Positions 1 to 64,000 of a stretch of DNA of 64,000 nucleotides are shown here, in pieces (the first letter of the stretch is position 1; each line of letters begins with the position of its first letter). The notes below the pieces were generated by a model that was given only the letters and a program-made list of their open reading frames with translations, searched no databases and had not been told where the DNA came from. The translations under genes were made by a program, and so were the position numbers. The stretch spans positions 4,139,966 to 4,203,965 of the forward strand of contig OY987252.1 in the NCBI GenBank assembly GCA_963920765.1, in the 5' to 3' direction. The stretch is from Ulota crispa (lineage: Eukaryota; Streptophyta; Bryopsida; Orthotrichales; Orthotrichaceae).

Positions 1-360
1 TCCCTCCAATATCCTTTCAAATAATTTTTTACACTTTTTGTCATATTCTTTTTGTTTCCATGTTTCCACCCCACATTCACACCTTTATTTTGTAACACTT
101 TCTTACATGGACAATTAGGCATAATGTGATGTAAATTCTACAAGTTCATTACCGAATCCCTTGATGAAGTTATAAAACATCCATTCAAGTGATTTGCACG
201 ACATTATTTGAAATGAAAACCTATCAATACAAGCCAAAATTAAAAATATTAATAAATTTTCTAATATCACATCATTTAATAAAAATACAAAATATTAAAA
301 ATTTACAAATAAATAATGGAATACTATGCAAAAAAAAAAGCTATATGTAGATCCTTGTCT
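1..360. other. No recognisable feature
   Basis: AT-rich sequence with no domain I can recognise. It lies downstream (minus-strand sense) of the last recognisable block of the transposase remnant at 361-3782, so it may hold that gene's 3' end or its element's terminus. I found no terminal inverted repeat here. Confidence 0.4.
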
Positions 361-2704
361 TCAATTGGAGGTCATCAAAGCACGATGCAATAAATTAATG
401 GCCCTTTGTGGTGGATATAATAAATCCAAATCAAGTTGCTTTTGCTTATACAAAGAAATATAAGATTTTCTTACATGATAAGTTGCATATGTCAATTTGG
501 TTTCTTTCATGTTTGTTTTAATGTTCACATAGCTTGACACCTTCCTTTCATGTTGAAAACACCAAAAAACATCATGTGACCCATGCGTTAAAACATCATC
601 AAGTAGTTCACCATTTCCTACAAAAAAGAACAACAACCACCTAAATCATTAAAATCAATTTAATAAATTTTATAGATTTTTATCTTATGAAACATCCAAT
701 CAAAATCATGTAAAGATAATAAGAATTGTACTTGCAACATGTTCCAAACTAGAACCATTTGGTCTGTACTTTTTTTCCCACTTAACTTGGTATGTAGAGA
801 AATATTTCCTTACAATAATTGTTGACTCAATAGTCCATCCATGACTTCAAGTGTAGCTAAAAAATAATTGAGAAACTTCAATCAAAATAAGACTTAAAAT
901 ATAAAGTTTGACCATCTTTTGATAATCCATTTGGTCTAGCACATAAGGTAAGCACCATTGTATAAAAAGAATAAACTCCTCCGCTTTCCAATATGCAAAT
1001 CTATTTGTAATACCATTTGGCCATCTGGCATCCAAATCTCTTGGTCTGTGACTACTATTTTCCACCAAAGCTTCTTCAAGAAGAGTAGTTCTAGAAGAAC
1101 AATCCTCTTTTAGTTTCAAAACATGTTTTTTGAATATGCATAGAGGTAAAATATGCATCATGTCATAAACTAAATCCAAGGATAGATTAGAACCGTATAA
1201 ATAGTACAAACGCCATAGTTTTGAAACACAGATAACACAAAGTTGTCTTGGATCCACCATTTGCAATTTATGTACCTAAAATTCACAATTATTAATTAAT
1301 AAATCCAACCAAAAAACAATAACAATAAAAATATATATTGTGAAAATAAAATTAAGCATTAATATATTTTTAAACTTCAAATATCAGAAAAAAATCACAT
1401 ACCTCAAAGATTAAATCTTTGATAGTGCGCAAGGGTGGTGGATAACATGTTTGTCTCTTATTATCAAGATAAACTACATGCTTTCCATATAAACATTCTA
1501 CCATTACATCTCTCCTGCAAGCATTGTAACCTTTGTCTTTCAACCCTCCCATTTTTGTTTGGGCTAGATGATCTCCAATCCAAAGCATTAACATTCCTTA
1601 TAATTTCACTTTTTCATCTTCTTCAACTGGTAGCTCCAAAGAAATGAAGTGAGAAAGATAATTGTATTTTACCACAAAACCTTCAATGAAAATTGACTCT
1701 AAATCTTGAATCAACGGCTCCAAGAATACTATTAGAATATTATTTTCATTATCTTTAATGATTTGTTTCGATGACGCAGGTATAAAAATTAATGTAATAG
1801 GTTCCAGATCATTATTTTTTCCTCCATTCAATACCTCCATTTCAACTGCCCAAGTGTCTTTAAACTTGGTAGTTGCCGTTAAAAATCCATCCCAATGCCC
1901 TGCTAATGCAAAATTTCTTGGATTTCCCTCAACACATCAACAACACACACACACAAAGTTAATAACAAAATTGTAATAAAAAAGGATATCCAAATAAAGT
2001 ATTAAAAAACTAAAAAAAAATTACTTACTTGAACATAAGACTTTTTGGAAATGATAGTTGTAGAACATGTGGGACAATCAAACATATAATCTTGAGTAGC
2101 TTCATTCTAACCCTTTAATAGTTCTTCACATGATGTTGGAAATGCACAAAACACCTCTCTACAATTTATATTACCACACTTCACCAAAATCTCCCATTGT
2201 TGGTGTGGATCCCAAAATGCTTGATAATCTTTAAATTTTGAACCATCCCATATTCTGGAACTAGAAGAAACCAAGTCACTAGAACTCACACCCTGCCATT
2301 CACTTTTATTTCTCCAATGCTCTAGAATTTCATGGCACTTTGTTCTACTATTGCAAAGTTGCTCTAAATCCCTTGCTATTGGTAATAATAAAAAGGACGA
2401 ATGTCTTTTTGTAAAGCATGACAAACATAATAGTTTTCCCCACACTCTTTGCAGTTTCTCCATAATTTTGGACCATTCTCACATTTGCACTTCACTACAA
2501 GAAGTCCTTCATAAATATCTTCATTGCTAGGAGTCAATAATCCTAGTGCATGCGGTGAATCAATACTTCTAGTACAAAGCCTTTACCGAATAGGTTTTGA
2601 CATCCCATGTTTTTCATAATCCATTAATAATTGATCATAGGAAGTTGGAATGTTCATATTTTCTCCGCTTGTTTTTGCCAAATTTTCAAATTTTCATAAA
2701 ACAA

Positions 2705-2975
2705 ACTTTTGAATGCCATATTCATTAAATTGGGAAAATGTGGTTCCCAAATTGAACCTCACCTTTAACCAAAAATGTTACATTAAACCAGATTCAAAGG
2801 TATTAGATTTTGCCTTAGCTACTAAGATTTTTTCCCTCGCAAATTCCTCCTCTTAGGTGAGGGCATGTGCACAAAAAAAAACGTTGCTTAAATCTAAAGC
2901 TGGGTTTAAGGCAATCACTTTAAACCTTTAGAAGTTCCAAATTCAAACATAGTTCCCAAATTAACAAATATGACA
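2705..2975. mobile_element. MITE with ATTAAATTGGGAAAA-type ends
   Basis: Its left end CATATTCATTAAATTGGGAA is matched in inverted orientation at the right end near 2950-2972 (AATTAACAAATATGAC). The interior is homologous to the element at 33781-34032, sharing the stretch around AAGATTTTTTCCCTC and the 'gagggca.gtg' segment followed by an A-run. It lies between coding blocks of the transposase remnant, either in a former intron or as an insertion. There is no coding capacity. Confidence 0.6.
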
Positions 2976-3427
2976 TTTTAGTCTTTTTGTATCTACATTA
3001 GTTAATCAAATCCAGTAATCAAAATAATGACCATTTTTAATTTAATCCAATATAATTAGCTAGAGGTTTAAAAATTCAAATCCAATATATCTACATCAAC
3101 AAATTTAATATAATTTTTTTATAAAAACATTACAAACTTCATATGAAAATTCAAAATCTTGTTACCTGCATGTGTAAAGAGTTTACCAATACTTGTAAAA
3201 TGAAAAGAAGTAGTAGGTTTTTTGAGAAAATACTCTTTTTATAATCTTCTTTTGAAGAGCAAGTGGAAGCTTATCAAAATCCATATCAAATTGAAGTAAT
3301 AATATTTGAGTTTTTATAGCAAATTCCAAAGTAGCATCAGTAGTGGCAGGTGTTGGAATCTCTCCATATACAAACTCTGTATCATAAGGCTCTTCATGTG
3401 AATTGTTGTCTTCAAAATCAGGTTCCA

Positions 3428-3580
3428 CACTAGAAGAAATCTTGCAATATACTACTGGTTCACGACCACTACAAATGTCCTAAACAACTCAATTTGATTG
3501 TAATTTAGTCATTGTATAGTTGTTTAGGACATTTGCAATTGTCATGAACCAGTTGTTTAGAACAAGTTTTTTTTCTAGTG
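3428..3580. mobile_element. 153-bp CACTA MITE, target duplication CCA
   Basis: The ends are CACTAGAAGAAA and, inverted, CACTAGAAAAAAAAC. Both flanks carry CCA (3425-3427 and 3581-3583), the 3-bp duplication expected of CACTA transposons. Most of the element is one inverted repeat containing AAATGTCCTAAACAACT on both arms. It interrupts the N-terminal reading frame of the transposase remnant: removing the element plus one CCA joins the minus-strand frames on both sides without a shift (...EEEMV then EPDFEDNN...). The insertion is therefore younger than that coding sequence. Confidence 0.88.
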
Positions 3581-3980
3581 CCACCATCTCTTCTTCCCAT
3601 GCCTCATGTATTGCTACATCATCAGCAACCAATTCCTCATGTACCATTGAATCATTAGCAACCAATTTATCACTTCTTACTTCTTCTAAGTAATTTGAAT
3701 CATCTCTTGCCTCTCGTAACTTTTTATGTTTATAACAAGTTGATTTAGACACTTCTTTTCTCCACAAGTAGGAGAGAAGCAACGATATTTCCTCTTTGTT
3801 ATGCCTATAGACTCTATCTGTATTATAAACAAAAAAATATAAAGTTAAATCTCCAAAATCTATTATCTATGAATCTAAAATCAAATTTAATCAATTGTTC
3901 TATGGTTTAGCAAACAAGATTCATAATCTTCAATACATCATATGATTTAATAGGCATATAAACATTGATATTAAATAAAG

Positions 3981-4387
3981 GGACAGACTAGGGAGACACT
4001 CCCCAGTTGCTAGGGATACACCCCCTATAGCCCAAACTATTAAATTTGAGATTATTATTACGTCAAAATAAGAAATAAAATCAAAAGAATATTTTAGTGC
4101 ACATCTCCATCTACAAGCATTGCAAACACATAACAAATATGTCTCATTTGCGACATGGTCAAGAGTTAAAACAAGTTATTCCTTTCCTTTGTAAGTTTAA
4201 CTCTTGACCATGTCACAAATGAGACATATTTGTTATATGTTTGCAATGCTTGTTGATGCAAATGTGCACTAAAATACAGGTTTGATTTTATTTCTTATTG
4301 TGACATAACAATAATCTCACATTTAATAGGTTGGACTATTGGGAATGTCTCCCTAGCAATTGGAAAGTGTCTCCCTAGTCCATTTCC
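3981..4387. mobile_element. 407-bp foldback MITE with AAATAAAG duplication
   Basis: Nearly the whole element is an inverted repeat: the arm containing GACTAGGGAGACACT is mirrored at the right end, and the segment around CTCTTGACCATGTC pairs across a short centre near 4180. AAATAAAG occurs directly outside both ends (3973-3980 and 4388-4395), an 8-bp duplication (8 of 9 bases if 9 bp). That length suggests the hAT or Mutator superfamily. Non-coding. Confidence 0.72.
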
Positions 4388-4618
4388 AAATAAAGCTCTA
4401 TTTACTCAATTAATTTGTCATTAATACTATTACAATTTGTGCAGTATTAGCCAACAATCCTCATGTTAACATCACTTGAAGTATAGCATGAGTGTCCTTA
4501 TTTGGGACAAATAGGCATAAGCTCATGTATTTTTTATTTTCATGAAAAATACAAAGCACAAAAATTATGTATTGGTAAACTCATCTTGCACATCTCTCCC
4601 CTCCCTATTGTCAGATTC

Positions 4619-4790
4619 TACTACATATCTGCATTTAGGTTGCTCCATAATAATTTCTCAACATTTCCCACTATGTAAATATTTACCAAATCTATAATAT
4701 CTTTGGTCAATAATTACTATGATAAACAATGGGTCAAGCGCGCAAACATGGATTGGGCGTAGCAACAAGCGCCTACTAATGGAAAACCCA
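4619..4790 (+). repeat. Left terminal region of the large CACTA element
   Basis: Collinear with 33011-33160: both hold GCATTTAGGTTGC, TTTCTCAA.ATTTC, GTCAATAATTA.TATGATAAACAA and GTAGCAACAAG.GCC in the same order and spacing. This is the left half of the miniature derivative. Confidence 0.75.
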
Positions 4791-7700
4791 AGAAAAACCA
4801 ATAGAAGCACAACAACTTTCTGTTGTTTTGATTAGTGGAATTTGAGAGCACACTACTTTCACTAATTTTTGTAGTAGTTGAAGCAGACAATTTTCATGCT
4901 TTGTTGGTTCAAACACTGGAAATGCCTTGAACATTTATGGCAGTGTATATACATAAGATTCTCTAGGTTGCTCTCTTTGCCATGCAAAGTGGTGCCACAA
5001 CCCCATTGTGTTCGTCCTTAAAATTTGGAGCTGGAAATTCTAGTTTTGAGTACAATAAAAAGTCTTTTCAAAGAAAGATCTGGCACCATAACACTGAAAA
5101 TGCCTGAAATTTTCCATTATTTAGGGAATGGTACATAATAATTTCTAAAGCATTTCACCTACTTCACAATTTTCCCTCTTGCCCCATAACACCTACTGTG
5201 CTCTTGACATCTAAACCTAACTTTGTTTATATACAAGAATACAGGAGCAGCCGCTTCTTACTATTTTGTGATGCAATGATGCCGCCATTTCTGCAAGTTC
5301 AAGTACTCAAATGAGGTTTTAATGCCACCTGGATAATAGAAAACAATTCAACATTAATTCACCTTCTCATGCATACTTAAATGACTAGATACACTACGTT
5401 ATTCTTTCAAATGGGAAAAAGATTAAATTATTCAACTTTTGCATTCACCAATTCACAATGATTTTTGGGGTATCTTTGTGAAATTATGTTAATTTAGTCT
5501 GCATTGGCAATGAACAATGAAACACAGCCCATAAGTTACCAAAAAGGTCACTCACTTAAAACAACATCTTCCTATAAATACTAAAGTCAATGTTTTCAAA
5601 ATGCAATTGACACTATTTCCCTCCACATCATTGTACAACTCGTATGGAAAAAACAAAATTCCTTGCAGACATTATTGCACTATTATTGTTGACATTAACA
5701 ATTGCACCGTCTACAAAAATATTGACGCAAGCAATATTGTACGGAATAGTACAGAGGAACAACAACAACCACAATTCATGGGTGCAGGGATATGGTTTCA
5801 CGGTTCTTATAGGAGTACTAAGGTTCAGGGTCCTGAACAAGACACTCTAGTATTTAGAGATACGTAGCGCCAAATGTAGTGCATTTAATCCATTTCTCCC
5901 GACAAATACTTGTACATCGGTTTGCATATTACATTGGAGTAGGAAAGACTTCAACAATGTCTTGTACAAGATGTCATTCTTCCCTCTCTAATGAATTGTA
6001 CAGAGTAGGCAAACAAAGACCAGGACATACAACAAGCTGAAATTGAGGTTCACATTGTACCCTCCACAGTCTATTTGTTGCCATCCTTGAGAAAATCCCC
6101 CATTCCTTGTCAATACATCCAGCCAACTAGCAAAGAGGGTGCCATTTTCCACTCACGCATACAATGTGGACGATATTAACACCTCATTGCGCCACTCATG
6201 CCTTACGCATGAATACTTCTCCAAAACTCCCCTAGCCCAAACTGTCATTCTTGTCCGTTTCTGCAAACACAGAAAATGAGCCCCAGAAGAAACAGCAGTT
6301 CCTAAAGTAGCAACATTTAAGCACCAAGCACTGCAGGAATTACAAGCACAGATAGTTGGGCCCAACTATGAAAGGAAATCCCTCTCATTACCTCATACAC
6401 CTTTGATCTCTCCAAATTCCATGTCCTCTCAAATCACAAGACGCAATTTGGTCCACTAGATACTTGATTCCTGAAAAATCAAAAATGTCATAGACAGAAT
6501 TATGGATGCATGAGATTATAATTAAGCAATACTATAATAATGTGCAATTTCTATCACGCCCACTTTGTTGCATAGAACTTTCATGTAAATCACATAGGAC
6601 CCTCTCAAATACATGACACAGTGACTGTTACCTACACCCACAATCAAATGACGTTTGTTACCATTACTCACTACCTAACAAGAACTTTGCATTAGGTACT
6701 CTTTCATTGGTCTCTTAAGCACTGCCCATTCATTTTGAATGTAATGACCACTCCCTTTCAAAGCACAGTTTTGATAGTTGTACACATACTTCACTCCATG
6801 ATTGAAGTTGCTTAATGTCCATTGAACCTTAACCCATAATAATTGGTTCACTCAAAAAATTACTAAATTTGTACACCACCAAAAGTACTCTCATCAACAG
6901 TTTCCAAAATGAATGCCAACTAATGACTCTGCTCACGCAACAAACTATCCTACTAGTGTTTCCCTTCTACATCAGCTCAGTCGCACTGAAAATGCAACAA
7001 GTCATACAGAAATGCCACATAAGCATTAATAGCTTGGTTCACTCCTACACGTAGCATTCAAAAAACACACATACACAGACTTCCCATTACCACCTCTTTC
7101 TTTATCAGTTACAGCATAACTTTGTCTGTCCCCTACAAGATCCCATAGCGGTTAATGAGAACCATTGTTAACATGCCATTTTTGTTCCTAAGTGAGCATA
7201 GACATCCTTTCAAAATCTAGTTGTCAAAATGCGTTATTTATTAAATTGGGAAAAAGTGATATTTTGGGACTTTTGGATTTTATGTTTTTTGAAGAGTATT
7301 CATTGAATACTCTTCAAAAAACATATAATCCAAAAGTCCCAAAATATCACTTTTTCCCAATGTAATGAATAACGGGTTTCAATCACTAATCAGCGAGAGC
7401 AACAACAACATCTTCCAACCTCCTTTGCTGTTTTGCAACATAATCTAGCCATGTCCAAGACATTGTTACTGCCGGCATCATTTCACTTTCTCATTACATT
7501 ATTTCCCATGAGGGTTATGTTTTTTGATAATGGATATTTCACAACGTTAATGCCTTGAATTACCAGTGACTCATTGATCTTCTTATACCGTATAGTAGTA
7601 GTGCATGTAGATAACAATGATGGATAAGAGTGACTACTTCTCATTAATTTCCGCATTGCTAATTTAAATATGACATGATCACAAATACCATTGCTTTTGA

Positions 7701-9360
7701 AGCTCATCTGCTTTCCCATACTCTCATGACATCATGTTCCAAAACTCCAAATTCCTTGACGCAAGAAAATACATCACCATTGTTTTTTGCAGTGTTTTGT
7801 CAGCAACCGCCCAATTCTTGCCCAGATCTGCTCCAAAAGAGGCAAACAACAACAAAAAGCATCAGAATCCACATTCCATCAATATGTCACATTAAAGTAT
7901 GCATGCATTTCTCATAAACTAACATACAAACATGATTAGCTTTCAATGCAATAGTGCCATCTTACCGAGTTTGATAACTCCAATATACGCAAATGTCTGT
8001 AATTGCATTATCATAACGACCACAAGTTCTCACTGGACGGACAGCCTCTCCTTCATCATACAAGTTGTATTAGGCAATACCTTATTCCGCATAACTTCTT
8101 GATTGATACAGCATCACCCTTTGTAACCAAATCCTTAATGAGAACATCATCACTATATTCTTTTTCAAATTTAATGGAGTGCTACAAAAATAGCCTTCAC
8201 TTTTGCATCACAATATCAAATGCCAGAATCCTCTAAACTAGTATGTCACGTACACTAATCATTCTCATGGAAACTAGTAAGTCTCTAGCAATTCTAGATA
8301 TGGTGAACCAGCTTCTGCAAAACTCATTTAGCAATGTCAATATTTACTTACCACGCAAATTTAAGCACTTCAGTCAAGATTGAGATTGCTCGTCAACATG
8401 AGCTTAAAGCAACACACATCATGAGAGGCCCCTTCCCGCTTGCTCCTTCTAACTGTCGACACTCATATCAACACTCCACCTCGTCATCTCACCATACTGC
8501 TTTGGTACTGCATTGCTTTACTCAGAATTTGATGTCATGTTCTTACACTACTGTCTACACATTCATGTCCCCCACATCATAGACCGCCAAGATGACTACG
8601 GCTTCAATAAAGTACAATCTTGCCTTTGTAAGTCACCGAACCATCAGTCTTTAAAACCTTTGCCTCCCCTTGGCAGCCACCCTTACATACTAGTCAGTTC
8701 TTAGAAATGCCAATATGAAGATTTGTAATAAGTTCAAATTCCACATCAACTCTTTATTTTTAAATGCAGTCCCTGTTCATAGCCCCTCATAATTGATTAT
8801 TGACATACGTAAAATAATATTTACCTAGCAGTTTCAATATGACAATCATGTTTGCAGAATAGAGGTGATAACCCAATGGAATCATACATTGCACTCACAC
8901 TCCACAACAACAAAATACAAATCACACTCACACAACATGATTATTTGCAAACTACAAACCTCAAATTCACAGACATCTTCCGATATCCTTTTTATCTTAC
9001 TCCATATTTACAATCAACATCTGCTACATTTCTTGTTCATGATTTCATGCAAGATTATACTGTATAGCATTTCATATTCAATATTACAAAAATTGACACA
9101 CATGTGTATATATCATAGTACCTGTTGCTAAACGCTACAATACTGCTTCTCTAGAGTAGGTGGTACCACACATACTGCATCAACTACACTTCTGCTACAC
9201 TGCACTCCTTCACCAACGCCCCTTTTCAGCAAAGCATAGTACCTTTGTCATTCCCACCTAATGATCTCCATACAAGAAAAATAAGGTTACTAACATGAAA
9301 CTACTGCGTATCATTGCAAAAATTAAAAATCCAATAAGGCTTTCACTTGCTATTCTTCTT
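4791..9360. other. Left subterminal region, no convincing gene
   Basis: About 4.5 kb between the left end and the 3' end of the TNP2 remnant. The plus strand is visibly poor in G and rich in A, C and T. Short reading frames here (for example 5601-5867, 8334-8582 and 8865-9131) are low-complexity Ser/His/Thr/Leu-rich sequence expected of C-rich DNA, with no domain. Long non-coding subterminal regions are normal for CACTA elements. One short foldback element (7232-7374) is inserted. Confidence 0.5.
7232..7374. mobile_element. 143-bp near-perfect palindromic MITE
   Basis: The arm starting CGTTATTTATTAAATTGGG runs through AAGTGATATTTTGGGAC to GAAGAGTATTC and is mirrored almost base for base to 7374. 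A second copy of the same palindrome lies at 41090-41230. The outer motif (ATTAAATTGGGAAAAA) is shared with the longer MITEs at 2705, 33781 and probably 21225 and 26386, so these form one superfamily of ends. Confidence 0.75.
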
Positions 9361-12300
9361 GGGAATAGTCTTAATCCTCCTCAAAGGATTCTCCAATGTC
9401 TTGATCATACATCGCAATTTCCTCTTCAGTTGCTTCTACGAGCACTTCATTGATACTGATGTGTCAAGCGATTTGAATGGGCGATGTCTAAAATTCCTCA
9501 CCTACAAGCGGTGCACATAGTCCTGCAAACTCTGCATTCTCTCCCATTCTAAACATCTCGGGCTCCTTTTTGCAGTCATTTGCACTATCAACTCTGCGCC
9601 CTTGGACCTCATTACGTAGGACTACTTTCCAACTGGGCTCCTCTACAATGTCTAAAAAGAAAACTTGATCATAATGCACAGGGAATGCAAATGATTTGTA
9701 GCCAATGGTACACAAGAGTTGAAGTTGGCCAAGGTGAATCCCAAGTTGTCTTTCTTCACAATTGCATTTTTGCCTCTATAATTTGCCTTCACCCAATCAC
9801 ATACTAGCAATAGAGTACAATGTCTTCCATAGTTCAACTCAACTATCTCCAATATCTGACCTATGTACTCAAGGGATGTATTCACTAGATTTGAATTGCG
9901 TTTGCCAGATTGGCAAGGTCTTCAAAAAAAATAACCAACCGGAATCACATGTCTTAGTAATATTTTCCTCAGCACATTTCACTCTATAATGGTATCCATA
10001 AGCATACATACTTTGGAATTTTTGTGCAACTAAAGATGGTGCTGCTGAGGAGTCAACAACATTATTGAGAACTAGTACTCCATTGCTTTGAGCATTTCAA
10101 ACCTCTCTTGTAATCCACTCCAAGAAGGGTGGAATTTCCTCCATATCACTAGGGTACGACATCCACCTATGCCCAACTCTACGCGAATGTGCACTTCAAA
10201 ATTGCGCTCTTGCAATAGTTTTGCTCTGCCAAAGCTCCCCGTATGTGCTTCACCATAATCCCAACCAACCCTTATAAATTAAAGTCATGTCTTCAATATA
10301 TAAATAGTGAAAACAATAAGTGCAACTAACATTCAGATAAGAACAATGTACACATATACATTCAATCTCAAATTGGCCGCTATTAACGTCATAAATTTCT
10401 TAGTTTTTGATTATTATTCTTTGTCACTCAAACATTCTATTCTGCAAGTAGTATTGCTATATTTGTTTTACTGCTGTCTTTCTATAGCAATACTGACAAC
10501 CAAAACCGGTAGTATCAAACACATACTCACCTCCAATAAGGCTCTAGATGAGCGGCATTATCCAAAACAAATTTGTGCATTGCATTACGTAACTCCACTG
10601 ATAAAGTCCTCTTTTTCTCCTTCCCCTCCACAATCTTGTCCAACATTACTTGGTCCTCTTTGTCATCCCACATTCTCCTAGAAGTAATGTTGTGATCAGA
10701 TATATACTCAGTAATAAACCCCAGTGCCTCTTCAGTTTGGTAGCCACAAGCAATGCTTCCTTCAAGTTTAGCCAAATTTTTAACAAATCCCTTTAACGTC
10801 TTGAAATAGCGCTTGTAAGGATACATCCATCTGGTGTGGATGGGCCCTAGCAAGAAAAGCTCTTCCACTAGATGGTTTGGCAAGTGAGACATAATATTGA
10901 AAAAGGAAAGGGGCATTACCTTCTCTAACAAACACATGGTCTCTGCACATTCTTCCATTAGCTGCTCTTTACTATCATGATTGACAGTTTTAGCACAGAT
11001 TTTCCAAAACACTCTACTCAATAGAATTATTGCTTGAGCTAGAGATTTGTTAGTAGTTTGAAAACACAAGGGCAAAATTTGGTGTAGAAGAACATGAAAA
11101 TCATATGATTTTAGACCACTTAACTTCCCTTTGCTGATTTTAGAATGTAAAGCACTGGCATAATGAGTTGGAGTAGGCAAGGACTTCAATACAGATAAAA
11201 CCTTCTCATTAACCTCTTGAGATAACACATACGGTGCATTTGGCATATAATGCTTGTAAAGATGACCAGAAACTCTTTGCAAATGAAGATTAGGTCGAAT
11301 TTGTCTTGCCTGCATATTTGCCCTAACTGCAGGTGAATCTTTCTCCCCGAATGTTGTCTTCAAAATGATTTTGCAAAAATTCTTCTTACAATGCATGGGA
11401 TCAAGACCATGACGCACAAGTAACTTCTGCAACAATGTATACAACAAATTCATGAATAAAAATACTTACACTCATAATGATAGGTGATATTCTGTTTGAA
11501 AGACAAAATACATTAAGAAAAATTTCAATAACCACAACTGTTTCAGCATAAATAATTTTTTTTAGATGCCACTAACTACCTCAAAAATGGGCTCTGCAAT
11601 ACACGGTAAAATGTACACCAAAAACAATGTTTGCTGCATTTCTTGGGTTCACTATGCTTTCTTCTAAAACAATTCATTAAATTTTTTTAAACATTTCATC
11701 CACATTGTCATAGTTATCACCACGTACTCAATTACACAGACAACTCATACACTTTCACACTTAGGCAACAAAAAATTACCAATAATAGTAGGTTCTGCAT
11801 TTGCTAATAATTACTAAATTCTAGCGCATTGCAGGACAAAAATTTACAAGCTGCATTAAAGCTACCAAATCAAAATCAAAACTTCTCTTATTAGCATTAC
11901 AAAGAAACTAAGTTAGAAAGCGCATGATGCAATCTAGCGTAAATCTTCAATAAGATTCAAAGCCCTGATTATAAATCCGGCCAAACCGCCATCACTGTCA
12001 TATAGGTAGAAAAAAAGCACTTTCAAATCAAATTTGTTTCTCATAGCTTCCTGAGGATAAACTATTCTTTTGTCCACTTTTGGTCCAATAGCAAAATATG
12101 CCTTTGCTCACACAATTCTATCAATTATTTTTATTTTTTTCCATTTTATTCATGAGTTATCAATTATCATAATTTTTGAATTAAAGAACTCATTATGACT
12201 CTAAGTTTGTCCTCAACCATTTCCCTAAACATTAAACATGAAAATGTGAAAACATAAAATATGTTCACCAATTTAATAATAATCCAAGTAGTAATGTTGC

Positions 12301-14662
12301 ACATGAGCAGGTTCATTCAAAAACACTTCATACTATTTTGGAGAAAACTACAATATCCTTTACATCAGAGTATTGGAATTTCAAGTCCGGTTTACACCTG
12401 AGTAATAATTTTTTTGTTTTAAAAAATAATAGAGAAATAAAGCAGCAAGTACTCAATACACAACCTATTCAATTCTCCATAGTAAACAAACATCTACTCA
12501 CTGTCCTTTTATTAGAAACATAGCTTAGATAACAATAATTGTGCCACTGCATTTATTAGATTTTAAATAAGTGACTAGACCACCATTCAAATAGAAATCC
12601 AATATGGATGTGAAATTCAAAGAAACTTACAATCCAATATGGGAGGTCATGGAAAATAGACTTTCGTTTAACATCATGGAGTTTCACAGGGTCGTCGTTG
12701 CAATTCTGGACTCTACCATCTCTTAGGAATACCTCCCTTGCATGTCCCCATTGCATAACCTCATCTCTTGTTGGCCTCTGGGGAGCCATGTGCCACTCCT
12801 CAAAATTGTTGACTACTCCTTTTGCTTTCCAAAATCAATGATTACCATCCAAATACCTCTTGCCACCTAGATACACCATTTTCCCTAGAAGTTGTGCAAA
12901 CTCGGCACAAGTCTCTGGACCACAAAGGGGGCAGCCCTTGTAACCGTGGACTTGTTGCCTTGATAGAAGCCCATATGCTGGAAAGTCATTGATTGTGCAA
13001 ATCAACATAGTTCTTAACGCAAACCGCCTCTTACCCACTAGCTAGAAAATATTCACCTCCGGAAAACCTCTCCACAACGTCAACAGATCCCAAATTATAG
13101 GACCTAGAAAAACATCAATGTTTTCAACATGAGCGGCTTTTGGTCCAGGAATGAAGAGAACCAATGAAATAAAGAATTTCTTTGTCAGTAGCCAAGGCGA
13201 GAGATTGAATATTTTAATCAGGAAAACCCATGTTGAATGCTTAATAGCATTATTCTTGAAAGGTATAATTCCATCCCTAACAAGTCCAAGTCTTAAATTT
13301 GTCTTCACTTCTATAAAATCTAGATACAACTGATCCACAGTTTTCCACTGCACACAATCTGCAACAGATCTCATCATTCCACCGTTGGATTTGTGACTAT
13401 CATACCATGTCATGTAGTTTGCAACTTCTGGACATTTGAACATTCAAACAATATACTTGATGAAGTCAAAGTATTGAACAACTCTTTGTGGAACTTTATT
13501 TGATCCTGCTAGATAACAACTCTCTTGGCAAATCGGGCACTCAATTAGGTTTTCATGTTCCCCTTCATATAGTATGTGGTTGTGTGGGCAGCAGTGCACT
13601 TGGCGATGCTGCAGTCCCAATTTCATAAGCATACTCTTTACCTCATACGACGTTCTTAGAAAGCAATTTGAACTCGGAAGAAGGTCTCTAGCAATCCATT
13701 TCAACAATCCATCTACAAAAGTTTGCAGATTAGAGTACAAGCTGCATAGGGAATACAAGACAATTGCGCATTGCAATTGATTTTGAGTGCTACCTTCATA
13801 CACCTTTTTTGTGGATTCTTGTACCAAATACTCCAAATTTGCTTCATTGCAGTTTTGGTCTTCCTCCGCGTTTCTGAAGTCAAACTCAACATGATTGTCA
13901 TCGTCCAGAACCTCTTTGTGAATGTTATCCACCTTACCAAAGGCGTCTCTGGCCATCTTGTCTACATCCACAGGGTTTTGAGGCGGCCATCTCAATTCTG
14001 CATTGGAATCATGTCTATCATTCTCATGATACAGCTCTCTTTCTCTATGCACCTGTCTTGCAGGACCCCTAACATTTTGGCCATCGACAGTCTAATGCAA
14101 TGCAACTCATATACCATTAGAAATGAACTCAAGGTCTCCTAGCAAATTGGAAGTAAATATTTTCATAATAAATTAATTCTGGACAAACACATCCATATAT
14201 GCAATGCTGTGAAAATCTATGGGAGGCTGATATATAAATTCAGACTATGCAACACACTATGTATAGAAAGTTCAAGTACAATTAAAAAGAGCAACGTAGA
14301 TATATAACAACATTATAGGTGAAAATTCATGTTCTTGTAAGGTATATGTATTTTATTGTTATGTAGAAGTAGCAACTTACCATAACAAGATAAATCAAAA
14401 ATCAATTACATCCATGCCTAATGTGATGTCTGGCAACAATGTCCACTTTCTTCAATAATGCGTCACTGCATTGTTTGCACGCACAAGGATAATCAGCTAA
14501 CTTCAGCTTATTGGCAATTGATCTCTCTATATGATAAGCAAAGCACTGTTAGCAACGCTGCATGGTGCTAGTCTTAAGAATTGGGCGGATATCTCCATTG
14601 TCGTTGAAGTAATAGCACACTTCTCCTTCACTATCAAAAGTATAGAATTCAATATACTCCAA
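9361..14662 (-). pseudogene. TNP2-type CACTA transposase, decayed
   Basis: Transposase of an En/Spm-like element. Minus-strand order: a transposase-associated domain (about 14600-14410; YPCACKQCSDALLK, then HHIRHG) with a GT donor at 14409; a second exon from about 14090 with LGLQHRQVHCCPHNHILY and ECPICQESCYL; MFKCPEVANYMTWYDSH; LVRDGIIPF (family LxSDGFxPF); IPGPKAAHVENIDVFLGP; INDFPAYGLLS; KRKSIFHDLPYW with donor GTAAGT at 12630; an intron of 1,204 bp; an exon from 11426 with RHGLDPMHCKKN; the DUF4218 region ending LLGPIHTRWMYPYKRY and EGSIACGYQTEEAL; a donor GTGAGT at 10530; then a DUF4216 region (about 10250-9480; EYIGQILEIVELNYG, DQVFFLD). In-frame stops include TGA 13444-13446, TAG 13042-13044, TGA 12835-12837 and two TGA near 10190 and 10090. 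A frameshift lies near 9900 and another near 9710. The family is certain and the copy is non-functional. Confidence 0.93.
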
Positions 14663-17600
14663 GGTAGGCCTGCAATTGAAATGCACATTTGAATTTTTAG
14701 CAACGTATATTCAAAAAACTATAACGCATATTAGTACTCTTCAAAAAAAGTGGACGGTCCAACATGTTGGGCTAGGAGAAAAGCTAGGCATGATAGATCC
14801 CTATTTTTTAGAAGTGGAACAATCTGCCAGCATAATAAATTTTGAGATTTTGAGTTTTCATTAAGTATTACTGTCCTTGAAGCTCGTTGTATTTCAATGT
14901 TGCCTTCCACTCCTATTTGGGATTAAAGGAAAGGAGCACTTCTCCGGTACAGTGACTTATTTAAAGAGATTAGTTTTATTAAACAAAAATGTATTTCCAC
15001 ATTGGTGAGACACTTACCAAGCAACATGACACTAGGCTTCATATGTAACCTTGTATCTCTTTGTAAATACTACTACTACTAAGAGGACATCTCACTCCCT
15101 TGTATCACTATACCACGTGTCATTAAAATATTTATGTTTGAGAGGACCAATTTAGATTAAAGGGGACAACTGAAAGTCGTTATAATTACAAGCTCCATAG
15201 TCTTCAATACCATTACATAAAGCACATGTCAGTTTCCCATAACCACTGGCAAACATAGTAGTGCTTTACACCTTAGCGCAGCCATAGCTACAAACATGAA
15301 TATTTTACACACACTGCACTCATGTACAGACGTTTGATCTTGATATTACATGATTTTTCACTATAAACAAAGGAGAAGGCAGTTGGAGTCATAAAATACA
15401 TTAATCAATATTTTAAGTTAGGAGCATCTTCTTTCTGGAGTTTTATTACGTCAAACAAGAATTGGTACCACCACTGCTTGATAACAATTTTTGCTTAAAT
15501 ATTGTTACTTAATTTTCTGTATATATTGATGTTCCTATACTCTGACAATAGTAACAAATAGTTAATGTTAATTGACAATTACTGGGAATCGAGTTCATTG
15601 GCATGAGTACTAAAATTCCGCAACAACATCATATGATTATGGCATTACCTAAATCTATAGGCTGCTGAACATCATTAATTTAAAAAAGAAAGCTCAGATA
15701 GTAGACATTATTATTAGAAGCAGAATATCAATAACATGGAAGTGAAAAGATGAGGAAGGACCGTTCAGTATGAAACCCTAATTGTTGTTCCTCATATTTT
15801 CCAACCAACCTCTAGTAATGTTCATACAATGTTTGAATAGTATTATAGGAAAATATGTGTCACAGCTGTGTTGAGAAGATTTTTATGATAAAGCTCACAA
15901 CTTCCACATCAATGTTTAATGAGGTCATGTGACAAACCAAATTGGGCATTGCTTACACAGAGAGAAGTACTTAATGATCCTAAAAAACAGTCAGGTTTGG
16001 TTTGACTACTTCATTCTTAAATGCTAACTATTTCCATCAAAGAATTACCACATGTTAGGTGATGTGAGCACAAACACTTTTGAAAGATGAATTTCATTTA
16101 GGTAAGTGCAATTACAGTGTTACATGTTTGATGAAAAAACCATTGGAATTGGTATGTCCGGTGATTGTTTAAAGATCCATGCAAATAGAATCAGTAAAGG
16201 TACTTCACATAAACAATAATGAAGTCTAATTAGAGAAGGGTAGGACAGCTATTTGGAGAACTATATGAGGGATGATGGTTCTAGAGAATTTTTGAATAAC
16301 CAGCAGTTCCATAACTTTTTTATATCTCAAATTCAAGAGCGTTAAGGTTTTTAGGTAAAGAATTATATGATGAACTCTTATAATAGGACATTAATGACAA
16401 CATATCTTCAAGGAATTCTCAATAGCCTGCATTGGATAGCTTATAATATTTTTGGAAAAGCTCACCATACTCTGTCTAAAGTATAATTAGGGACATTGTC
16501 TTTGCATGAGTAAGAAATACCGTTTTACAAAAGCATAGTTCTTGATTGTTTACAGCTGTTACAAAGTAATTTACTGAAATAAATTAAGTAGTTGGATAAA
16601 AATACTGACTAATGTGGTTGAGGGAAAAAACAAGATGTACTTATTGGGCCAGTGTAGAGAAACGTTAGTCTCTTGGAGCTTTGCACCTCTTTCTACATCC
16701 CCTTGGAAATGGAAATGTTTCACCTGCAAAGAAGTGCATTCTCTGGAACTTAGACAATTTTTGCTCAACTTCCATGAAGGTAGTCTCCCCAATTTCTTAA
16801 ATTCCTAAATTCTCATCATAAGCACGCTGAAAGAACTCTCTGCCCATACCAAAATGAAATGTTTAGTACAAGCACTTTGAAAATTCAAATTGCAGTTTGT
16901 TGTTGCGTTTCTGAAAGTGCCCTTTCCAACTAACAACAATAGAAAATGCCGTCTAATCACAATACAAAATTACTGTCATAAAACAAAGCACTCAAATTTC
17001 TATTGAAATTAGGTAAGTGCATATCCACTCTTAGAAGTGAGCTACATACTACTATGACAAACTAAGTTCTACAAAGAAGTAGAGCTACACATTTTTTGGC
17101 AACGGCGCTAGATGTCCACTATGTGAATGTTAGAAGAATAAAGTGCAGTACTTATGATTTGATTTTTCAAATAGCATAGTTATGTATGCACTAGTAAAGA
17201 CAATGTGAAGCATGACTTCATAAAATCAAAGAAGATGTTGTTACGTTCAATGAGTTTCTTGAACCACATTGTTTTCTAGTGACATTCACGTTCTATTGAT
17301 AGTGTACTATTTAAATTCCCTAAAGGCCTAAAATGAAAGTTTGTTGTTATCAATGGTAGAATAAGGTCACATTCTTCTTGTTCCCAACACAGTCTTTGAT
17401 GTGGTATATTGCAAATAGGTTTTGCACCTAGTTGCCATTTTTGTAAACCCAACAAACCATGTGTTTGTTAAAAGTATTTGTGAATTCAAGTGTACAAGCA
17501 AATTTGCAATTTCAATCCAAAGTTCTAGCTACTGACGTGATTGAATTGATGTGGCTGATGTATTACCGTAATTGGTGTACTCCGATTGCATGCCAAATCG

Positions 17601-19980
17601 CTTTGCATACGCCGATTTTGCAATTAGGATCTTTGTACCTCTTCAAGATGAATTTTCAAAGCGTGAGATCATCTTGCACTGGACTAAGGAAATGAGTCGC
17701 TCTCCATAGCACCCTGACGTTTGCAAAGATAGAAATAATTACTTTGGAAGTCATCAACTCTTGTAAAGGCATTACTTTGGAAAATTTAGGCATATGAACT
17801 ACCACCACATCTTGGATATTTTCCAATTCAGTGAAATTGTATGAAGGTCCTTACCTTGACGTAGTACACTACTGCCAAAGAATTATAAGTGGAAATGTTG
17901 TTGTCTTTGTATATGTTAATTGATGTGCAAGTGCATCCCCAAATTAGGCAAAAAGTGACTATCCACTTGCTGTGTGCGATCAGAGCACTTCCAATTCAAT
18001 TGGTCCAAATAAGGCATGCACCAATCTAAAAATGATTGGTGATGTTCCCAATGTCCTCGGTGGTCCCTATCTATGAATAGACCTCTTTCTAATGTCATGC
18101 TGTACTAACACGTGCGCAGCAAAGTAGTTAGAAAATTGCAAAAAGTGCGTGTCCTCCATGCTGCTACGATCAGTGTTGGCAGCTACAAAACGCGTTTGCA
18201 TTTTGTGTCACAAAAACTAGTCGAGAATGCTTGTATTCTTCTTGGGGCTGGTGTCTTATGAAACCCTGATTCTAGTTTTGGATGATATTCATCCGTAATG
18301 GACGTGGTAGGCAAGAGGGTTAGCTGCCTAAGTATGGAGGTCATGCGATATTCCAAAATGCCATCACCACAACTGTCACAACGATGCTAACTGTTTTCTC
18401 TACTTGGTTACACTAAAGGTAAAGTTCACAATTGTCTCTCAATGTATGTTTGACAAACCCAATGGCATATGAACTACTTTCACCAAGTTCTTCTGTGTAA
18501 AAGGATTATTTGGAAGTCATCTACAAAATTTGGGTAACCTTGTAAGAGTAACATACATGTAGGGGAATTGTTCTGCAGACACGAAACTACTCCATGCCGT
18601 TTAGGAATTAAATATGGAGACAAATTGATGAGGCGTATGAAATATAGAGGGGGAAAGTTAAAATGTTAACCTACTTGTGGAAATGCTGGCTGAATCTGCG
18701 CTTTGAAATTTCCTACATCATGTTCTACTAAGTTTCAAAAGTACGATATTGTTGGAAAAAATGCTTGAAGCTATGGTGCACGGATGCTTTGGAGGAAAGA
18801 CATACCTTTTTTTGTAAGCATGTACACTTTGTATTTGTACACCTTTAGGAAGATATATATTGGGTAATAGAAGCATACTTCACATGAACGCGCCCAATGA
18901 ACCCTAAGAAAGCAGTATCACCATGAGGTTAGTTCACAGCATTTGTGTCCATATGGAATTTCATGTGAATGGATGAAGGTATAATTGCCGTGACAATGTG
19001 GTATGTTTTGCATATGCATTGACATGGATGGCTAAGGCCTATTACCATATTTGATTTTATGTCTCTGTACTGCAACGTCCACCTCGTGAAAAGTATCAAT
19101 TTAAACATGTTGGTTCTTGTCAGAGGATCTGCTCACTGACTATACATGATTGTACTGCTTAGGGGAACTGCAATTTTTTATGTGCTGGAAGTCTGGGAAG
19201 CAAAAGCCTGAAATTCTAAACCTGCTCGTCAATTCTGTGGACTTGGAAAAGGAGGTAAAGATCAACTTTTTCCAAATGAGGGTCTGCTTGTAGTTTTACT
19301 TTTCTCAAGAGATTTTGTATAATATACCACTAATGCATACTAGTAACATGTATAGTCATAGGATATTTTTTTGTATTTACGGTAATAACCAATACTAGCC
19401 ACTATATGTTTGTGTACATTTTTATGGTTGATAATGTTGTTGAATAGCAAAGGGCATTCTCTAGATGAAATACTTTAATTTGCCCTATATTCTCATTAAT
19501 ATGTGATACAAATTTGGATTAGAGATAATGAACATGCGCGTAGTGTTAGAGGTTGCTTGGAGGTAATAGAAAGCAATATTGTGGTCATAGTAATGCCACA
19601 ATGTAAACATATAACACCTCGTTGTAATGAGTACCATGTTTGTTAAATTTATTTGTTTTTAGATCCCCTCCTTTGCAAATGCCGTTGGTTTTTTTTTATT
19701 ATTAGCAGATTAGTAGCGCATAGCTTTTTTTGAAAAATATGAAGAACAAGTACTGGGAATGTACTGTATGCTTTGTGGTGCCTAAGCGGCATATTCTCAT
19801 TTTAAACCTAAATGCATCATTGTATAGCTTTTCTAAAGTGGTGTTAATGAAATTCTAGAACAAAAAATGTGCAGATTTGATTTAGAATTTTACGCAATTG
19901 CATTGATCATTGTATTTTCAGTCAACTATATTATGATCTTGTTAGTCTTAGGGATTCTCATCTTTTTCCTAAACTATTGC
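14663..19980. other. Region between the divergent transposon genes
   Basis: About 5.3 kb separating the 5' ends of the TNP2 remnant (minus) and the second gene (plus). It should contain both promoters and perhaps leader exons, but I see no TATA box or exon I would defend. Frames at 16614-16808, 17459-17695 and 17916-18098 lack recognisable motifs. It could also contain older nested elements. Confidence 0.4.
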
Positions 19981-19997
19981 TTGTAAGGAATCAAAAA

Positions 19998-22900
19998 ATG
20001 GCCACTCATTTGAAGGACTCAAACCTCCCAGAGGCATGGAATGCTTCAAGGAACTTGTCATTGACCACATCAAAAGTAAAGGGAGATGTTATGATATCAC
20101 CACTTCCAGTGCTATTAAACCCTGAAAAAGTTTTGGACAAGACTCCTAAAAAGGGGAGGGGGCAACCGAAGTCAAAATCAAAGTCATCATTTCCAAGCAC
20201 AAGCAAGCAAACAACATAGTCTTTGCAAATATCTTATGCAGATGTTGTACTTGGACGTCTAGAGAAGGCGGTACCAAATGTAGACAACTTTTGGAAAAAG
20301 AGGGAAGAAGACGCAATGGAGTGTGGAAGGCATGTTAGATCAGTCCTTGCTCCTCCCATGAAAGACTCTATCTCAGGTGCTGTACCTGAGCTTCCATGTG
20401 ATCATGGTAAAGATGAGCACGCCCCACCAAGAAACACAGATCCAAAGACATTGTGCCAAGCAGAATCCTTTGTAAATCAACTAAGGATAGGTGAGACAAA
20501 ACACTTCAAATTCAAATGTTCAAATGCAATGCATGCTTGTTTAAGACATGTATAATTTTTTTTTGACGAATCTGAAAAATTAGGTATGTGCCTGTCTCTC
20601 AACTAATGATGTGAGAATTGCTGCTGAAGTGAAACAAAGAAAGAATCCTTCAACTGCATCTCATACATTGCGTGCAGTATGATGTAAAATTAACAATTGG
20701 AGCTTGAAGAGTAAATGAATTCAAAGATTCTTAAAAGAGGATGTTTTGAAAACCATGTCTTGGAGTTTTTAACGGCTGTTATTTCAGTAGTTTCCATCAC
20801 TGCATGTTGGAACAGAAATATGCATTTAATTGAGTTCATTTTCTAATTATTTCACTGTGTACTATATGAGTAATTATTAGTCTTGAAGGTCTCCATTGTT
20901 ATTGCCTCAATATTCAAATCATATTGTACGTATTTCCATATAAATGCTTTTATTGTGCAAAGAATGATGAAGATGCCTTAGCATCGCTAGAAGAGTCTCA
21001 AGAATTGCAACTTGACGTCATTCCAATATGGCCTTTGTGCCGGTCAGGCAAAGATCCTGTGAACAAATATTTGTTGATGTGGCAAGAACAGCTAAACAAA
21101 ACGACAACTACGAAAGGGATGTCCTCATTGTTGAAGATTACATTCATCTACAGCATGCAAGGGGAGTGTTGTCCACGTTGAAACTGAAAAGACATTCGCA
21201 ATCAACCACAAAGGTAATAAAAACACGGTATTTGCTAATTTGAGAAAAAGTCCTTTCCAAATTATGTTTTGGGGATACCGAATTCTGCAATCATGGGAAT
21301 ATTTTTGAAATTTAAAGTGAGTATGTTCAAATTCTAATAAGATTTTTCATCACTGATATAATGTCTTGAAGAGATCATCATAAAATTCACTCTAAATCAC
21401 CATAATAAATCTATGACAATAATAAATTCAAATGTCTCAAAATTGGGTTTTTTTCCCAATGTGTCAAATATCTCGTTCAAAGTGTGTAAGTATTGTTAGC
21501 TAACCTTTGAATTCAACAATATTTTGTCTATGCTCAATAGTAGTGGAGGAGTATGAAATCTGACTGAGACATTTCACAGAAGTTGATGGAGTCATGTGTA
21601 TAATGCCATACTCGTAAATAGATTTTGTAATATCCCACTACTTCCAAGTAGACATGCCTTTGTTATTTATCTATGGTGGGAAGGACATTATGTAGTGTTG
21701 CTGCTCCATTGTACATGGCTCAAAGAAATAAAATTGTTATAAATTTTTTAGGGAGGCAATTATCTGGGGAGTCAATCATCGGCCGATGCTCGTAACTTGC
21801 ATGCAACCCAGCATTTTTAGTCTCGTTACAGGAGGGTCAGCCCTAAAAAGAAGAAGAGGGTTGATAGTCTTGTGCCACAATATTCTGGCTTGTGTCGGAG
21901 GCGGTCATGTAGCCCACCAAATAGGCAAGAGCGTTGGTCTCAATGGAGTTCAGAAAGACACATATCATATGATCACGGAAAGAAACATGCATATGAATGT
22001 GATGATGGTAAGCTTATTCAATCTTTGAAGTATGCAAGGAATTGTTAAATAAAGTATGGGATAGGGGATGTGCCATCAATAGTTATGCACCTGTTAATCA
22101 AAATTTACTATGACTAAAAGCATTGTGTATGTTGTTATTTGAAATAAAATTGTAGAAATGCTTTATTTGTGCTGTTGTCACTAGTGATTGTAGAGAAAGA
22201 AATTAGTCATATTGAGTGCTATCAATGACTAGTTTTTTCTAAGTTTTTGATGTATTTAATAAACACTTTACATGCAGAGGAATGGTTGTACAAGGAATTA
22301 TCCAAAAGAGACAAACCTCGTCATGGAAGTTTGAATGCCACATCTCCTCTTAGATTTTGGGAGGACAGATTACTGGAATTAGCAAGTTGTGGGAGGTCAC
22401 TGTCACCAAGAGGTCCATGGTGTATGAGGTCACCTTCACAAGGCCAAAAAAGGTCTCCATCACCACGTGGTTGGAGAGGGCGGTACAAGAGCAGGAGTTG
22501 CACGTATTCCAAGTCACCGTCAAGAACTCCTGCATTGTTTCGTCACACAAGCAAGACTAATAAAAGGGCTAGCGTGTACGTCAAGGACAAGGAAAGGATG
22601 CGGGAGGCCTAGGCCATTGAAAGGAGACATTGCCAAAAAGATGAACGCGCTCGTGAAGACGAGGTAGCAAAACGGGAGATGTCTAGGAGGAAGTCTTGCA
22701 CTTTGACGATGGATCATAACAGAATTCTATATGGAGGAGCTAAGAAAGCATGGTTAGCTGAAATAACTAAATTGGCAACATGACTTGACCCCTCATGCAC
22801 CAATATTAGGAAACAAACTTACAAAGATGTGCAGACTTTCAAGGATTGGTTAGACGACAGTTTTGACTATGTTGGAAGACTAAGTGAAGATCATCTTAGA

Positions 22901-24303
22901 GGTTTAATGGGCAAGGCAATGACAAAGAAAAGATCTGCATTAATAAAACACATCAAAAGCCATGGACAGCAACCTTTGTATATTGATAACAAGGTGTGGG
23001 GTCGTCTGCAAAAGTTAGCATACAGTAAGAGAACTGAGGAGAAGTCTGCGCAAGGACTATACGCCAATGCATGTTGGAGAAATGTTAGTAGAGCTGGACC
23101 GAATGGCATTCATGGTGTGAGAGAGAACCTCCGTGCAGCCTTTGGCAGATCACCAGATCTTGATGAAAGAGAGGAGGAAATGCAACAAGACAAGGGTTAC
23201 GGAGGATCTAAGCAGAGGAAATTGGACTTTGATTCAAAGAGGAATAGCATTGGTGAACTCCTGTTGTTCGAGGATGACTCGCCTTTCAATTCAAGTGGGA
23301 ACGACTCAAAAGGATTATACTTTGAGAGTATTTTCATTGGGCAGTATAAGCGGAGTAACAAGGGAGTCATCAAATATGATGTCCATGTGGATTTTTTCTT
23401 GTATACTCTGAGATCTTATTCAGTTGCGGTAGTCATTATTGCTCTAAAGGGTTTCACATTAGTGAGTACTGAGTAGAACTATACACGTCAAATGTGGGAA
23501 GAAAGAAGCAACTTTTACGAAGTTGCCATGCATATGTATATTATAGATAGTATTATTTGTTGTCATTTTAGGATGTATGTGGAGGGTTTTTTATTAAGAT
23601 GCTTATGTGGGGAAGTGGTTTCTGTCACCTCTTATTATAGGTTGATTTTTAGTAATTAATGTGTGTAGTACAGTACTTTAATTTGGCTTCTAAAAAACAA
23701 CTTCAAAGGTTCAAAGGTATTTGAAAGTATTAACTCTATCCAAAATGTCTATCTATTCATAATGGGTTATGAAAGTGCTGAAGAAGAAAGTAAGTGACAA
23801 TGAAATGTGTAGTATAATTCTCTATTAGTAGTAGAGAGTGAGATTTAATACAGGTAATATGCTACTTTTTTCATATGCGTTACCACTACAGTAATGTGGT
23901 TATAATGTGAGGAACTTTGTAGTATAGTTTATGAGAATGCAACAGCTATGAAGACACCCATCTAGGTGCATTCTATACAACGCGTGATAAAAGAGGAGCA
24001 AATACAAGTAATGATATTAATGTCCTCTAGACAGAACAATATCTTTGAATGTGAAGATTCTCTTGAAGACTAAATGGATTTGTCATGTATAGATTAGGAA
24101 CAGTAGAATAGGGAAGCAGTACAAAGCGGAAAAGAGGGCGGCAGCTGGCCATAGCAGCAGTGTCTCGCAAGAATGTGATGATAGTAGCAAATGTGATGAC
24201 GTTTTGAAAGAGGAGTATATTACAAGGCTGGAAGCATAGATTAAGATGCTAAAATCCGAAAATAGTCAAGGGAGTAAATCAATTATGGTAATGCAGTAGC
24301 AAT
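19998..24303 (+). pseudogene. Second CACTA gene: RS-rich, TNP1-like, decayed
   Basis: Interrupted coding sequence divergent from TNP2. Its first exon (MATHLKDSN..., from 19998) holds a basic patch KKGRGQPKSKSKS and then YADVVLGRLEKAVPN. Frames near 20950-21220 (EDALASLEESQEL, then DVLIVEDYIHLQHARG) are offset by a frameshift near 21030. An exon near 21757-22011 has SPKKKKRVDS, a nuclear-localisation-like motif, before a GTAAGC donor. The longest exon (about 22278-23476) holds an Arg-Ser region (SPSPRGWRGRYKSRS), then a charged stretch, then LYGGAKKAWLAEITK and VWGRLQKLAYSK...ANACWRN...FGRSPDLDE, resembling the accessory En/Spm protein with the pattern 'W..L.......R....G'. A last segment near 24120-24300 (VLKEEYITRLEA) fits a coiled-coil tail. 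In-frame stops: TAG 20217, TAG 21818, TAG 22610, TGA 22781, TAG 24237. TNP1-like identity is inferred from position and weak similarity; coding origin is well supported. Confidence 0.6.
21225..21475. mobile_element. Probable degenerate MITE inside the second CACTA gene
   Basis: The left edge GGTATTTGCTAATTTGAGAAAAA and the right edge TTTTTTTCCCAATGTGTCAAATATC are inverted relatives of the ATTAAATTGGGAAAAA ends seen elsewhere in the window. The interior is non-coding and falls between exons of the plus-strand gene. The ends are quite diverged. Confidence 0.4.
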
Positions 24304-27300
24304 TGACAAGGTCTACTTCAAAGAGTATTTGCAGAAAAATATCAATAAGCACCTATATCCTAATCCAATTGGTCTTGTTTGTGTTTGACAATGACATGTT
24401 TGTTTTGAACAATGAGAACTTGTTGTTACCCGTCGCTGCGTGTTTTTTTTGTTTGAGTAGTCGTCAATTGTGGACGTCCTATTCCAAGTAGCATTGCAAC
24501 ACGAGGGAGTGATTGGAGGCCAGAGGCAAAGGATTTGAAAGGGGAGGGGTTGGTCATAAAGATACTGTGACTTCCTTTGGTAGAACGAAGGAGCATGATT
24601 GTCGATTGATGTAATGGGAGAAATTGGATGAGAATTACTAGACATTTGGGACGTTGATACATATCTTTGGATTATGTGGAGGTCATTGTATGCATGTGAA
24701 CAACAACACATGAGATAGTGCAAATAGTTTGTCTAGTGCATGGAGATGTAGAATAAGTATGTTGCAAAACACTGTGTGTCTTATGTAGGGAATTGTTTCC
24801 GAGTGATTTTTTTTGTTTGTCTATGTAAAATGCGGTCGTGTAATGTGGTAATGCCTCAAGTACTTTGTATGTTTAGTTACAAAAATATTGTAGTGAAATT
24901 GTTCTTTTGATTTTCAAACAAATTTGTGAAAGAGTGGCAATATATAATTTATGTTAAAGTGTATTTGTATTGCTTTATTGTTGTGTGATGATTTCTTTTT
25001 TGTTACCTGCATCAATGGGTTTGAATTGTGCGGACATAGTGTGGTCCAACACAAAGAATGAAATGATAGTCAAGGCAACAACTGCTAGAAGGAAATGTTT
25101 GTGCAAACCAAATGACATAACTTGGGAATGAAGGTACATTTCAAGAATTTGTATGTTCTGCCAATGTTGTACATTTAGTATGTGGATAAGGGTCATCTCA
25201 GCTCTTTAAAGTTAATAGGAATGTTTTTGGGGTGTTTGACAATAGCCATCTTCCACTAGCAGATTTGATTTGGAAATTGTCCTTATGCCTTCCTTTCATT
25301 TTGCAGTTTTGATAAGGTATTGGGTTACCTATTTCAAAGAGGACATAGTTTCTGACAATGTTTCATCATCATTGAATCTTGCAATCAAGCGTTGTAACTC
25401 AACATCTTGTCAAGTATGGTAAGGAAAATAAGGTCTTGTAGTAGTTGAATGACATGTACAAATGTTTGTATTGAGAGATTCCAGTCATGTACATATGGCC
25501 AAGACATTTGTCTAAGTATGGTGACGTGGTAGTGTTATAACTAATGAATTATGAAACATGTGAAGTTCATGGCTTTGATGGTGGAAGGTCTTTTCATCTT
25601 CTCTTGTACTTTGAGGAGCAAATTGAATATGAGTTTTACAATAATGAACTTAGGATTACTATAAATGAGCATCAGGTTTATTCAATTCTGAACTTCTTTT
25701 GCACAAGAGGTGTGTGATGTAGTATTGGGAGTTCTTAGCAATGTGAAGCTGTATAAAGTGGTGTGGAAGTGTAATCTTCAGTTACTCTATGATCCATTTC
25801 CAAAATAGTTCTAAATGCATGCGTTGGCATGAAGTATTTGAGAGCATGAAGTGTATTAATTGAGTGTTGATTGTGTGAAAGTGGCATTTGAATTTCGGAG
25901 TTTTTGCTGCAGAGGACCTACCTTGGGAGGAGATCCAAAATAAGATTGACATTGTAAGCATTAAAAATTGCTACACAATGTATGCAGGTATGTTTGTTCA
26001 GTTATTGTGCATGCAGGTTAGAACAAGGTCATTTTCCTTTATTGATTCACAAAGGTTACATTGTAGGTTTATTAATAAGATTGATACTTCTTGGATAGTT
26101 ATTCTGGAATGATTGTGATCATGAAGTGTGTTAGTATAATGGATTTGTAAAGTAGCAAATGTAGAGAGGAGGAAATGTTTAGGACCATGGAGGTATGGAA
26201 GCTTTAGATGTAAGTATGGGAGTAGTGTAAGTTGGAATATGTGGTGAAGTTCGAGTAACCGTGTTGGACAGCATGTATTCTTTTTTGACAAGATCATTTC
26301 CATATATGTAGATGTGGAAAGTGTGTCCTAGTAGAAGTCATTGAATGAAGAGAGTCTGTTTTGTTCAATGAAGAAGCGTATAACACCATATTCTTTAAGT
26401 TGGGAAAACCAAATTCCCATATTGTACTTTACCCTTGTTTGAGATGGTCACAACAAACCTAGAAAGTTTAGAGAATTCCTAATTTAATGAATATGACGTT
26501 GTGTTAAGTAATGGTGAAGGTATAACGGTCAAGGTATTACTTCAATTTCTGAAATTGATGTCAAATTTGAGAGATCATCCTAATTACTTATAAGGAGGGC
26601 AGTTGTGTCGTAAACACATTATTTGTTAGTGTGGAAGACAGAAGGAGGCTGTGTCTGATGATAGTTGTAGTTGAAAGAGGTTGTTGGTGGTTTATAGTTC
26701 ACATGAGTATGGTTTCTTTGAGACCTTGCGTGATGGATAAATTAATGTATGAGAATCTTCTAATACAATCTCCTATTAAATACGTAAAGAATTTCTAGAA
26801 TAGTTAATTCATTATCCTTCATAATTTTATTGGTCTGTTGTTAGTCTCACAGTAACAAACACGGTGTTTAATTACAAAGACAAATGTGTGGACTTTTGTA
26901 TTGTAATACATCATAAGAGTTTCAAAAATGAAGTTTCTCAATTACAAACAGTCGCAAATTAGGATTACTTGAAGTAGAATTATGTGTATAGTGTTTGAGG
27001 TCAGCTGATGTATTGTGTTTGAGTTGTGTGCTCTGTTGTACACCTAAATGTGATGACAAGGATAATGCAGACCTTCACTACCTTGGTAAGTGTATGTGAG
27101 TGTGGAACTAATACAAATATAGTTATGTAGGCAAGAATACCTGCTGACAAAGAGAGCCATGGGTATGTCCCCCACTTTATGATGGTGAAGTTTTGAAGAC
27201 ATGGTAAAAGAGGACAAAAACGAGGCTTTCAACCAAAAGTAAGAGAATGTTGCAAGTGTTATTGAGTGTTTTCATTATGTTACTTGTTATGTTTTGGGAT

Positions 27301-29454
27301 TGACGTCACTGATGAAATATGTGAATATGTTGTGTTTTGAAGGTGAACGTTCTTCAGCCTAACCCTCCATTGGAATTTTTATAATAGTGCAATTATACTA
27401 ATCAATTGTACTGGGTGAGAGATAGTCTGAATTGAGTTTATGATGAAAGTGTATTTGCCTATATTCATATTCTAGTCCATAAGGGGGTCATTTCAAAGTA
27501 GCTCATGCTAAGATCTTGTCCTGATGCAAGGATGGTTTGAGAAAGAGGCATACTTGACAAAGACATCCATGAAGAGTTGAAGTCCAAAAGTGCCATATAT
27601 TGTGCAAGAAAAAGGGTTCTTCTTGTGTGTTGTAGTATTTCAAGGCAGCGGCAAAGGTCAAGCTTATCCTTTCTTGCAATGTTCAGTACAAATTGTGGAA
27701 ATTAAAGTTTTCTATGTTTGTGAGAGTGCATGGACTAGAGATGTATGTAGAAGCAAGACTGATAATTTTGCGAGGTGGTTGTAGGTTGGGAAGCTCATGA
27801 ATATCATGGTTTCGGTCATGCAATATGTAAGTCATTGAAGCTGGATTTGGAAACGTGCAAGCATTGTCTCTATGAAACATTGTAAGTTTGTTGTCAATGC
27901 AAATATAAGGGTACTACACCTTGTACAAGTACGTTCATCTAGGTTTTGAATGTTTCAAGTCAAACAATGTCAACAAAGAGGTTAGAGGCAACAAATGGTA
28001 ATAAGATTGAGGTATGTAGAGTTCTTCATGTGTGCATATGTGTGGGCTTTGTCCCGGCAAGAATAAAGGAGGCATGCCTGTACTAAGTAGTAATTGTGTT
28101 TGCGCAATGATAATATGATGGAGATGAAGCCAATGCTTGCATATGCAATTCTAGATTGTCGTTTTCATTTTAGTCACGTGCGTAAAACTAATCAAGAATT
28201 CTCTATGCTCATAATTGTTTAAAAAAAATAAGGAACTTGTCTTGTCTTTTGCAGAGTTGAAGTGATTGAGGAGGATACGCCAAGTTTTGGATGTTCGAAA
28301 TAGAGAGGGGAGCAAGAGAAAGGGTTTGTTGTATCTAACTTGCTGTAGCACTAGAATGCGCATATAGAAATTATTGGGTTGTTTGTCTATAGAGTTTTTT
28401 TAAGCAATAGGTATGGATGAATGCACCGGCAACTGTCACATGCACTAATGATGTATGTGTTGAAAGAGTAGAAGTTGATCTTGATGTATGTACCCTACTG
28501 TTCTCCTTTTGGAGGAGGCAGTATTTTATCCAAATAAAAGAAAAAAAAAAGTATGTTGAGATGAAAGCATGTGTTTGTAAATCCCACCTTTGTTAATCTA
28601 AGGTTTGGTCTTGTCTGCAAAAGTGAATATTCTGTGGTTGTAGTATTGTGGAAGAGGATTATGTCAATCAGATGTATTTCACACATGTCTTTATGCTGAA
28701 GGAGAAGAGCTTTGAGTTTATCATATGAATATTGGTGTAGGAACAATTGTGTACATAGGAGTAATGTCAGGTGCCAGCTAGGAACCCAAGAATAATTTGA
28801 AGGAAATGAGTGATTTGGTCACAAAGTTGTTTTTGTAAGAAAATCCGTGTAATAGATGTGCATGTATAGGGCAGGTATAGAATGAAGTGCTGCAAATGTT
28901 GTAGGTAGAAGTAATGGGGTATGTAAAGAAGAAAGTAGGAGTATGAAATTAATTTGATTTTGTATTGAACAAGTGGTAATCTTCAACGGTATTTCCATGT
29001 GATTATTGTGTAGTGAATGGGGGAACCGTCTGCAAAAATTTGAAGATTTGCACATATTGATTGTAAAAAATTTGAATACCCAATGCAGTATTAGGGGACA
29101 AAAATGGCCTAAAATTTACTAAGAAGAAATGAATTACAAAAAGTGAATGACACCATGAACATAGAAAGTGACTGGCAAGCAAATTGAGAGCATGACGTCC
29201 ACATTTAGTATAGAATACCTTTTCATACACATATCAGCAACGCTTGTGCAATGATTACTGAACCAAAGCAAAACTATAAATTAATAGCTCCTCATTTGAA
29301 TATTTACTAATTGTGAACTGAACCTCAACATTGAAATGACAAAATTAACAGCAAATGAATTGAAGAAGAACAATCTGGTGTTGAAAATTGTCTTGAGTAA
29401 CACATCCAAAGTCACAGCTGAAGTTTACTCATTCCAATACAAAATCTGTTCATT
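24304..29454. other. Right subterminal region of the CACTA element
   Basis: About 5 kb without a gene I can support. The plus strand here is visibly rich in G and T and poor in C, the mirror image of the left subterminal region. Frames such as 25888-26112, 27590-27784 and 28495-28746 show no motif. A MITE fragment lies at 26386-26498. Confidence 0.5.
26386..26498. mobile_element. Short MITE or fragment, ATTAAATTGGGAAA-type ends
   Basis: The left end ACACCATATTCTTTAAGTTG and the right end TAATTTAATGAATATGACG are inverted relatives of the ends at 2705-2975 and 33781-34032. At about 113 bp it lacks most of the interior of those copies. Confidence 0.45.
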
Positions 29455-29642
29455 TCTCACTTCGGTTCTACTAGTGGCCAAAGTGAGGGAGCAATAAAGT
29501 TGGAAGTTTAGATAGAGCAAGGAATTAATGTAGCATAAAGAGGGTTACATGCACATCTAGGTGGGCAAAGGTGAGTCATGAGGTAACTTTGTCAAGGTAA
29601 GGGAACCAAATTGTTAAGGCAACCTAAATGCACTATTTGGTG
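29455..29642 (+). repeat. Right terminal region of the large CACTA element
   Basis: Collinear with 33140-33321: 'gtggccaaagt', TGTAGCATAAAG, CATCTAGGTGG, GAGGTAACTTT and AAGGCAACCTAAATGC occur in the same order. It ends CTATTTGGTG, a CACTA-like terminus when read inward. Confidence 0.75.
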
Positions 29643-29787
29643 TACATGTTGGGTTTATATATTTTAATACACTTAGCAACCTATTTGTAGTTTAACCAAA
29701 CAAAAATACCAAATCTTCACCTACCTATTCTATTTATTTTTTATTTCATGGAAATAGTATTACTCAATTTACTTGTAGGTAGGTCAA

Positions 29788-30022
29788 TTTAACCATTAAA
29801 TGACCATAGGGCTTAGTATATACGCTGATGTGTAATTATCATTTGCTACCAATAAGAAATTTTAATTTTGGATCTCAAGTAGTTCACTAGAATTGAGTTT
29901 ATCTATTCTACAACTTCTTTATTAGTCTCAAATGTAATAGAGATGTGGAACCATTCCAAATACAAGAAAAATATATTGTACTATATTGGTCGAATAGGAC
30001 ATTATGGTTGTTTAAGGGTTAA
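29788..30022. mobile_element. Short non-autonomous element, TTAACCC-type ends
   Basis: Begins TTTAACCATTAAATGACC and ends AGGGTTAA after GGACATTATGG. About 240 bp is homologous in direct orientation to 40276-40516, sharing TTTGCTACCAATAAGAAATT-like, 'ctcaaatgtaata' and ATTCCAAATACAAGAAAA blocks. The ends resemble those of the 0.93-kb elements at 31448 and 60662. Non-coding. Confidence 0.6.
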
Positions 30023-30501
30023 CCTTAGATCTAGGTAGGGTCTACATACAACTTTTGCAATGCAATCCTTGGTGTTAATTTGTTGTTTATGATTAAAGAC
30101 ATAGCTAAGTCCCATATACTATTCATCACAAGCAGCTATCAAACTTCTTGAGTTTTTGTCGGAGATTGTTTCAAGTTGAAATGATACGACTCTTGTCATT
30201 TAAAACAAGACACCAGGCTTATCTATGCTCAAGTCTTACGGAATTTGAAGTGAAAGGTGTATAAAAACTTACCACAAGGATATCCGGCTTGTAGTAGCCA
30301 ACCCTAATTTTGTAGCAAACTAATTTTTTTATCCCTAAAAATCGACTCTTCCTCACTACGTAATGGAGCGCTTTAGAAAGAGGGGCTCTCAGGTCTGAGG
30401 AGAACTTATAAAGCTGATAAACAAAATCTTAGGAACGTCACTTTTCAATCCTTTGGAGCTTCCTGACCAATTACTTAACAGACGTAAACCTTGGGTTAAC
30501 T

Positions 30502-30854
30502 TAGGGCATCTCCTATAGCACGCTTTCCAAGCCCTGGACGCAAACCTTCACAGCAATGCTTGAAGTTCTCCTGCATCCTTGAGACCTTTTGGACTTGCAC
30601 CCAAGTTACAACAAATCGCATACGCACACCTGGCTATGGAGCGGGGTCTTGCATGAACAGTGCATGAACAATGCTTGGAAGGGACCGTGAAGAGGGCTTA
30701 GAGAAAGCTTGAATTTGACGGGAATGAAGCTCAATCTAAAGGCCTCGTGACCTGCACAGGGACGCATTGAGTGCTGTTGCGGACTTGAAACGCAAAAGCC
30801 GTTACGGCTAGGGAGCGCAGGGCTGTTTTGACATGCTGCAGGAGATGCTCTTAG
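30502..30854. mobile_element. MITE with GAGCATCTCC-type ends
   Basis: The left end AGGGCATCTCCTATAGCA and the right end, read inward, AAGAGCATCTCCTGCAGCA form an inverted repeat. 'GAGCATCTCC' is a common terminus of plant non-autonomous DNA elements. The element is GC-richer than its surroundings. A small frame inside (30606-30863, minus) has no domain and I do not call it a gene. Confidence 0.6.
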
Positions 30855-30892
30855 GGCTTCCAAGTTTTGTGGTTCTTTTTATTTTCTTAAAG

Positions 30893-31108
30893 AAGGCAGG
30901 AGGCCACACACTCTTTGCCACAGTGCATGGCCCAGGCCGCATGGGCCGTACACTATGGCCAAAACTGTATGGCCACTACAGAATGAGTCATGTATTGCTA
31001 CTAGTAGAATATGGCTCATTCCGTCATGGTCATACATTGTTGGCCATAGTGTATAGCCCATGCAGCCAAGGCCATGCATTGTGGCAAACAGTGTATGGCC
31101 TCTTGCTT
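30893..31108. repeat. About 215-bp imperfect palindrome of TGTATGGCC-like blocks
   Basis: The left arm (AGGCCACACACTCTTTGCCA...) and the right arm read as reverse complement (AGGCCATACACTGTTTGCCA...) match over about 100 bp, meeting near 31000 at CTACTAGTAG. Within each arm the block 'catggcc...cactatggcc' recurs, so the arms themselves derive from short repeats. It lies 40 bp from the preceding MITE and may be part of a composite element. Confidence 0.7.
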
Positions 31109-31447
31109 TTCTTAGGAAACTGCTAAATGCATCACAAGTCTCACTTTAACCATCACATTGCTGTCATTTTTCATGAGAGATTGTGGGATCTAAAATTGGC
31201 ATGTTTGCTATTTAGAATAAACTTATTTAGAGATCCACCACTGATTTCAAAGTTGTGTTTATCGCCCTTAATGTCCAAGCTAACTTCTTGTGACTATCTG
31301 CTTCCACTTTTGAGGCCAACAGTAAATTATAAGAACTATCAATTCAAGTCTGTCTTGTTCAAGAAAGTGAGGGTATACCCCTGTCTTTTCTATTGGTACA
31401 TGCTGTAACAATTTGTCGTCATCTTTTAAAGCTTTATTAATTGGTAC

Positions 31448-32376
31448 TAAACCCCTAAAGTCCTGGGGCCTTTAATTTGTTAAAATAACTTAAAACTGCC
31501 ATTTCTATTGCAAAGAGTAAACAAGTTTGAAAATTTGTCTTTTTTCATATCTAGCCACAGGATCTTGTATTGTTTAGTACAAGAATGTGGGAAAAAAAAT
31601 TCAAAAACTTTGACCATCCAGATTGCAAGGAATTTGCTTTTAAAGTGTAATTAACAAACTTTTTTGCACCTTGCATGACTCAATTATTTGACTTTGAGAT
31701 TTATAACTTGTAAATTTTTGCACTACAAAGTTTTGAGAATTATTTTTTTTATGGTGGGAAATTGAGTTGAGAATCTTTAGAACAAAATCAAAAGAAAAAA
31801 TACTTAATTTTCTTTCTTAAAAAAACATTAGGTGGAAGAAGGTATGAGATTGAATAAAAACTTAAATTGTCAATAACTTTGCAATGGAATTGAAAAACAA
31901 AAATCCAAATGGTGAAATTGTTCTAGAGAGCAAACTTCACCCTTTCCAATAATCTTTTTTGAACAAATGTTAAACGTGCATTTGAAAATGAAGTTTATAA
32001 GTTATTTTTTCAAAAAGATGTTTGAATAGTCCAAAAAACAAGATTGTCAATAACTTTGTCATATCTAATCCAAATGAAATGAATCAAAGCTTCAGATGTA
32101 GACAAAAATATAACCTATGAGAAGCAAAAAATTTTAAAAAATTCAAGTTTTTGTAAAATTTTGTTTGTTGCCCATTTTCCATGAATTTGTGCTCATCTAG
32201 GCAAAACATTTGCTTCTGGGCATAGATTGGAATACAAATTTTGTTCCCCAAAAGCTAATGTGTTTCCATATCTTCAAAAACAATTTCAAAAAAAGCAAGA
32301 CAAAAATTGAGGCCATAGATACCTCGCTAATATCTCATTTGTCCCCCAAAGGAACACTTAGGGATTTAGGGGTTAA
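31448..32376. mobile_element. 0.93-kb element with AACCCCTAAAG ends
   Basis: The left end TAAACCCCTAAAG and the right end GGGATTTAGGGGTTAA are inverted repeats. The same end sequences and similar internal landmarks ('aggatctt', ATGTGGGAAAAAAA, a final TCCCCCAAA block) occur at 60662-61599, in the same orientation. No coding capacity. The superfamily is unknown to me. Confidence 0.6.
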
Positions 32377-33010
32377 GGGTAAAAGAGACACGTGTGAAAG
32401 TATTTTCTTTTTCTAGTACACATTTGAATTTGGAAATCTTTGTATTGGCTTTGATGTAACAAGTGGAGATGTGCTGTAATGCCAACAGACATGTGTTATC
32501 AAAGTTGGGTATGGAGAGACTGGTGGTGTTGGTATTGGAGCTCCAAAAGGTGGTGCTCCCGTTCAAAGTGGTTCATGTTGCACTTGACGATTAGATGCGG
32601 AAGGATGGACCTAGTTGTTCTCTTTACTTCTCATGGTTCCTGGCAAGATTGAGCCAATTTGATCGTCTCTTGTATTCTTTCATTTTCGTAGAAGAGATTT
32701 ATTTTGATTTTGTAATCTTGTTTTTTTTATGTAATTCCTCTAGCATGGCTGCCGGTATTTGTACCACTAACACATCGGGGGAGTTTGTATGAGGACTAGT
32801 TGGACAAAAATAACAATTTAGTTGAATTTTAGCTATTGAGATGTAGTATTTTGACTTGTGTGTGGTGCAAGCCCTCAAAGTCATTTAATTCTAGGGTTGA
32901 CATTTGCACCCTTCACGTCGCACAGGAAAAGTAGGGCCCAACAAATGAAAAGGCAAGTCAGATATTCCCTGTTACGTGGAATGGAAAATTCCTAAAAAAG
33001 ATTAATTCTA

Positions 33011-33321
33011 CACCAAAGAATGCATTTAGGTTGCCCCACACTAATTTCTCAATATTTCACACTAATCAAATGTATATCAAGACTACAATAACTTTTGTCA
33101 ATAATTAATATGATAAACAACAGAAGAAGAAAGAATAACTAAATGTAGCAACAAGTGCCAAAGTTAGAGAGCAAGAATGAGGTAACTAATTTTAGAACCA
33201 TGAATTATTGTAGCATAAAGGAAATTCCATGCCCCTCTAGGTGGCCAAGGTTAGTCACGTGGTAACTTTCCCAAGGTAAGACAATTCAATTGTGAAAGCA
33301 ACCTAAATGCCTTGTTTAGTG
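33011..33321 (+). mobile_element. 311-bp internal-deletion derivative of the 25-kb CACTA element
   Basis: Begins CACCAAAGAATGCATTTAGG and ends GCAACCTAAATGCCTTGTTT followed by AGTG, so its inverted termini start CACCAAA and CACTAAA. Its left half is collinear with 4619-4790 and its right half with 29455-29642. It has no coding sequence and would depend on transposase in trans. No matching 3-bp flank is preserved (CTA left, TAG right). Confidence 0.8.
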
Positions 33322-33780
33322 TAGTTTACTTGAAGACACATTTTCCAAATGTACCATACTATTTTACAAAGTTTTACACTTGAAATGCTGTAGTCTTTTT
33401 GGTAGGGTTAAATCTACTTCAAAACATCCTTTCCCTAAAATCTTTAGTTTAACATTGTTGTCTAGATTCATAAATTTAGACATTAAATTTTAAAGCGTCA
33501 ATTTTGATATTCATAATGTTCAATACCATATCATATCATTATCTAAAAATTTATTTAATTTGGTTCAAACAAAGCGTATAATTATGCAATTTTTGATATA
33601 TTTGGTACTCTCAATTTGAAACTCTCCATAACTCTCAACTCTCTATTAATTAGAAAAATGGTTCAAATTTCCTATTTTGGATACTAGTCATTCAATGAAA
33701 ATTGATATATCAATATTTAAAAAGGGTCATGTTTGTCAATTTTGGCTTTGAGATTGAAAATACAAAGTACTAACACCATA

Positions 33781-34032
33781 TTAGTTAAATTGGGAAAAAC
33801 AAAGGTCCCATTTTGTACTCCATCTTAAACCCAAAAATTTACCTTAAACCAAATTCAAAGGTATTAGATTTAGTTTGAGCCACTAAGATTTTTTTCCTCC
33901 CAAATTCCTCCTCTCAAGTGAGGGCACGTGTACCAAAAAAAAATGCTGGAGCTCGGATTAAGGTGATCACCTTAATCCTTCAAAAGTCCCAAAATGTATT
34001 GTTTTTTCCAATTTAATTAATATGGTATTTAC
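33781..34032. mobile_element. MITE with ATTAAATTGGGAAAA-type ends
   Basis: The left end ATATTAGTTAAATTGGGAAA is mirrored by TTTCCAATTTAATTAATATG at the right. The interior is homologous to 2705-2975, including 'accaaattcaaaggtattagattt' (shared in two blocks) and the following A-run. Confidence 0.65.
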
Positions 34033-36600
34033 TCTATTAAACATGTCAAGAAACAAAGCTTAGTGCATATTTATAAGAGAGCATCAACAATTTCAGATAG
34101 ACCTAAGGCCAACCGTTGATTCTGCTTTTTTTAGGTTAATAAACTCCCTCGCTTACTTTGACAATTTTAAAGTTTTTGTTTTCTTGATCTGCCCATCATA
34201 TTTTGGGCAGATTTACATGTACTACTTACATGTGCTATAAAAGTTGGCAAAGTACAGGGCCTAGAACAAAGCATATATTGGAGGTGGTAGTGTGTGTTGT
34301 AAATAGAAAAAATATGCCTATCACAAAGAGACAAGTCAAAGTGTATGATTATCTTGTTGTTAAAGAACCATAAAACAATTTGAATTTCACAATGTGTTCA
34401 CAATAGTTTTATAAGGCATTTTGTCTTGTGAAGTTTTGATCAAAATTGGATGCATGATCATTTGTTGCACAATATACTATAGTACCAATGGTACTCCACT
34501 TACTCACTTATGTTCATATAAAAAATTTCAATCCCTATTATGTCTAATTACAAATAAATGGTGAGATTGTGTTGCATTTCCAATTCACTAATCAAGATGG
34601 ATAATTTCTAATTTAATGTAAACTCTTGCAAACAAAAGTTGTGTTCTTGAATTTGGGCAAATTTGCCAATTTTTGTTGTCAATAGGTCAAAATTCCGCCC
34701 ACCACAATTGTTATATTGGTCAATCAGTTGTCCTTTGTCAATTTTACCAAAATCTACTTCACATAGAAATCTATCCAAAATATGAAATCCTTTAGATTCA
34801 ACATTAACATGGTCTTAGCTTATGAATTTTGGTTTGCTACTAGTCATTGATAATTAAGTTGTTATAATATCCTCATTGATTCCTTGTTGACCTTGTCCTT
34901 CAATTTATTCTTCTGGATAGAGAGCTATTATCCCCATTGGTCCTATAAAGCAAATATTAATTTTTTTAGAATCTATCAAATGTTCATGCATGTGCCCAAA
35001 TAAATAGGCCAAGTGTTGAGTCTGTTCTGGATTAATTGTAATTTTTGGGACAAAGACAAACTTTTGGCAAATTATCCAAAAATCTTAGTATTAATAAGTA
35101 TAGAACATTAGGAAAAAGACAAGGATTGATGATTTAAATGCAAAGCCTAAGCTAAATAAAATATTCCAATTGAAACACAACACAAAGCTAGTGGCTATTT
35201 AATCAATACTTTTAAAGTTGCGGTCAATGGCATTACTTTTTGCAACATTTGGGAAATTGTAGACCCCCTCAATAGAGTACATCCAAGAGATCAAATGCTA
35301 GCACAAATACTTGAATACTCATGGGAAGATGAAAACTCTACTCATGTCAAGAGATATCTATAGTAAGAATTTACCGCTTTTGGATCAATTGCCATGGCAT
35401 CCATTATATTGTTGTTTTGTAAGAACTTGTTCTATGGACTCACATAGATTTCAAATTCAATAAATATTTGTAATATTTCAAATTTGTATTAGGTAGATGT
35501 CTTATGACTATTTCTTGTAGGAATCACAAAATCCACTTGCCATGTCTTTGCACCAAGTAAAAATCATATTGAGATATATTTTGCCTATAAGTTGCATCTT
35601 TATTTGGTTTGGACTTTGCCCTTTGCAATTTGGGCAATAAGGTCTTGAAATAGAAAGCTTCAAGGAGATTCTTTAACCTATATATGTCCTTCCCCTTTGG
35701 GTTGCAAAATTAGCAATCAACTTCTTATAGGGTAAAGAATGACCACAATAAAATTTTAGAGGAAAGTCTCTTTGCTTGAAGGACAATGATTGAAAACCAA
35801 AGACACAAAGGGCCATATGTCAACAATCCTTTGCAGCCATTCATTAGCATGCGTAAATACATGACCTTTATGAGTCTAAGGATCATGCATAATTGCACCA
35901 AAACATAGAGGAATCCTAATATGACCACGTCTTATCTCAAAGTGGACATGGGACAATTTTTAAATGAAGAAAACAAGAAAATCTATTAACTACATCTCGA
36001 ACTCTCGAAGTCTCAAGTTCAATACTAAAAAACTATTTTTTTAGTACTATTTCATAACAAATAATTGGTGTGCGCTTTTTCAATATTAACTCAATCGACA
36101 ATTGAGTCAACACTAGATCAATCACCCATTGACTTAGTACTACAAAAACACTCTATAAATTGGAGTTTGTAACAATACTAGATATGCATTTAATTTGGGG
36201 ATTTTTTTAAACAAACTCAATATCACTTTAATTGTAACCAGAAAAACAAACTTTCAATACAAACTCAATAGTAGTTCAATTATATCCAAAATAACTAGTT
36301 TCAATACAAACTCAATAACAACTCAATCATATCTAAAAATATTTTGAGAGGCAAAATCTAGTTGTAGACACTTGCATTTAAAACTTTAAAAGTAGTAAAA
36401 GTCATACAACTAAAACTTGTTGAAAAAATTACACTTATATTCTCAAATCAAAGTTTGTTTGGTAGGAAGCTAAGGTAATACATTTATACATCCACTTAAT
36501 CAAGTACAAGTAAAAGCTCCACATACGTCTTCCTCCATATCACAAATTAATAGATGTTTTTAGCCTCAGCTATTAAAACATTTCTGAGTAAATAGTTAGA
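34033..36600. other. No supported gene; weak coding-like patch at 35640-35940
   Basis: AT-rich. On the minus strand at about 35935-35760 one frame reads CFGAIMHDP, a stop, then THKGHVFTHANEWLQRIVDI; a second frame continues PYKKLIANFATQRGRTYIG. The pieces look like worn coding sequence, possibly a retroelement or captured gene, but match no family I can name. Confidence 0.3.
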
Positions 36601-36621
36601 AACAAAGCTCCATAAAATACC

Positions 36622-38373
36622 TCAAGGTGAGCTTGTTGACAACAATTCAAACATGGATTTATCAGAACCTGCACAAAAAGCACAAAAAAATATAGTCAAC
36701 AATAAGCTATTACTAGACCAAGCACTATACGACATGCATACTTCATTTAAGAACATTGAAAATTTTCAAAAAAACTTGCAAAAAATAAGAAGTGAAGAAA
36801 CACGCACCATGAAGTTCAAAAACCTGTCTACAAAACCAACCAACCCCATACATAAAACAATAAAAATTCCAATCATTTTTGCAACACTTATTTATGCACT
36901 CTTTATTGTACACACCAAAGTATATGACTTTCAAAAATAGCATACACCCAAAATTTCACAAGAATCCTTGTGTACATCACATGCATAGAACAAACCTAAG
37001 GGCACTCTAGATAGATGCAATGCAATAATGTAGGGCAAGGCACATGTATAAATTCAAATTGAAAACTCACTTTTGCACAGCAAACTCTACGCTCCATTGC
37101 CCAGCAATTTTGTATAATGCATCATAAACATCTTCCACTTGTACCATGCCACAAAGTATGTTACTTGCACAGGTACTTCCATTAATTGTTGAATCCTAAG
37201 AGAATACAATAAACATATAATATTGCCATGGCCTTTTACCAAACTCGACAAGCTTGAAATCTCAGTGATCAAATTCGGAAAAGGACATAGCTGCTACTTT
37301 GTCACAATATTCTTAGATAACAAGACCATAAAGTAGAGACAATAGAGAGAAATAACTTACCCTCTTTGACTCCCAACAAAATATCCAAACTAGCAAAAAA
37401 ACAAGAAAAACTTTGTTAAGATGTCAATTCCAAAATCTAAAAATACTACTTATCTCTAAAATTGTAATATCAACCAATTTCCTCAACCAAACATAAGCTA
37501 TTTCAATATTCCACACAGTCATTCCAAACAATCCATACATATAGGTCAAGCGAGTGATTGTGAAATTGCTAGACACATAGCATCCATTCTAAAGCTCATT
37601 ATTGTCAAATATCATTTCACATAACCTCAATCTAATCACCACAAAACTCTAGGCGCTCTTGAAACATTACTCAATCAACTACATTCTACTATAACGTACT
37701 CCCTCCGTCCCAAAATGATCTTCCTGAGGGCCTTTATTTAGTGTCCCAAATGATCTTCTTGTTGCAGGAGGAAGGGAGCTAGCAGCACTTGCATGTAGTC
37801 CAAAAGCATGGGCATGCTAACCAATCCCATGTCATCAAGTGAGTGGCCACCTGTGCTCTTCAAAAGTGCCTCAAAATTTCAATTTTCAAGCACTTTGAAA
37901 CCATACTTTGAAAACTAATTTGAAACTCAAAATTTCAGAACAATAGGAGGACATCAAACTCTATTCATATGTCAATTTTTTTCTGAAAAATAGTTCTTTT
38001 CAAATTTAATATATAAAATTTTGTGTAATAGTAAGATCATTTTGGGATGGAGGGAGTAGTAATTACGAGAAGCAAATTCTCCTAAACAAATTGATGCCGT
38101 CTAGCAAATGTTACGTTTCCTTCTCCAACTACATGTCTAACATATGCGTCTTACAATATCTCCATTGCACACAAAGCACAAAAGACATCAAAAGAATTCA
38201 TGGCATGAAGAAAAAGGTTGAATATCAAAGAAAGTTCATGAACGGGCTATTAAAACAATCCAAAGGCAAAGCACATCAAAAATATTAAAACAACTGCAAT
38301 ACAACGAGTAGGAGAAAAAGCAGATAAGATACTCACATTCAGATGATTTGATGCAAGGGTTTTCAAACTCCAT
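36622..38373 (-). CDS. Candidate small multi-exon gene, function unknown
   Basis: Five minus-strand coding segments with canonical splice sites stay in one frame from ATG (38373) to TGA (36622-36624): 38373-38337 (MEFENPCIKSSE; donor GTGAGT), 37389-37361 (WIFCWESKR; preceded by TTTTTTTGCTAG; donor GTAAGT), 37195-37071 (DSTINGSTCAS...VYDALYKIAGQW; acceptor TTCTCTTAG; donor GTGAGT), 36827-36808 (QVFELH; acceptor TTTTGTAG; donor GTGCGT) and 36668-36622 (SDKSMFELLSTSSP; acceptor TTTGTGCAG). The lengths 37+29+125+20+47 total 258, giving 85 residues and a stop. A possible upstream exon (38482-38697) splices in phase but carries stops, so this may be the tail of a longer, decayed gene. A Stowaway MITE lies in the first intron. 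I do not recognise the family. The splice chain is seen; expression and function are unknown. Confidence 0.45.
37699..38056. mobile_element. Stowaway MITE, copy 1 (358 bp, TA duplication)
   Basis: Starts CTCCCTCCGTCCC and ends GGGATGGAGGGAG, with TA on both sides (37697-37698 and 38057-38058). This terminus is diagnostic of Stowaway elements, the non-autonomous Tc1/mariner relatives of plants. A second copy lies in opposite orientation at 52771-53127. This copy falls within the 947-bp first intron of the candidate minus-strand gene. Confidence 0.93.
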
Positions 38374-38481
38374 GTTCAGAACCTGTCAGAGTGCTTGAAC
38401 TCTTTCCTCTTTGCTTGTGGAATCCAATCAACCACCAAAAGAGCTGAGATAAGGTCGACATCTCATAACAATAAAACTTAC

Positions 38482-38697
38482 ATACAATTTGTCTTGAGAC
38501 TACATTCATTACAATTCACAAAAAAGGTCTTTTTTGTACAAAAACTCAATTGCGTCAAGAAACAAAGCCTGCCTCCTTTTAACATAATCATCCTCTAGAG
38601 CAACGTATCTCTAACACCTTAGCTTCAAAGCTTAAAACACTCTTTCATAATTCCCTTGCCGTATCCACTGACTATTGAATTCTTCAAGAAACGCCAT
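38482..38697 (-). pseudogene. Decayed upstream exon of the candidate gene
   Basis: From ATG at 38697 the frame reads MAFLEEFNSQWIRQGNYERV, then segments ALKLRC and VALEDDYVKRRQALF followed by LDAIEFLYKKDLFCEL, ending at a GTAAGT donor (38481). It is 216 nt, exactly 72 codons, and joins in phase to an acceptor (GACAG before 38382) whose exon continues VLN then MEFENP of the next segment. Five in-frame stops (TAA, TAG, TAA, TGA, TAG) break it; each can arise from CAA, CAG or CGA by C-to-T change. With this exon the gene would have been 160 residues. The coding origin is inferred from composition and phase. Confidence 0.4.
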
Positions 38698-38735
38698 AAC
38701 TACACAATTGAACAAAACTCGGCACCTTTGAAGAT

Positions 38736-38745
38736 CCTTTTATAA
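38736..38745 (-). promoter_or_regulatory. Possible TATA box for the candidate gene
   Basis: TTATAAAAGG on the minus strand, about 40-50 bp upstream of the ATG at 38697. The position is reasonable for a plant core promoter with a very short leader. In AT-rich DNA such a match can be chance. Confidence 0.35.
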
Positions 38746-39174
38746 TGAGATTTGAAAGATCACACAATTACTATCCCTCACTCGCCTCCAGTGTACCACC
38801 TCAACCAGCGCACACTCCATTCCGCACTACACCAAGACCACTTGCAGTGCAAACTCTCATTCTCAGTACATTGCAGCAATGCCAAAGCTTCCAACTAATT
38901 TTGAAACCTCTCTCTCTCAACCAAATCTCTTTCAAGTCTCAAGTCTCACGTCTCCTCCAAATTTGCCAAAAAAAAGCACCAATCTTCCAACCTTCCAATT
39001 CACACGGCCATCCAATCAAACCCTAACGAGAACTGGAAAACACACACGCACTTCAATCTCACTTGCAACCATCAATTCTCAATGCCAATAAGTGGAATCA
39101 AACAAACAGCGTCCTTTTTGCAGATTCAAAAATCCTTCAGAACCTATCTTATTCAAAATTGCTTGATGTTCTCC

Positions 39175-39486
39175 AACACGCAACCACCTCATCTCATTTC
39201 ATCTGCTTCTTAACAAAGAAACACGGCCACAAACTTTGAGCTACAATCAACCACCTCACAGATGATCAAAAAACCTTTTGAATAAGTGGAAACAAATTCG
39301 TAAAAGGAAAGAAAAAGTTTTGAAATACACAACCATCTCATCTCATCTCATCTCATCTGCTTCTTAACAAGAGACACGGCTAGGAACTTTGAGCTACAAT
39401 CGACCGCCGCACAGATTGTTTGACAACCTTTTGAATGATTTGCAAAGGATTTGCAAAGTAAAAGAAAGTTTTGGAATAAGAAGATA
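39175..39486. repeat. Tandem duplication, period about 154 bp, with TCATC microsatellite
   Basis: The segment beginning CAACCACCTCATCTCAT and running through CTGCTTCTTAACAA, 'gagctacaatc' and CCTTTTGAAT is repeated immediately (ATCTGCTTCT at 39201 and 39355). In the second copy the TCATC pentamer is expanded (39334-39357). It lies upstream of the candidate minus-strand gene. Confidence 0.75.
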
Positions 39487-39949
39487 GCAAAGTCTTGGCC
39501 ATTCACAATCACCAGCACTCCATAGTTTCCTGCAGCAATACACAATGCCTGGTGATGCATGAAAATCTCTTAAAACTCACTCCTACAAAAGCGCATCTAT
39601 TTCTAATTAGATAAAAAAGACTAGACTCCACAGTACGTGATAATCAAACACATACATCAATGATTGAAAAGACATTGAATTCAATCATGCAACAATGGCA
39701 ACATAGGACTACTCAATTGCAGAACACAATTCTTCTTTACAAATCTTTACAAAAACATTCACACTTCTAGAAACAAAGGTACCGCTCAGACACTTGAGAA
39801 AGTACTAAAAATTACAAATCTCACCTCAACTACTACAAGATACAAACTTATTAGTTTGTCCGTCACCAAAAGACCTATAGAACCTCTGCTGAGAGCAACA
39901 TCAGGAAAGTACCTCCCTAATGCAATAGTACTGCACTAGGACTGACGCA

Positions 39950-40195
39950 ATTGCTTATATTTGCAGTATGGATGCAGTATTGAAGCTATATTGCAATCAT
40001 ACTACAAAAGCTAGATCTGTTGCAGTATTGCAATTGATACTCCTACAGTACTATTATAAGTAGCTATATTGATGCAATATTACCGCACGATTATTTGCAA
40101 AAATAGGCTTCAATCAATATTGCAAACAAGTAATCATTGATAAAGAATTTGATTTTAAGCAATATTGCAAAAGTATTCCAGCAACATTGAATGAA
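39950..40195. repeat. Cluster of GCAATATTGC-type short palindromes
   Basis: Variants of GCAGTATTGCA, GCAATATT and TATTGCAA recur many times in about 250 bp in both orientations (for example near 39975, 40030 and 40160). The density exceeds the surroundings. Short repeated palindromes are typical of transposon subterminal regions, but no element boundary is evident. Confidence 0.5.
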
Positions 40196-40275
40196 TCTTT
40201 AAAATGTCAATTTAGCCAAGTTGGCCTGCACAAGTGTTAAATGCTTTTTATCCTTCATTACATAAATGGTTTTCC

Positions 40276-40516
40276 TTTAACCCTTAAAGGACCGCTCTGT
40301 GTATTGCATAGTAAATACATTGCCGTATAATTGGCATTTGTTACCAACAAAAAGTTTTGATTTCAGATCTTGATTAGCTCACTAGAACCACATTGATCTA
40401 TATTCTAACTTCTTTGTTGATCTCAAATGTAATAAAAGTGTGGATGCATTCCAAATACAAGAAAATACAAAATACTGTATTGGTCGCAAAGGACTCCTTG
40501 ATCGTTTATGGATTAA
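40276..40516. mobile_element. Second copy of the short TTAACCC-ended element
   Basis: Starts TTTAACCCTTAAAGGACC and ends GGACTCCTTGATCG then TTTATGGATTAA. It is a direct-orientation relative of 29788-30022 (shared 'cactagaa', 'caaatgtaata' and ATTCCAAATACAAGAAAA). Confidence 0.6.
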
Positions 40517-41089
40517 CTTCAATATATGAAATGAAGGCTCATCAACAACACTTTTAAGTTAATTCCAAAATGATAATTAACTATTACATTGTCACTCAAT
40601 TGTTGCAAATGCAAATTTTCATGTCAGATTCAATTTTGCAATTGCATTAGAAGTGAACATATGCAAATGATAAACATCTCTTGACAATCTACACGCATCT
40701 TCAATCAAATATTACATATGAAGTATGTACGTCTCACAATTTTGAATATTACTAGCTCTTGGCGCATACTTTGCTACGCATTCACTATTAAATCAAACAT
40801 ACAAATTTCTAAGACTTCTTGAATACTTGAGTTGCTGTAAATTCCAAAATTGCTCCAATGTGACAGATGTTTCAAATTATTTGGTAATAACAATAATAAA
40901 GTGAAATCATAAATACCCAAAACTCCTAAAAAATTAGATGTGTGAATTACATATGGGAAGCTGTGATATTACAAAAGACATTGTCATTCTAGTAGTGCAG
41001 TTTTATGATGTCATAAAGATTGGATATGTGATATTACAAAGGGGTGGATGTCATATTACACATACCCTTGTGATTAAAGTAGTAAACAA

Positions 41090-41230
41090 GTTATTCATTA
41101 AATTGGGGAAAAGTGACATATTGGGACTCTTGGATTTTATGTCTTTTAAAGAGTATTCATTAAATAGTCTTTAAAAGTCATAATATCCAAAAGTTCCAAA
41201 ATGTCATTTTTTTCCAATTTAATGAATAAC
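41090..41230. mobile_element. Palindromic MITE, second copy
   Basis: The arm GTTATTCATTAAATTGGGG through GAAAAGTGACATATTGGGAC to AAGAGTATTC is mirrored to 41230. It is homologous along its length to the palindrome at 7232-7374. The arms are more diverged here. Confidence 0.72.
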
Positions 41231-41538
41231 ACATTAGTATGGTATTATGATGGTATCAATGACTCTCAATATGTAATACTACAGAAGTGACGGTGTGATG
41301 TTAGAGAAACACCTTATGATTTTGATACAATTACTAGTAATTGGCACTTGCTAAACTATGCACACTGCCAAAATTTTATTACACTTTTTATCTATAAAAT
41401 TACAATGCATATTTCATTTTTTATAAGCCTTCAAAAAAATGTGAAATAAAGGGAAGCAATAAAAATTTAACCTCCTTAATATCATTTAGTCATCCTCTAT
41501 AATATCATCCAAACATCAACAGCTACTGACATCTTTGT

Positions 41539-41950
41539 GGGGAATCAAAATGAGCACACACCCGATTTAATATATGCACACCCCACAGGGGTAAATTTTG
41601 GATTTTCACCATCAAAAAGTTTACTTTGAAACTTCAAAATTCAGATTTGTATTTACAGACCTAGGTTTAGTCTACAACCATAAAAGAGGGTACACTTGAA
41701 CAATGCCCAATGATAAAGTTTAGCTAGAGGGCACATTATTACTTTTACCCTTATTTGTAGAAAAACTTAAGTTTATTCATTGGACATTGTTCAATTGTAA
41801 CCTCCATTTTCACTCTAGACTAAATCAAGGTTTCTAAATCCAAATCTGAATTCATAATTTTGAAATTGAACTTTTTGATGGTAAAAAGATATAATTTGCC
41901 CCAGCAGGTGCGCATATATCAAACTCGGGGTGTGTCCATATCAATCATCG
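41539..41950. mobile_element. Mutator-like foldback MITE, copy 1
   Basis: Long inverted repeat with a block that reads 'gacctaggtttagtctacaacc' on the left (two blocks) and its mirror on the right around GACTAAATCAAGG. The core landmarks (AATTTTGGATTTTCACCATC, 'gaacaatgcccaatga') match the better preserved copies at 44498-44908 and 53879-54283. No clean target duplication is visible. Confidence 0.65.
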
Positions 41951-43711
41951 TTCTTGTTTTTTATAACATCATGAACACTAAAGGTGCGATATCAATAAGA
42001 TCAATTTGAAAGATTGAAGGTGCAATATTACAAAGATCATTGTGATTTTAGTACTATGATTGTCATGGAAATTGGATATGTGATATTAAAGAAAGGAAAA
42101 TCTTAGATTTTAGAGGTGCTTTTGATTTTAGTAATATGGTATTTCATTTAAATTTGCCATTTTGTTCAATCACACTTTAACTAGTTTGAGAAATTTGTTT
42201 CAAAAGTATTCATTAACTATAATTCAATGATACTATAATTTTCAAAATCACAAGCTTCTACACTTGTTCTTACTACATTAATTAAAATATTTTATTAAAG
42301 ACAAAGATTTACAAAGATTTAGATATCACTCTCAAAATCTCATACAAATCAATAACATAATAGTCTTCAAAACAAGTTATGTATATATTAGCACTTGTTC
42401 CTATGTTCAAATTTTTCAAAATTTGAAAAGGTTAACAAAATAACGGCTCCCATTCTCAAAATCTGGCACAACATGCACTACCTTCAAAATTTTGCTAACA
42501 TCTACCACTAAATAATCAAGCGCATTGTCCCTAGGTCATTGCAATACTAGGCATCGTACTCTATTGTCAAATTTGACTTCTTCATACATTTGTATCAAAC
42601 ATAGTTCCTTAAGAATATTTTTGCCTCCATGGTCTTGCATATTGCTTTTGAATAGAAATCAAAGTTGTCCATAAGACTTCCTCTCCGATTCATTATCGCC
42701 CTCCATCTTCAATGAAATATTGCTGAACCACTCTTTCCCATGAAAATTTGAGGTAGTGCAAGCAAATGTTGGTGTCTTTTCACCTCTTACATTTTGACTT
42801 GGATAAAGTGCCAATGACTTGTAAACTTGTAATATTTGCATCCATCTATTGTTCAATAATTTAATATTAAACAAAAAAAACATATTTTATTGTAATTAAA
42901 GAAAAAAATCAATCTAATCTCTAAACATTTTGAAATTAAATGCAAAGTTAAAGGGTTTATAGAATTACAAACCTTGCCACCCTTCAATTGATATTGATTC
43001 ATGTATGTAGTCAAACAAGTCTTCAGATTAGTGAGAATGTTTACTTGCAAAACTTTGAGAATAATTTGTTGCTTTTTTGATGCTGCATCTCTAACATTGA
43101 ACTTGTTGCTGAATTTATTTCTCCAATATAAATATGCAACATTCTCAAGTTCAAATTAACTTGAAACCTAGCCATTACATGATTTCCTGTTTCCAATGTT
43201 TGCCATTCAATAACGTGATTAGCTATGTATTTGAATAATTGTAATTCTTTAAATTGCACAAAAAATAATTGTATTGTTATTTCTTTTAAAAAATACAAAG
43301 CACTAAACAAAATCAAAAGCAATGAATAAAAAAAAATGGAATCACTCACTTTGTCCAACATGGCGTTCTTCCTTGTTGAATGAAATAAACTATCATTTCC
43401 AGATGACATTTCTTGCAATGCTTCAAGTCTTCAATTATACTTCACAATCTGATCAAGGAAATTTTTCTTATTGCTCATTCGATATCTTGTTCAAATCATA
43501 GCTATGTATAAGTACTCATACATATTTGAATTATATTCAATTAGGGCTCTTGATCAGCGTATTGAATGCGTATAATGCTTCATGTTGTGCACTTCAATCA
43601 AATTAAAGTTTGATTTCTACCAACTTGATATGTGAATCCTAAATGAATCCACAATCCTACAACATGCCCACAAATTGATTTAAAACTCAATAAAATTTGA
43701 AGATAAATCTA

Positions 43712-43731
43712 CATATATATATATATGTATA

Positions 43732-43785
<54 letters not shown>
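43712..43785. repeat. (TA)n microsatellite with TGTA interruptions
   Basis: About 70 bp of alternating TA with a few TGTA steps. Small frames of alternating Tyr/Ile on both strands here are artefacts of the repeat. Confidence 0.97.
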
Positions 43786-43786
<1 letters not shown>

Positions 43787-44497
43787 ACTTTAAAATCAAC
43801 AAATTTGAAAATGCACATGCACATATTCTCATCTTTGCATGTAGTTGTCCATTGTTGCCAACTGTTGTTTGTTGTATTCTTTCGTACAACATGCTAATTC
43901 ATACCAGTGTAAAAAATTAACAATAGTTTCAATAAAGAAGTTGAGCAACACTTCCAACATGCAAAAGACAATCACCTGCAAAATTGATACAATTCAAATC
44001 TTAAAAAATCTTCATGTCATTAATACGGTAAATGATGAAAAATGAGCATTCTATAAAAAATATCATTAAAACTTAAGATACTTTTGTTACAATTATACAT
44101 TATATTAAACCATTGACTGATCTAGACTCTTACATAATTAAGCCACACAAGCATAATTAAAAGAAATAAATCACTTGGGATAAAATAAAATTTCCAGTTT
44201 GTTCACCCTCTATCTACCTACAAAGTGAATAAGTAATTAAAACAGAATATAACAAAATAAGTGTCCAAACAAGTCACAAACAAATCATGCGCCTTCTGCA
44301 CATCAGCTCGTATTTAGGATGTAGTTTTTCATGGAATCCAAGCATATTTTATAATAGAATGAATTCAAATCCCCACTTTCCTTTTAGAAAGAATGCTTGC
44401 TCAAAAAGGGGTCATGTCATCTTAGATTAGGCATCAATTAATCCTACAAAAATTCATGTCACTTCTAACATATTTCACATCTTCCTATTACTTTTAC

Positions 44498-44908
44498 GTA
44501 ATTGATAGAGACACACCAAGGGGTTCATATGTGTAACTTCCCCCTGGAAGCAAATTTTAGATTTCTACCATAAAAAAGGTGAATTTGAAAATTTTGTATT
44601 TAAATTTGGACTCTCAGACCTTGATTTTGTCTAGAACCATTAAAAAAGTTTGCAATTGAACAATATCCAATGAAAAAGCTTAGTTAGTGGAAAAAAAAAT
44701 TATTTTAATTTTTGTTTGTAAAAAAAGTAAGCTTTTTCATGAGGTGTTATTCAATTGCAAACTTTTTTGTGGTTCTAGACTAAGTCAAGGTTTGTGAGTC
44801 AAAATCTAAATTCAAAATTTTCAAATTTAGCTTTTTAATGGTAGAAACAAAAAATTTGCTCATGCGGGTTCACATATATCAACACCCGTTGTGCCTCTAT
44901 CAATTTCC
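44498..44908. mobile_element. Mutator-like foldback MITE, copy 2 (411 bp)
   Basis: The ends GTAATTGATAGAGACACACC and, inverted, GGAAATTGATAGAGGCACAA enclose arms of about 190 bp meeting near 44705. The flanks are TACTTTTAC (44489-44497) and TACTTTTAG (44909-44917), an 8 of 9 match consistent with the 9-bp duplication of Mutator-like elements. It is inserted in sequence resembling the nearby 165-bp repeat and within the span of the Plavaka-like remnant. Confidence 0.78.
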
Positions 44909-45719
44909 TACTTTTAGTTTTTACATTCAGATTATTCCTCACTTCCCCTCACTTCTCAATGTTTGCTCAGAAGGGGGTTATCACCTGTGCTATTTTTTTT
45001 GTTTATTGATTTTAGCTTTACTTGCCAAAGACATGGGTTGTAGATTGGATTTTTTGCAACCTACCTTCATTTTTAGTAGTAGGCAAGTTGCAATACTTTC
45101 TCATTTAGTTTAATATTTTGTCTACAAGTTTTTTCTTGCCTAAGAAATTTTGATTACATAGATGGTAGCTTATTATGTTATAAATGGCAAATTTTGAGTT
45201 TAGTTCATATATTCTTCAATTATGTGAATTGGTGATGTCTAACATCAATCTTCCATAGTTGTTTTAAGGTTTAGGGATAACGCTAAACTTGAACATTTGC
45301 AAAGTGTACATTGACAATTTTATCAAGAAGCCACTAAAAAACTAATTAGTACATTTGTACAAGCATGAAACCCTACCATGACACAATAACTACAAGTAGT
45401 CATTTGAGGGAGGGCAAGTGAATAAAAAGCACATTTACAATTTGCATTATAGCTAGGTGGGGGGAATCAAATATGATTGATAGCTACTAAAGCTGTCTTA
45501 ATATGAGGTCCTATCAATGACAAGGGAGCAAGTCAAATTGCACCTCACCTCGAAGGCATCTTTCCTTTTGAAATTTTGATTACTTTTTAAAATTTCCTCT
45601 TTGTTTCTACAATAGAGTTTTAGCGCAACCAAATTTTAGATAGAAATTTTGCTAAACTTAGCCAAAGTTTTTACCGCTAGTCATCATGTGTAAAGCCTAA
45701 ATTACTTACTTAAAAATCC

Positions 45720-46985
45720 CTATGACTTCCCTTCATTAGCCTATGGGTTCACTTTCAAATCTCAGTCCTTTTCCATACTTTCAACTAATAAATTGAAAAT
45801 CCTCCCCCCCCCTTTCCTTTGTTCTCATTGTTTATTCCAAAAGCGCCCATCACGAAAAAGGCTCCAATCATATCCAAAAAAATTGTGTGAGTTCCTTTGG
45901 TTACTCTAGGGTTAGCCTGCAAGTTTGAGTTTTTTTTGCACAATCATATATAATAAACTTGAAAGTACATCACTTCCCCTTCCTTACTGTTGGTTCAAAA
46001 ATGACTCATCACGTAAAAAGTGTCACTTACACAAAAATTTGTGTGACTTTCTTAAGTTTAAGTAAAAATATATTGCAAATTTAAGCCCTTCTGCATAGTC
46101 TTAGCTACTCAATTTGACGTTACCCCACTTCCCCTTAGTAATGCTTGCTCAAACATGACTCATCATGGAAAAAGTGTCACTCAATTACACAAAAATTTGT
46201 GCAACGTCCTTAAGTCACTCTACAGTTCTCTTGCAAATTTCAGCCCTTTTTTTTCACTATTGTAGCTAATACATTTGAATTAACCCCCACTTCCCTCTTC
46301 CTTCCTAATGTTTGCTAAAAAGCGACTCATCACAAAAAAAGTGAGACTATATGACATAAGAATTTGTGCAACTTGCTTAGGTTTAGGTAAGGTTATCCTA
46401 GAAATTTCAAGATTTCTGCAAAGTTCTAGCTATTACATTCAAAATTACCCCACTTCCTCCTTCCTTCTTATTTTTTACTCAAAAATGACTCATCGTTGGA
46501 AAAGCGTCAAATAATTTAAAAAAAAAAATTGTCCAATATCCTTAGGTCAGTCTAAAGTTGCCATGCAAATTTCAGCCCTTATGCACAATCTTAGCTATTA
46601 AACTCTAGTTACACCCACTTCCCCAGCCTTCTAAATGTTTTCTCAAAAAAAACTCAACATGGAAAACCTATCACTTAATTACACGAAAGAAAATTGCGAC
46701 TTCTTTAGGGCACCTTTAGGTTACCTTGCAAATTTCAGCCCTTCTACACAATCTTAGCTATTAAGCTTACATTTGAAATCACTTCCCACATGACTTTCAA
46801 AAAGATTGTTTGTTCATAAAGAAGGTCATAACGGAAAAAGGAGTCAATCTACTTGATTGACTAATTCATCTAAGTTCCTTCAATCATTATAGGTTTTGCG
46901 TCCAAATTTCATATTTTTGCAGTGTTTTAGCTATTAAATTGAAATCAACCCTCACTTCCTCTTCAATAATAACGTTAACCAATTT
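45720..46985 (+). repeat. Diverged tandem array, period about 165 bp
   Basis: Landmark blocks recur in the same order seven to eight times: CCCACTTCCCCTTCCTT (near 45800, 45970, 46125, 46286, 46449, 46613, 46782, 46952), then GCTCAAAAATGACTCATCA, then ACACAAAAATTTGTG, then GCAAATTTCAGCCCTT and CAATCTTAGCTATTAA. Spacings are about 155-170 bp. Isolated relatives of the unit occur at 44370-44450 and 44935-44990. No coding role is apparent. It splits the Plavaka-like remnant between its 'LLHQ' block and its C-terminal part. Confidence 0.85.
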
Positions 46986-49570
46986 CATATGATTTCAAAG
47001 GGTTCTCTACATGTCAAACAATAATCCATAAATTCCTGCAGTTGTTGGATACTAGCATAAGCTTTGTTTGCACGGATGTTTTAATGACTTTTTATTTTTT
47101 CCATACAACAAATATAATAGTATATAAACTTGTTACAATTGGACAATTGAAATTTGATGATACTTGCATGATTGAGCGGTGCTCAAAGGTCGCAAAGTTT
47201 GCATTTGATGTGAAATAGCCACCCTATCGCTCCCAAGCACTCAAAACTTAGACATGCGTGCAGAGACTTTGATTACAAAAAGTCTTCTATCCAACTCTAG
47301 AATTAGATTAGGGCTGAGTTCTTTAGAAATATCTTGTACTATGTCCATAAGTGTCTTGAAAACACCAAAGTCTGCTTGGTGTAACATATCAACGTTGATT
47401 ACAAGATAAAAGTTGCCAAATGCAGTGTCTCTTCTCGCAAAATCCCATAATGCACACTGTATACCAAACATACATTGCATGAGGTCATCACATCTTTTGA
47501 TCAAATGAACTTTTTTAATGTATATCTCAATAATAATAAAAATAGTCTGAGAACTAAACAAATTACAAACTACTTCATAAATACTACACAAATACTGATA
47601 TATAATATGCACATAGCTATTAAACAAGTATATTAAATTTTTGATACCAAAATTTAAAAAAATACTAAAGAAAATACTAGACTAACTATTTATGAACAAA
47701 AAATCTATCAAAAATCTATATGATTGACCAATTTTTGTTATTTGTAACAAATGGATGAAAAACATGAATATAATTTTAAGTTCAATTGACATGTGCTATG
47801 TCTACCATGGGTTGTGATAGATAGTCTCACCGCCACTGGATGAAAAGAATGCTCTTTAGAAAGCTTTGTTCTTGTTTTTGAGTTAGCTCCAATCATTTCC
47901 TTGTAAATTGCTTTCATTGATGACTCAGTCCAATATCCAATATTTGGATCTCCAACATTGACTAATTCATTTGCTCGACACATGCACATGCTACATGGAT
48001 GCTGACATTTGTTTGTGTCATAAGTGCAAGTGACCTACTCATTCATTTACAATTTACAATTTAGTATACAATTATCAATATCAATTACATCAAATCAATG
48101 CAACAACCTTGCCAACTTATAAGAAATTTAACATTTTCAAAAATCAAAATAAAAAAAAAACTTTTCAACATCAATTACCTTGCATGATTCTTCACGATCA
48201 CACACATAAGCATATAGTCTTAGGAAAACTAGTTGTTCATTGCCAAATGAATCAATCAATGTTATTCATCTGCAGATAAACAAACACAATTTACTTATGA
48301 GTTTGGATACGGATGTATACAAAAAATATTATAGATTTTCAACAATTTTATGTATGATCTTACATGCTTAGTTCTGTAAATGCAAACTCAAACCCTTAAA
48401 TACATTTCAAAAATTTGAATATCACTTACTTCTTACTCACATGTTTTAGTGGTTTCAATACGTGTGAAAGACAATCTTGAAATGCTTGTAAACGCTGAAA
48501 GGAACTTTGTCATGGGATATTGAACTTAGGCAAAATTGCTCATAAACAATGTCCTTCAAGAAGAAACCAACCTTCACAAGCTATGTTTCTAATAGACAAA
48601 TCAATTGGATGTCTAGTTATTTTATTATCCTTTGATAATGTTGTCTTATCATTGTGAAAAATCAATGGAGCAATGATACCATGACCATGCTATTGATTTA
48701 CATGTTCTTGTCCACATTCAAAAACAAAATTATATATATTTGACATTGGGGATATAAAAAATAATAACAAGTGATCAACCAAATCTTTTAACATTGCACA
48801 TCATACTAACAAATATCATATTTTCATATAAATTAAATTAAATAATTCAATTTTTGATTTATTTTCAATAGACTAGCAAAAGATGTTATTCTTACTTGCA
48901 TTGAATGCCACCAATTCCTTGTTGCAAGTGTTGAATACTCTTTCAATTCGGGATTTGCAACCGTAGATGTAGGTAGCATTGTGAAATTTTCAGCTACCAC
49001 AAGTGACAAAAATAATGACTCCAATGCAGTCAATGCCTCGCAAAATCGCAATACAAGTCCTCCTATGCTCTCCGTTCTCCATCCATCTACTTCATTGTAG
49101 AGAGCCTTCTCATGCTTCTCAATGTTGTAAGCTGATTTCATTAATAGATCTTCAACCTTGAAATTTGGATGAAGTAAAACCTTTGAAAACAACTTGTTTA
49201 TAGCACTATTGCTCAAGCCCTCTCCTTTTTTTATTGTTCTAACTTAGTTAACAAGACTAAAAATAGAATCATATACAAATGTTGGAATTTTGGTTTGAGC
49301 TAATTCCTCAATTTCAACATCTAGTAAATCAAAAAAAGGAGGCTCGTTCAATCCATGGGGTTCATTAGACTCATGAAGTGCAGGTGCTTCAAGTTATTGA
49401 TAAGGCTCACTAGATTCAGCATGATCTATTGTCACAAATGTAGATCTCAAAAAGTAGCTACGTTCTTGGAGTGGCCTCTTGTTTCCTAAACATGATTTTT
49501 GATGGGTAGACAATGCACTTCTATGACTAAATGGGCGTGCACCACATATATCATAAGTATATTCCTCCAT

Positions 49571-50400
49571 TTTTCAAGTTCATGAACTCGAACGTTGATT
49601 AGGGACAATATCAACACCAGAGACCCACTTTTCTCAATGTTTAAACTTGAAAAGAACCTCAAGCCTAGACAATAGCAAAAATGATGTCAAGTTGAGAGGA
49701 GCGCTTTGAGAACACCCTAAGTGTTTGGTTGCCACTATGTGTGTGGTTGGTATATCCTATTACAAACTCTAAACAGACTTCTAGATATGTTTTTGGGACA
49801 ACCTTCCTTTCAAAATGGGCTTTTTCTCAATTCTCTAAATCCTTCAACCCTCTAAAACTCTCAACACCTCTCATCTATCAAACTCCCAAATTTATTGACC
49901 CTCCAAATATCTCAATCTTCTAAATCTCTCAAACTTCCAAACAACATAATTCTCTCAAAAATCTTCCAAATAAAATAAGTGATAGCAATCTGAAAAGCTA
50001 ATCTAACAAGCTATCACTTTTAGAATTTTCAAAAAGGAAAATCCAAATTGACCACAAGTTATGGCTCTTCAAAGTTGCAACCTCTATCTCAAAAAATACA
50101 ACCAACTGCCAAGCCCTTGCACCTCCATATCTTCCTCCTTAAAGCTCCAAAACTCAAATTCAATAGCATTCTAGAAAGTCAACAAAAAGAAAAACAAATC
50201 CTCTAAGGTTTGTTTCAAAATGATAGACTAAAAGTCAACTATGGCTTGTCAAAGCCTCAACCTTTTAGTAATTCCTAACTGGCAGTTAACTCCCACATAA
50301 ATTCAACTCACACGGGTTAAAAAGAAACTTTTCTTCTACTTCTCAATCTTGTCTAGAATGAGAGGTACGTGGGGCACAATGGCTTATCCTACCTAACTCC
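49571..50400. other. No recognisable feature
   Basis: Sequence upstream of the Plavaka-like remnant. Composed of Ca/Tc-rich, Leu/Ser/Pro-coding low-complexity stretches (for example around 49830-49930). It may include the 5' end of that element, but no terminal inverted repeat is seen. Confidence 0.4.
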
Positions 50401-50410
50401 GCTCAAGATA

Positions 50411-50861
50411 TCTATCTTTATCTATATTATAATAGAATATCGTGCGATGGTGGTGGTGGTCGAACGCGACGATTTTGTAGGTAGAAAGGACAATTCTGCA
50501 AAGTCCATCTTTAGTTCCACCTAAATAGTAGAGTAGAGTACAAGTTTAACTAAAGTTATATATATAATCAAGTAAAATTTGAGGGGCACAAGGAGTAGAG
50601 TTCAAGTTTAACTAAAGTAGTAAAATTTTAGAGGCATAGGGATAGAAGGTTATGGGGATGGAGGGGCATATGGATAGGAGGCACAAGGATAAGGTGGCAC
50701 ATGAATATGGGGCACATGGATGGGGGGTCACGAGGATAGGGGGTACATGGATAGTAAATCATGGGGATAAATGGGCATATGGAATAGGGGCATGGGGATA
50801 AAGGAGCACATGGATATGGGATGAAGCATAATTCCGTTGGTACAATGGGTGCGTAAACTAG
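50411..50861 (+). mobile_element. Probable short non-autonomous Helitron
   Basis: The 5' end TCTATCTTTATCTATATTAT, followed by AATAGAATATCG, resembles plant Helitron 5' ends. The 3' end is CTAG (50858-50861), preceded by a potential hairpin CCGTTGGTACAATGG (50834-50848) about ten bases upstream, and the flanks are A before TC and T after CTAG, as for insertion into AT. The interior holds a duplicated segment (GTTTAACTAAAGT) and a minisatellite. There is no Rep/helicase coding capacity. The structure is suggestive but each signal is short. Confidence 0.55.
50640..50830. repeat. Minisatellite of GGGCACATGGATA-type units
   Basis: About a dozen imperfect copies of a 15-17 bp unit, e.g. GGGGCACATGGATGG, GGGGTACATGGATAG, GGGCATATGGAATAG. 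It lies inside the Helitron candidate. Tandem repeats near the 3' part are common in Helitrons. Confidence 0.8.
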
Positions 50862-51859
50862 TTTATCATATTATCCTCTCATGCTTTCCAAATCCACACC
50901 ATTTCCCTTAGCATTATTATTTAATTAAAAGACAAAATATATCACCTATTGAAATTCAAACATATTTAGTTGAAATACAAATATCTACCTGATGGGAGCA
51001 TTTCCATCAGGACAACAAAGCGCAGAGTTTGGAAAAATGCAAAAATGGCCATGGGAGATGGAGGAACAATGGGGAAATCAAAACTGTGAGAATAAAAGAG
51101 GTGAAGCATAGGACAAAGTGATGGAAGAGATGCTGCACTGTGGCAGAGGGGAGTGCAAAAGAGTTCCAAGGAGCAGCAGTGTTTTCAAGGAGCAACAGCG
51201 AGGCCTAGATTTTGAAGAGCAATGGTGACATGAAAAACAAAATTCAAGGGGGAAAACCCATGTGGAGAAGCTTTGTTTTTTTTGTTTTTGTTAAATTAGA
51301 TTGAGTGGCACCCTAGAATGCACTCATGGAAGAAAAAGTTGATTAAAAATAGAGTTACCTAATGATTTGTGTACTTTCATCCAATAAGTTTACTAGTATA
51401 TGCTACTTTTGTTCAAAATTTAGCAAACATGGTGATGAGGTGAGGAGGGAGGTGGCGATTTCATCCATAAAATCACTTGAAGTTTTTAATGTATCAATTG
51501 CCGGAGGCAAGCAGAGGTAACATTTAGGCAAAATTTGCTAGAAAAAATCCTGTGGTGAGGTGCTGCTAATAGCTCAGCACTAATGCTGTTGCAAAATTGA
51601 ATAAGTAACTAACATTTTCATAAAATTTATCAAGTTCTCTCACCCCCTACAGCATTGAGCTCAATTTTCACCAAAACCACTTCAATACTACCATTTTTAG
51701 TACAAGTATCAAATTTTGGAAAAAATACATTTGTAGATAGTTTTAACCTTAAGATCTCATATTGCATTAGTATCCAAAGATGTGGGAAATATTTCATAAA
51801 CTTTTGTCATATAAAGTGTAAGATATTTGAATTTGAATTGACAAAAAGCCATTTTTGTC

Positions 51860-52566
51860 CTTGTAAAAATCTTGGCAGCTGCATTTCACAAGGTCATATT
51901 TGTATGATTATTTTTAAAAATGGTTGTATTTTTTTGGATTCATTCTTTGGAGAAAAGTAGGTATACACTCAAACAAATTCAAATCATTTGGAGTTGTACA
52001 ACACATACAAAAAAATAGTAAATAAAAAGAAGTAGAAAACGATTCCAAACACAAAATTATGAGTAATATAAATATGGAAATGCAATATGCCAACCCCAAT
52101 GGTTGTGATGTTTATATAAAAAATTCTCACCTTCAGATTTTGTCCTTTTTCCAAAATATTGAAAATTGAGTAACAAAAGGAACTTCAAACTTTTCCTTGG
52201 AGTAGAGAATCCATAATTTCTTGCAGACAAAAACTCCTAACTTTCATCTCATTGATTGAAATTGAATGATTTAAAGCTTTCCACATATAATTAAAGAATA
52301 AATTTTAAGTTTTAATTTAAAAGAAATGAAAGTTTCAAAAAAAAAATGGGTTGCTTGAATTGCCAAATCTCTCGTGATTTTGATAAATTATTACTTAACT
52401 TCTTTGTCAAATGTCAAAATGAAGAAAAAATTAGATGCCCGCGTAGATCTCTGAATTCCTCACCTTCAATAAAAGTTTCAAAAACTCACACAAAATATCT
52501 TGTCAAAAGGTACATGGCCAAAATCCCATTTGTCCCTCGAAAGGACAATGGGCCTTTAGAAGTTAA
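51860..52566. repeat. Interspersed repeat, truncated relative of 60662-61599
   Basis: Collinear in direct orientation with 60980-61599: shared ATAGTAAATAAAAAGAAGTAG, CCAAAATATTGAAAATTGAG, 'gagtagagaatccataat', CTTTCATCTCATTGATTGA and GAATTCCTCACCTTCAATAA (last three as short blocks). The right end GGACAATGGGCCTTTAGAAG then TTAA is a worn TTAACCCCTAAAGG terminus. The left end is not clear and may extend to about 51640. Confidence 0.68.
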
Positions 52567-52770
52567 TAGGAGCAGTACATATGTTATCCAAATATAAATA
52601 TGGTGTAAAGTATCAGACATCCTCTTTCTAAGTGCCCCCATCAACATTGCCTACTTTTGCACATTGTGTCATTGACTAACAAGTACAAAGAAATTGGTTA
52701 TGAGGAAGTGATAGTTTTAGGTGATTGCATGACAATTTACATTGTCCCGTCTCACTACTGTAAGCTAATA

Positions 52771-53127
52771 CTCCCTCTATCCCAAAGTGATCTTCCCGTT
52801 ACACAACATGTTATAGATCAAGCTAAAAAAGAACCATTTATCAAAAAAAAAAACCCTACAAATAGAGTTTGAAGTCCTCCTATTGTTCTAAAATTTTGAG
52901 TTTCAAATTAGCTTTCAAAGTATGGTTTCAAAGTGCTTGAAAATCGAATTTATGAGGCATTTTTGAAGAGCACCAGTGGCCACTCACTTGATGGCATGGG
53001 ATTGGTTAGCATGCCCATGCTTTTGGACTACATGCAAGTGTTGCTAGCTCCCTTCCTCTTGCAACAAGAAGATCATTTGGGACACTAAATAAAAATCAAC
53101 GGGAAGATCATTTTGGGGCAAAGGGAG
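52771..53127. mobile_element. Stowaway MITE, copy 2, inverted relative to copy 1
   Basis: CTCCCTCTATCCC at the left and CAAAGGGAG at the right, flanked by TA (52769-52770 and 53128-53129). The interior is the reverse complement of the copy at 37699-38056 over its full length (for example the block ATGCAAGTG.TGCTAGCTCCC). Length 357 bp. The left arm has diverged more than the right. Confidence 0.9.
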
Positions 53128-53878
53128 TACCAGATTTGGCAAGTAGTGGGACCTTAGAATGAGTACTGCCAAATGTGCTATTAGGTTACAATATGTAACC
53201 CTTGTCATCGCCCATGGTAGTTTGGAGTATCTTAGATTTTGCTTGAAAGTGAACAAAATGCCAGCATTTTGATCCATCTTATCAAATTTCTCTGAAGTGC
53301 AACAATACAAATTCAAAGTAGACATGTTATAGATCACATGGGAAAAGAAATCACAACAATATCATTTATGGATTGAAAGATTATAATATTTGATCAAGAG
53401 GGTGTTAAAGTTGCAAAATTGATTTGAAGCCTTTCAATTTTCTTTTTGCATTTCAAACCTAAAATTCAGGGTACCAAAAAAATATGAGTATGTAAAGTAT
53501 AACGTGCCAAACCCCAATCAATTTACGGCTTCTCAAAATCTATTCTATAATTTTTTAAATTGAAATTTTAATGTGATTTTTTCTCCAAGTTCTAGTGTAC
53601 TTGAAGCTCATTTCCAAGAGCCGTCAACACTAGACAGTGAAGATTTGCAATGGACACCCTTGCACAGAATCTAGAATAGATAAATCACTTTAATTCATTT
53701 TCAAAATCAGACTCCTAATGCTGAAACTAGACTTCAATAAGAGTTTAAAAATAATAATAATCACTAAAAAACATCTTGTAGAAAGATTGTGCATCCTTGA
53801 ATAAAATTCACAAAAGCCCGATTTGGGCCCTTTGGGCGGTGAGGGGTTAAAAAGTCTTGAAGTTAGTATTATGAGCAT

Positions 53879-54283
53879 GGGGATTGATATGTCTACCACA
53901 CCTTTTCAGCTATTCTACCACACCCCAAGGTAAATTTTAGATTTCTACCCTCAAAAAGCTGAATTTTAGAATTTGGAATTTAGATTTGGATTTAGAGACT
54001 ATGATTTAGTCTTGCATCATGAAAAGGTTGTAATTGAACAACATCCAATGAAAAAGCTTATCATTTTTATGAACAAAAGCAAAGTAATACTTTTCCCCCG
54101 AGCTGAGCCTTTTCATTGGGTGTTGTTCAATTACAACTTTTTTTATGCTAGACAAAATCAAGGTCTCTAAGTCCAAATCTGAATTCCAAATTCTCAAATT
54201 CAACTTTTTGATGGTAAAAATCTAAAATTTACCCCGAGGTGTGGTAGAATAGCTGAAAAGGTGTGATAGACATATCAATCCCC
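53879..54283. mobile_element. Mutator-like foldback MITE, copy 3, TATGAGCAT duplication
   Basis: The ends GGGGATTGATATGTCTACCA and, inverted, GGGGATTGATATGTCTATCA begin arms of about 190 bp that match closely to near 54080. A perfect 9-bp direct repeat TATGAGCAT flanks it (53870-53878 and 54284-54292), the hallmark of Mutator-like elements. It is the best preserved of the three copies in the window, hence the youngest. The small frames at 53973-54170 and 54006-54203 are the two arms read in opposite directions. Confidence 0.92.
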
Positions 54284-54292
54284 TATGAGCAT

Positions 54293-55065
54293 TTGTGCAC
54301 ACAAAAGATTGCACTAAGGGTTTTCTTTAGCATACTCTACTCAAAACTATACATTCTTAGTGATTTTGAACTTTGAAAAATGTTTCTAATCAATTGCATC
54401 CAATTGGAAGTTTGAAATTGATGCCAATATTTCTGGTTTCCTCTTCATAACTAGACTCTTCATAATTAGACTCTAGTTTTTTTAAATTTCATCAATTGAT
54501 TTTTGTACTCCAAAATCCTTATTTTCACTATTACGGCTATTAATACCTTACTATAGAGCCGGCAATTGTAGTAATAAGCTAAAGTGCGGTATCATTGAAC
54601 TACCCTAATTTTTAAAAGGACTAAACCAAATCTGTTCCTTTTGAACAGCCCATCAAGTAAGGGGCAATTCATTTTTAACTGCCATTTTGTCATGCCGATT
54701 TTTTGTTTAAACATAAATAGCAAACTGCCATGACTATATGAAGTTCAGTATAGCAAGTTCAGTATTTACCTCTACTGTCATGTATCTAAATGTCTTTTCT
54801 ATTTGGTTTGAAATTAGAAAGCAAAGAGTCCTATGACTCCAGTCTATAAATCCATAATAGAGTCTTTGTAATTCAGCAGACAACTGTATTTTGTGATAGT
54901 AAAATGGTGAGCCCATGAGAGTAAATTGGTGATCTTGTGAGCGGTGAGCCAAATTCTCTGAGCTGATCAGAATATTGAGTTCAAAATCAACCTAAAAACT
55001 AAAAAAACAATAAGTTATTCAAGATATGAATGTTTATGAATGTTTAGAATGCACTATTACAAGGC
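54293..55065. other. No recognisable feature
   Basis: AT-rich sequence without a motif or repeat I can define. The frame at 54734-54952 (minus) has no recognisable domain. Confidence 0.4.
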
Positions 55066-57855
55066 CCTATTAGGGAAAAAATATGAGCCCTACACAAAGC
55101 TCTTAAAAACCCCTTTCAAGGGGTCTCCTTAACTGTTTTAATAATTTGGGATGACAAAAATTCCTTACACCCTATTATGCCTTTGACTATAGTCATGGCT
55201 CACATTGGCATGTCCAATTTTCATTCAATGTCACAATTACATGTACATATTACCATGGTCCTTTTTCTTTACATTAAAAACTTCAACCTAGTACTTGGGA
55301 GGGAAACATTTAGTTACGATTGTGTACAATAGTAGAAGAATAATTAAGAAACTGTGACATAGTACTAGATGGCCATTTTCCATTCATAGTTTTTGGGATG
55401 CACAATAGAAAAGTCATACAAGGTAGAGACACTTCACATGTGACTAGTCTAGGCTCAATAAATGTTAAGAGAGACCATTCTTAAGGGCCTTGCCAAGGAT
55501 TCATTTTTTCTATTATGTACACATTTATAGATGATAATCAATGTTGTGAATAAAAACATAGGCACAAGGCTCATGGCTCATGAATCTTTGCTCAAGATTT
55601 AGCATTACTCATAATTTAGCTCCCAAATAAGCAGAGTCTAAAAGTATTCTAAATGCATCCTCTATGGTATATGATTCTTTAAAGAGAGCTCACTTTGTAA
55701 ATTCTGAGTTCTCAAATCAATCAAATAGCAAGCAATAGCAAATCATATGCTATATAATATTTATATTTTAAGGTATACAAACTTTGTATACCATTTCTAG
55801 CAATAAAACCATTAGTGCCAATTTTTAGAAAAAATTCATATAGGTGTTGGAAATTACCGTCTAGACTATCATTCAAATAACTTAACAATCTCTATGTAAT
55901 TGCATCAATATTATTTAAGTAGTGTTGTCATGCTTGAAGGCTATAATGTGATGACTATAACCTAGTTCCATCTTGGCAAGTGTCCAAAGACTTCAAGTTG
56001 CATTGAAATGTAAGAAAAAGAAGAAAAGAAAGTAAGGAAATCAAGAAGGAAATTACCAACTGTCCTCACAATTAAAAGAGGCTTGTATAAAAAATAACAA
56101 AGGCCTTTGTTTGCATTACAATGTAAGTTACATTTCTAGAGATACAGTGGTTGAAAACTTGTTGGCTCCAAAATATTTTTAAAATGCCTTAGCTCAATCT
56201 TGCACAATTATATTGCAAGCTAAGGTTGTGACAGAAAATGATAACCATCATCTTTAAAAAAAAATTTGTCATTATCAACGGTCAGTGACTTAGTGGCCAA
56301 TAATTGTATGAGCAATAATTTTACCAGCAAAAATAAGAAGATTCTTATATTTTATTATGAATATAGATAAATTTTTGACTAGCTCATCTTAACTTGGATA
56401 TGAGTACTAGTTTTTTTTTACATGTCAACTTCTGAAATTATTGGCAATGATCTTTTATGGTAATTCTTTTAGGTGTATATTCTACAAAGACAAAGACATT
56501 TTAAGAAGTATGTTTCAAACAAAAAATATTAACTCTACACAAGGCCCTTAAAAATGGTCTCTCTTAACATTTATTGAGCCTAGACTAGTCACGTGTGAAG
56601 TGTCTCTACCTTGTATGACTTTTCTATTGTGCATCACAAAAATTATGAATAAAAAATGGCAATCTAGTAGTATGTCACAATTTCTTAATTATTCTTCTAC
56701 TATTGTATAGTACCCCTTAGTAAGTCTAAGTTCAAACCCATTTTTTAGTCTACAAAACTTTGTAAAAGATAGAGTATAGTTTGAATTTTTGTGCTTCTCA
56801 TTATGGTTTTGTAATTCTCATGCAGTCTTAATCAAGCATATCAAATTTTAGTTCCAAAAAATCAATAATGCATTTTTGGTGAATTGTTTTATACTAAAAT
56901 TCATAATTTTACATGAAAATTGATTGAAGAAATTGGTGATGAATTTTTTAGATTTGATTGCATGGGTTTGTAAGGAACATCCATATGTATCTATAATGTT
57001 CAAACAAATAGCATTGAATAAAGAAACCACAATCTACAAGGTAATGACTACAAAATCATGATGGTTTGTGATAGGACCAAATTTTGATAAATAGATATCT
57101 TCATATTCTAACTAGCTTTTGGCTACACAAATACATTTTCATACTCAAAGGTTCAAATGTAATCATGACATATGAGTCAAATAGCAAAATATGATTTTTA
57201 TAAAGAAATATCTATTTACAAATTTTGGTCCTACCACATCCCAAGTTGATTTTGCATTCATTTCCTTGTAGATCATGGTTTCTTTATTCAATTCTATTTG
57301 TTTGAACATGAAAGATACATATGGATGTCTCTTACATACCCATGCAATCAAATCTAAAAAAATTCATCACCAGTTTTCTTCAATCAATTTTCATGTAAAA
57401 ATGAATTTTAGTATAAAATAATTCACCAAAAATGCATCAATGATTTTTTGGAACTAAAATTTGATATGCTTGATTGAGACTGCATGAGAATTACAAAACC
57501 ATAATGAGAAGCAAAAAAGTTCAAACTATACTCTATCTTTTACAAAGTTTTTAGACTAGAAATTGGGTCTGAACGTAAACTTACTAAGAAGTACTGTACA
57601 CAATCATAACTAAATGTTACCTCCCAAGTACTAGGTTGAAGCTTTTAATATAGAGAACAAGGACCATGGTAGTATGTACATGTAATTTTAACGTCCAATG
57701 AAAACTGGACATGCCAATGTGAGCCATGATTGTAATCAAAGGCATAGTAGGGTGTATGAAATTTCTTTTATCCCAAAGTACAAATTGAAAAAATTAAGGA
57801 GACCCCTTGAAAGGGGTTCATAGGGGCCTTGTAGAGGGCTCATATTTTTCCAAGT
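55066..57855. mobile_element. Large foldback element with arms of about 660 bp
   Basis: The outer ends, GGGAAAAAATATGAGCCCT at the left and its mirror AGGGCTCATATTTTTCC at the right, begin a long inverted repeat. The right arm is 57190-57855. The left arm is in two pieces, 55066-55326 and 56706-57110, separated by a 1,379-bp insertion. Subtracting it leaves two arms of about 666 bp around an 80-bp spacer. Matching landmarks include CCCCTTTCAAGGGGT, TGGCATGTCCA, 'cctagtacttgggagg' and TACAAGG.AATGA. In the right arm a minus-strand frame (57351-57163; KETMIYKEMNAKSTWDVVGP) looks coding-like, perhaps a captured gene piece. No flanking duplication was found. Confidence 0.82.
55327..56705. mobile_element. 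Nested 1.38-kb element, 165-bp inverted ends, TA target
   Basis: Begins CAATAGTAGAAGAATAATTA and ends with its exact mirror. The inverted ends remain matched for about 165 bp (through GTAGAGACACTTCAC and AATGTTAAGAGAGACCAT). The flank is TA on each side (55325-55326 and 56706-56707). The matching site on the opposite arm of the host foldback, read as reverse complement, is GATTGTGTACAGTACTTC; removing the element leaves GATTGTGTATAGTACCCC, so that arm serves as an empty site and confirms both the boundaries and the TA duplication. The interior shows no transposase. TA suggests the Tc1/mariner superfamily. Confidence 0.88.
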
Positions 57856-58619
57856 GGCATTCAACCAGAGAGTCAAGAGAAGTGAACATAGTATTGGCTA
57901 TAGATTTTTTTTTACAAAAGCAAGGTGGTGATAAACCATATTTTGCAACAATGTATTTGGCAGGACTGTAATTCAGTCGTTTAGTTTTTGACATTATTTG
58001 TTGCTTAATTGTTGAAGTGTGTTGATGCATTACTAGCTTGTCTTCATGTAAAAGGCAATGTAAGCAATAAACTTATCAAAGTATTAGCAATCTTAGCAGC
58101 ATTTTCCTATGAGTACTTCTCTACCATGGATACCGTTTTCACTCTATCTATTTGCTTGTAGCTCACTATTACAATTAGTAATTAATAAAATTTCAATTAT
58201 AATTGGAACTCTTGGAATTAGTATCTACCTCAATTACACTTTGTCCACATATATGTTTATATTTAGTAGTTTAAGGAAGCATTAATACTTTAAAGCAAAC
58301 CTAAACTTCACTTTCTACAAAATGATGGCTACAAGGTATTAGAGATTTCAAAAAATATAAGTTATAATTACTAGCAACCATTTTAAAATTTAGAAAGCCC
58401 TAAATTAACAAGATGCAATACTCATAGATTTAATAGCTAATCATATGACAAAGGATGTACTAGCACAAATGGAATGTACTAGGCACAACCCCTAAAAAAT
58501 ATTGGAAATGACGTGTAAGAGATGAAATATGTGGGATGAAGCAAGACACATGTCTTACTTTGGTTGAAGTATGTATTGGCAATGCCAATCAATCTTTAAT
58601 AGAGTACACATATGGTCAT
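57856..58619. other. No recognisable feature
   Basis: AT-rich; no repeat boundary or coding motif seen. A short stretch near 58440-58510 (CTAGCACAAATGGAATGTAC...) might be worn coding sequence but no family is apparent. Confidence 0.35.
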
Positions 58620-58739
58620 TAATCAAGGCTTGGCTATTTGATTATCAATTACAAGTGAACATTGGCTACAAAAACACTTTTCATCATATTTGTTCTCTAC
58701 AATAAAAATGAAGCACAATTTTTTCAATAAAATTTTGGC

Positions 58740-59440
58740 TATATTTAGCCAATATAACTAACATTGATCAATAGGGTAGAGGCTACCAATAAGTACATCA
58801 AAATAACACATCAAGTAGGAAAACATTTCATCAAAGCACAACATTATATCAACAAAAGTTTCAAATTGCCCTATAGTTGTTGGCTCTTAGCAAGTTAATT
58901 TTGTACAACTATATTAGCTAGTAAAATAATTAAATGAAAATTGAAAACGTAATAAAAATAAAAATTATTAAAGCACAACAAAGGACCTACTCAACCTACT
59001 CAAATTCTAAGTTGCCCATTAGAGGCCCAACTTCACTTTCTAACAAAATATTTGCTACCAAGGCCAATACTTGAAACCAGTGGATATACTAAAAAACAAA
59101 TCATCAAAGGAAGACAAGTTAAGGATTTCTCAAGAAAGGTTACATGTCAGCTTCTAATAGATTATTCAATAGCAATTGCAAAACCGATATCCCAAAACAT
59201 CAAATATAGTTGAAAAAATATTGAAATTATAACATTGGATCTAACTAGGTTTTGAATTGCCCTATAGAGGGTGAAAGTTGATTTTGTGAAAGAGTACCAA
59301 CTAGCCAAACCAATGCATGAAAAGAACAAATATATCAAAAAAGAAATCATCATATCATGGCATTGGACTAATTCAGGTTCCAAGTTGCCTAACAAACGCC
59401 CCAAGTCAATTTTGTAAAATCATGAGTTTTGCCTTTTTAA
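58740..59440 (+). repeat. Very degenerate tandem repeat around TTGCCCTATAG motifs
   Basis: A block of the form 'aagttgccc.ata.aggc..aa.tt.a.ttttgta' recurs at about 58862, 59006, 59252 and 59380, followed by 'ta.ca..tagccaa.a'. Spacing is irregular (about 130-245 bp), so it is either a decayed tandem array or repeated insertions. Confidence 0.4.
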
Positions 59441-60661
59441 CACCAAATTAACCAAAATTGTAGTTGCTTAAATTTTTGCTAATTAAAACCAAAATTGTCA
59501 ATGCAATAATATGAACCCCTAAGCCTCTTGCTATGAATATACAACATACCTCCAATATGAAACCTTCAACACACTCCCTGAGGTTTTAGAATGTTCAACA
59601 AGTATTCACAGAATCCAAACTAGGCATTATATACCCAACTATAAATTAACTGTTTCAGGCAAGTCTAATTGCAAATCAAACTAAATTTGCAAAATCCGCC
59701 CTATTAGCAAAGCCAATAGTGTGCGGCCAGAATATAGTTTTTTTCCCAAAAAATAATAGCACCCCAACATTGAGAATCTCATATTTTTTTAATTTGGGTA
59801 GTAGTTCACAACATGGATTTTGGACATTGATGCGATATTTCCCAAACATACAATTTATCAAATGCATGATTCTATGAGACTTAGTCTACCTTGTACTTGA
59901 TGGAAAAAAAAACCTTCAAATGGAAATGAGTTCTAAAAGATATGGTTGTTCAAAGTAACTGGATCCTAGTGGCTCGCTACCTAAGAGTTACAAACACCAC
60001 GCCCAATTGAGGAAAAAAAATGCACACATTACCAACCTTCTTCTCTATACATGGGAACATGGGCTTCCAACTCATCCCACACAAAATATCTCCATCTACA
60101 ATGGAATTTTTATTTCCTACATGACTTGCACTAATTGTTTTAATAATGAGAATATGAAATATAAATTGCTTGGGCACAAAATCTAGATCAAAGCTTGCGC
60201 TTCAAGGAAAAACAAGCCAATCTAAAACTTTTGTTGGACTTGCAGCTCCATTTTGACTTAAGTGACAGACTAAAAGTTAAGCATGCAATGCCTTTTTTGT
60301 CTAATTTGGCACTTCTCTTTGGCCATATTGGGCTCTTTGGACATTTAGAGGTTAACTATAACATATTCTATGTCCAATGTCTATGCAGCTGAAGGTGACC
60401 TATTAAGCATCTAGTCAGCTAAAGATTATTTAGACCACACAACCTACTTAGATTACTAATAACTAAAAGTGCAACTAGACAAGTCCAAAAAAATACTCTG
60501 ATTTTGAGTTGGTCTAATAAAACCAATACCTGAATTTGTAAGACATTAGCAATGTTGAAAAGCCGTGATGTCACATGTGTAGTGGACGTGACAAAATTGA
60601 CAAAGCCTGTATTTGTTAAGCATCCAATGGAATGTAAGCTTTTTAATCCTTTGTTTTCATC

Positions 60662-61599
60662 TTAAACCCTAAAGGACCAAGCCATTTTATTTTAGTGAAA
60701 ATCACTCAAAATTGCCACTTTTGGGGGTTTAGTAAGAAGGTAATTTTTTTTTTTAATTTTGGAAATCCAACTATAAGATCTTACCGTAGACTGGATTAGG
60801 TACTTGTGGAAAAAAAAACAGGTCATTCTAGATGGACATGAGTGAGATATTTACATCTAAAGTGAAAAGAAAAGTTCTTTTTCATGCTGCCTCAAAATTT
60901 CAGAAGCCTTTGACCACAATCATAACAAAAAAGTTGCTCTACGCAACTTTACTCTTTATTTTTCCCATGTAGGAGATCAAGTTAGTTATATGTTGAAGAA
61001 TTTTCAAATCAATTGGAACTACACAACTCATGGGGAAAAATAGTAAGTAAAAAGAAGTAGAGAATGAGTCAAAACACTAAATTGTTAAGAATTTAATTAT
61101 GGAAATGAAAAATGCTAATTCCAATGGTGATAATATTTTGATAAACAATCTACTTCCTTAGGTTTAATATTTTTTCCAAAATATTGAAAATTGAGTAAAA
61201 TGAAGGACTCCAAAGTTTATTTTAGAGTAGAGAATCCATAATTGCCCGCAAACAGAAACTCCTCATAACTTTCATCTCATTGATTGACATTAAATGATTT
61301 AAAGCTTCTCACCTACTAAAAAATCTAAAGAACCAATTTCAAATGTTGATTTAAAAAAAATTAATATTAAAGAAGTTTTTGGGCTGCCCGGGCGGGCAGT
61401 CCTCCCCAAAATTTCAGTAATTCTTGCATAACTTCTTCAATAATTGTTGGAATGACAAAAAAATTAGATACCCACTTAGATCTTTGAATTCCTCACCTTC
61501 AATAACAATTTCAAAAAATCACACAAAGTAGCTTATCCAAAGGTACATGCCCAAACTCCCACCTATCCCCCAAAAGGACAACGGTCCTTTAGGGGTTAA
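60662..61599. mobile_element. 0.94-kb element with TTAAACCCTAAAGGACC ends
   Basis: Starts TTAAACCCTAAAGGACC and ends GGTCCTTTAGGGGTTAA, an inverted repeat of about 17 bp. It is a full-length relative of 31448-32376 and, over its right two thirds, of 51860-52566. Non-coding. It contains a GC-rich self-complementary spot CTGCCCGGGCGGGCAG near 61384-61399. Confidence 0.68.
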
Positions 61600-64000
61600 A
61601 TTGAAAACATTTTGAGTTGTGTTAAATGAGCTTTAAAAAGAATTTTGTTCAATGAAAATAAATGAGTCAACTTAAATTTAGCACCTACTAAAATAATACT
61701 TAGAGTCATCATTATGTATTTTTCTATATAATTCAGAAACTTGAAGTTGTTTGACACAAATATCATGGGTATTAACATTGGAAATTAAAGTGTATGTAAG
61801 TGGGCATTCATGAATATAAAAACAAGGCTCAAGTTTTTGTCCATTTTATTTTCAATAAAAGATTTAGAGATGGGCTTTATGAGCTCCACATGAAAAGAAA
61901 GCCTCAATAGGTATGGGGATTGGGGGTCACGTCCCTAGATCCAGCAGTATCGGTTTATTATCTAAAGTTTGTGAAAAGAGCAAAGAGTGTGTAGTACATT
62001 CCCACATGCAAATATATACTAGAATACAAAAATGTGAAGTGAACTCCATTGCATTTGGGTTTAAATTTGTAAATACTCACACAAATAGCTAAATCAAAAT
62101 CCACATATTCACTTTAGGGTTTAGGATATCCATAGGATTCAGGGTCGTCTTTTAATGTAAACTGTGTGTATGGTTTAGGGTCTGACTTATTTTACTTCCT
62201 TTTCAACTTTCAAATAACAATGTAAACAATTACACCTCTCTTTGTAATCCTTAGTAAATGTCAAAAACACTTTGCTCTTTAGAATGCATTGTGAACCCAT
62301 AATCTAGTACTCCATGACTAGGTTTTTTTCAAATTAGCACCTAGTAAATAAAATATTATAACAAGATCCATTGTCTTCACCTTAGAAGGTAGGATGACCT
62401 TTTTCATTAATTTGCAATGTAATTAGGCTTCTAGATGTAGGAAATCTTGGGTTATTCTTTTGTGCCCTGCAGTTTGATTGAACATCCACTTATATTAACT
62501 CTAGAGTTATCCAGTTGCACTTTGAATTTTGATGGTGAACCCTTTTAAAAGAACTATGTGATTATCATATTTAAAAGCCCTATCCATATATAAGGGATGA
62601 TTTCATGGATGCTCCTCTAGTTTTACTTTATTGCATACATATCAATGGTTTTTTGTTAACTGCACAAATTCCTTTGGGCCAAATTTTCTTGATGTTCTTT
62701 TATTTTGCATGTCACTTCCATTCTTCTTTTGTGCGCACATTACTTTATTTTTGTTTCATTACCTTTCTTCAACATTGGTCATGAAGAAAGTACAAGCACA
62801 TCAAATAGATGCCTAAAATGTATGATCCAAGGGTATTTGTGCAATTTTAGAAAAGGCAAGGACATCTAGGCAAATATCATAAACTTCTAGGGTATCCATG
62901 AAATTTTCTATATAATTAACAACTAATAATCAAAGTCATTGTCCTTGTTTCAGCCTAGCCTACAATGCTTTCATGGTTTACAATACATATATCAATTAGA
63001 GTGAGATTACATTCCAAAAACAATCCCAAACCTAAAGAAATCCAATTGAAGTAGAAGGAGTACAACATGCCAAAGTTGAATATTTGCTATGATTAGACGA
63101 TTTACTTAGGGAAGAGATTGTGTGTGGGGTATAAGGTTTGGATTTGCTTACAAGTTTGGCCACAATTTAGGGCTTGGATTAAAAAATTGGATATGATTTA
63201 GGGCTTTAGGTTTTTAGACTTGAGAATAGCAGCCTCAAACTTTAGGATGCTCTCAATTACCTTTTCAAGTTTGAGAATAATATTGGAGACCTTTCTGAAT
63301 ATAGAATAATCCCTTCATTTAAAACATGTGTATACAATTTTTAGAGTCAATGATATTGTTGGTCACAAAGAATGGAAATGATTATTTATTATCTCAAAGA
63401 GGATACACTTCATTCTAATAGAGTCTATAATGAACTAGAAATCTTGTCATCATTTAAGAATTTTTTGATTTGATGACCTTCATTTCAATGATATGAATAG
63501 ATGTCAATTGCAATTTTAGCATTTTCATCCACCAACATTGATTTGCATTCATTGTAAAACATTTTATTCATCTATTGCAATGAATGAAAGATGTGAAATT
63601 CATATTGTCCCATTTTCTTACAAAATGCATTATCTCTATCTACAAAATTTTATGAATGTTTTGAGATGTAGATTACAAATTAAATGTTATGGACCTTGAA
63701 TATATTTTGTTCACTATTGAACGCTTCTTGCTCAATCCTCAAAGATTGTTGCTCAAGGCTAAATACTCAATGCTTATTGGTCATTGCTCACACTGTAGTG
63801 ACCTTGTTGCCCGCAATTGTATAAAGCAACATACTAGGTTTTTAATTTGTATTCACAATTCCAAAATCACAAACTGAATATGAAAATATTCCTCATCATC
63901 ACCTTCTAATAATATTCAAGTATAAAATATAAAATCCTCCAATCATTGATACTTGCCTAAAATTGCTATGTTGCAAAAATTGTAGTTTACTCTTTTGTGG
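61600..64000. other. No recognisable gene or repeat boundary
   Basis: AT-rich. Frames at 62631-62816 and 63689-63877 have no recognisable motif. Several copies of 'ttagggttta'-like text (62100-62180, 63170-63215) are scattered and do not form a telomeric array. Confidence 0.4.

Follow-up and report, generated by a model that had tools for sequence, protein, structure and literature searches.

Plavaka transposons have been described mostly from fungi, as PlavakaA and PlavakaB, and are grouped with EnSpm in the available text of PMC12730594. The original prediction of a Plavaka-like transposase in a 64,000-nucleotide stretch of Ulota crispa DNA (the window) raised the questions of whether the locus truly belongs to this family and how it came to lie in a plant genome.

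Identity and structure of the window locus

The transposase exons were colinear on the minus strand, from 49570 to 42416 of the window, and were read as listed below. P0001 is a protein of the moss Ceratodon purpureus (M758_UG213700).

48896..49570, minus strand: exon 1, from the ATG through a degenerate finger-like N-terminus to NWWHSMQ, with 2 in-frame stops; tblastn with P0001, 31% over 136 columns; a GT donor follows CAATGCAA.
48435..48689, minus strand: exon 2, IIAPLIFHNDKTTLS..HPIDLSIRNI, with the proposed first catalytic Asp and 2 in-frame stops; 3' boundary approximate; PF18759 and tblastn matches.
48179..48259, minus strand: exon 3, ..LYAYVCDREESCK, with the proposed second catalytic Asp; start approximate; PF18759 match jointly with exon 4; covered by the match to Sphagnum P0004, which spans 48265-47822.
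47829..48034, minus strand: exon 4, VTCTYDTN..HPCSMCMC..SFHPVA, with the C-x2-C motif; PF18759 match with exon 3, and tblastn.
47164..47456, minus strand: exon 5, CALWDFARRDT..VDMLHQADFGVFK..GGYFTSNANFATFEHRSIMQ, with 1 stop and 1 frame change; tblastn with P0001, 48% over 82 columns, E=4.8e-21.
43976..47163, minus strand: intron 5, large (~3.2 kb); it holds a palindromic repeat at 44549-44860 and, at 45826-46940, a tandem array whose period is ~155-167 bp.
43832..43975, minus strand: exon 6, VIVFCMLEVLLN..MDNYMQR, preceded by the ~3.2-kb intron; 3' boundary approximate; tblastn with P0001, 34% over 50 columns, E=3.4e-5.
43350..43658, minus strand: exon 7, ..EVHNMKHYTHSI..NSNMYEYLYIAM, with H-x3-H, the proposed catalytic Glu and 4 in-frame stops; tblastn match.
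42970..43250, minus strand: exon 8, a weakly conserved linker with a probable frame change and approximate boundaries; taken from the exon reading, with no separate homology match.
42416..42850, minus strand: exon 9, ..FHGKEWFSNISL..YLVVDVSKILKVVHVVPDF..RYFVNLFKF-stop, with 2 internal stops; 5' boundary ~42845-42850; tblastn with P0001, 28% over 163 columns, up to the shared C-terminus.

All the conserved blocks that had been predicted were present, in the claimed order on the minus strand: DKTTLS..HPIDLSIRNI at ~48650-48580, HPCSMCMC at ~48001-47978, LHQADFGVFK at ~47384-47355 and KVVHVVPDF at ~42484-42458, with the stop codon ending at 42416. The C2H2-like finger proposed for the N-terminus was upheld only as a weak likeness, while the first cysteine was missing in the window copy and no Pfam finger was found there. 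When the exons were joined, the read matched the Pfam Plavaka model PF18759 with E=4.1e-22 and 79.3 bits (curated cut-off, 26.3 bits), bearing out the Plavaka call. Exon 2 alone also scored above the cut-off (E=9.8e-7), exons 3 and 4 together fell below it (E=1.4e-4, 21.7 bits), and four of the seven proteins profiled had no Plavaka match, those from exons 1 and 5 and the partial ones from exons 7 and 9. Eight colinear tblastn stretches with P0001 covered its residues 137-890, reaching its last residue (E from 4.8e-21 to 3.4e-5), and the rest of the window beyond 41-51 kb gave nothing with P0001 at E<1. The Klebsormidium nitens protein P0002 was likewise colinear with the locus over most of its length. 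Plant TNP2-type EnSpm/CACTA elements, whose transposases are related to Plavaka in a broad sense (available text of PMC12730594), belong to different Pfam families (PF02992 and PF13960), and at E<=10 neither of these two models gave a match in the Plavaka locus.

According to the available text of PMC12730594, Plavaka transposases are recognised by D, D and E residues with C-x2-C and H-x3/4-H between the second D and the E. The window read presented this arrangement with H-x3-H, retaining D, D, C-x2-C, H-x3-H and E at every position, and fungal Plavaka share both this order and the PF18759 transposase. Across eight alignment rows, both cysteines, the first His and the proposed catalytic Glu were kept in all eight, the first Asp and the second His in seven and the second Asp in six. 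The assignment of catalytic roles is predicted from the residue order in PMC12730594. A structure prediction for P0001 was not usable (pLDDT 32.7), and a PDB sequence search with A3 gave no usable solved structure (best E 0.62). Judged by these sequence matches, the identification of the window locus as Plavaka is correct.

Decay of the window copy

The window copy is dead, an old inactivated pseudogene with 11 in-frame stops across exons 1, 2, 5, 7 and 9. Its reading frame shifts near 47223 and probably once more in exon 8, which is poorly supported. Retention of all the proposed catalytic and metal-binding residues could suggest a domesticated, Plavaka-derived gene serving the host instead of a dead transposon; however, the spread of the stops, together with one or more frame changes, rules this out for the window copy, leaving its domestication with next to no probability. 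The relatives' termini were scanned for over 12 kb on the upstream side and 6 kb on the downstream side, and 16-base inverted pairs starting with CA and carrying a 2-bp duplication were sought by comparing 9 kb upstream with 4 kb downstream; neither scan gave a convincing end or target duplication. The copy may once have borne ends like the CATCT..AGATG of its relatives, although those ends belong to a different subfamily in this genome than the window copy.

Copies and bounded elements in the moss genome

The host assembly was searched for copies and ends, as suggested along with the original prediction. Exon matches, 64 with P0001 and 10 with PF18759, merged into at least 26 Plavaka loci (8 of them resting on a single exon match), which are distributed among 9 of the 11 large contigs, and three bounded relatives were identified. 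No intact copy was recognised among the loci read. The spread of 26 loci over nine large contigs refutes an assembly that joins plant and fungal DNA by chimerism or contamination, the alternative that had been raised against the prediction. Moreover, the locus and the window were similar in base composition, one contig of the same genome carries plastid genes and its LEAFY domain matched PDB 4bhk_A at 163 of 166 residues. By this LEAFY match the host is a moss, and we consider a plant-fungus join extremely improbable.

The bounded relatives measured 9,547, 9,483 and 3,256 bp, the last being internally deleted, and all three had 5'-CATCT..AGATG-3' termini and 2-bp target duplications. In an alignment of 9,340 bases, elements A and B, which have inverted ends and the duplications GT and AT, were 94.1% identical and differed by 435 transitions and 112 transversions; element C carried the same ends and a GT duplication without the transposase region. 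In element A, a second gene was sought in the 4.9 kb that lie upstream of its transposase, and no significant match to Pfam came from the three open frames there. The copies L048 and L014 were 89.9% identical over 4.5 kb and presented no clear inverted repeat, ends or duplication. On C1, two CATCTAGTTTTAGGGCCCC sites might have bounded a 23-kb element, but this candidate was discarded: at the three places fetched, the ten flanking bases beyond the motif were identical, indicating that the motif is internal to another repeat. For this reason the number of copies cannot be taken from the 52 pattern matches, against which the reversed control gave 10.

The available text of PMC12730594 gives PlavakaB ends as 5'-CATCA..TGATG-3' with target duplications of 2 or 3 bp, and PlavakaA ends as TGT..ACA with 2 bp. 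The ends of the three bounded moss relatives are close to those of PlavakaB, beginning with CATC and flanked by 2-bp duplications, but differ from fungal Plavaka in reading 5'-CATCT..AGATG-3'. We conclude that the window locus is very probably an old inactivated copy of a Plavaka DNA transposon, a member of the CACTA/EnSpm-related (CMCT) group, in the moss nuclear genome. Its active relatives would each encode a single DDE-type transposase in several exons and carry CATCT..AGATG ends with a 2-bp duplication. This putative enzyme would bind the ends, excise the element and insert it at a new site, duplicating 2 bp of target, and copies with internal deletions, among them the one of 3.3 kb, would presumably be moved in trans. 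Complete bounded Plavaka elements, with ends, target duplications and a deletion derivative, are now extended to a moss, and moss genome annotation gains a family that may be lacking from the usual plant repeat collections.

Relatives and origin of the moss family

The closest named proteins in the protein search belonged to the mosses Ceratodon and Sphagnum and to the alga Klebsormidium. Compared as proteins alone and unnamed by their sources, they belonged to the same family as the window read: P0001 along its full length (31% identity), P0002 over most of its length (32%) and Sphagnum compactum P0004 over the part available (45%, against 52% to the element B read). The Sphagnum compactum family forms a cluster with 35 members. 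Their PF18759 scores were 85.1, 101.8 and 146.7 bits, respectively; plant and algal proteins ranged from 79 to 147 bits against 378.6 for the fungal protein P0003, placing the plant and algal group far from the fungal family core. The motifs CALWGFNGGDT and GGYF-S-ANFA-FEHRAVMQV, common to the moss copies and the alga, and the C-terminus F(V/L)N..KF, common to the moss copies, were absent in the single fungal protein compared. In two trees, which included one fungal Plavaka protein and no other CMCT lineages, the Ceratodon protein nested within the Plavaka diversity of the moss genome (100/100 and 100/99), and in one of them the fungal row was a very long outgroup. Further outgroups were sought with P0003 in viral and genome contigs, where no relative was found.

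Plavaka is best described from fungi (available text of PMC12730594) and the plant profile recovered a Ganoderma protein with E=2.5e-28, as might fit a recent horizontal transfer of a fungal Plavaka into the moss, for example from a symbiont or parasite. The Ceratodon nesting, however, fits old residence and speaks against such a transfer, as do the moss and algal identity of the nearest proteins and the long fungal outgroup. On these comparisons we rate a recent acquisition from a fungus as very improbable. An under-described plant lineage, one of the two origins originally proposed, gained support from the relatives present in two mosses and one streptophyte alga, and among the papers listed for Plavaka or PF18759 no title or abstract opening mentioned a land-plant Plavaka. 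The moss elements are a little-described plant branch of an already known family, contamination being excluded.

A very old transfer from fungi to an early streptophyte or the other way round, with subsequent vertical descent through algae and mosses, would agree with the distribution, which is patchy at the sensitivity used: mosses and Klebsormidium gave matches and seed plants gave none in the protein searches. Elements named Plavaka also occur in other eukaryotes, as EnSpm-Plavaka in the green alga Auxenochlorella and as giant repeats in Amoebidium (available texts of PMC12633428 and PMC11244446); these are non-fungal elements that go by the same name. Yet vertical descent with losses gives the same pattern, one fungal sequence cannot root the question and absence outside mosses and Klebsormidium is weak evidence because the protein search requires shared 5-residue words. 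We regard a very old transfer as rather unlikely. We give even chances to Plavaka being an ancient resident of the plant line that predates the split between land plants and charophytes, persists as several lineages side by side in mosses and was lost in vascular plants, within a eukaryote-wide family that has a distinct streptophyte branch with its own ends and protein signatures. If so, a supposedly mainly fungal transposon family would be eukaryote-wide. The moss elements make fungal origin versus old eukaryotic inheritance a testable question.

Elsewhere in the window, a TNP2-type remnant at 10530-13443 matched PF02992 and PF13960, in agreement with the TNP2 neighbour originally described.

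A decayed Plavaka gene with retained motifs

Plavaka transposases are DDE enzymes that bind both ends of an element, excise it and, on inserting it, leave a short target duplication. Nine coding pieces on the window's minus strand joined into one protein, which starts with an ATG at 49570 and terminates with a stop whose last base is 42416. GT..AG was present at most exon junctions as set; exons 2 and 6 are approximate at their 3′ boundary and exons 3, 8 and 9 at their 5′ boundary, and exon 8 is not independently backed by homology. Against the Pfam family PF18759 'Plavaka transposase', the joined read scored 79.3 bits (E=4.1e-22; cut-off 26.3). Exon 2 by itself also matched this family (E=9.8e-7), exons 3 and 4 together did so under the cut-off (E=1.4e-4), and Pfam gave no Plavaka match in the other four single pieces (exons 1 and 5 and parts of 7 and 9). 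Because the exons had been picked by eye, a tblastn of the Ceratodon purpureus protein P0001 against the window served as an independent check. It yielded eight colinear stretches covering residues 137-890 (E from 4.8e-21 to 3.4e-5), and nothing at E<1 was found across the window beyond 41-51 kb. Both the Pfam match of the joined read and the colinear tblastn confirmed the Plavaka identity proposed in the original prediction. The copy carried 11 in-frame stops and one frame change near 47223, with a second one probable in exon 8, and is therefore a pseudogene.

We then considered an eight-row alignment of the reads of the window and of the genomic loci L010, L015, L014 and L011 (partial reads for L014 and L011), together with P0001, P0002 from Klebsormidium nitens and P0003 from the fungus Ganoderma leucocontextum. 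The Asp of SDxT was found in seven of the eight rows and that of CDHPE in six, both Cys of C-x2-C and the Glu were present in all eight, and H-x3-H kept its first His in all rows and its second in seven. The window read retained every one of the D, D, C-x2-C, H-x3-H and E positions. The annotated P0001 protein is missing the stretch that bears the second Asp, and element B (listed below) presents Asn at both Asp positions. According to the residue order in PMC12730594, these Asp and Glu would be the catalytic residues.

Related elements and their ends in the host genome

The genome amounts to 274.8 Mb in 157 contigs. The first eleven contigs are large: nine measure 6.3 to 41.4 Mb, including C11, which holds the window (6.3 Mb), and matches lie past 17 Mb on C6 and past 14 Mb on C10. 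Among the 146 remaining contigs, the 19 measured span 16 to 112.5 kb. The genome encodes LEAFY (PF17538, E=8.4e-51), whose DNA-binding domain shares 163 of 166 residues with PDB 4bhk_A, FLORICAULA/LEAFY homologue 1 (389 bits; next chain, 298 bits). We take this chain to come from the moss Physcomitrium, so the host is a moss. Contig C157 (112.5 kb; 22.8% GC over the first 9 kb) carries plastid genes, and C156, with 104,638 bp, is similar in size to moss mitochondrial genomes.

P0001 gave at least 64 exon matches in this genome, a lower bound given that 51 of 145 candidates were scored, and PF18759 gave 10. Merging matches within 10 kb produced 26 Plavaka loci including the window copy, eight of which rest on a single match, distributed over contigs C1, C2, C3, C4, C6, C7, C8, C10 and C11. 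In the window copy, L009, L010, L013 and L015, the alignment breaks at near-identical protein places (around P0001 residues 340, 406, 505 and 552), and L014 and L048 have no break near residue 505. Such breaks between aligned pieces are read as probable introns. Three elements presented both ends.

Related elements with both ends seen
C8:4185816-4195362, element A, L013 with its upstream flank (L049)
C7:15820086-15829568, minus strand, element B, L010 with its flank (L050)
C3:4135804-4139059 (L056 and L053), element C, 3,256 bp, duplication GT

Elements A and B align end to end (94.1% over 9,340 bases, with 435 transitions against 112 transversions), and the transition excess would fit methylated-cytosine decay. 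Their similarity stops within 5 bases of 5′-CATCT(G/A)GATTTAGG and ..CCAAAATCCAGATG-3′, ends that form imperfect inverted repeats roughly 25 bases long, and the flanking 2-bp duplications are GT at element A and AT at element B. In both, a long stretch (the first 4.9 kb) precedes the transposase; Pfam returned nothing significant for it in three frames of element A, and it may be regulatory or captured DNA. Element C, 76-85% identical to element A across its five longest alignment blocks, has the same first and last bases as element A and lacks element-A positions 2329-9117, transposase included. It is an internally deleted, non-autonomous Plavaka derivative. A fourth copy, L055, shares the right terminus of the three elements. 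No clear ends were found for the pair L048/L014, and none for the window copy. A candidate motif, CATCTAGTTTTAGGGCCCC, was discarded, as its outer flanks were common to three places (L051, L052 and L054), where it is internal to an unrelated repeat. Altogether, the ends, the 2-bp duplications (three out of three elements) and the internally deleted derivative are established for relatives of the window copy. In these relatives, the transposase would cut and paste the element, and internally deleted copies would be mobilised in trans.

Plavaka proteins in other organisms

A search of 5.8 billion proteins was performed with the window read, a three-row alignment and the eight-row alignment as queries. 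The window read returned P0001 (E=1.0e-75) and P0002 (E=9.3e-65), an alignment query retrieved P0003 (E=2.5e-28), and the eight-row query returned P0004 from Sphagnum compactum (E=4.5e-135) and P0002 again. With 35 member sequences, the cluster represented by the P0004 fragment may indicate a large or young Plavaka family in Sphagnum. No seed-plant protein came back from this search, which depends on shared words and whose last query scored the 7,994 candidates with the most words in common.

Trees were drawn from 26 rows (22 loci and 4 proteins), several of them, P0004 included, less than half filled. The first tree kept 21 rows, leaving out L016, L017, L028, L041 and L045 (fewer than 340 residues), and the second kept 19, with P0003 and L046 also left out. 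In the first tree, the loci fell into the subfamilies (L010, L013), (L014, L048, L026), (L009, L015, L030), (L012, L021), (L024, L025, L031), (window, L011, L046) and L037. The window copy grouped with L011 (100/100), plus L046 where present, and this group joined L010/L013 next (94/96 and 99/97 in the two trees). P0001 grouped with L048, L014 and L026 in both trees (100/100; 100/99), nested within the diversity of the moss genome, which leaves the horizontal transfer raised by the original prediction unsupported in its recent form. Assuming no moss-to-moss transfer, at least two Plavaka lineages would predate the split of the host moss and Ceratodon. The P0003 branch measured about 3 changes per column, the positions of P0002 and P0004 differed between the trees, and the rooting is tentative.

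PMC12730594 describes fungal PlavakaA (TGT..ACA, 2-bp duplication) and PlavakaB (CATCA..TGATG, 2 or 3 bp), and Plavaka is also named in reports on the green alga Auxenochlorella (PMC12633428) and on Amoebidium (PMC11244446). No report of Plavaka or PF18759 from a land plant was found in open-access titles or abstract openings, and P0001, P0002 and P0004 already bear precomputed Pfam labels, showing that databases already flag such proteins. The moss elements are therefore taken as members of the known Plavaka family, in a streptophyte branch with its own ends and sequence signatures.

Other repeats in the window

Repeats and other elements of the window
10530-14091, minus strand, TNP2-type EnSpm/CACTA transposase remnant (Pfam matches)
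41588-41902, 44549-44860 and 53879-54283, palindromic repeat, three copies, inverted arms of 98-146 bp, 76-88% complementary
45826-46940, tandem array, period about 155-167 bp, pieces about 60-88% alike
52762-53136, inverted pair, 39-bp arms, 82% complementary, containing CTCCCTCTATCCC

The TNP2-type remnant matched DUF4218 at 10530-11465 (E=9.5e-30) and Transposase_21 at 13045-13443 (E=2.3e-25), and the adjoining open frame at 13447-14091 gave no Pfam match. The palindromic repeat resembles a foldback or MITE family. One of its copies sits, together with the tandem array, within the largest intron (about 3.2 kb) of the Plavaka gene. The inverted pair is reminiscent of a Stowaway element.
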